Below are positions 1-34,367 of a stretch of 34,367 bases of DNA, piece after piece. The number at the start of each line of letters is the position of its first letter. The first letter of the stretch is position 1. The position numbers were made by a program, and so were the translations under genes. The notes under the pieces were generated by a model. That model saw nothing but the letters and a program-made list of their open reading frames with translations. It was not told the DNA's origin and made no database searches. The stretch comes from Chromatiaceae bacterium (GTDB lineage: Bacteria; Pseudomonadota; Gammaproteobacteria; Chromatiales; Chromatiaceae), in NCBI GenBank assembly GCA_013426805.1, contig JACDZG010000082.1, positions 1 to 34,367 of the forward strand, given 5' to 3'.

Positions 1-289
1 TACTCAAATTATGTATATCTTTCATGACTTTAAATTTAACGAAGTAGAACTAAGGAATGGCACAATTCAGCGCGGTCAGCCTGCTCAACCAAGCCGCGCC
101 CCACTTCACTATTAACCAGATTTTACACATGGCGAGTGGGGTTTTTTGGTATCATGATCGACATGGCTGCACCCTGACGCGGTGCGCCGAAAAATGACGG
201 CTAGCGGCCGGTTGTTGTTGAATCTGTGCTTACCGCATCGTCGCAGCGCCCTATCAAGGCCGGGCCGGTGCTCTAGGGAGACAAGAACG
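1..289. other. non-coding leader upstream of the PKS operon
   Basis: No convincing gene is seen. The first 60 bases are clearly AT-rich compared with the GC-rich PKS that follows, which would suit a promoter region or the edge of an acquired segment. I could not identify a confident -35/-10 pair. A long untranslated leader is possible. Confidence 0.4.
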
Positions 290-382
290 ATGATCACCTT
301 CAACGTGACGGACGGGCGTCGTCTACGCAATGCCGGGATGGACCGGTCCGTGGGGAGCTGGAATCAGGGAGTCACTCGATGA
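290..382 (+). CDS. possible 30-aa leader peptide overlapping the PKS start
   Basis: A 30-codon reading frame starts at ATG 290 behind a good Shine-Dalgarno (AGGGAG, 275-280, nine bases before the start). Its TGA overlaps the PKS ATG in an ATGA arrangement at 379-382, a typical layout for translational coupling. The peptide begins MITFNVTDGRR and ends GVTR. It has no recognisable domain, no signal peptide and no run of one amino acid that would suggest attenuation. It could be a real leader that passes ribosomes to the giant PKS gene, or a chance ORF. The PKS also has its own Shine-Dalgarno inside this frame. Confidence 0.35.
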   Translation: MITFNVTDGRRLRNAGMDRSVGSWNQGVTR

Positions 383-3300
383 GCCGGAAGCAAGTTGCCA
401 TCGTCGGCATGGCGTTCCGACTGCCTGGCACGACTCCGGATCGCTTCTGGTCCGACCTGCTGGCGGGGCGCAATCTGGTCACGGAGGTCGCCGCCGACCG
501 CTGGGCACAGGAATCGTATTGGCACCCGCGCAAGTCGCATCCCGGCACGAGCTACACCTTTGCCGCCGGCTCCATTGGCGATGTCTATGCGTTCGACGCC
601 GGCTTCTTCGGCATCTCGCCGCGCGAGGCCGCCCAGACCGATCCGCAACAACGCCTGCTGCTCGAGCTCGCCTGGGAGGCGCTGGAGAACGCCGGCATTC
701 GTCCGTCCGCCGTGCGCGGCAGCCAGTGCGGCGTTTATATCGGCATTGCCGCCGTCGACTATGCGTTCCGCTTCGCGGACAATCTCGTCGCCATCGATTC
801 CTCGGTCGCCACCGGCACGTCTAACAGCATCGCCGCGAACCGCATCTCGTACGCATTCGACCTGCGCGGGCCCAGCATCGCGGTCGATACCGCGTGCTCG
901 TCCTCGCTCGTCGCGTTCCACCTCGCCTGTCGCTCGATCGTCACCGGCGAAAGCACGCACGCGCTCGCCGGCGGGGTGTCGGTGCATACCCACCCCTACG
1001 GCTTCATTGCCTTCTCGAAGGCGTCGATGCTTTCCAGGCGCGGCGCCTGTAGCGTGTTCGATGCCGCTGGCGACGGCTACGTGCGTTCCGAAGGCGCGGG
1101 TCTGTTCTACCTCAAGGATTACGACTTGGCAATGGCCGACGGCGACCGCATCCTGGCCGTCGTCGCGGGTTCGGCGATCAACGCCGATGGCCGTAAGTCC
1201 GGCCTCACGGTGCCGAGCGCGCAGGCCCAGGCCGCGCTCTTGACCAAGACCTATGCGGAGGCCGGCATCGATCCTGCCGCGATCGACTACCTCGAGGCGC
1301 ACGGCACCGGCACCGCGGTCGGCGACCCGGTGGAAACCCAGGCGCTGGGCGAAGCACTGGGCTGCCGCCGTCCGCGCGGCAATCCGCTGCTCATCGGCTC
1401 CGTCAAGAGCAATACCGGTCACCTCGAGGCGGCCTCCGGTGTCGCGGGCTTGGTCAAGGCCGTGCATTGTATCCAGCACCGCCTCGTTCCGGCGACGATC
1501 CACCTCGACAACCCGAATCCCAGTATCCACTTCGACGAGTGGAACATCCGCGCCGTCACCGCCGCGGTTGCGCTCAAACCCGCGGGCCGCGTTATCGTCG
1601 GGGTCAACTCGTTCGGCTTCGGCGGTGCCAACGCGCACGTCATTCTGGCGAGTCCCGAGCCCCAAGCGCGGGCGGCCGAGCATGTCCCTGTAAACGCGAC
1701 GCTACCTCTGGTGGTGTCCGGCAAGAGCGCCGACGCGCTGAAAGACGCGGCGCGCGACCTCGCGGGATTTCTGCGCCGCGATCACCCTGCGCCCTTCTAC
1801 GACGTGGCGTGGAGCGCTGCATTCCACCACGATTGGCATGAGCACCGCGCCGTGGTGCTCGCCGACAATGCCCAAGCGGCCGCGCAGTCGCTTGATGCAT
1901 TCGCCGAGGGCGTCACTGCCGCAGGTCGGATGGAGTGCGGGGTCGCGCTCGCCCAGCCCACCGCGCTCGCCTTCGTCTATTCCGGCAATGGCGCGCAGTG
2001 GGAAGGGATGGGACGACGCTTGCTCGCCCAAGAACCCCTGTTTCGGGACGCGGTGCGGGCGGTGGACGCAATTTTTCGTCCGCTCGCGGGCTTTTCGCTC
2101 GAGGCCGAGTTGGCCGGCGGGAACGGCAGCGGCCGCTATGAGTACACCGAGGTTGCGCAGCCGGCACTCTTCGCGATGCAAGTGGGCATCACCGAAGTGC
2201 TGCGCAGCCGCGGCGTCGAACCTGTGGCGGTGACCGGCCACAGCGTCGGGGAGGTCGCGGCCGCTTGGGCGGCGGGCGCGCTGACGCTCGAGCAGGCCGT
2301 GCGGGTCATTTATCACCGCAGCAAGCTGCAGGGCATGACCAAGGGCTGCGGGCAGATGACCGCTGTCGCGCTCGGCGAGAACGCCATTGCCGAGCTGATC
2401 GAATCGCTCAACCTCGCGTGCGCGCTCACCGTCGCCGGCATCAACAGCTCGGACAGCGTGACCGTCGCGGGCGAGACGCCGGCGCTGGATCGGCTCGAAG
2501 TTGCGCTGGGGCAGCGCGACCTGTCCTATAAGCGACTCGATCTCGATTACGCCTTCCATAGCCCGGCCATGGATTCGCTGGAAGCAGGCATCCTGGAGGC
2601 GCTCGGCGATTTGCGCCCCGGCGCCGCCGTGGTCGCCTTCCATTCCGCGGTCACCGGGGAACAGCTCGACGGCACCGCGCTCGGCCCCGCGTACTGGTGG
2701 CGCAATATCCGCGAACCGGTGTGCTTCGAGAAAGCAATCAAGAGCATCCTGGCGGACGGGGTGACGGCATTCGTCGAAGTGGGGCCGCATGCGCTGCTGC
2801 GCCGCTACCTGGTGAGCTGTATGCATGACGCCGGCGTGCAGGGCCAGGTCGTGCCGACCGTGCTGCGCGACGACGACGCGTCCGAGCGCCTGTGGAGCGC
2901 GCTATGCCAAGTGATGATCGTCGGCGCGTCGATCGACTGGAGCAAGTTCTTTCCCGTGCGCGGCGCGTTCGTGCAGTTGCCGAACTACGCGTGGCAGCGC
3001 GAGCGCCATTTGCACACACTCTCGCCGGAGTCCGGCCTCCATCGCCACCGGGAGCACCCGCTGCTCGGCTACCGCCTGCACGAGATCGAATGGGCGTGGG
3101 AAAACCAGATCGATACCCAGCTCAATCCCAGCTTCGCGGATCATGTCATCGGCGACGCCATCGTGATGCCGGGCACCGCATTCGCCGAGATGGCGCTGGC
3201 GGCGGCGCGCCTGTGGCACGGCGGCGATCAAGTCGAGCTCGAACAGCTCGAAATCCGCTCGCCGCTCGTGCTTGCGGAGTCGCAATCGAAAGTCGTGCGC

Positions 3301-6300
3301 TTCATTATCGACCCCACGGACGGCGGCTTCACGATCCGCAGCCGCGACCACGGGACGGAAGAGGCGTGGACGCTGCACGCGACCGGCCGTATCATCGAAG
3401 AACCGCACGACATCCTGGGGCCGCAGGCGCTGCTCACCCTGCCGACGCGTCCGGCCGATACGAACGGCGATGCGCACCGGATGCTTACCGGCGCCGTCGG
3501 GCTCGATTACGGTCCGGCCTTCCGCGCGCTCGAGTCGATCTGGGTCGAGGACGGCTCGGTCTGCGCGACCTTCCATATTCCGCACGCGATCGAGTCGGAA
3601 CTCGCCGCGTTCGACCTGCATCCAGCCCTGCTCGACTGCGCGTTCCAGCTCATCATCCAACTCCTGAAAGAGGACTACCTTACGCAGTCCGGCGCGGTCT
3701 ACGTGCCCGCCAAGATCGTCGGCCTGCATTTTCGCACCGGCAAGGGGACGCCGCACAGCGCACGCGCGACGCTGTTGAAGTGCAGCCCGTACTCGATCAC
3801 GGCGGCGTTCACGCTCTACGACGCGGACGGTGAGCGGCTCGCGTGGATCCGCGAGGCGCGCTTCAGCAGCATCCGGCTCCGCAAGAACCCGGCCGACCGC
3901 CTGCGCTATATCGATTACCACTGCATCCCGCACCCGCACCCGCTGGAGTCCGCCGCCGCACCCCACCGGTTATTCGATCAGTTGCACGCGCAGCTCACCG
4001 ACGTGGCCCAGTTGGCCGTGAGGAACGGCACGCTGCAGCGCTACACCGCCGAAATCGAGCCGCTGCTCGATACGCTGTGCGGCCGCTTCGCCGCCGACGC
4101 GCTGAAGGCGCTGGCTGCCGACGGCCAGGTGCTGCGGCAGGCAGACGTGGCGGCCTGCGCCAACGCCGACCCGGAGACGGCGGGGCTCCTCGCGCGCCTG
4201 ATCGGCATCGCGCAGGAAGACAAGGCGATGACGTCAGCGGGCCAGGAATGGCACTTCGCAGCGGATGAGGATCAGCCTTCGGCTCAGGATATCTGGAACG
4301 GTCTCATTGCGGATTATCCGGATTTCCTGCCGGTGCTCCACGGTGTCGGGCGGGTGGGCATGCATCTCGCCGACCTGCTGCGCGGCCGCTGTCGTCTGGA
4401 GCAACTGTTGCCGCGTGAGTGCACGCCGAGCCGCCTGATGCGCCTCCTGCTTGCGGAAGCAGGCCTGTCCGCGATCGTGCACGCGCTCCAGGATCTCGTC
4501 CCGCACAGTCTCGCGCAACTGCCGACGGGCAAGCGTTTGCGCATCGTCGAGATCGGCGCGGGTAGTCCGACATTCGCGGCCAACCTGTGCAAGGCCCTGG
4601 ACTTCGACCGCTGCGACTACGTTTTCGCGACGACGGTGCCGGGGACCGCCGAGGACTGCCATCCTCTGCTGGAAGCTTTTCCCGGCGTGGAAGTGCGCCA
4701 AGTCGGGGTTGATGCGCCTGACGCGGGAGTGATTCCGCCGAACGAGCAATTCCATCTCGCGCTGGTGACCGCGGACTTCGCGACCGGGCAGGAAGCCGCC
4801 GTTGCGCTCGCCTGGGTGAAGCGGCGGCTGGCCGCCAGCGGTGCCGTACTCGTCGTCGAGCAGCATCCGTCGCGTTGGTTGGACCTGGTTTTCGGCGGGC
4901 GGCGCGACTGGTGGACCGATGCGTCCGGCAGCCACTGGAGCTCCCACTACAGACCCGCGGCTTTCCGGCTCAAACAGATGCAGACACACGGCTACCAATC
5001 CGCTGCCGTGCTCGAGCTGTCCGCGGACGGTGGCTCGGGTCCGTACCTGCTGCTCGCGCAGGAGACCGACCATGCCGGTACCGTTTCACCTGCGGCTGCG
5101 GCAGCCGCGCGGACCTGGGTACTGCTGACCGACCAGGAGGGATTCGCGGCGCGGTTTACAGACGCGATGACGCGTACCCTGGAGGCCTGCGGCGACCGCG
5201 TCGTGCAGGTCACGCCGGGCCGCCGGCACCAGCGCCTCGCCGGCGATTCCGGCGGCGACTCAATGAACGCCTTCGATGAGGGCCAGCTCGAAAGTCTGTT
5301 CCGGGAGCTCGGCCCGGCGGGTCAGGTTGCCGGCATCCTGCATCTTCACGGCCTGCGCGCACCTTCGCGGAACGCCACCCCAACGCTGCTCCTCGAACAG
5401 CAGATCGACCGCTGTGTGTCGGCCGCGACCGTCACGAAGGTGTGCGCAGCGGCCGGCACCCGTTCGACCCTGTGGCTCGTCACGGCACGCGCCACGACGG
5501 TGGATCTGTCCGCGGAGGTCAACCTTGCCGCAGGCACGGACGCCGCGCTGTGGGGGTTCGGCCGCACACTCATGAATGAGGCATCCGACCTGTCGGTACG
5601 CCTCGTGGACATCGACGCCGCTGCGGCCCTCGATACCATCGTCGCCACGCTGGCGCGGGAGATCGCTCACCCGGACGCCGAGCAGGAGATCATACTGACG
5701 GCCTCCGGCGACCGCTACGTGCCGCGGCTGCGTGTCGAGCCGGCGGCATCCCGCCCGCCCGCACCACACGCGGCCGCCGACGCCGCGACGCTGCGCCTCG
5801 GGCTGCAGTTTCCGGGACAGCTTCGCAACCTGCGCTGGGAGCTACACCCGCGTACGCGGCCCGGGTCTGACGAGCTGGAAGTCGCGGTGCATGCGACCGG
5901 CCTCAACTTCCGGGACGTCATGTATGCGCTCGGGCTGTTGACTGACGAAGTGATCGAAGGCGGCTTCGCAGGCCCTACGCTGGGTCTCGAGTTTGCAGGT
6001 GTCGTGACCGGCATTGGCCCTCAGGTGCGCGGCTTCGCCCTGGGCGACCGCGTCGTCGGCTTCGGGCCGATGAGCTTCGCCACCCGCGTCGTGACGCGGG
6101 CGGTCTGCGTCTCCCCAATACCCGCCGACATGTCGTTCGAGGCCGCGGCGACGATCCCCAGTACCTTTTTCACCGTTTACTACTCCCTGAACCATCTTGC
6201 GCGCCTGGCGGAAGGCGAGAAAATTCTGATCCACGGCGCTGCGGGCGGCGTCGGCATCGCCGCGATTCAGGTGGCGAAACACTGTGGCGCCGAGATCTTC

Positions 6301-8046
6301 GCCACCGCCGGTTCCGACGAGAAGCGCGACTTCCTGCGCCTGTTGGGCGTCCCTCATGTGCTTGACTCACGCTCGCTCGCCTACGCCGACGCGATCCTCG
6401 CGATCACCGAAGGCAAGGGCGTCGACGTTGTGCTCAACTCGCTCGCGGGTGAGGCGATCAACCGCAACCTGCGCGTGCTGAAACCGTTCGGTCGCTTTCT
6501 CGAACTGGGCAAGCGTGACTTCCAGGAAAACACGCGCATTGGCCTGCGTCCGTTCCGCAACAACATCAGCTACTTCGGCATCGACGCGGACCAGTTGATG
6601 AAGGAGCGCCCGGATCTTACCGCACAGATCTTCCGCGAGATGATCGGGCTATTCAACGAGGGCGTGCTGCATCCGCTGCCCTATCGTTGCTTCGAGGCTG
6701 GGCAGGTCGTCGACGCATTCCGCCACATGCAGCAATCGCGTCAGATCGGCAAGATCGTCGTGACCTACCGCGACGGCGTCCAGCCTACGCACGGCGGCCA
6801 GTCCGAGCGCGGCAGGCTCGAACTGCCGGCCGACGCGACCTATCTCGTGACCGGCGGGCTCTCCGGTTTCGGGCTGAAGACGGCCCAGTGGCTGGCCGCC
6901 CGCGGCGCTTCCAACTTGGTGCTGGTGAGCCGCAGCGGGCCGGTGACCGACGAGGCGCGCGCGGGCATCGCGCAGCTCGAGGCGGCCGGGGTGAGCGTGC
7001 GCGCCGCCGCGTGCGACATCACGGATCGTGAGGCGCTGGCTGCACTGCTGTCCGCGATCGCGGTCGTCATGCCGCCACTGCGGGGCATCGTGCACGCGGC
7101 CGCCGTCTACGAGGACGGGCTGGCGCGCAACCTCACCCGCGAGCAGATCCGCCGGGTGCTCGCGCCCAAGATGCTTGGCGCCTATTATCTGCACCAATTG
7201 ACGCTGACCATGGATCTCGATCTGTTCATCCTGTTCTCGTCGGCGACCACGCTGTTTGGCAACCCGGGGCAGGGCAACTACGTCGCGGCCAACGCGGCGA
7301 TCGAGGCGCTCGCCGCTTCCCGCCGCGCGGCGCGGTTGCCGGCATTGTGTGTGCGCTGGGGTGCGATTGACGACGCTGGCTATCTCGCGCGCAACACTCA
7401 GATCAAAGAGGCGTTGCAGAACCGCATGGGCGGCGCGGCGATTCCGTCCGCGGTCGCACTCGACGCGCTCGAGGATCTGGTGCTGGCCGACCGCTCCGGT
7501 CTGGGCGTCATGGAACTCGATTGGCGCGCGCTGAGCCGCTTCCTGCCGACGGCGCGCTCGCCGAAGTTCAGCGATCTGGCTCAAGGCGTGGACGACATCG
7601 CGGTGGATGAGGACAGCAGCGGAGACCTGCGCCGCATGGTGGCCACGCTGCCTGCCCAAGCGCTCGAAGCCGCGGTCGCCGACCTGCTCAAGAAGGAAGT
7701 CGGCGACATTCTGCGCATCGCGCCGGACAAAATCGACGAAAACCGCTCGCTATACGACATGGGCTTCGACTCGCTGATGGGTGTGGAGCTGGCCACGGCG
7801 GTCGAAGCGCGCTTCACGGTCCGCCTGCCGGTCATGGCGATCAGCGAGAGCCCGACGGTGGCGAAGCTGTCCGCACGCATCCTAGCCCAACTGACCAGTA
7901 CGGACCAGGAAGGGGACGAACTGGACGATCACATGCGGCAGGTCGCGACGCGATACGCCGATGACGAACATGCCGAAACCTACGCGAAAGTTGCCGAAGA
8001 GCTGCGCTCCGGCGGGTTGACGACCACCACCCGGATGATTCAGTGA
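379..8046 (+). CDS. highly reducing type I polyketide synthase (KS-AT-DH-MT-ER-KR-ACP)
   Basis: This 2555-aa single-module PKS carries every reducing domain, so it probably acts iteratively to build a largely saturated chain. The ketosynthase (about 5-430) has Cys173 in DTACSSSL and His308 and His348 (EAHGTG, NTGHLEAA). The acyltransferase (about 530-830) has Ser622 in GHSVGE. Its YAFHS at 724 is intermediate between malonyl and methylmalonyl signatures. The dehydratase (about 890-1180) keeps His922 and Asp1086. A methyltransferase-like region spans about 1210-1560 (EIGAGS at 1391). A structural KR half, an enoylreductase (about 1800-2130, HGAAGGVG at 1952), a ketoreductase (about 2150-2340, Tyr2301) and an ACP (Ser2465 in GFDSL) follow. 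There is no thioesterase, so release must be done in trans, most likely by the adjacent AOS. AGGGAG at 366-371 supports the ATG. The domain order equals that known for fungal Fum1. Confidence 0.95.
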   Translation: MSRKQVAIVGMAFRLPGTTPDRFWSDLLAGRNLVTEVAADRWAQESYWHPRKSHPGTSYTFAAGSIGDVYAFDAGFFGISPREAAQTDPQQRLLLELAWEALENAGIRPSAVRGSQCGVYIGIAAVDYAFRFADNLVAIDSSVATGTSNSIAANRISYAFDLRGPSIAVDTACSSSLVAFHLACRSIVTGESTHALAGGVSVHTHPYGFIAFSKASMLSRRGACSVFDAAGDGYVRSEGAGLFYLKDYDLAMADGDRILAVVAGSAINADGRKSGLTVPSAQAQAALLTKTYAEAGIDPAAIDYLEAHGTGTAVGDPVETQALGEALGCRRPRGNPLLIGSVKSNTGHLEAASGVAGLVKAVHCIQHRLVPATIHLDNPNPSIHFDEWNIRAVTAAVALKPAGRVIVGVNSFGFGGANAHVILASPEPQARAAEHVPVNATLPLVVSGKSADALKDAARDLAGFLRRDHPAPFYDVAWSAAFHHDWHEHRAVVLADNAQAAAQSLDAFAEGVTAAGRMECGVALAQPTALAFVYSGNGAQWEGMGRRLLAQEPLFRDAVRAVDAIFRPLAGFSLEAELAGGNGSGRYEYTEVAQPALFAMQVGITEVLRSRGVEPVAVTGHSVGEVAAAWAAGALTLEQAVRVIYHRSKLQGMTKGCGQMTAVALGENAIAELIESLNLACALTVAGINSSDSVTVAGETPALDRLEVALGQRDLSYKRLDLDYAFHSPAMDSLEAGILEALGDLRPGAAVVAFHSAVTGEQLDGTALGPAYWWRNIREPVCFEKAIKSILADGVTAFVEVGPHALLRRYLVSCMHDAGVQGQVVPTVLRDDDASERLWSALCQVMIVGASIDWSKFFPVRGAFVQLPNYAWQRERHLHTLSPESGLHRHREHPLLGYRLHEIEWAWENQIDTQLNPSFADHVIGDAIVMPGTAFAEMALAAARLWHGGDQVELEQLEIRSPLVLAESQSKVVRFIIDPTDGGFTIRSRDHGTEEAWTLHATGRIIEEPHDILGPQALLTLPTRPADTNGDAHRMLTGAVGLDYGPAFRALESIWVEDGSVCATFHIPHAIESELAAFDLHPALLDCAFQLIIQLLKEDYLTQSGAVYVPAKIVGLHFRTGKGTPHSARATLLKCSPYSITAAFTLYDADGERLAWIREARFSSIRLRKNPADRLRYIDYHCIPHPHPLESAAAPHRLFDQLHAQLTDVAQLAVRNGTLQRYTAEIEPLLDTLCGRFAADALKALAADGQVLRQADVAACANADPETAGLLARLIGIAQEDKAMTSAGQEWHFAADEDQPSAQDIWNGLIADYPDFLPVLHGVGRVGMHLADLLRGRCRLEQLLPRECTPSRLMRLLLAEAGLSAIVHALQDLVPHSLAQLPTGKRLRIVEIGAGSPTFAANLCKALDFDRCDYVFATTVPGTAEDCHPLLEAFPGVEVRQVGVDAPDAGVIPPNEQFHLALVTADFATGQEAAVALAWVKRRLAASGAVLVVEQHPSRWLDLVFGGRRDWWTDASGSHWSSHYRPAAFRLKQMQTHGYQSAAVLELSADGGSGPYLLLAQETDHAGTVSPAAAAAARTWVLLTDQEGFAARFTDAMTRTLEACGDRVVQVTPGRRHQRLAGDSGGDSMNAFDEGQLESLFRELGPAGQVAGILHLHGLRAPSRNATPTLLLEQQIDRCVSAATVTKVCAAAGTRSTLWLVTARATTVDLSAEVNLAAGTDAALWGFGRTLMNEASDLSVRLVDIDAAAALDTIVATLAREIAHPDAEQEIILTASGDRYVPRLRVEPAASRPPAPHAAADAATLRLGLQFPGQLRNLRWELHPRTRPGSDELEVAVHATGLNFRDVMYALGLLTDEVIEGGFAGPTLGLEFAGVVTGIGPQVRGFALGDRVVGFGPMSFATRVVTRAVCVSPIPADMSFEAAATIPSTFFTVYYSLNHLARLAEGEKILIHGAAGGVGIAAIQVAKHCGAEIFATAGSDEKRDFLRLLGVPHVLDSRSLAYADAILAITEGKGVDVVLNSLAGEAINRNLRVLKPFGRFLELGKRDFQENTRIGLRPFRNNISYFGIDADQLMKERPDLTAQIFREMIGLFNEGVLHPLPYRCFEAGQVVDAFRHMQQSRQIGKIVVTYRDGVQPTHGGQSERGRLELPADATYLVTGGLSGFGLKTAQWLAARGASNLVLVSRSGPVTDEARAGIAQLEAAGVSVRAAACDITDREALAALLSAIAVVMPPLRGIVHAAAVYEDGLARNLTREQIRRVLAPKMLGAYYLHQLTLTMDLDLFILFSSATTLFGNPGQGNYVAANAAIEALAASRRAARLPALCVRWGAIDDAGYLARNTQIKEALQNRMGGAAIPSAVALDALEDLVLADRSGLGVMELDWRALSRFLPTARSPKFSDLAQGVDDIAVDEDSSGDLRRMVATLPAQALEAAVADLLKKEVGDILRIAPDKIDENRSLYDMGFDSLMGVELATAVEARFTVRLPVMAISESPTVAKLSARILAQLTSTDQEGDELDDHMRQVATRYADDEHAETYAKVAEELRSGGLTTTTRMIQ

Positions 8047-8070
8047 AGCCGGTTTTAAGACTCGAGTTTC

Positions 8071-9483
8071 ATGCCGCGTCATGCGGACGCCGCAATGCTC
8101 TTGGAACTTGCCACTCGGAGCTTGCATCGAATGACTCATAGAAGTTCACGCGGCTATAACCCACAGATGAAGGAGCGCCTGATCCAGCAGGCGCTCGAGC
8201 GTCGACAGCGCCGTGTCGACACGCCGGAGATGCCACCCGTGCCGGTCGCGGCCGAGGTCCGCGCACCCGCCGATATCCCGGCGCGAAAATACCGCTTTCA
8301 CCTCCATCCCGGTTATGTACAACTGCGTCTCATCATCGACGGTTCAGCGAAGCTCGGCATCGCCAACCCCTACTTCAAGGTGCACGACGGTATCGCCGGC
8401 GTAACCACCTGCATCGGCGGTAAGGACTACCTCAACTACGCGAGCTACAACTATCTGGGATACTGCGGCGACCCGCGCGTCAGCGACGCCGCGAAGACGG
8501 CTATCGACCGCTGCGGCACTTCAGTCTCGGCAAGCCGGCTCGTATCAGGCGAGCGCGGTGTGCACCGGGAACTCGAACGCGCGCTGGCGCAAACCTACGG
8601 TGTGGACGACGCCATTACTTTCGTCAGCGGGCACGCCACCAACGTCACGGTCATCGGCTATTTATTCGGTCCCAAAGACCTGATCCTGCACGACACGCTC
8701 GTGCACAACAGCGTCCTGCAGGGAATTCAGCTGTCGGGCGCGCATCGCCTGCCTTTCCCGCACAACGATTGGGCCGCACTCGAGGCGATCCTCACCGCGC
8801 AGCGGCACCAATTCGAGCGCGTGCTGATCGTCGTCGAGGGCATCTTCAGCATGGACGGGGATTACCCCGACTTGCCTCGCTTCATCGAGCTGAAGCGCCG
8901 ACACGGCGCCTTCCTGATGGTGGACGAGGCCCACTCGTTCGGTGTGATGGGACCGACGGGACTCGGTATCCGTGAGCATTTCGGGCTCGCGGGCTCCGAC
9001 GTGGATATCTGGATGGGCACCCTTTCCAAAACGCTGGCGAGCTGCGGCGGCTACATCGCCGGCGAGACCGCACTGATCGAGCACCTCAAATTTCTCACGC
9101 CGGGTTTTCTATACAGCGTCGGCATGACACCGCCGACGGCCGCCTCCGCGCTCGCCGCGCTGCAGTTGATGCGTCAAGAGCCGGAAAGGGTCGCGGCACT
9201 GCAGGCGTGCGGCATTCTCTTTCGCGATGAAGCGCGCGCGGCGGGCATCGACACCGGCTTCAGCACGGGACTAGCCGTCGTCCCGGCGCTTACCGGCAGT
9301 TCAGTCAAGGCGCTGAAGCTCTCACATGCGCTGCTTGAGCGCGGCATCCATGTGCAACCCATCCTCTACCCGGCAGTCCCTGAAAAGGCCGCGCGACTGC
9401 GCTTCTTCATGAACTGTGAACATACGGAACAGCAGATCCACGACACGGTGCGGGCGCTGAAGGAAGAATCGGCCCGCGTCTGA
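8071..9483 (+). CDS. PLP-dependent alpha-oxoamine synthase (polyketide-releasing aminotransferase family)
   Basis: This is a fold-type I PLP enzyme of the group that includes serine palmitoyltransferase, KBL, BioF and ALAS. These enzymes condense an acyl thioester with an amino acid and lose CO2. Counting from ATG 8071, the PLP lysine is Lys320 in GTLSKTL, and Asp285 and His288 lie in DEAHSFG. The core is continuous from about residue 73 to 465. It begins 24 bases after the PKS stop on the same strand, and the PKS lacks a thioesterase, so it probably offloads the ACP-bound chain as an alpha-amino ketone. The start is uncertain: ATGs at 8131 and 8167 would shorten the poorly conserved N-terminus, and none has a strong ribosome binding site. 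The amino acid substrate (Gly, Ala or Ser) cannot be read from the sequence. Confidence 0.92.
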   Translation: MPRHADAAMLLELATRSLHRMTHRSSRGYNPQMKERLIQQALERRQRRVDTPEMPPVPVAAEVRAPADIPARKYRFHLHPGYVQLRLIIDGSAKLGIANPYFKVHDGIAGVTTCIGGKDYLNYASYNYLGYCGDPRVSDAAKTAIDRCGTSVSASRLVSGERGVHRELERALAQTYGVDDAITFVSGHATNVTVIGYLFGPKDLILHDTLVHNSVLQGIQLSGAHRLPFPHNDWAALEAILTAQRHQFERVLIVVEGIFSMDGDYPDLPRFIELKRRHGAFLMVDEAHSFGVMGPTGLGIREHFGLAGSDVDIWMGTLSKTLASCGGYIAGETALIEHLKFLTPGFLYSVGMTPPTAASALAALQLMRQEPERVAALQACGILFRDEARAAGIDTGFSTGLAVVPALTGSSVKALKLSHALLERGIHVQPILYPAVPEKAARLRFFMNCEHTEQQIHDTVRALKEESARV

Positions 9484-9572
9484 CGCGCGCAGCCGGCTCG
9501 ATTAGGGTTCCGGCCAGGCCGTCGCAAGCCGGATCGACCAGCGGCGGCCGGGTCTTGCCCGCGCCGCCCGCC

Positions 9573-10307
9573 TCATTTCCACGGCAGGGAACGGTAATAA
9601 TACTGCTCTGCGACGACATCCGGATCGCTGATCATTTGGACGAAGGGAATGAGCTCGAGGTCGTCCACGGCGAGATCGCCGAAAAATGGATGGCGATACA
9701 GCAGGCCGACGTCGCCGTCGCCGCCGGCGAGCTGATTCTCCTGCACACGGGCGCGGAAGATGCAGTCGCTGGAATAGATCGGTTGGTTCCCGGTAAATGC
9801 CTGAATCAGCCGCTCTTGCGGCTCGGTGGAATATTCTTTGTACTCCGCGCAGGACTTCAGTGAGGCGATGGGTCCGCGCTCGTTCGCGAGCGCGATCTGC
9901 AATTTCTCGCGGTCGACCGACACCTTGGTAAGCAGGGTATGGGCGGGCAACTTATAATACTCGCGGCTATGCTCCAAATGCAGCTCGCAGGTGCTGGCGA
10001 GCGAAACCACGTACATCGCAAAATTGGGTACGTTGCGCGAAAGATCGGGCGTCACGCCAACGCTTAAAATCAACTCCTGAAACTCGGGCAAGAGCCCGTC
10101 TAAACCGCCGGCGCGGAAATTCACCGCCGTCAAGTTGATCAGCCCGATGCCGGGGATTGCCTCGGCCAGGGTTAAATTGCCGTCCGGCAGCAGCGGCAGC
10201 AGTGCTTGCAGTTCGCATCCGTAAAATGTCGAGATCGAGAAGTCGTAGTTCCAGATGATCCGATCGTTTTGTTCGGGCTGTCGGTGCCCACGGGGGATTT
10301 CGTTCAT
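9573..10307 (-). CDS. acetoacetate decarboxylase-like (ADC fold) protein
   Basis: This 244-aa protein has no signal peptide. The central stretch (MYVVSLAST, then REYYKLP, then GPIASL) aligns by eye with the ADC-superfamily core, where a substrate-facing strand is followed by a REIWGYPK-like segment. True ADC uses a Schiff-base lysine; whether a matching one exists here cannot be settled by eye, so it may be a non-decarboxylating homologue. An ATG at 10325 is also in frame, three bases after the upstream stop. I prefer 10307 because GAGGT lies seven bases before it. It is the second gene of a two-gene operon with the VOC protein and converges on the AOS. A role in tailoring a beta-keto or amino-ketone polyketide product is inferred from position only. 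Confidence 0.55.
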   Translation of the reverse strand: MNEIPRGHRQPEQNDRIIWNYDFSISTFYGCELQALLPLLPDGNLTLAEAIPGIGLINLTAVNFRAGGLDGLLPEFQELILSVGVTPDLSRNVPNFAMYVVSLASTCELHLEHSREYYKLPAHTLLTKVSVDREKLQIALANERGPIASLKSCAEYKEYSTEPQERLIQAFTGNQPIYSSDCIFRARVQENQLAGGDGDVGLLYRHPFFGDLAVDDLELIPFVQMISDPDVVAEQYYYRSLPWK

Positions 10308-10328
10308 CGCGCTGACCTCGGTCATGAT

Positions 10329-11354
10329 TTACACTGTGTGGCGCCGTTTCTTTAGCGACGGCCCGGTGCTTGCCATAAGCACCAAGTCCGTCTTGAATGT
10401 TTGCATTGCGTCGACGATTGCAAAATCGGCTCCGCCGGCATCTTTCCCTTGGTGCAGCAGTCGGCAGCCTAACTCCACACAGCGGCCGACGGTCGCGTCG
10501 ATCGTGCCTGCCGTGCTCAGAACCACGGCTTGCTTATTCGCGGAGTTGCCTGGCCATGGCAGCGACGAAGCGACAAAACCGAGCGAAAATCCTTTGACCT
10601 TAGCGCAAACGGACGTGTCACTCGAGCCGCCTTCCCCGTTCCAGGGGAGGTCGCTCGTCCATTGCGTGAGGCCAAGATTCCGCTGCAGGAACCGCTGGGT
10701 GTCGGCTGGTCTGTCGGCGGCGACCGCGATGCCGGACAGGCCTATCGCCAGCGTGCTGCGAATGCCCTTGGGACTCTTGTAGCGCAGTCCGTCGGCGGCA
10801 AAATAATAATCGGCGCGGCCGAGGTCGATCGCCATGTCATGGGTCGACGGCAGCATCGGGGCCGAGATCTCGAGGTTCAGCGGCAGCTCCGGGGTTCTGC
10901 TCAAGTATGCCAAATTGAGACCCATGGACGAGATACGCGGGATCGTGACCGGACCCAGCTTGACGGGGACGACGATTTCGGCCTGCAGTTTTGGGTTGCA
11001 GCCGATGCCGGTAAACCGTTCGAGGTTGCTGCGGAACGACGCCCCGGTTTCCACGCGGAGATGGTCGATCCCGATGGAATTAATACAGTGGCGATCGGTG
11101 CCGAACTGTCCGCCGTGCCAAATCTGCACGACCTCGATGCTCATCCTGCCGATGCGGGCGATGCCGAGCTTCATGCACCATGCGGCGGGAGCGCCGTTGA
11201 TCCTGGTAGCGACAAGATTGGGATAAACGAAGTCCCAGCATTTGAACGCCGCTATTCCGAGCAGGCGCGCCATGCGCGGGACTGTGTCGTCGAAGTGGTC
11301 GGTCCCGATGCATACCTGATCGATTTTGGTGATAACCGGTTTAACGGGCTCCAT
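10329..11354 (-). CDS. VOC-superfamily (glyoxalase/dioxygenase-like) protein with two modules
   Basis: This 341-aa protein looks like two VOC units joined. The N-terminal unit (about 8-110) starts ITKIDQVCIGT, has the RLLGI helix end and closes with SIEVVQIWHG, a typical VOC strand with the acidic metal-ligand position. The C-terminal unit (about 200-332) has a second IAVAADRPADTQRFL entry and ends with VGRCVELGCRLL and a TDLVLM strand. VOC enzymes perform metal-assisted isomerisation, epimerisation, lyase or dioxygenase chemistry; the reaction here is unknown. The stop is followed after three bases by a possible start of the ADC-like gene, so the two are co-transcribed. The start has only a weak ribosome binding site. 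It probably belongs to the adjacent polyketide locus, but it could be independent. Confidence 0.65.
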   Translation of the reverse strand: MEPVKPVITKIDQVCIGTDHFDDTVPRMARLLGIAAFKCWDFVYPNLVATRINGAPAAWCMKLGIARIGRMSIEVVQIWHGGQFGTDRHCINSIGIDHLRVETGASFRSNLERFTGIGCNPKLQAEIVVPVKLGPVTIPRISSMGLNLAYLSRTPELPLNLEISAPMLPSTHDMAIDLGRADYYFAADGLRYKSPKGIRSTLAIGLSGIAVAADRPADTQRFLQRNLGLTQWTSDLPWNGEGGSSDTSVCAKVKGFSLGFVASSLPWPGNSANKQAVVLSTAGTIDATVGRCVELGCRLLHQGKDAGGADFAIVDAMQTFKTDLVLMASTGPSLKKRRHTV

Positions 11355-11852
11355 TGATATCGTCCGGCGATTAGGAATGTACGGCCGCTCGCGGCGGCGA
11401 GCGGAGTGATTGAGAGCGTCGGCGCCGCGCCGGCCGATTGTGCACCGGCAGAGCCGGTCCGCATGGCGCGCGCAACCACCCCGATCGAGGCCGCTGTGAA
11501 CCGATCGGGGTCGAGATGGAAAAGCCTACACTGAACATTATCCTATATCCCACGTCTGGTGTTTGGCAAGCGGTTTATTATCAACTTTTTATTGATTTGA
11601 TCCTCGTTCCGGTCACCTGACCAAGACCCTCACCGTCATGGACGGCCGGTAGCCGAGGCGGTAGAATCGCAACGCTTTTCGTAATAGGCTAAGTTGTATG
11701 GGAGAGAAGGGGATGGCAGCGAGCGCTGAGCAGCGGCGCGGGCGCGCCGCACGGATAAACCGGTGCGTCAAGCGGCCTGGGTGTTGGCTGCGCGCGCGAG
11801 CGGGTTTCGCGAGGCGCCGACTTGGCGTTCGTCGCGTGCGGACGATGACGCG
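11355..11852. other. divergent intergenic region between the VOC operon and the RND operon
   Basis: About 500 bases hold no supported gene and must contain promoters in both directions. An AT-richer patch lies at about 11,520-11,605. Reading the minus strand there, TTGCCA followed 18 bases later by TAGGAT is a weak candidate promoter for the VOC/ADC-like operon. On the plus strand TAGAAT near 11,661 could be a -10 element for the RND operon, with only a poor -35. Two small inverted repeats occur: a 6-bp stem at 11,444-11,458 and the 9-bp one listed separately. Confidence 0.4.
11479..11510. promoter_or_regulatory. 9-bp perfect inverted repeat, possible operator
   Basis: The arms CCCCGATCG (11479-11487) and CGATCGGGG (11502-11510) are separated by 14 bases. 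The site lies between two divergent operons, about 125 bases upstream of the VOC gene. The spacing would suit a dimeric regulator, or it could be a hairpin in a leader RNA. No T-run follows on the plus strand, so a terminator is less likely. Confidence 0.3.
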
Positions 11853-14231
11853 ATGAGTCGCTATCTCGATCTCCTGCTGCGGCTGCGCTGGGTCATCATC
11901 GTACTGTGGCTGCTCACGGTCGCGGCGTCGGCTTGGGCTTATGTGAGCCATTTCCGGATCGACAACTCGGTCGGCATCTGGTTCGTTTCAAACGATCCGG
12001 CCTTGCAGACCTATCGTGAGCACAACCGCACGTTCGGCGAGACCGAATGGACCTTCGCGCTGGTCGAGGCCGACGCGATTTATGATCCGGAGTTTTTGCA
12101 CGAGCTGTCCGAAGCGGTGCGCCGCATCGAGTCGCTGGCGCATGTGGAGCGGGTGGTCTCGATCGTCAATGCCCGCGACAGCGAACTGGATGCCGAGGAC
12201 ACCTTGTCTTATCTGCCGCTCCTCAAGCAGGCGGGTGCACGGGCGAGCGCGTCGGAGAGCGCGGCGTTGCGCGCCCGACTCGAAGACAGTCCCATCTTCG
12301 TGCGGAATTTGATCCAGCCCGGCGACACCCGACACACCGCGGTGCTGATTCAAAACGAGAACCGGCTGTTCGAGCAAACCGCTTACCGTATGCGGCTGGT
12401 GGATGCCGTACGCGCCATCCTGGCCGAGTACCCGACGATCCGCTCGGTTGCGCTGGCGGGCAATACCGCGATCAATGCCGAGCTCAATCGGGCGGCACTG
12501 CGCGACATTGTAGTCTATAACACGCTGATCTCGCTGGTGCTGGTGCTCAGCGGTTATCTGTTCCTGAGGCACCTGCGCGACATCGCGATCTTGCTCGCGG
12601 TCGTGGTCGGATCGGTGGTGCCGGTCGTCGGCGTTGTGGGCGCGCTCGATATTCCGGTCAATATCGTGACTGCGATGTTGCCGGTCGTGCTGGTGACGAT
12701 CAGCGCGTCGGCAGTCATTCATCTGATCAACGAGTTTCATCATCAGCGGTGCGCAGGGCAGGATCGCGAAGCGCTTGCCGGTATTCTGCGGCGCCTGTTT
12801 TGGCCATCGTTTTTTACGACCCTGACAACCGTCGTGGGATTCCTGTCGTTTGCGTTCAGCGACGTCATCCCGCTGCGGCAGCTTGGCTTTACGGCAGCGC
12901 CCGGGGTCGCGTTCTCCTGGCTGCAGATGCTCGTGACTGCGCCGGTGCTGCTGCGGCTGCTGTGGTCGGGCGAGGAGCGCCGCCGTTCGCCTCCGTCGCG
13001 CTGGATCCGGTCCATGACGCATGGCGCGGTCTATCTCGTGGAGCGCCGCCCGGCGGTCATTCTGATCGTTGCGGCCTGCCTGTCGGCGACCCTGACCGGG
13101 TTGCCGCGTCTGCAGGTCGACACCGATTATGTTGAGCTGTTTCGTGAAGGCAGCGGGATGCGGGTCGACTACGACCGCATCGCGGCGGCGCATTTTCCCC
13201 AATATTACGTGTCGGTTGCCCTGCGCTTCGGACCAGGCCGCAGCCTGACCGATGTCCCGGAGTTGGCCCAAACGCTGGATTTCGAGCATGCGGTCGCGGC
13301 GCTGCCGGAGGTACGCAAGGTACTCAGTGCCGCACAGATCCTGCGGGAGGCCGACCGCGCGCTCGCCGGGGTGCGCGCGCCGACCGAGCGGTTTGCGCAG
13401 TTCGGCGCCGACCGTCTGGGTCAGCTCGTGCTGCTCGTCCAGGCGAGCGGCAACGCGGACCTGACCGATCTGCTCGTCGGCGATCGGGGCGAGACCCGGC
13501 TGCTGGTCATGACGGACCATCTGTCGATGCGCGGACTCGCAGCGCTGCGCGAACGTATCGAGGAACTCGCGCGCACCCTGTTGCCGGTCGATGTGCAAGT
13601 CGCGGTGACCGGCACCAATGTGCTGTGGGCGAATATGGACGCCCATGTGACCTCCACCCAGATCGTCTCGGTGGCGATCGTGTTGGCCGCCATTGCGCTG
13701 CTGCTGCCGCTGTTGTTCCGGTCGCTGACGCTCGGCCTGCTCGGCGTGTTCGTCAGCTTCATGCCGATACTGTTCGTGCTCGGCCTGATGGGTTGGCTGG
13801 GAATCAAGATCAATATCGCGACTTGTATCGTCGGCGGCGTTGCGCTCGGGCTCGCCGTGGACGATACGATCTATTTCCTCTACCGCGTCACGCGTGAGAT
13901 GCCGCGGCGGCGCAACCCGCGCCGGGTGGTGCGCGACGCGATGCTGGTGACGGGCGGCGCCATGGTGACGACGTCGCTCTTATTGATGGGCGGATTCTTG
14001 ACGATGAGCGTGTCGAGCTTCCTGCCGAGCGCCCATTTTGGAATCCTGTTTGCTGCCACCGTGCTCTTCGCGCTGGTCGGCGACATGCTGATGCTGCCGC
14101 TGCTGATCCTTCGGCTGCCCGTGAGATGGCGGCTGGACGGGGACGCGGGGCAGGAGACCGTCCACACCCGTGGCGCGAGATCCACCGATGCCGCCGACAC
14201 CGGCAGCCGGCTCGACGCCCCTTCGACTTAA
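11853..14231 (+). CDS. RND/MMPL-family lipid exporter, inner membrane
   Basis: This is a 792-aa, 12-TM transporter in the HpnN/MMPL branch of the RND superfamily, which moves lipids and other hydrophobic molecules towards the outer membrane using proton flux. TM1 begins after a short cytoplasmic tail (LRWVIIVLW). A large periplasmic loop, TM2-6, TM7, a second periplasmic loop and TM8-12 follow. TM10 carries GLAVDDTIYFLYR with Asp670 and Asp671, the expected proton-relay acids. An upstream in-frame GTG at 11763 adds 30 Arg/Ala-rich residues that do not look native, so ATG 11853 is preferred, although its ribosome binding site is weak. It is the first gene of an operon with a LolA-like protein and an outer-membrane barrel, a combination known in gammaproteobacteria (MMPL with LolA-like/DUF1329 and DUF1302-like proteins). 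Confidence 0.88.
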   Translation: MSRYLDLLLRLRWVIIVLWLLTVAASAWAYVSHFRIDNSVGIWFVSNDPALQTYREHNRTFGETEWTFALVEADAIYDPEFLHELSEAVRRIESLAHVERVVSIVNARDSELDAEDTLSYLPLLKQAGARASASESAALRARLEDSPIFVRNLIQPGDTRHTAVLIQNENRLFEQTAYRMRLVDAVRAILAEYPTIRSVALAGNTAINAELNRAALRDIVVYNTLISLVLVLSGYLFLRHLRDIAILLAVVVGSVVPVVGVVGALDIPVNIVTAMLPVVLVTISASAVIHLINEFHHQRCAGQDREALAGILRRLFWPSFFTTLTTVVGFLSFAFSDVIPLRQLGFTAAPGVAFSWLQMLVTAPVLLRLLWSGEERRRSPPSRWIRSMTHGAVYLVERRPAVILIVAACLSATLTGLPRLQVDTDYVELFREGSGMRVDYDRIAAAHFPQYYVSVALRFGPGRSLTDVPELAQTLDFEHAVAALPEVRKVLSAAQILREADRALAGVRAPTERFAQFGADRLGQLVLLVQASGNADLTDLLVGDRGETRLLVMTDHLSMRGLAALRERIEELARTLLPVDVQVAVTGTNVLWANMDAHVTSTQIVSVAIVLAAIALLLPLLFRSLTLGLLGVFVSFMPILFVLGLMGWLGIKINIATCIVGGVALGLAVDDTIYFLYRVTREMPRRRNPRRVVRDAMLVTGGAMVTTSLLLMGGFLTMSVSSFLPSAHFGILFAATVLFALVGDMLMLPLLILRLPVRWRLDGDAGQETVHTRGARSTDAADTGSRLDAPST

Positions 14232-14242
14232 AGGAGCATTCG

Positions 14243-15046
14243 ATGCGCCGTTCGGTGAAATTGACGATCGGTCTACTGGCATTGGCACTCGGCTGGCCGG
14301 TGGGCGCCGGCGCGGACCGGAATGCCGACCGCGGAGCGGAGATCTTCTCTGCCCGCGACCGGCTGGACGAGGGGTTCGGCGATCAACGCGTGAGTATGCA
14401 GCTGACGCTACGCTCTGCGAACGGCCGCACGGCCGAGCGCCGCACCCGCATGCAGTTGCTGGAGGGACCGCCCGGCCAGGGCGACAAGACGCTCGTGGTC
14501 TTCGATGCCCCGCCAGATATCGCAGGTACCGCACTGCTGACGCACGAGGCGCTGGGGGCGGCCGACGATTCCCAATGGCTGTATTTGCCGGCGTACAAGC
14601 GGGTCAAGCGCATTGCGGCGCGTGACCGCTCGGGGAGCTTCGCCGGCACCGAGTTTAGCTACGAGGATCTGGCCGGCGACAAGTTCGAGGATTTCACCTA
14701 TCGTTTCGTCGGAGAGGCCAGCCTGCGTGGTCAGCAGGTCTACCGCGTGGACCGCATGCCGATCGCTCCCAACTCCGAATACAGTCGGCAGGAGACCTGG
14801 GTCGATCCGGATACGCATCAGATCCTGCAAGCCTATTTGTACGACAAGAAAGGGCGGCACCTCAAGACGCTGGAGACCGGCGATTGGGTGCGCTATCGCG
14901 GCAACTACTGGCGTCCGCGCACCCTCGCGATGACCCATGTGCCGAGCGGCCGCGCGACGCTTCTCAAGACCTCGGAGTATGAGTTCGGCGTCGGGTTGAA
15001 AGAGAAGGATTTTTCGCCCGAGGCCCTGTCCGGGCTTGGGCGCTGA
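14243..15046 (+). CDS. outer membrane lipoprotein-sorting (LolA-like) periplasmic protein
   Basis: The 267-aa precursor has a clear Sec signal peptide (MRRSVKLTIG, hydrophobic core, probable cleavage after GAGA at about residue 24). The mature part fits the LolA-like family that accompanies MMPL transporters. It has a lipid-cupping half-barrel with LYLPAYKRVKRIAA, GSFAGTEFSYEDL and a QETWVDPDTHQIL strand, and the usual ending VGLKEKDFSPEAL. The ATG is fixed by AAGGAG six bases upstream, and it starts only 11 bases after the RND stop, so the genes are co-translated. It likely carries a lipid or lipid-modified molecule across the periplasm from the RND protein to the outer-membrane component. 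The cargo is not known from sequence. Confidence 0.88.
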   Translation: MRRSVKLTIGLLALALGWPVGAGADRNADRGAEIFSARDRLDEGFGDQRVSMQLTLRSANGRTAERRTRMQLLEGPPGQGDKTLVVFDAPPDIAGTALLTHEALGAADDSQWLYLPAYKRVKRIAARDRSGSFAGTEFSYEDLAGDKFEDFTYRFVGEASLRGQQVYRVDRMPIAPNSEYSRQETWVDPDTHQILQAYLYDKKGRHLKTLETGDWVRYRGNYWRPRTLAMTHVPSGRATLLKTSEYEFGVGLKEKDFSPEALSGLGR

Positions 15047-15080
15047 GCGAGCGGGTGGGGGCACGCCGCTGTCCGCAGCG

Positions 15081-16274
15081 ATGAAGAAGGCCCGGCTGGA
15101 TACGCGATACGCACGCGCCCTGAGGTTCGCCCTGCTGGCCGGCCTCGCCGTGACGCCGGGGGCGTTCGCCGACTGGGGCGGCTGGATCGAGTTGGAGGGA
15201 CGCTGGTTTCCGGATACGCCGTTGTATCCCCCGCAATCCGATGGGGATGCATCCGTCGCCCTGCGTCCCGAGTACCGGACCCAGGCCGGCGACCTCTCCT
15301 TTGCGTTGCTTCCCTTTCTGCGGGTCGACAGCGAGGACCGGGAGCGGACCCATGCCGACTTGCGGGAGGCCAATGTCAAGTTCGATGCCTGGGGCTTGAG
15401 CTGGCTGGTGGGAATCGGCCAGGAGTCCTGGGGTGTTGCCGAGTCGTATCACCCGGTCGATATCGTCAATCAAACCGATTTCGTCGAAGACATCGCGACC
15501 GACGAGAAGCTCGGACAGCCGATGATTCAGGCCAAGCGCCTGACGGACTGGGGCACTGTGCAGCTACTCGTGCTGCCGGGTTTTCGCGAGCGCACTTTTC
15601 CCGGCGAGCACGGGCGGCTTTATCTGCCGATCGATTTCGAGCATCCGATCTACCAGTCGCCGCAGCGTGAGCGGCATGTGGACTGGGCGCTGCGTTGGGC
15701 CAAGACATTTGGGACCTGGGATCTGGGCCTTTCCTATTTCTGGGGAACCCGCCGTGATCCGCGCCTGGAGCCTGATCCCGCCAAAGGTCTCGCCTCCGTC
15801 TATTACGATCTGATCCACCAGGTCGGGTTGGACTTGCAGGGAGCCGTCGGCAATTGGACGTTCAAGCTCGAATACATCTATCGCGACACGCCGGTCCAGC
15901 GATATTCCGCCGCCGTCGCCGGCGCTGAATATACCCTCTACGGTATGGCCGATACGGCGGCGGATCTATCACTCTATGCCGAGTATACCTACAACGGCAC
16001 CGACAATACGCTGGCTACCCTCTATCAGAATGATCTATTCACCGGTGCCCGGTTCGCGTTCAACGATTTGCAGTCGACCGAGGTGCAACTTGGCGTCCTC
16101 TCGGACTTGGAGCAGGACAGCCTGCTATGGCGGCTGGAGGGATCGCGTCGACTGGGAGAGAACTGGAAGCTCAGACTGACGCTGCAGGGTTTTCCCCGCA
16201 CGGCGCCGGGCGAGCCCGCCTATTATTGGCGCAAGGATGGCTATGCGCGGCTCGAATTATTGCGCTATTTCTAG
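15081..16274 (+). CDS. outer-membrane beta-barrel protein of the RND/LolA-like operon
   Basis: The 397-aa precursor starts MKKARLDTRYARALRFALL and has a probable signal-peptidase site after GAFA (residue 30). The mature protein starts DWGGWIELEGRWF and continues as alternating amphipathic strands rich in Tyr, Trp and Phe (for example WTFKLEYIYRDT and LSLYAEYTYNGTDN). It ends in LELLRYF, with the C-terminal aromatic residue expected by the BAM machinery. It resembles the DUF1302-like porin group often linked to MMPL and LolA-like genes, but I cannot assign the exact family. It follows the LolA-like gene by 34 bases. An in-frame TTG at 15036 would overlap that gene, but ATG 15081 gives the good signal peptide. 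It is the likely outer-membrane end of the export route. Confidence 0.8.
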   Translation: MKKARLDTRYARALRFALLAGLAVTPGAFADWGGWIELEGRWFPDTPLYPPQSDGDASVALRPEYRTQAGDLSFALLPFLRVDSEDRERTHADLREANVKFDAWGLSWLVGIGQESWGVAESYHPVDIVNQTDFVEDIATDEKLGQPMIQAKRLTDWGTVQLLVLPGFRERTFPGEHGRLYLPIDFEHPIYQSPQRERHVDWALRWAKTFGTWDLGLSYFWGTRRDPRLEPDPAKGLASVYYDLIHQVGLDLQGAVGNWTFKLEYIYRDTPVQRYSAAVAGAEYTLYGMADTAADLSLYAEYTYNGTDNTLATLYQNDLFTGARFAFNDLQSTEVQLGVLSDLEQDSLLWRLEGSRRLGENWKLRLTLQGFPRTAPGEPAYYWRKDGYARLELLRYF

Positions 16275-16353
16275 CTCCACGCCCGGATCGCCGTAGCCGG
16301 CGAACGGGCGCAGCGTCTCCTGACCGGCGCTCTTGACCGCCGGCGTCCCCGCC

Positions 16354-17139
16354 TCAGTCGCGCGGCACCAAATCCCGATAGGCGTGCCAGGTGGCGTGCC
16401 CGATCAGCGGCATGGTGATCAACAGACCGATATAGTAGGTCAGGATACCGAGCCCCACGAACATGACGATCAGCGCGGCCCACAGGCTCATGGCCTGCCA
16501 GTTCTTGCGGACGGCCGCCATGCTGGTGCGCATGGCGGTCACCACATCGACCGGACGGTCCATCAGCATGGGCACGGTGACGACGCTGATGCAGAAGGTG
16601 AAGGCGGCGATCAGTCCGCCGCCGATGACGCCGGCCGCCACGAAGGTATTGTTCTCGCCGGACAGGAAGAGGGTGGGCAGGAAATTGGCCCAGGTCGGCA
16701 CCGGGTTGTCGTAGAAGAGCGCAAAGATCAGGATGGCGGCGAGCATCCACACCAGCAGCACGAACACCAGGATCAGGGCCATGGCCGCGAGTTGCACTTC
16801 GTTCTGTCGCCAGGCTTGCAGTGCCTGGCAGAACTCGACCGGGCGGTCGGCCTCGAGATTCGCACTGATCTGGTAGAGTCCGATGCCCAGCAAGGGGGCG
16901 ATGAGGAAGAAGGCGGCGGCCAGCGCGGGGACGATGACGAACAGGTTCTCGGCCAGCAGGCCCAGGGTCATCAGGACGCTGACGATCACGAATACGGTGC
17001 CGTAGGCCAGGCTGAACCGGGGTGCCTCCCGGAGGTCGGCCCACCCCTTGACGACCCACTCCCAGGGGCGTTCCAGGCTGATCTCGTTGATGCGCGGGGT
17101 GTCTGTCGGCATCGCGCCGACGGTCGCTGCTTGGGTCAT
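16354..17139 (-). CDS. DUF2189-family integral membrane protein
   Basis: This 261-aa protein has a short soluble N-terminus containing INEISLERPWEWVVKGW, the conserved entry of the DUF2189 family, followed by about six hydrophobic helices (beginning near SLAYGTVFVIV, LFVIVPALAA, LAAMALILVF, FVAAGVIGGG and LWAALIVMFV). It ends GHATWHAYRDLVPRD, also typical of the family. The function of the family is unknown; some members are found near cytochrome or respiratory genes. GGAGGA, eight bases upstream of ATG 17139, fixes the start; a longer in-frame start at 17244 can be dismissed. It is convergent with the outer-membrane barrel gene and divergent from the metallo-hydrolase, so it is probably transcribed alone. 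Confidence 0.88.
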   Translation of the reverse strand: MTQAATVGAMPTDTPRINEISLERPWEWVVKGWADLREAPRFSLAYGTVFVIVSVLMTLGLLAENLFVIVPALAAAFFLIAPLLGIGLYQISANLEADRPVEFCQALQAWRQNEVQLAAMALILVFVLLVWMLAAILIFALFYDNPVPTWANFLPTLFLSGENNTFVAAGVIGGGLIAAFTFCISVVTVPMLMDRPVDVVTAMRTSMAAVRKNWQAMSLWAALIVMFVGLGILTYYIGLLITMPLIGHATWHAYRDLVPRD

Positions 17140-17336
17140 GAGGGTGTCCTCCGAGTGTCTTTTTTGTGAAGATCTTGGGTCATCGGAACCGATGAGACGA
17201 GCGCGCTGTGTCCGGTGCCCGGCAATCCGGGTACCACGGACCACTTACTGTCGGGCCAACGGCGCGGTTAGACTCTCGGGTCTGCGCAATCTAAAACCAA
17301 TCTCGATCTCAATACAACCATCATCGGAGGCCCACC

Positions 17337-18305
17337 ATGTCGATTCCACACATCCAAGAGGTCGCAGACCAGATTTACTGCATCGAAACCGGCCTCTACC
17401 GTCACGGTCTGGCCGCGTGCTATCTGGTCCGCTCGGGCGACCGGCTCGCATTCGTCGACACCGGCACCGCGCACACGGTGCCGTCCCTGCTCAAGATCAT
17501 TGCGGACATGGGCCTGACCCCGGCGCACGTCGACTATGTGATGCCGACCCATGTCCACCTGGATCATGCCGGCGGCTCGGGCGACCTGATCGCCGCCTGT
17601 CCCGCGGCACGACTGGTGATCCATCCCAAGGGCGCACCGCACCTGATCGATCCGGCCCGGTTGCTGGCGGGGGCCGGCGCGGTCTATGGTGCCGAGGGCT
17701 TCGCCCGCGATTTCGGGGGCCTGACCCCGGTGCCCGAGGAGCGGGTGATCGTTGCCGAGGATGGGATGCAGATCGACCTGGCCGGCCGCATCCTGACCTT
17801 CATCGACACGCCGGGCCACGCCAATCACCACGGCTGCATCCACGACGCCCGGACGCGCGGCTGTTTTACCGGCGATACCTTCGGCATTGCCTACCGTGAG
17901 TTCGATACGGGGGGTGCCCCCTGGCTGTTCGCCCCCACCACCCCGGTCGCCTTCGATCCGGAGGCGTGGCTGCAAAGCCTCGATAAGCTCATGAACCTGA
18001 ATCCGAAAGCCATGTACCTGACGCACTACGGCCGGGTCGATGCGCCGGAGCGGCTGGTGGACGACGTGCGCCGGAGCATCCATGACATGGCGGGGATCGC
18101 CTTGGCGGAGGAGGGACGCGACGACCCTGAACGCCTCACCCGGCTCAAGCGGGCGGTATCGGCGCACCTGACGGCCAGTGCCCGCGCCCACGGAGTGGAT
18201 TTGGAGGACGTGCGGATCGACGCCTTGCTCGCGGTCGACACCGAACTCAACGCTCAGGGTCTGGACGTCTGGCTCAAGCGGCGCGAGCGGCAGGCCGCGG
18301 CATAA
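17337..18305 (+). CDS. metallo-beta-lactamase-fold hydrolase
   Basis: This 322-aa cytoplasmic protein has the full MBL metal site: His72, His74, Asp76 and His77 in THVHLDHAGG, His161 in DTPGHANHH, Asp180 in FTGDTFG and His230 in YLTHYG. The layout suits the glyoxalase II/thiolesterase-like or lactonase-like branch that binds two metals. The C-terminal 90 residues form a helical extension. GGAGG seven bases before ATG 17337 confirms the start. No neighbour is co-directional within 400 bases, so the substrate cannot be inferred from context. A thioester or lactone is plausible from family knowledge. Confidence 0.88.
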   Translation: MSIPHIQEVADQIYCIETGLYRHGLAACYLVRSGDRLAFVDTGTAHTVPSLLKIIADMGLTPAHVDYVMPTHVHLDHAGGSGDLIAACPAARLVIHPKGAPHLIDPARLLAGAGAVYGAEGFARDFGGLTPVPEERVIVAEDGMQIDLAGRILTFIDTPGHANHHGCIHDARTRGCFTGDTFGIAYREFDTGGAPWLFAPTTPVAFDPEAWLQSLDKLMNLNPKAMYLTHYGRVDAPERLVDDVRRSIHDMAGIALAEEGRDDPERLTRLKRAVSAHLTASARAHGVDLEDVRIDALLAVDTELNAQGLDVWLKRRERQAAA

Positions 18306-18716
18306 TGGGTCGCGGTCTTGTCCTTCGCGCCGCAATGACGCGGTGAGCGCCGGTGGCGGGTCTTTGCGGTCCCGGCCAGCAATTCCAGATTTTGGCGGCA
18401 TCGCGCGACTCCCGGTGGATGCGGCGCGCGCGACCGACGTGCCGGCCCCCTGACACCGAACAGCGCGCCTTATCCACCCTACAACAGCGCGGGTTTTCGT
18501 AGGGTGGATAAGCGCAGCGCATCCACCATCCACCTACCCAAATTTGGAACTGCTGCGGTCCCGCTCCCTCCATCGCATGGGCTTACGAAAAATGGTAAAA
18601 TTTCGCGGTCCTTATTTTCCGGGTGATGTGGCCGCCGCGGTCCCCTCTATGCTGATCGTCCGATCTGCCGGTCGCCGCATTTCCCGATTATCCCAGAAGC
18701 ACTTACAAGGCAGAGC
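18306..18716. other. intergenic region upstream of the etfBA operon
   Basis: No supported gene is present in these 411 bases. It contains the inverted repeat at 18470-18511 and an AT-richer stretch at about 18,580-18,620 that could hold the etfB promoter, though I see no clear consensus elements. Confidence 0.5.
18470..18511. repeat. 13-bp inverted repeat of the widespread GTAGGGTGGATAA type
   Basis: TTATCCACCCTAC (18470-18482) and GTAGGGTGGATAA (18499-18511) are perfect complements separated by 16 bases. The right arm continues into GCGCAGCGCATCCACC. This motif is a familiar dispersed intergenic repeat of proteobacterial genomes. It could form a hairpin between the hydrolase gene and etfB. 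Confidence 0.75.
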
Positions 18717-19607
18717 ATGAGCTACCATTCCATCGTAATGGTCAAACAGGTTCCCGACACGGCCAATATCTCCGGGCAGGTAATGAAGCCGGACGGCACT
18801 GTCAATCGCAGTAAACTTCCCACCATTTTCAATCCCGAAGACAAGGTGGCGCTGGAATTGGCACTGCAATTTCGCGACCGCTTCGGCGGCACCGTGCGCG
18901 TGATGACCATGGGGCCTTTGAAAGCCTCGGATCTGCTGCGCGAATGCTTGTACATGGGTGCCGATGAGGCGTTTCTCATCAGCGACCGGAAGTTCGCCGG
19001 CGCCGACACCCTGGCGACCTCCTATGTATTGGCGCAGGCGCTCCGTCAACTGGGCAACTACGATATCATCTTCGCCGGCCGCCAGGCGATCGATGGCGAC
19101 ACCGCGCAAGTCGGTCCGCAGACCGCTGAAAAGCTGAGCCTGCCGCAGATCACCTATACGGAAGCGATTCTCAATGCGGAAGGATCGACGATCACCGTCA
19201 AGCGTAAGGTGGATAACGGTTTCGAGGTGTTGGAAGGCACCCTCCCGCTGTTGCTCACAGTGGTGAAGGATGCTGCCACGCCCCGGCCCTTCCGGGCCAA
19301 ACGGGTCATGGCTTACAAGAATGCCCATACCCTGCTCGAATTGGAAAAGATGACCGAGGGCAATTCGTTGCTGTATATGGATCAGCTCAAGGAGGAGTAT
19401 GTATCCAAGGGGCTGTTTATCCCCACGCTGACCGCCGACGATCTGGATGTCGACCTGAATCGCTGCGGCCTTGGCGGGTCGCCGACCAAGGTGCACAAGA
19501 TCGAGTCGGTGGTGTTGGGCGGGAGCGCGCATGAAACCATACCGCCCACCAAGGACGGCATGTATGCGCTGATCGATAAACTGATGGAAGACCACATCTT
19601 CGGATAA
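18717..19607 (+). CDS. etfB: electron transfer flavoprotein subunit beta (FixA family)
   Basis: This is the 296-aa small subunit of an ETF heterodimer, which binds AMP or FAD and accepts electrons from acyl-CoA dehydrogenases. It begins YHSIVMVKQVPDT and carries the ETF-beta signature around GRQAIDGDTAQVGPQTAE. At 296 residues it is longer than the mitochondrial-type subunit (about 250), with a C-terminal extension rich in charged residues, which suits the FixA-like or group II ETF branch. A ribosome binding site (AAGG) precedes ATG 18717. It is first in a tight operon with etfA (6-base gap) and an acyl-CoA dehydrogenase (7-base gap). Whether this ETF bifurcates electrons cannot be decided by eye. 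Confidence 0.93.
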   Translation: MSYHSIVMVKQVPDTANISGQVMKPDGTVNRSKLPTIFNPEDKVALELALQFRDRFGGTVRVMTMGPLKASDLLRECLYMGADEAFLISDRKFAGADTLATSYVLAQALRQLGNYDIIFAGRQAIDGDTAQVGPQTAEKLSLPQITYTEAILNAEGSTITVKRKVDNGFEVLEGTLPLLLTVVKDAATPRPFRAKRVMAYKNAHTLLELEKMTEGNSLLYMDQLKEEYVSKGLFIPTLTADDLDVDLNRCGLGGSPTKVHKIESVVLGGSAHETIPPTKDGMYALIDKLMEDHIFG

Positions 19608-19613
19608 GCCCCT

Positions 19614-20630
19614 ATGAATGAGAATAAACTGGTCTGGGTGTTCATTGAGCAGCGCGACGGCAAACCGGCCGAGGTGAGCTTTGAGTTGCTTTCCAAGGGC
19701 AGAAAGCTGGCGGAAAGCCTGAATGGTGAATTGCAGGCGGTGCTCATCGGCCATAATATGCAGGCCGTCGCCGAAGAGACCTTTCACTATGGCGTCACGG
19801 ACGTCCTGCTGGCGGATCATCCGGATCTGAATCACTACAACACCTTGCCCTACAGCCGCATCATGAGCGAGCTGGTGGACCGGTATCAGCCGCGGATCGT
19901 CCTGTTTGGCGGCACCTTCATCGGCCGGGATCTGGCGCCGCGCGTCGCCTCCCACACCCGCAGCGGATTGACCGCGGACTGCACTGATCTGCAAGTCTCG
20001 GACGTCACCTATTTGCGCAAGGATTACTCCCGGCTCCTGCTGCAGATTCGCCCGGCCTTCGGCGGCAACATCATCGCTACCATCATCTGTCCGGATTCTC
20101 CGGTACAAATGGCCACGGTGCGCGAGGGGGTGATGGAGAAAATCCCGCTGTCGCAGCCGGTCGCCGGACGCATTACGCCCGTCTACTATGAGCCCGATGC
20201 CGCCGACCAACTGGTGCGGATCATTGCCCGGCATCACGAGGAGAGCAAGGTCAATCTCAAAGCCGCTCCGATCATCGTCGCCGGTGGCTACGGGATGGGT
20301 AACTGGCAGAATTTCCAGATTCTCTACGAATTGGCACGGGTCATCGGCGGCGAGGTCGCGGGCACGCGTGCCGCGGTGGACGCCGGTTATATCGACCACG
20401 TCCGGCAGGTGGGGCAGACCGGGGTCACGGTGCGGCCCAAGCTGTATATCGCCTGCGGCATCTCCGGGGCGATTCAGCACCGGGCCGGGATGAGTGAATC
20501 CAACAAGATCATTGCCATCAATGCCGATCCCGACGCGCCGATCTTCGGTGTCTGCCATTATGGAATCGTCGGCGATGTGATGGAAGTGATTCCCAAGCTC
20601 ATCGACGCCTACAAGCACAAGTTAAAGTAG
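19614..20630 (+). CDS. etfA: electron transfer flavoprotein subunit alpha (FixB family)
   Basis: This 338-aa FAD-binding subunit pairs with the preceding EtfB. The N-terminal domain (about 1-190) begins LVWVFIEQRDG and includes LFGGTFIGRDLAPRVA. The C-terminal FAD domain has the family motif VRPKLYIACGISGAIQH, then the ESNKIIAINADPDAPIF strand and the GIVGDVMEVIP end. Length and motif order are normal for EtfA/FixB. It starts six bases after etfB and is followed seven bases later by the acyl-CoA dehydrogenase, so the three products probably form one electron-transfer unit. No membrane ETF:quinone oxidoreductase gene lies in the window. Confidence 0.95.
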   Translation: MNENKLVWVFIEQRDGKPAEVSFELLSKGRKLAESLNGELQAVLIGHNMQAVAEETFHYGVTDVLLADHPDLNHYNTLPYSRIMSELVDRYQPRIVLFGGTFIGRDLAPRVASHTRSGLTADCTDLQVSDVTYLRKDYSRLLLQIRPAFGGNIIATIICPDSPVQMATVREGVMEKIPLSQPVAGRITPVYYEPDAADQLVRIIARHHEESKVNLKAAPIIVAGGYGMGNWQNFQILYELARVIGGEVAGTRAAVDAGYIDHVRQVGQTGVTVRPKLYIACGISGAIQHRAGMSESNKIIAINADPDAPIFGVCHYGIVGDVMEVIPKLIDAYKHKLK

Positions 20631-20637
20631 CCGAGCC

Positions 20638-22359
20638 ATGGCCAACTATTTCACCGATAACACCGATCTGCTGTTTCATTTCGACCGCCTGCACCTGGAG
20701 GAGGTGGTTGACATCGCCGAGCATGGCTATACCGAGGCCAGTCGCTACAACTTCGCGCCCACCGATTACCAGGATGCCTTGGATAATTATCGCAAGGTGC
20801 TGGAAATCGTCGGCGACATCACGGCGAACAACGTGGCGCCCCAGGCGGCCGCGGTGGACGAAGAGGGAAGTCATTTCGCCGACGGCAAGGTGACCTACGC
20901 CAAGGGCATCCAGGCAGCCCTGGAAGATCTGACCAAGGCGGAGCTGATGGGGTTCACGTTGCCCCGGCGCTATGGGGGCCTGAACATCCCCACCACCATC
21001 TACACCATGGCGATCGAGATGGTGGCGCGTGCCGAAGCCTCGTTGATGAACCTGTTCGGTCTGCAGGACATCGCCGAGACCATCAATAAATACGGCGATG
21101 AGGCACAGCGTCAGGAATTCCTGCCGCAATTCGCCAGCGGAGCGGCCACGGGGGCGATGGTACTGACCGAACCGGACGCCGGCTCGGACCTGCAGGCCGT
21201 CAACATGCTTGCCTATCAGGACGAGGACGGACAGTGGCGTCTGAAGGGCGTCAAGCGCTTCATCACCAATGGCAATGCGCAAATCCTGCTGGTCCTGGCG
21301 CGCTCCGAACCCGGCACCAAGGACGGGCGTGGTTTGAGTCTGTTTGCCTGCTACGGCAAAGATAACGTCGTCGTGCGGCGGATCGAGAACAAGCTTGGTA
21401 TTCACGGGTCGCCGACCTGCGAGTTGCAGTTCAACGATACGCCGGCGCAGCTCATCGGCAAGCGCAAGTTCGGCCTGATCAAGTACGTCATGGATATGAT
21501 GAACGGTGCGCGTCTCGGCGTCGCCGCTCAGGGTCTGGGTATTTCCCAGGCCGCCTATGAGGAAGCGCTGCGCTACGCCAGGGCGCGCGAACAGTTCGGT
21601 AAGAGTATCTATGCGATCCCCGTGGTCGCCAACCTGCTGATGGAAATGCGGGTGACGCTGGAGAGCGACCGCTCCCTGCTCTACGCCGCCTGCCATTGGG
21701 TTGATCTGCGCAATAAACTGGAAGAAAAGATCGATGTGCTCAAGGCCGAGGGCAAGGATGCGACGGTCGAGAACGCCAAACTCAAGGAGGCGACCCGGGT
21801 CGCCGCGCTGCTCACCCCTATGGCCAAGTATGTGCTGAGCGAGAACGCCAACAAGATCACCTATGACGCCTTGCAGATTCATGGCGGCACGGGTTACATG
21901 AAGGAGTTCAATGTCGAGCGCCTGACCCGCGATGCGCGGATCACCAACATCTACGAGGGCACCTCGCAACTGCAAATCGTGGCGGCCACCGGCGGCGTCA
22001 TCGGCGACATTCTCGGCGAGCATTTCACGACGCTGGAACAAAAGGAAAATTCCGGCAATCTGGCGCGCCTGGCGGATGAATTGAAAGAGATGCGGGTGCT
22101 GTTCCTCGACGCCCTGAAGTTTGTCGCGGACAAGACCGACAAACAATTCCAAAGCATCGCGGCCAAGGAATTGGTGGAGATCTACAGCTATCTCTACACC
22201 GGCTGGCTGCTCATGGACGAGGCGGCGCAGGACAGCCGCAAAGTCTTCATCGCCCGCCGCTATATCATCGGCGCAGCGGCCAAGACGCGCAGGAATTACG
22301 AAGTGATCAAGAAGGATCTTTTCGCTGACTTACTGCATGCGGACGATATTCTTATCTGA
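20638..22359 (+). CDS. acyl-CoA dehydrogenase (long form, about 570 aa)
   Basis: This 573-aa FAD enzyme oxidises acyl-CoA to the trans-2-enoyl-CoA. The ACAD middle-domain motif TEPDAGSDLQA, the helix start EALRYARAREQFGKS and the GGTGYMKEFNVERL segment are all present. The catalytic base is Glu440 in NIYEGTSQLQ. A roughly 110-residue C-terminal extension after the core separates it from 380-aa short- and medium-chain enzymes. Similar long forms occur in aromatic-acid, fatty-acid and syntrophic metabolism. It is the third gene of the etfB-etfA operon, so that ETF is its probable acceptor. Substrate chain length is not readable from the sequence. Confidence 0.93.
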   Translation: MANYFTDNTDLLFHFDRLHLEEVVDIAEHGYTEASRYNFAPTDYQDALDNYRKVLEIVGDITANNVAPQAAAVDEEGSHFADGKVTYAKGIQAALEDLTKAELMGFTLPRRYGGLNIPTTIYTMAIEMVARAEASLMNLFGLQDIAETINKYGDEAQRQEFLPQFASGAATGAMVLTEPDAGSDLQAVNMLAYQDEDGQWRLKGVKRFITNGNAQILLVLARSEPGTKDGRGLSLFACYGKDNVVVRRIENKLGIHGSPTCELQFNDTPAQLIGKRKFGLIKYVMDMMNGARLGVAAQGLGISQAAYEEALRYARAREQFGKSIYAIPVVANLLMEMRVTLESDRSLLYAACHWVDLRNKLEEKIDVLKAEGKDATVENAKLKEATRVAALLTPMAKYVLSENANKITYDALQIHGGTGYMKEFNVERLTRDARITNIYEGTSQLQIVAATGGVIGDILGEHFTTLEQKENSGNLARLADELKEMRVLFLDALKFVADKTDKQFQSIAAKELVEIYSYLYTGWLLMDEAAQDSRKVFIARRYIIGAAAKTRRNYEVIKKDLFADLLHADDILI

Positions 22360-22409
22360 TGCCGGCGGTTGTCGGGAAGGTCGGCGGTGGGGCCTGCATC
22401 CGGATTTAT

Positions 22410-22464
22410 CCACAGATGACACAGATGTTCACAGATGAAGAAAAACGTCTGTGTTCATCTGTGG
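22410..22464. repeat. imperfect inverted repeat of the CACAGATG type
   Basis: CCACAGATGACACAGATG on the left is mirrored by CGTCTGTGTTCATCTGTGG on the right, with a short loop containing another ACAGATGAA copy. The motif is a common dispersed intergenic repeat. It could act as a terminator hairpin for the etf operon. Confidence 0.65.
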
Positions 22465-22553
22465 AACGGATTTTTGAATCAGGGTACCGGTGGAAACTGG
22501 CTCGCACGATGATCAAGGCCCGTCGGGTGGATCCTGTTGGTCAAACAGCCGCG

Positions 22554-22617
22554 GACGGTCCGCACAGCGGACCCTACGGTAACACCGTGACCTGTAGGGT
22601 CCGCTGTGCGGACCGTC
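22554..22617. repeat. perfect 24-bp inverted repeat
   Basis: The arms at 22554-22577 and 22594-22617 are exact reverse complements (starting GACGGTCCGCACAGCGGACC) with a 16-base spacer. Each arm is also internally rich in GGTCCGC/GCGGACC, so nested hairpins are possible. It is not followed by a T-run. It is probably a dispersed palindromic repeat rather than a simple terminator. Confidence 0.85.
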
Positions 22618-22652
22618 AACCGTGCAGATCGCGCGGTGGCTGGGTTTATGAT

Positions 22653-23405
22653 CTAAGGCCTTTGCAGAATATAAAACGTATAGCCATAACAGTCGCTGTA
22701 GCGTTCAAACAGCGCCATCTCCTCCTCGGTTTCCCGAATGACGGCTTGATTCATGCCGGCCACATCCGACCGGTGCATGCGTTCACGTAGAGGACCATAG
22801 TAGTGTTCCCACCAGGCCTTGCTCGGCAGCCTTTCGGTGAAAACGACACTGAAGCTGGCGGTTTTGGCGCGATTGATGTTCTGCTGCTCCGTGCCCATAG
22901 TCGGATACGCCGATTCCCAGAACCGACGCGCCGGGTCCGGCACGGTGTCGCTGAACCAACTCATCTCCGATACAACGGCGACGCCGCCCGTGGATACGAT
23001 GGGGTGCCAGGCCCTCAATGCCTGTTCGAAGCCCAGGTTGTACGCTGCACCCTCGGACCAGAGGAGATCGATCGAGGCGGGAGGCCAGTCCAGCGTCGCC
23101 ATATCAGCGCAGAGGGCTTCGACCAGATGGTCAAGGCCAGCCGCGGCGGCCTTATCCCTCAGTTCCTCGATGAAGTCGGGTGCCGCGTCGACCGCTCTGA
23201 CCAGGCAGCCGTAGTGCTTCGCGAGTAACAGTGTCGCGGCGCCGGATCCGCAACCGAGGTCGGCAATCCGCGGGTGCGCCGACAAGGTCGGCAGCCGATG
23301 CAACAACTGTCGCGTGAATTCCGGGTCCCCTGGTCCTTGACGCGGCAGCCCGCGATGCAGGTCAATCAGGGCGGCGATGTACTCGGCTTGGGTTGGTTCA
23401 CTCAT
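22653..23405 (-). CDS. class I SAM-dependent methyltransferase
   Basis: This 250-aa Rossmann methyltransferase carries motif I IADLGCGSGAATLLLA at about 47-62, the acidic end of strand 2 (VRAVDAAPDFIE), motif II-like ALCADMATLDWPPASIDLLWSEGA and a post-motif helix. The C-terminal half (ERLPSKAWWEHYYGPL) suits small-molecule methyltransferases. The substrate is unknown. The start at 23405 has no clear Shine-Dalgarno, and the preceding bases on its strand are strikingly AT-rich, which may be its promoter. It stands alone, convergent with the dehydrogenase gene and bounded by repeats on both sides. Confidence 0.85.
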   Translation of the reverse strand: MSEPTQAEYIAALIDLHRGLPRQGPGDPEFTRQLLHRLPTLSAHPRIADLGCGSGAATLLLAKHYGCLVRAVDAAPDFIEELRDKAAAAGLDHLVEALCADMATLDWPPASIDLLWSEGAAYNLGFEQALRAWHPIVSTGGVAVVSEMSWFSDTVPDPARRFWESAYPTMGTEQQNINRAKTASFSVVFTERLPSKAWWEHYYGPLRERMHRSDVAGMNQAVIRETEEEMALFERYSDCYGYTFYILQRP

Positions 23406-23515
23406 GAACGAGTAAAAAAAATTAATAAGCGAATACGATGGTTGGCTTAGATCGTCGTTCCGGCCACAAGAAAAACGGAGGTCGAGGCATACCGCGAAAG
23501 TCGCGCAGCGACCCT

Positions 23516-23609
23516 GTGGGAGCGGCGTCCCGCCGCGACGGGGGCGGGCGCGTAGCCGCAGCGTCAGCGGTCACCGCGGCACCGCATCGCGGCGGGACGC
23601 CGCTCCCAC
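23516..23609. repeat. perfect 23-bp inverted repeat around a 48-base spacer
   Basis: The arms 23516-23538 and 23587-23609 (GTGGGAGCGGCGTCCCGCCG...) are exact reverse complements. The outer sequence GTGGGAGCGGCG is a known style of dispersed repeat in GC-rich proteobacteria. The spacer is itself very GC-rich. Confidence 0.85.
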
Positions 23610-23728
23610 GGGGGATATTCATCCTTGGGGATGGCTGATGTTCCTTCCATCGCCGTCAGCCGGTCGACATTGCATCTGCGCCGTCTCGGGAGCGCGAGAA
23701 CCGGGACTCTCGATCGTTTCCGACATGC

Positions 23729-23754
23729 GGCGCAATACGCTGCGCTATTGCGCC
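23729..23754. repeat. short palindrome of the GGCGCAATA type
   Basis: GGCGCAATA and TATTGCGCC flank an 8-base loop (CGCTGCGC), followed by CTACGG. This is another common dispersed intergenic hairpin. It lies just after the fabI stop (fabI runs on the minus strand) and may serve as its terminator. Confidence 0.65.
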
Positions 23755-23779
23755 CTACGGCTGCACGACCAGCGGCAGT

Positions 23780-24556
23780 TTATCCCAACCCCAAAATATT
23801 AAACCCGGTATCGACATACAGGATATCACCGGTAATGCCGCTCGCCAGATCCGAGCACAGGAAGGCGGCCGCGTTCCCCACCTCTTCGGTGGTCACGGTG
23901 CGGCGCAGGGGCGTGTGTTTCTCCACCTGATTGAGCATCGCGCGGAAATGCGAGATGCCGGCCGCGGCCAGGGTGTAGATGGGTCCGGCGGAAATGGCGT
24001 TGACCCGGGTGCCGGTGGGGCCGAGGGAGGCCGCCAGATAGCGGACATTGGCCTCCAGGCTCGCCTTGGCAAGCCCCATCACGTTGTAGTTGGGCACGGC
24101 CCGCACGGCGCCGAGGAAGGTCAGGGTGAGGAGCGCACCATTGCGGCCGGCCATCAGGGGCCGGCTGGCTTTGGCCAGGGCGGAGAAGCTGTAGGACGAG
24201 ATCTCGTGGGCGGTGGTGAAGCCCTCGCGGGTCAGGGCGTCCACGTAGTCCCCCTCCAACTCGTGCTTGGGGGCGTAGGCAATGGAGTGGACAACGCCGT
24301 CCAGCCCGTCCCAGCGTTCCTCCAGGGCCGCGAAACAGTGGGCAATCTGCCGGTCGCTGCCGACATCGAGCGGCAGCGCGATGTCCGAACCCAACTGGGC
24401 GGCGAACTCCTCGACCCGGCCCTTGAGCTTGTCGTTCTGGTAGGTCAGCGCGATCTGTGCGCCCTCGCGGTGCATGGCCTCGGCACAACCCCAGGCGATG
24501 GAGCGGTTGCTGGCGACGCCGGTCACCAGGATGCGCTTGTCTTGAAGAAATCCCAT
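23780..24556 (-). CDS. fabI: enoyl-[acyl-carrier-protein] reductase (NADH), FabI
   Basis: This 258-aa SDR-type enzyme reduces the enoyl-ACP double bond in type II fatty-acid synthesis. It follows E. coli FabI almost residue by residue: [19 protein letters not shown] at the nucleotide site, [32 protein letters not shown], and Tyr157-x6-Lys164 in [15 protein letters not shown]. The position matching E. coli Tyr146 is Phe147 (LTFLGA rather than LSYLGA), and the residue after AGPI is Tyr where E. coli has Arg. The gene is divergent from the peptide-type ABC transporter. In E. coli fabI also lies next to a peptide-type ABC operon (sap). Confidence 0.95.
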
Positions 24557-24647
24557 GGGTCATCAACTCCGGTAGGGTAACGGGCGCACGCGGCGCCTGA
24601 ATCTTGGGCTTTCGTGCGGCGGGGTGCCGTGCGATTATGGCAACCCC

Positions 24648-26888
24648 ATGTCGACCTGCAACACTACAGAAACTTGGCGATCGGTGAAAGTGCGAGGGGT
24701 CCGGGCGACCGGACGCGACTCGTGCGGCACACTGGTCCTGATCCGCTGGGCCTGGCTCCTGCTCGCCGGGTGGATGCTCGTCGGCTGTGACCAAGGCCCC
24801 TGGAACGACCCCTATCCGGCCGGCCAGGGCCTGACCAACACCGTCTACTCCTCATTCGACGAGCGCCCCAAGCATCTGGACCCGGTGCGTTCCTATAGCG
24901 CCAACGAATATGCTTTCTTGGCTCAGATCTACGAGCCGCCGCTGCAATATCACCTGTTGCTGCGGCCTTATCAACTGGTGCCCCTGTCGGCCCTGGAAGT
25001 CCCGGTCGCCCAGTATTTCGATGCCGTCGGCAACCCGCTGCCGGCCGACGCGCCGCTCGTATCGATCGCCTACAGTGACTACCTGATCCGCTTGCGCCCC
25101 GACCTGCGCTTTCAGCCGCATCCCGCGTTCGTCCTGGATGCGGCCGGCGACCCCCGCTACCTGCGGCTCACCGAGCGCGATCTTGACGGCATCAACCGCC
25201 TGGCGGATTTCCCGCAGACCGGCACCCGCGCCGTGACCGCGGACGACTTCGCTTACCAGATCAAACGTCTGGCTGCCCCCTGGCTGCACTCGCCGATCGC
25301 CGGGGTGATGCAGGAGCACATTCAAGGCTTCAAGGACCTGAGTGAGCGGCTGGCCCTGATCGCGGACAAGGACCCGATCGCCCGGGTTCAGGCCCTGCGC
25401 GAGGCCCGGCTCAGCGGGGTGGAAGTGGTCGATCCGCATAGTGTGCGCATCCGCATCAACGGCAAGTACCCCCAGTTCACCTACTGGCTGGCCATGCCCT
25501 TCTTCGCCCCCATGCCCTGGGAGGCGGAGTTGTTCTACGCCCAACCCGGCATGAAAGAGCGCAATATCGTGCTCGACTGGTACCCGGTCGGCACCGGCCC
25601 CTTCATGCTGACCGAGAACAATCCCAACCTGCGGATGGTGTTGGCGCGCAACCCGAATTTCTGGGGCGAGCCCTATCCGGCCGAAGGGATGCCGGGCGAC
25701 CGCGAGGCCGGGTTGCTGGCCGATGCGGGGCGGCCCATGCCGCTGGTGGATCAAGCCATCTACAGCCTGGAAAAGGAGGATATTCCGCGCTGGAACAAGT
25801 TCCTCCAGGGCTATTTCGACAGTTCCGGCGTACCCTCCGATTCATTCGATCAGGCGGTGCGCTTCGGCGGCGACGGCGGCCCCCAACTGACCGATGAGAT
25901 GCAGGACAAGGGGATCGACCTGCTGACCTCGGTCGAGACGTCCATTTTCTATATGGGCTTCAATATGCTCGACCCAGTGGTGGGCGGCTATACCGAGCCC
26001 GCTCGACTGCTGCGCCAGGCCATCTCCATCGCGGTGGACTATGAGGAATTCGTCTCGATTTTTGCCAATGGCCGGGGTTTGATCGCGCAGGGGCCGCTGC
26101 CGCCCGGTATCTTCGGCCATCGCGAGGGTGAAGCCGGCATCAATCCGATGGTCTACGAGTGGCGGGATGGGCGCCCGGTGCGCCGTGGGTTGGATCAAGC
26201 GCTGGCGCTGATGGAACAGGCCGGGTTTCCGGGCGGACGTGACCCCAAGACCGGGCGGGCTTTGAGCATTAATTACGAGGCGGTCGCCACTGGTCCGGAC
26301 GACAAGGCACGGTTGACCTGGATTCGCAAGCAGTTCGAAAAGCTCGGGATCGATCTGGTCATCCGCTCCACCGACTACAACCGCTTCCAGGAAAAGATGC
26401 GCAACGGCACCGGTCAGGTCTATATGTGGGGCTGGAATGCGGACTATCCGGACCCGGAGAACTTCTTCTTTCTGCTCTATGGCCCCAACGGCAAGGTGGA
26501 GCACCAGGGAGAAAACGCATCAAACTACCAGAATCCGGAGTTCGATCGGCTCTTCGATCAGATGAAGTTCATGCCGGATGGCCCCGAGCGTCAGGCGGTG
26601 GTCGATCAGATGGTGGAGATCGCCCGCCGCGATGCCCCCTGGGCCTGGGGCTTTTATCCCAAGGCGTTCAGCCTGCATCATCAGTGGCTGCACAATGCCA
26701 GTCCCAACAGCATGGCCAACAACACGCTGAAATACCGGCGCATCGACGCCGAGCTGCGCGAGCGGCTGCGCGCTGAATGGAATCCGCCCGTCCTCTGGCC
26801 GCTGGGAGCCATCCTGGGTTTGATTCTGATCCTGGTGCTGCCGGCCCTGTGGATGGTGCGGCGGCGTGAACGGAGCACCGCGCTGTGA
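24648..26888 (+). CDS. ABC transporter substrate-binding lipoprotein (family 5) with C-terminal membrane helix
   Basis: This 746-aa family-5 solute-binding protein (peptide/nickel/opine type) has lobe motifs such as EPPLQYHLLL, PVGTGPFMLTENNPN and WNADYPDPENFFFLLYGPNG. A lipoprotein signal ends LVGC, so Cys47 is the likely lipidated residue. The N-region is oddly long; an in-frame GTG at 24684 would give a more normal signal, and an ATG exists at 24624. None has a good ribosome binding site. The last 30 residues contain a second membrane segment (LWPLGAILGLILILVLPALW) followed by Arg-rich MVRRRER. A C-terminal anchor is unusual for a binding protein. The stop overlaps the start of the permease gene, so the products act together in the periplasm. 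Confidence 0.88.
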   Translation: MSTCNTTETWRSVKVRGVRATGRDSCGTLVLIRWAWLLLAGWMLVGCDQGPWNDPYPAGQGLTNTVYSSFDERPKHLDPVRSYSANEYAFLAQIYEPPLQYHLLLRPYQLVPLSALEVPVAQYFDAVGNPLPADAPLVSIAYSDYLIRLRPDLRFQPHPAFVLDAAGDPRYLRLTERDLDGINRLADFPQTGTRAVTADDFAYQIKRLAAPWLHSPIAGVMQEHIQGFKDLSERLALIADKDPIARVQALREARLSGVEVVDPHSVRIRINGKYPQFTYWLAMPFFAPMPWEAELFYAQPGMKERNIVLDWYPVGTGPFMLTENNPNLRMVLARNPNFWGEPYPAEGMPGDREAGLLADAGRPMPLVDQAIYSLEKEDIPRWNKFLQGYFDSSGVPSDSFDQAVRFGGDGGPQLTDEMQDKGIDLLTSVETSIFYMGFNMLDPVVGGYTEPARLLRQAISIAVDYEEFVSIFANGRGLIAQGPLPPGIFGHREGEAGINPMVYEWRDGRPVRRGLDQALALMEQAGFPGGRDPKTGRALSINYEAVATGPDDKARLTWIRKQFEKLGIDLVIRSTDYNRFQEKMRNGTGQVYMWGWNADYPDPENFFFLLYGPNGKVEHQGENASNYQNPEFDRLFDQMKFMPDGPERQAVVDQMVEIARRDAPWAWGFYPKAFSLHHQWLHNASPNSMANNTLKYRRIDAELRERLRAEWNPPVLWPLGAILGLILILVLPALWMVRRRERSTAL

Positions 26889-27862
26889 TCGCCTACATCC
26901 TGCGCCGGTTGCTCTATGCCGTGCCGATCCTGATCGGGGTCAATCTGCTGACCTTCGCGCTGTTCTTCGTCCTCAACTCACCGGATCAGATGGCGCGGAT
27001 GCATCTGGGTGAGAAGCGGGTCACCCCGGAGGCCATCACCAACTGGAAACAGGAGCATGGCTATGACAAGCCGCTGCTGTTCAATGAGTCGGCGAGCGGC
27101 TTGGCACGGGTGACGGACACCATCTTTTTCGAGCGCTCGGTGCGGCTGTTCGCCTTCGACTTCGGCTCATCCGACGATGGGCGCGACATTGGCTATGATA
27201 TTTCCCAACGCATGTGGCCGAGCCTGGCCATCGCCGTGCCGGTGCTGCTGGTGGGGCTGGCGCTCAATATCAGTCTGGCGCTCTTCATCGTCTTCTTCCG
27301 GGCTACCTATCTTGATATCGGCGCCGTGGTGTTGCTGGTCGCCATGCTGTCCATCTCCGGGCTCTTCTATATCATCGGGGGTCAGTATCTGCTGAGCAAG
27401 ATCTTCCATCTGGTGCCCATTTCCGGCTATGACACCGGTGTAGAGGCATGGAAGTTCCTGGTACTGCCGGTCATCGTTGGCGTGATCGGCGGGGTGGGAT
27501 CGGGCGTGCGATGGTACCGCACCCTGTTCCTGGAAGAGGTTTCCAAGGACTATGTGCGAACCGCCCGCGCCAAGGGTCTCACCGAGCGGCGAGTGCTGTT
27601 CCGGCATGTCTTGGGCAATGCGCTGATCCCCATCCTCACCGGCGTGGTGGTGGTGCTGCCGCTGCTCTTCATGGGGAGTTTGATCACCGAGTCATTCTTC
27701 GGTATTCCCGGCCTGGGCAGTTACACCATCGACGCCATCAACAATCAGGACTTCGCCATCGTGCGCGCCATGGTGTTTCTGGGGGCCGTGCTCTACATCC
27801 TGGGGCTGATTCTGACCGATATCTCGTATACGCTGGTCGATCCGCGGGTGCGTTTGCAATGA
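26885..27862 (+). CDS. ABC transporter permease, OppB/YejB-like
   Basis: This 325-aa inner-membrane permease has six predicted helices. It opens IAYILRRLLYAVPILIGV, the standard OppB-family N-terminus, and has the EAA loop EEVSKDYVRTARAKGLTERR that contacts the ATPase. The GSLITESFFGIPGLG segment and the TLVDPRVR end are also typical. It starts with GTG whose last two bases form part of the TGA of the binding-protein gene (GTGA overlap), showing translational coupling. Together with the next gene it forms the membrane channel for a peptide-like substrate. Confidence 0.92.
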   Translation: MIAYILRRLLYAVPILIGVNLLTFALFFVLNSPDQMARMHLGEKRVTPEAITNWKQEHGYDKPLLFNESASGLARVTDTIFFERSVRLFAFDFGSSDDGRDIGYDISQRMWPSLAIAVPVLLVGLALNISLALFIVFFRATYLDIGAVVLLVAMLSISGLFYIIGGQYLLSKIFHLVPISGYDTGVEAWKFLVLPVIVGVIGGVGSGVRWYRTLFLEEVSKDYVRTARAKGLTERRVLFRHVLGNALIPILTGVVVVLPLLFMGSLITESFFGIPGLGSYTIDAINNQDFAIVRAMVFLGAVLYILGLILTDISYTLVDPRVRLQ

Positions 27863-27917
27863 ATCGGAAAAGCGGATTGCGGCTGAGTGTCCTGTGCGGT
27901 TTCCGGGGGGGCGTGCG

Positions 27918-29342
27918 ATGCCCCTGATGCCGGTGATCCTCTGGACCGATGCCCTGGTCTTCCTGCTGGTGATCAGCGCGATCGGGTTCGGGCTCTATGC
28001 CGCGCGCCATGAGCATCTGCGCGCGCCCTGGCGGCGGGTGGCGCGTTCGCGGGTGGGCATCGGGACCCTGGTGGTTCTGAGTTTTTACGTGCTGATCGGC
28101 CTGCTCGACACGGTGCATTTCCGTCTGCCGCTCGCCGACCAAACCGCCGGTACCGAGACCAGCGGCGGCACCAGGTACGGGCCGGACTTCTTGAGCCTCT
28201 TCGACGCCTGGGCGACGCCCCTGCGTGAACGCCAGGAAAAGACCTACTCCGCTCCTTTCGCCACCCATCTGTTCGTCAAGGAGGCCATCACGCAACCCGA
28301 CGGCAGCGTGATCCGCGACTATCCCCGGCTGAACTATGGCGGTCGGCACCTGAAGGACCCGACACAACGCGGCTGGGACATTCTGCGTCTCACCTTGCGC
28401 GGCCTGGCGGAGGGCCTGATCGTCTGGGGTCTGATCGCCGCCCAGGTCGTTTGGAGTACGGCGCGACGGCAGGGGATCGGCTTCATGGCCGCGCGCGATG
28501 TCTTGCTGGCCGGCGGTACGGCCTTTCCCTGGCGGACCGCGCTCGGCACCCTGGCCGTCATGCTGGTTCTCGGCTTCGTCGCCGGTGAATTAGCCCTGCG
28601 TTATCACGTCCTGGGCACCGATAAGGTGGGTGAGGATGTCTTTTTCCAGGCACTCAAGTCCATTCGCACCGGTCTCGTCATCGGCACACTCACCACCCTG
28701 GTGATGCTGCCCGCGGCCATCCTGCTGGGGATCATGGCCGGCTATTTTCGCGGCTGGGTGGATGACATCATTCAATATCTCTACACCACCCTGAACGCCA
28801 TTCCCGGGGTGTTGTTGATTGCCGCCGCCATCCTCATGCTGCAGGTCTACATGAGCAACAATGCCGATCAGTTCGAGAGCCTGGTGGAGCGGGCGGATCT
28901 GCGGCTCTTGTTCCTGTGCCTGATTCTGGGTGTGACCAGTTGGACCGGGCTCTGCCGGCTGTTGCGCGGTGAAGCGCTCAAGCTGCGCGAGGCGGACTAT
29001 GTGCGTGCGTCATCCGCGCTGGGCGTTGGTCACTTCGCCATCCTGGGCCGGCATATCCTGCCCAATGTGCTGCATATCGTCATGATTACCCTGGTGCTGG
29101 ATTTCAGCGGCCTGGTCTTGGCGGAGGCGGTGCTGTCCTATGTCAACATCGGGGTGGACCCGACCATGAACAGTTGGGGCAACATGATCAACAGCGCCCG
29201 CCTTGAACTGGCGCGGGACCCCATGGTCTGGTGGTCGCTCACCGCTGCTTTCGTCTTTATGTTCGCCCTGGTGTTGGCGGCCAACCTCTTCGCCGATGTG
29301 GTGCGTGACGCCTTCGACCCGCGGCTGCGGGGGGTGCGTTAG
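27918..29342 (+). CDS. ABC transporter permease, OppC/YejE-like
   Basis: This 474-aa permease is longer than usual for the family (about 300-350). The N-terminal third holds an extra membrane segment near residues 7-30, a second helix (IGTLVVLSFYVLIGLL) and a soluble stretch with PRLNYGGRHLKDPTQRGWD, as in YejE. The core permease domain has the EAA loop GEALKLREADYVRASSALGV and the end DVVRDAFDPRLRGVR. An in-frame GTG at 27894 exists, but ATG 27918 behind a G-rich stretch is preferred. It is last in the operon. No ATP-binding subunit follows, so the transporter must borrow an ATPase encoded elsewhere. Confidence 0.9.
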   Translation: MPLMPVILWTDALVFLLVISAIGFGLYAARHEHLRAPWRRVARSRVGIGTLVVLSFYVLIGLLDTVHFRLPLADQTAGTETSGGTRYGPDFLSLFDAWATPLRERQEKTYSAPFATHLFVKEAITQPDGSVIRDYPRLNYGGRHLKDPTQRGWDILRLTLRGLAEGLIVWGLIAAQVVWSTARRQGIGFMAARDVLLAGGTAFPWRTALGTLAVMLVLGFVAGELALRYHVLGTDKVGEDVFFQALKSIRTGLVIGTLTTLVMLPAAILLGIMAGYFRGWVDDIIQYLYTTLNAIPGVLLIAAAILMLQVYMSNNADQFESLVERADLRLLFLCLILGVTSWTGLCRLLRGEALKLREADYVRASSALGVGHFAILGRHILPNVLHIVMITLVLDFSGLVLAEAVLSYVNIGVDPTMNSWGNMINSARLELARDPMVWWSLTAAFVFMFALVLAANLFADVVRDAFDPRLRGVR

Positions 29343-29346
29343 TTTT

Positions 29347-30219
29347 ATGGCAACGCGCAAACTCATCAGCTTCGATTGGGCCATGAAACGGCTGCTGCGC
29401 AGCAAGGCCAACTTCGGCATCCTTGAGGGCTTCTTGAGCGAGCTATTGCGCGAGGACGTACAGATCGTAGAGGTCCTGGAATCGGAGTCGAACCGCGACA
29501 CCGCCGACGACCGCTCCAACCGACTGGATCTCAAAATGCGCAACCACCGTGGTGAGCTGGTGCTGATCGAGGTCCAATACGAGCGCCAGCATGATTACCT
29601 GTCGCGGATGCTCTATGGCAGCGCCCGCGTGCTGGTCGAGCATCTGGATGTCGGCCAGTCCTATGCTGACCTGGTCAAGGTGATCTCGGTCAACATCCTC
29701 TATTTCGATCTTGGACACGGCGAGGACTACGTCTACCATGGCACCACGCGCTTTTGCGGTCTGCACAAGCACGACGAGCTGGCCTTGAGCCGCGCCCAAC
29801 GCAAACTGTTTCCGGGGCGTGAGGGCACCCACGAACTGTTCCCCGAGTATTATCTGATCAAGGTCGAGCGCTTCGATGACATCGCCCGCGACACGCTCGA
29901 CGAATGGATTTACTTCCTCAAGCACGAGTCGATCCAGGACGGTTTCTCGGCCAAAGGCTTGAGCGAGGCCAAGGAGAAGCTCGACGTACTTAAGCTTGCA
30001 CCGGCGGAGCGCGCCGCCTACGAGCGCTGGCAGGACGACCTGCATCTGCAAGCGAGCCTGGTGGCGTCGAACTATGGACTTGGCAAGATCGAGGGACGCG
30101 AGCAGGGACGCGAAGAACGCACCCTGGAGATCGCCCGAGCGATGAAGGCCAACGGCGTCGCCGCGAGCGTCATCGCCGAGTCTACCGGCCTGGCCCTTGA
30201 GGTCGTTGCCGGCCTTTAA
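29347..30219 (+). CDS. Rpn-family recombination-promoting nuclease / PD-(D/E)XK putative transposase
   Basis: This 290-aa protein begins MATRKLISFDWAMKRLLRSKANFGILEGFL, the typical Rpn N-terminus. It carries the PD-(D/E)XK core with Asp61 (NRLDLKM) and Glu75-x-Gln77 (LIEVQYERQ), where the usual lysine is replaced by Gln as in most Rpn proteins. The C-terminus has a repetitive EGREQGREER stretch and a small helical unit (AMKANGVAASVIAESTGL), also family-typical. Rpn proteins are DNA nucleases that raise RecA-independent recombination and are often multicopy. It starts four bases after the permease stop but has no ribosome binding site, so it may be translated by read-through coupling or weakly. 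It has probably moved independently of the transporter. Confidence 0.9.
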   Translation: MATRKLISFDWAMKRLLRSKANFGILEGFLSELLREDVQIVEVLESESNRDTADDRSNRLDLKMRNHRGELVLIEVQYERQHDYLSRMLYGSARVLVEHLDVGQSYADLVKVISVNILYFDLGHGEDYVYHGTTRFCGLHKHDELALSRAQRKLFPGREGTHELFPEYYLIKVERFDDIARDTLDEWIYFLKHESIQDGFSAKGLSEAKEKLDVLKLAPAERAAYERWQDDLHLQASLVASNYGLGKIEGREQGREERTLEIARAMKANGVAASVIAESTGLALEVVAGL

Positions 30220-30250
30220 CGTGATTTCCGCGAAAAGATGTACCAACGTG

Positions 30251-30274
30251 TAGGGGCGACTTTAGTCGCCCCTA
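30251..30274. repeat. near-perfect palindrome TAGGGGCGACT / AGTCGCCCCTA
   Basis: Eleven-base arms are separated by two bases just downstream of the Rpn stop. It could terminate the transporter-Rpn transcript, though no T-run follows. It shares the GTAGGGGCG head with the palindrome at 30647. Confidence 0.8.
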
Positions 30275-30646
30275 AGCCCCTTGAAGCCCCCTGCCGATCT
30301 TGCTGCATCCGCACAACACACCGGAGGTCGAGGCTTCAGCCGGACGCGGCACCGCCGCCCGCTAAAGCGTCGGCCTCCGGTCGCGTCGCCTGGGCCTCCG
30401 GAGGCTGAGGTCGCGTGGTACGAAATGCCTCGGAAATCGCCTTAAGAGAGAACGCAAAGACTGGGGGGCGGTGATGTCCACGGTATCTGCCCATCCGCTG
30501 GCAGGATCGAAGCGCGTAGCCGCGTGACCGACTACAAAGACCGGTAGAGCGGATGCCCGCAGGCCGATCCGCCACTCCCGTCACTTCCGACCCCATCAGC
30601 CCTCACGCGTTATAGCGTTCGCACCTGATATCCAGACCGACCTTCG

Positions 30647-30677
30647 TGTAGGGGCGGGTTTGAAACCCGCCCCTACA
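30647..30677. repeat. perfect 15-bp palindrome of the GTAGGGGCGGGTTT type
   Basis: TGTAGGGGCGGGTTT and AAACCCGCCCCTACA are separated by one G. It lies just after the Uma2 stop (minus strand) and may be its terminator. It belongs to the same dispersed family as the element at 30251. Confidence 0.85.
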
Positions 30678-30704
30678 TCCGGTTATCACGTCCGAAGGCC
30701 ATAA

Positions 30705-31262
30705 TCAGCCGCCGAGGATGTAGCCCATATCGATCGGCACCGCCTCGAAAGGCGGTATGGCGACCCGTGCGGCGTCGGGCCCGGTGACGGTCAGGTCGGC
30801 AATGATCCGATACGTGGCGCCGTCCAGCGCATAGGTGATGAGGGTGCGCTCTTCGGGCCAGATCAGCCAATAGAAAGGCACCCGGTGGCGTTGCAGGAGG
30901 AGCAGCAGGGTGAGAGTGTCCTTGCGTTCGTGGCCGGGGGAGACAATTTCGCACACCCAGTCCGGTGTCAGTTCCAAGATACCGCTGGGGCGTTCGGGCA
31001 GGCGTTCGCGGCGCCAGCCGACGAGGTCGTGGCTCGGGCACTGGTGGGCTTCGTAAAGGACACTGATCCCGGTGGCGATCCACCAACCGACAGGGCCGGT
31101 GCCGCGGGTAAAGGGACCCAATTCGATCGCGGTCGCGCTCTGCGCCAAACCGTGCTCGGCGCACGCCATGGGCCGGCGGACGATCTCGCCGTCGATGAGT
31201 TCCACCCGCTCGTCCGGGTGGGCGAGAAGGTCGGCGAGCGTGGCCGGTTTCAGGGCTTCCAT
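30705..31262 (-). CDS. Uma2-family (DUF820) PD-(D/E)XK endonuclease-like protein
   Basis: This 185-aa protein has the Uma2 order of motifs: a short N-terminal helix (PATLADLLAHP), the hairpin RVELIDGEIVRRPMA, a central Asp in PSHDLVGW, then PDWVCEIVSPGHERKD with the catalytic-type Glu. The helix LLQRHRVPFYWLIWPEERTLITYAL completes the fold. The family has a restriction-endonuclease-like fold, is multicopy in cyanobacteria and purple bacteria and has no settled function. GAGGT six bases before ATG 31262 fixes the start over an upstream ATG at 31277. It stands alone between palindromes and decayed sequence. Confidence 0.88.
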   Translation of the reverse strand: MEALKPATLADLLAHPDERVELIDGEIVRRPMACAEHGLAQSATAIELGPFTRGTGPVGWWIATGISVLYEAHQCPSHDLVGWRRERLPERPSGILELTPDWVCEIVSPGHERKDTLTLLLLLQRHRVPFYWLIWPEERTLITYALDGATYRIIADLTVTGPDAARVAIPPFEAVPIDMGYILGG

Positions 31263-31564
31263 CGGTGTACCTCGCACGGTGGCAGGCGTTGGCGCGGGGT
31301 GCGCCAGGTGCCGGTCGAAGGATCGCGCGGCGCGGGCCGCAAGGTCAGTTTACGCGCAACCAGCAACCATGACCGGGGCGCGATGGCAACCGATGTGGCT
31401 GACCCGTCATGCGCAGGTGGAGTCATGCCGCACTGGGTCGGTCCGACGGTCAGGTCAGCCTGGCGAACACCCCGACACCGGCAGGCCGCCGTTGGCGCGC
31501 AATCAGCGTATCCGGAGAGCAGGATCGAGCGCACGATCGCCGCCGGCGCCCAGTCGAGTCCCAC

Positions 31565-31696
31565 GACCGATTTCGGGGCAGCAAACATGGTCTCAGCGGA
31601 TTGTGGTCGCGGCAGCTATCGCAGAAAGACCGCGTGGTCTATCGATTCGACTCGGACGCGATCTTTATCTTCGCAATCGGCGGCTATGACGGCGAC
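31565..31696 (+). pseudogene. remnant of a YoeB/Txe-family toxin C-terminus
   Basis: In this frame the translation HGLSGLWSRQLSQKDRVVYR, followed by an acidic turn and an AIFIFAIGGYD strand, closely matches the last 35 residues of YoeB/Txe mRNA interferases (LSGLWSRRI...RLVY...). The family normally ends in a C-R-x-H-Y segment; here that is replaced by GGYDGDH, and the frame runs on without the normal stop. The N-terminal half of the toxin (about 45 residues) and any Phd/YefM antitoxin are absent upstream. It is therefore a broken fragment, not a working toxin-antitoxin pair. Confidence 0.65.
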
Positions 31697-31704
31697 CATT
31701 GTCG

Positions 31705-31735
31705 AGTCCAGTCCGGAAGCACATCCGGATGGACT
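31705..31735. repeat. imperfect 12-bp hairpin
   Basis: AGTCCAGTCCGGA is mirrored by TCCGGATGGACT around AAGCACA-like loop bases, with one unpaired base in the left arm. It sits just after the toxin remnant and could be that gene's former terminator. Confidence 0.5.
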
Positions 31736-32240
31736 GCGCCCGGGAGACATCGGCAGTCCGTATCCACTTTTTGTACGAAACCTTGATCCAGGTCACACTG
31801 GTTCCCAGTGGTTCCCTTGTAAAACTTCCAGGTGTGGACGAACATAAGCACAGACTGACGGGGTTTAGCCGCCAACCGAATCGGGCATTTCAGGAAAATC
31901 CTGCGCCGCCGTTCCGCGGGGGAACACTTCGCAGGGTCCATGTGGAGCGGCTGCCAAGGCGCTAGCGGGGATCTGAGGTGCTTGGTCGGTTCGCGGCATT
32001 CAGTCTAGCGCCCTGGTGGCCTGCGGCAGGCGAAAACGCAACTGGCCCGTTTCGACCTTGAACACGTTAGGCACGAGCATGACCAAACCGACACGTAACG
32101 CTTGCGCATTTCCTCGACCCACGTCTGTAGCTCTTCGGACGCTATTTTTTCGGACGTATGAGTGGTTGTTCGTTTTCAGCGGTCCGGCTGTTTCAAGTGA
32201 GGATAAATGGGTAACAATCGCCAACAGGAGCGAATGCCTT

Positions 32241-32807
32241 TTGTTCCTCAGCTTAGTACAAAGGCGGCTCTTGCTTATCGGGATCGTAACTTGCTATCTT
32301 TCGGCGTGCGCGAGTACGACTCCTCAGACTTCGTTTGTACGCGGATATGGGATGTACGAAAAATGTAGCTACACTGGCTATTGGCGGAATGGGTGGCCCC
32401 ATGGACATGGAACTCTCTCGTGTCCCGATTCACGCGAGATCACTTTCAATGGGCGCGTAATTTCTCGCAACGGCGTTGTTTCTGGCGAGTGGGCAAATGG
32501 CCGGTTCGTGCAGGAGGATGTCCCTGCGTCCAAGCCGAGCCGAACAACGGAAAACACTAACCGCTCAGATGGAGCCACCGTTTCTCAATTTTGCAAAGAA
32601 AACCCATGGAAATGCCTGGCGGGCGTTTTATTAACTGCCGCCGCCGCTGGCGCCGCTTTGGACAAAAGTTTTCCATCGACTCCTAGCGAGAGCTGCACCA
32701 GCTGGTTGCTTTCACAATGCGTAAGTGATTGCAAAAAGGTACCCCTTTACAGGTTTCCTGGCTCTTGCGAAAGTGAGTGCGAAACAAAGCTATCTTGCCC
32801 CCACTGA
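32241..32807 (+). CDS. MORN-repeat lipoprotein with cysteine-rich C-terminus
   Basis: The recognisable protein has a lipoprotein signal (RRLLLIGIVTCYLSAC, lipobox LSAC), then one clear and perhaps two MORN-type hairpins (YTGYWRNGWPHGHGTLSC; FNGRVISRNGVVSGEW). A linker, an alanine-rich hydrophobic stretch (LAGVLLTAAAAGAAL) and a tail with six cysteines in the last 40 residues follow. The start is uncertain. TTG 32241 with AGGAG ten bases before it gives a 188-aa lipoprotein, while the frame is open back to 32016 through sequence that does not look native. MORN repeats bind membranes or partner proteins; the role here is unknown. It may be cargo near the group II introns. Confidence 0.55.
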   Translation: MFLSLVQRRLLLIGIVTCYLSACASTTPQTSFVRGYGMYEKCSYTGYWRNGWPHGHGTLSCPDSREITFNGRVISRNGVVSGEWANGRFVQEDVPASKPSRTTENTNRSDGATVSQFCKENPWKCLAGVLLTAAAAGAALDKSFPSTPSESCTSWLLSQCVSDCKKVPLYRFPGSCESECETKLSCPH

Positions 32808-32853
32808 AGCTTGTAGCCGTGTATACTCGCTATTGAAATGGGAAAAGGGGCCA

Positions 32854-33640
32854 TTGCGGCTTGGCAATGTCGCGCAGTCTAGTGGGTGCGAATCCCACCT
32901 GGGTAGTCGCTAGCCACGAGCCCAGTATCGAGCCGTGCGGCGCGCACGGTAACGGGCGTGTCGATGCGTAGGCGCGAAAGCAGGCGAGGTGTAAAGGTAA
33001 CGGGTGGAGCCGACCTTGAAGGTGTTGAGCCCCGAAAATTTTGGTTGGAGAGCGCCGACGGCATTGACCCGCACGCAGGCAACATTCGGTACCGCGCGAC
33101 GGCGAGCGGTGCCAGTGCTCCCGGGGTCCTAGGCCATGTCGAGCCTGACAATGAGAATGCGCGGTAACCGAGGAGGTCCGTGTCTCGGTCCGTCTGGATG
33201 CGGGCACCCGTGAACAAGCGAAAATGGCGAGGACGCGGGCGGCGGGGTGCGGAAGTCGGAGCCGCCTATAGTAGTGTCGATTCCCGGTAATGCGGGGGCA
33301 GCGTTGCGGGTGACTGTTTGAGACAGCGTGCGGATGATACACGGCCCTACACCGAGAGGACTCCGTCCGTGGCAACAAATTTAAGCACGCTGTCGGCGTG
33401 CGGGTGCCCTTGGTGCAAGCACGTAAGCGACCGGCGTTCCGAGGAAGCGGACGCCGGGAGTCGATGGGTCTTTGCGCCTGTCCTATCGGGAATGAATCAA
33501 ACTGGGAGCCTGTAACACTCCAAGTGCGGTTCTGCGAGGAGCCGGGAACGAATCGTCGTATGGTTGAGATAGCGTGGCACCGCCGGGAAACCAGGCGGCA
33601 AACAGAGAACACAAACGTCAGCCTAAGTGACGGCAAGAAC
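32854..33640 (+). mobile_element. ORF-less group II intron, copy 1
   Basis: The RNA-like sequence starts TTGCGGCTTGGCAA, matching the GTGCG-type 5' end of group II introns with one changed base. It has the GGGTGCGAATCCCAC hairpin of domain I, a long conserved core (CGAAAGCAGGCGAGGTG at 32975, GGTGTTGAGCCCCGAAA at 33020), a domain III-like GGAAGTCGGAGCC-type block and a domain V-like hairpin at 33506. Domain IV between them is only about 150 bases and encodes no reverse transcriptase. Splicing would therefore need a maturase supplied in trans, or the copy is dead. The 3' end (domain VI) is not clear; 33640 is an estimate. Confidence 0.72.
33506..33532 (+). ncRNA. domain V-like hairpin of group II intron copy 1
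   Basis: GAGCC (33506-33510) pairs with GGTTC (33528-33532), and CACT (33516-33519) with AGTG (33523-33526) around a 3-base loop. It contains the catalytic AGC triad of domain V. It is 27 nucleotides long rather than the usual 34, with a shortened upper helix and an unequal internal bulge, which suggests degeneration. Confidence 0.55.
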
Positions 33641-33653
33641 CGGGCTTAGTAAC

Positions 33654-33720
33654 TGTCCATTAACTACTTCCCGCTTTGAACGCCAACGTCGGCTAACAAT
33701 CGGGAAGTAGAAAATGGACA
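33654..33720. repeat. 20-bp inverted repeat between the two introns
   Basis: TGTCCATTAACTACTTCCCG (33654-33673) and CGGGAAGTAGAAAATGGACA (33701-33720) are complementary except for two central bases, with a 27-base loop. It ends 14 bases before the GTGCG start of intron copy 2 and is followed by a T/C-rich run. It may be a terminator-like hairpin used as a target site, or the ends of a tiny non-autonomous element. Confidence 0.8.
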
Positions 33721-33734
33721 CTTTCTTACTCTCC

Positions 33735-34367
33735 GTGCGGCCTGGCAAGGTCGCGTGTTCTAGCGGGTGAGAGTCCCGCCGGGGTCATCGTGAGCCGCGA
33801 GCCCAGCATCGCGCCTTGCGGCGCGACCGGTAACGGGCGCGTCGATGCGTAGGCACGAAAGCAGGCGAGGTGCAAAGGTAACGGGTGATGCCGACCCTGA
33901 AGGTGTTGAGCCCCGAAAGTTTTGGTTGGTGAGTGCCGACGGTTTTGTCCCGCCGGTAGGCAACAACCGGCGCAGCGCAACGGCGAGCGGCGCCGGTACT
34001 CCCTGGGGTCCGAGGCCGTGTCGAGCCTGACATTGAGAATACGCGGTCACTAGGGAGATCCAAGTGTCGGTCTGCTGGATGCGGGCATCCGTAAACAAGT
34101 GTAAGAGCGAGGACATGGGCGGTGATGCTTGGAAGTCGGAGCCATCCATCGTAGCGTCGATGCCGGGTCATGCCGGGTCAGCCTTGCGGGTGGCGGCTTG
34201 AGACAACACGCGATTGATACGCGGCCCTACGCCGAGAGGATTTTGCCCGCGACCAAAAAAATCAAGCGTTTCGCACGGATTGCAAAGCCTCGCGCGCTAC
34301 GCCGGACGCACAGCGCGGAGTCGATGGGGCGATGTTGCCTTGTTCGTCCGTGGATGACTCAAGCTGG
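33735..34367 (+). mobile_element. ORF-less group II intron, copy 2 (cut by the window end)
   Basis: It begins with the canonical GTGCGGCCTGGCAAGG and the domain I hairpin GCGGGTGAGAGTCCCGC. It is collinear with copy 1 at an offset of 881-882 bases for about 290 bases, then stays alignable to the edge with some gaps. The sequence stops at TCAAGCTGG, matching the bases just before domain V in copy 1. Domain IV is again far too short for a maturase, so this copy also lacks an intron-encoded protein up to domain V. Its 5' end is better preserved than that of copy 1. Confidence 0.75.

Follow-up and report, generated by a model that had tools for sequence, protein, structure and literature searches.

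A probably horizontally acquired PKS-AOS pair of the SgaAB kind in a Thiodictyon species, predicted to make a long-chain keto-sphinganine

What would a purple sulfur bacterium make with a reducing polyketide synthase (PKS) directly followed by an alpha-oxoamine synthase (AOS), and how did it come by the two genes? Both lie in the window, that is, the whole stretch of DNA analysed, a complete contig of 34,367 bp. We are fairly confident that they form an SgaAB-type pair in a Thiodictyon species, probably gained horizontally, which would make a long-chain 3-keto-sphinganine from, most likely, serine.

The first gene (379-8046, forward strand) is open over 2555 aa and encodes a one-module reducing PKS with the following features.

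379..8046, forward strand: type I PKS of the SgaA/WcbR/RkpA type, predicted to be iterative (Pfam, motifs)
388..1650, forward strand: KS domain, approximate limits (Pfam; Cys-His-His motifs)
1972..2889, forward strand: AT domain with GHSVGE and YAFH (Pfam, motifs)
3055..3873, forward strand: DH domain (Pfam, motifs)
4066..5028, forward strand: pseudo-C-methyltransferase, homologue of the CurJ MT with its motifs lost, approximate limits (profile search, alignment)
5812..6765, forward strand: ER domain (Pfam, NCBIfam, motifs)
6835..7371, forward strand: KR domain (Pfam, motifs)
7684..7881, forward strand: ACP domain, without a downstream thioesterase (Pfam)

Pfam gave the order KS-AT-DH-(dead MT)-ER-KR-ACP, with E-values of 5e-83 for KS, 1e-72 for AT, 1.5e-60 for KR and 3.5e-14 for ACP, and DH and ER were also matched. 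The motifs were read directly: DTACSSS, EAHGTGT and GHLEAA (Cys-His-His) in the KS, GHSVGE in the AT, HVIGDAIVMPG and HPALLDCAFQ in the DH, HGAAGGVG in the ER, GGLSGFG with S..Y..N in the KR, and GFDSL in the ACP. The YAFH of the AT is presumably of the malonyl type. No thioesterase was found by Pfam in the PKS, and none follows the ACP. A preliminary description of this DNA had claimed a complete reducing module, methyltransferase included, without a thioesterase; the domains and the missing thioesterase were borne out, but the methyltransferase was not.

In the MT stretch, no Pfam methyltransferase matched at E ≤ 10. A profile of 29 MT-stretch sequences, the window's among them, matched CurJ (E 1.1e-48) and the citrinin PKS (7e-23) in the PDB, and the stretch is thus homologous to the C-methyltransferases of PKSs. 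The alignments counted 44 of 48 PKSs, window included (L031, on the contig of L099, L048, L049 and L086 were left out). ExGxGxG was kept in none of the 44, and the position that we take for the catalytic His carries His in three and Ala in the window. Judged from its residues, the MT stretch is a dead remnant with the SAM motif lost; an active methyltransferase was rejected on the Pfam result, the lost ExGxGxG and the Ala in place of His.

The second gene starts 24 bp after the PKS gene on the same strand and is open over 470 aa.

8071..9483, forward strand: alpha-oxoamine synthase of the SgaB/WcbT/RkpG type, likely start 8131 (Pfam, NCBIfam, tree, alignment)
9028..9030, forward strand: codon for K320, the PLP lysine (the same residue in all 21 aligned AOSs)

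The start is probably at 8131, because homologues begin about there. K320, within GTLSK, is invariant across the 21 aligned AOSs, so the intact PLP lysine reported earlier was found; the proposal that the AOS stands in for a thioesterase is also supported. The window AOS matched 11 NCBIfam models and reached the cut-off of none. Against the housekeeping models it scored 335 of the required 426 bits for bioF, 293 of 460 and 242 of 493 for Kbl, and 226 of 339 for ALAS; against the serine palmitoyltransferase (SPT) models it scored 294 of 640, 262 of 500 and 193 of 670 bits. Six of eight outgroup sequences passed a cut-off (two ALAS, two Kbl, BioF L113 and SPT L120, the last with 625 bits against 500), and BioF L117 and a Bacteroides plasmid protein (L116) stayed below. 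Five of the six annotated housekeeping controls were above the cut-off, and BioF L117 failed at 380 bits.

In the tree that had been proposed as a check, 69 PKS-linked or close AOS rows were split with 100/100 support from 17 others, a small outgroup of BioF, Kbl, ALAS, SPT and unnamed AOSs; a fragment from the window's own genome (L003) was dropped as too short. The window AOS was placed in a set of 30 rows (100/99) that also holds Alcaligenaceae, Accumulibacter and a Pseudomonas plasmid, and did not group with Kbl or BioF. Among plasmid-borne AOSs, the one nearest to the window's comes from Pseudomonas (63-65% identity). A housekeeping BioF, Kbl, ALAS or SPT identity was ruled out by the sub-cut-off scores and the separate clade.

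The pair had been called Fum1/Fum8-like, which holds for architecture and domain order but not for kinship. Among 47 solved AOS sequences at E ≤ 1e-20, SphA, which we take to be fungal, was the second weakest, with 91 bits vs 217 for SPT, and the best solved relative of the PKS was mycocerosic acid synthase (946 bits vs 526 for lovastatin nonaketide synthase). Kinship with the fungal PKS and AOS was rejected on these two results. The fumonisin pathway has an active MT and uses alanine. Secondary metabolism of the fumonisin or vitroprocine type, in which the chain is branched and the amino acid is alanine or aromatic, would fit the domain order, which is equal on paper; however, with the MT dead, the nearest assayed relative nearly strict for serine and SphA distant, we consider it highly improbable.

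Patterns from the window AOS found 48 related loci, a sample leaning to Alcaligenaceae, and 26 comparison loci represent other taxa (Nitrospinae, archaea and others). A PKS match of at least 600 bits lies upstream of the AOS, or is fused to it, in 43 of the 48. Neither outcome that the preliminary description named as refuting it, an AOS grouping with KBL or BioF or a lack of co-occurrence in related genomes, was obtained. Three of the remaining five are at a contig end (L006, L019 and L035, the latter two with a PKS fragment), and L043 and L045 have none. PKS and AOS are fused into a single protein in Planktothrix and at two Streptomyces loci; the Streptomyces proteins match only the KS-AT part of the window PKS. 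The earlier view that such pairs are uncommon in bacteria is not supported, since 6101 homologous clusters were counted by Peters et al. 2025 (PMC12134224).

By analogy with PfSgaAB, we infer iteration, serine use and the product class. The PKS would add malonyl units iteratively and reduce them fully, leaving a long acyl chain on the ACP, which should be unbranched because the MT is dead. The AOS would then bind an amino acid, most likely L-serine, on PLP and attack the acyl-ACP thioester with loss of CO2. The long-chain 3-keto-sphinganine, an alpha-amino ketone, would be released by the AOS, because no thioesterase is present; the same analogy supports the earlier prediction of a long-chain alpha-amino ketone or sphingoid base. 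Some relatives also carry a KDSR-like SDR, which could reduce the ketone, and an "LTA synthase", which could add phosphoglycerol; on paper, the two would suffice for phosphoglycerol-sphinganine. The window's own assembly gave neither an LTA-synthase homologue (E ≤ 1e-10) nor a KDSR-like SDR (E ≤ 1e-25), and the upstream side of the pair lies beyond the contig edge. The product may therefore stay a free keto-sphinganine, and the later pathway may have been lost or may lie within an assembly gap.

The surroundings of the pair bear on its origin.

1..53, no strand: end of a multicopy IS-like element at the contig edge (repeats in the same genome)
9573..10325, reverse strand: 250-aa protein without family, non-syntenic part (Pfam, plasmid search)
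10329..11354, reverse strand: 341-aa protein with weak glyoxalase resemblance (E 0.05), non-syntenic part (Pfam)
11763..14231, forward strand: MMPL-family transporter, non-syntenic part (Pfam MMPL 3.5e-23)
14126..15046, forward strand: LolA-like outer-membrane lipoprotein-sorting protein, true start probably further in (PF17131 3e-52)
15036..16274, forward strand: predicted outer-membrane-type protein, no Pfam family (sequence reading)
16267..32075, no strand: backbone common to Thiodictyon congeners, its left end closing the non-syntenic part on the right (blocks of 89-96% identity, G002)

The upstream neighbours of the pair are out of view, because the window is the whole contig. Copies of positions 1..53 (52-59 bp, 96-100% identity) occur at 10 other places in the genome, six of them at a contig start. 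About 16 kb with this IS-like end, carrying the pair, is absent at this site in two Thiodictyon congeners, and the pair was probably gained by horizontal transfer beside the IS-like element. A foreign contig binned by mistake was rejected because the right half is syntenic with a congener at about 95%; there may be a chimeric join inside the contig near 16267. The genes might instead be a decaying passenger, brought by the mobile element and unused, as the IS-like end at the edge and the partner genes not found would allow; yet the two long frames are intact and, outside the MT, whose motifs are lost family-wide, every motif checked is kept, so we think this unlikely.

No family and no plasmid match was obtained for the two reverse-strand proteins (for 9573..10325, no Pfam family at E ≤ 10, and 72,556 plasmids gave nothing at E ≤ 0.01), and a promoter and terminator scan of 9400-9700 found none. 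The MMPL, LolA-like and outer-membrane genes lie on the same non-syntenic stretch as the pair, and the MMPL transporter had no match at E ≤ 1e-30 in any of the seven congeners. From this one could argue that the inserted DNA both makes a free sphingoid lipid and exports it through these three proteins. However, the argument is one of proximity, two opposite-strand genes separate the pair from the export genes, and tblastn with the latter returned nothing at E ≤ 1e-5 from the flanking sequence available around the other loci. We judge this reading improbable; that the MMPL transporter exports the lipid is only a guess.

The neighbourhoods of related pairs hint that the PKS-AOS lipid may serve as a capsule anchor. 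Plasmid records with the AOS numbered 14, and six regions were analysed. In five of them, from Pseudomonas, Caballeronia, Paraburkholderia, Sinorhizobium and Shinella, the pair is surrounded by genes for capsules or polysaccharide export; the Pseudomonas plasmid (L083) has PhyH, Capsule_synth, GNAT and LTA-synthase genes. No capsule gene lies in the Planktothrix region. Capsule_synth (PF05159), which is broader than KpsC/KpsS and also matches in Bacillus subtilis, is present in 31 and absent from 12 of 43 named PKS-AOS genomes, a count that 43 of the 48 loci entered (not L019, L031, L035, L040 and L041). For strong hits, the cut of E ≤ 1e-50 was set once the list had been viewed. Among Gammaproteobacteria, scored for the AOS with at most four candidates per genome, PF05159 was found in 6 of 12 AOS-positive (window genome included) vs 36 of 357 AOS-negative genomes (Fisher p 8e-4; 6 of 11 and p 5e-4 without the window genome), values that overstate independence because two of the six doubly positive genomes belong to one genus. 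Within the genus, both other AOS-positive genomes (G001 and G006) have PF05159 and none of the five AOS-negative genomes does. It counts against our main reading that the window assembly shows no Capsule_synth, LTA-synthase or KDSR-like gene, although many of the copies around its AOS are linked to capsules. As a separate matter, the window copy of the pair could be silent.

We know of no structure of a sphinganine-type capsule anchor. In the literature searched, no capsule-anchor link was found for PKS-derived sphinganine, and the main text of PMC12134224 mentions neither "capsul", "wcb", "rkp" nor "LTA synthase". According to the portions of the sources available, the Kdo linker of E. coli is begun by KpsS/KpsC on (lyso-)PG (PMC7694667), and rkpA is among the genes affecting the lipid-anchored Kdo capsule of S. 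meliloti 1021 (PMC5539429). Together with the counts above, these reports speak for a pair that, in the window cell as in relatives, supplies an ABC-exported capsule with its lipid anchor, phosphoglycerol-sphinganine replacing lyso-phosphatidylglycerol. This is nevertheless doubtful for the window cell, whose assembly (G000) has no PF05159, LTA-synthase or KDSR-like match. The association is also imperfect elsewhere: the congener G001 combines the pair with PF05159 yet gives no match for an LTA synthase (E ≤ 1e-10) or the SDR (E ≤ 1e-25), G026 carries an AOS and an SDR without PF05159, and the 12 genomes and the Planktothrix region noted above stand apart. Less doubtful, though still less likely than not, is a reading in which the PKS-AOS kind as a whole forms an envelope pathway rather than secondary metabolism alone: the SDR and LTA-synthase-like enzyme would yield phosphoglycerol-sphinganine, a lyso-PG look-alike on which enzymes of the KpsS/KpsC type would begin the capsular Kdo linker, and the window copy would have been cut loose from the capsule, its lipid being handled by the MMPL/LolA-like export. 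It is weakened by G001, where the pair and PF05159 occur without a match for either partner gene.

Under the main reading, an SgaAB-type pair making a keto-sphinganine, the recently proven PKS-sphingolipid route is also present in a purple sulfur bacterium, which apparently obtained it from another species. What is new is the pair on about 16 kb missing in two congeners, the co-occurrence of AOS and Capsule_synth in Gammaproteobacteria, and the absence of partner-gene matches from the window assembly. Two literatures are also tied together, that on PKS-derived sphinganines and that on the PKS, AOS and SDR genes of capsule loci, whose lipid product is not named in the portions of the capsule literature searched. 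If true, mass spectrometry could test directly which lipid such capsules carry and where the phosphoglycerol head group comes from.

With its single reducing PKS module without a thioesterase, adjoining an AOS of the PKS-linked clade, the window pair belongs to the known SgaAB / WcbR-WcbT / RkpA-RkpG kind, the latter two being older names from capsule loci. PfSgaA/PfSgaB(/SgaC) of Pseudomonas fluorescens MYb115 likewise combines a one-module iterative PKS with an AOS, of the same clade as the window's when judged through the Pseudomonas plasmid stand-in rather than the PfSgaA/SgaB sequence. The pair makes C24-C28 sphinganines from serine, labelled serine is incorporated, and deletion of either gene abolishes the products; L-serine is the amino acid that PfSgaB joins to acyl-CoA, Ala and Gly being hardly used, and phosphoglycerol-sphinganine was found (Peters et al. 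2025, PMC12134224). The primers given there decode to an SgaA ending in PNRLIE, which resembles the C-terminus of the window PKS; among six C-termini printed, four, the window's included, have RMIQ or RMIH, and those of the Pseudomonas plasmid and L004 do not. MYb115 has a nearby KDSR homologue, SgaC, whereas none was found at E ≤ 1e-25 in the window genome, whose product is predicted from its genes.

In Sinorhizobium meliloti, RkpA/RkpG/RkpH (rkp-1, capsule) show the order PKS-AOS-SDR among capsule genes; the AOS is 47-49% identical to the window's and likewise stays under the NCBIfam cut-offs. We take the Sinorhizobium locus L085 to be rkpA/G/H, and WcbT to be the AOS of the Burkholderia capsule clusters. 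WcbR/WcbT lie in a capsule cluster and are likened to the window pair by description; the accessible part of PMC3908369 groups WcbR with RkpA as a single PKS type.

Canonical SPT, which works with a special ACP in Rhodobacteria according to the part of PMC9386255 available, shares sequence family, PLP chemistry and likely serine with the window AOS, but the window acyl chain is PKS-made and its AOS stands in a separate clade. The earlier phrase "outside the normal SPT route" thus needs care, as PfSgaB is itself an SPT by assay (PMC12134224). The vitroprocines, offered as a related example, serve as an analogy only, resting, in the portion of the source available, on feeding experiments and on a putative SPT gene that genome mining gave in another Vibrio (accession only). 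Fungal Fum1/Fum8 and SphA share with the window a reducing PKS released by an AOS, but the SphA AOS, the one compared rather than Fum8, is distant in sequence.

The preliminary description had reported a polyketide synthase (PKS) followed by an alpha-oxoamine synthase (AOS), and this observation was confirmed in the complete 34,367 bp contig, taken from a 7.6-Mb genome (G000) in 349 contigs:

379-8046, PKS, 2555 aa
8071-9483, AOS, 470 aa

The Pfam search gave the domain order KS, AT, DH, ER, KR, and ACP for the PKS, without a thioesterase, and the AOS was assigned to aminotransferase class I/II. Every catalytic motif tested in the six PKS domains is there, and the AT carries GHSVGE...YAFH, which we take to be the malonyl type. 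The PLP lysine of the AOS (K320) showed no variation across 21 aligned AOSs. The AOS homologues begin at about residue 21, which coincides with an ATG at position 8131. The N-terminal segment of about 100 residues, with a KxxLIQQALERR-like helix, is present in most of 13 aligned PKS-linked AOSs and was not seen in the aligned BioF, Kbl, or ALAS; our guess is that it serves docking.

The methyltransferase (MT) that had been described between DH and ER was not named by Pfam (E<=10), in a search where a free-standing methyltransferase elsewhere in the window scored 1.4e-13. A profile of this stretch, built from 29 sequences with the window's among them, matched the C-methyltransferases of CurJ (1.1e-48), the citrinin PKS (7e-23), DisA, and LovB; therefore, the MT domain is genuine by descent. 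The ExGxGxG motif was kept in none of the 44 aligned PKSs, and the position aligned to what is presumably the catalytic His of CurJ-type MTs is His in three of them and Ala in the window. As judged from these residues, the domain is a pseudo-MT, and the acyl chain should be unbranched.

The window AOS scored below the cut-off of all 11 matched NCBIfam models, including BioF, Kbl, ALAS, three SPT, and the CqsA-type. In the outgroup control, six of eight proteins passed a cut-off (two ALAS, two Kbl, the SPT L120, and the BioF L113), and the BioF L117 and the Bacteroides plasmid protein L116 failed. The maximum-likelihood tree of 86 rows, in which the outgroup is small with long branches, split 69 PKS-linked or close AOSs (100/100) from 17 BioF/Kbl/ALAS/SPT and other rows. 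The window AOS clustered with those of Alcaligenaceae, Accumulibacter, Desulfobacteraceae, and a Pseudomonas plasmid in a set of 30 rows (100/99). The AOSs of the congener genomes G001 and G006 are sisters placed just outside this set, which argues for a separate gain of the window's pair.

A PKS match of at least 600 bits precedes the AOS, or is fused with it, in 43 of 48 related loci; three of the remaining five end at a contig edge (two keep a PKS fragment), and two show no PKS. Two of the seven other genomes of the genus, most likely Thiodictyon (purple sulfur bacteria), have an AOS of the PKS-linked type. Single-protein PKS-AOS fusions occur in Planktothrix (L086, 9605-17203) and two Streptomyces loci (L048, 2630-12391; L049, 4316-12475), which is good evidence that the two enzymes function together; in the Streptomyces fusions, only the KS-AT part matched the window PKS. 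In plasmids of Caballeronia (L084, 14907-15833) and Paraburkholderia (L087, 15085-15999; PF03331, 7e-65), the PKS and AOS genes are separated by one for an LpxC-like deacetylase.

Compared with the congener G002, window 16267-32075 showed matching blocks of 89-96% identity, and 16331-23766 matched G006 at 93-94%; the counterpart of 1-16266 is missing at this site in both. The former left flank, a putative hydrogenase-sensor region by its ORFs, is now on another contig of G000 (C217), roughly 2.1 kb from its end. Positions 1-53 are an element end repeated at 10 other sites of G000, six of which open a contig, and this multicopy end explains why the window contig breaks off immediately upstream of the PKS. 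Barring a chimeric join of the contig near 16267, the missing synteny and the element end indicate that at least 16 kb was gained here beside the end of a mobile element, in one or several events. The non-syntenic part also encodes an MMPL transporter (no match at E<=1e-30 in seven congeners), a LolA-like protein, and an outer-membrane-type protein. These three may or may not be lipid exporters, and their genes had no match in the available flanks of the other loci. Other features of the window are:

9573-11354 (minus strand), two genes without a Pfam family or plasmid homologue; folds by eye acetoacetate-decarboxylase-type (first) and double glyoxalase (second)
18717-22359, EtfB, EtfA, and acyl-CoA dehydrogenase in tandem (named by reading), common Thiodictyon backbone
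23444-23690, MITE-like repeat of about 200 bp, with many copies in G000 and also in G002 and G006

Of the six PKS-AOS plasmid regions examined, five show the pair together with partner genes, in sets that vary by region:

SDR
"LTA synthase family" or alkaline-phosphatase-type protein (Pfam Sulfatase in both tested)
Capsule_synth (PF05159)
KpsF
KdsA/KdsB
polysaccharide export

The sixth region, from Planktothrix, has none of these. In Pseudomonas TMW 2.1634 (plasmid locus L083), PhyH, Capsule_synth, GNAT, LTA synthase, and SDR lie 3' of the AOS in this order. At least one partner gene was found in the available flanks of 25 of the 48 related loci, and a capsule-type gene in 19; the flanks of 26 other AOS loci carry none (0/26). 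Of the 43 named genomes that have the pair, 31 also have Capsule_synth and 12 lack it. Among 369 Gammaproteobacteria, 12 have the AOS, 42 Capsule_synth, and six both, corresponding to Capsule_synth in 6/12 AOS-positive versus 36/357 AOS-negative genomes (Fisher p 8e-4), or 6/12 versus 9/357 at a cut of E<=1e-50 picked post hoc (p 1e-6). Five of the six double-positive genomes have both genes on one contig, about 10 kb apart or less.

The search of the G000 assembly found no Capsule_synth, LTA-synthase homologue, or KDSR-like SDR, whereas G006 carries all three on the same contig as its pair. Incomplete sets are not confined to G000: in G001, the pair and Capsule_synth occur without an SDR or LTA-synthase match, and a further genome, G026, has AOS and SDR without Capsule_synth. 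Further genes may be hidden in the assembly gap between contigs C217 and C45.

The E. coli Kdo linker is made on (lyso-)PG by KpsS and KpsC (PMC7694667). In S. meliloti 1021, a phospholipid anchors the Kdo capsule, and rkpA is one of several genes that influence this capsule (PMC7902896, PMC5539429). Since a phosphoglycerol-headed sphinganine resembles lyso-PG, these reports and the capsule neighbourhoods lead to the idea that the PKS-AOS pathway provides a capsule anchor. Searches of open-licence PMC papers found no statement of this idea, and it is the part of the analysis that deserves tests.

Peters et al. 2025 (PMC12134224) showed that PfSgaA (PKS) and PfSgaB (AOS) of Pseudomonas fluorescens produce sphinganines with chains of C24, C26, and C28 and, in all likelihood, phosphoglycerol sphingolipids, and a 2013 sponge-symbiont paper describes a WcbR/RkpA clade of PKSs from capsule clusters (PMC3908369). 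Therefore, the window pair belongs to a kind already known (SgaAB, WcbR-WcbT, RkpA-RkpG), and its product is most likely a long-chain keto-sphinganine. The chemistry of the preliminary description, an alpha-amino ketone or sphingoid-like base, thus stands; its kinship with the fungal fumonisin PKS does not, nor does its rarity in bacteria, given the 6101 homologous PfSgaAB clusters, with Burkholderia dominant, counted in PMC12134224. The AOS and SDR of the Pseudomonas plasmid locus L083 (16055-23517) are five locus tags apart, the same spacing as from SgaB (RS19800) to SgaC (RS19775) in P. fluorescens MYb115, which suggests by analogy that the sga cluster has the L083 genes and may be a capsule-type locus.
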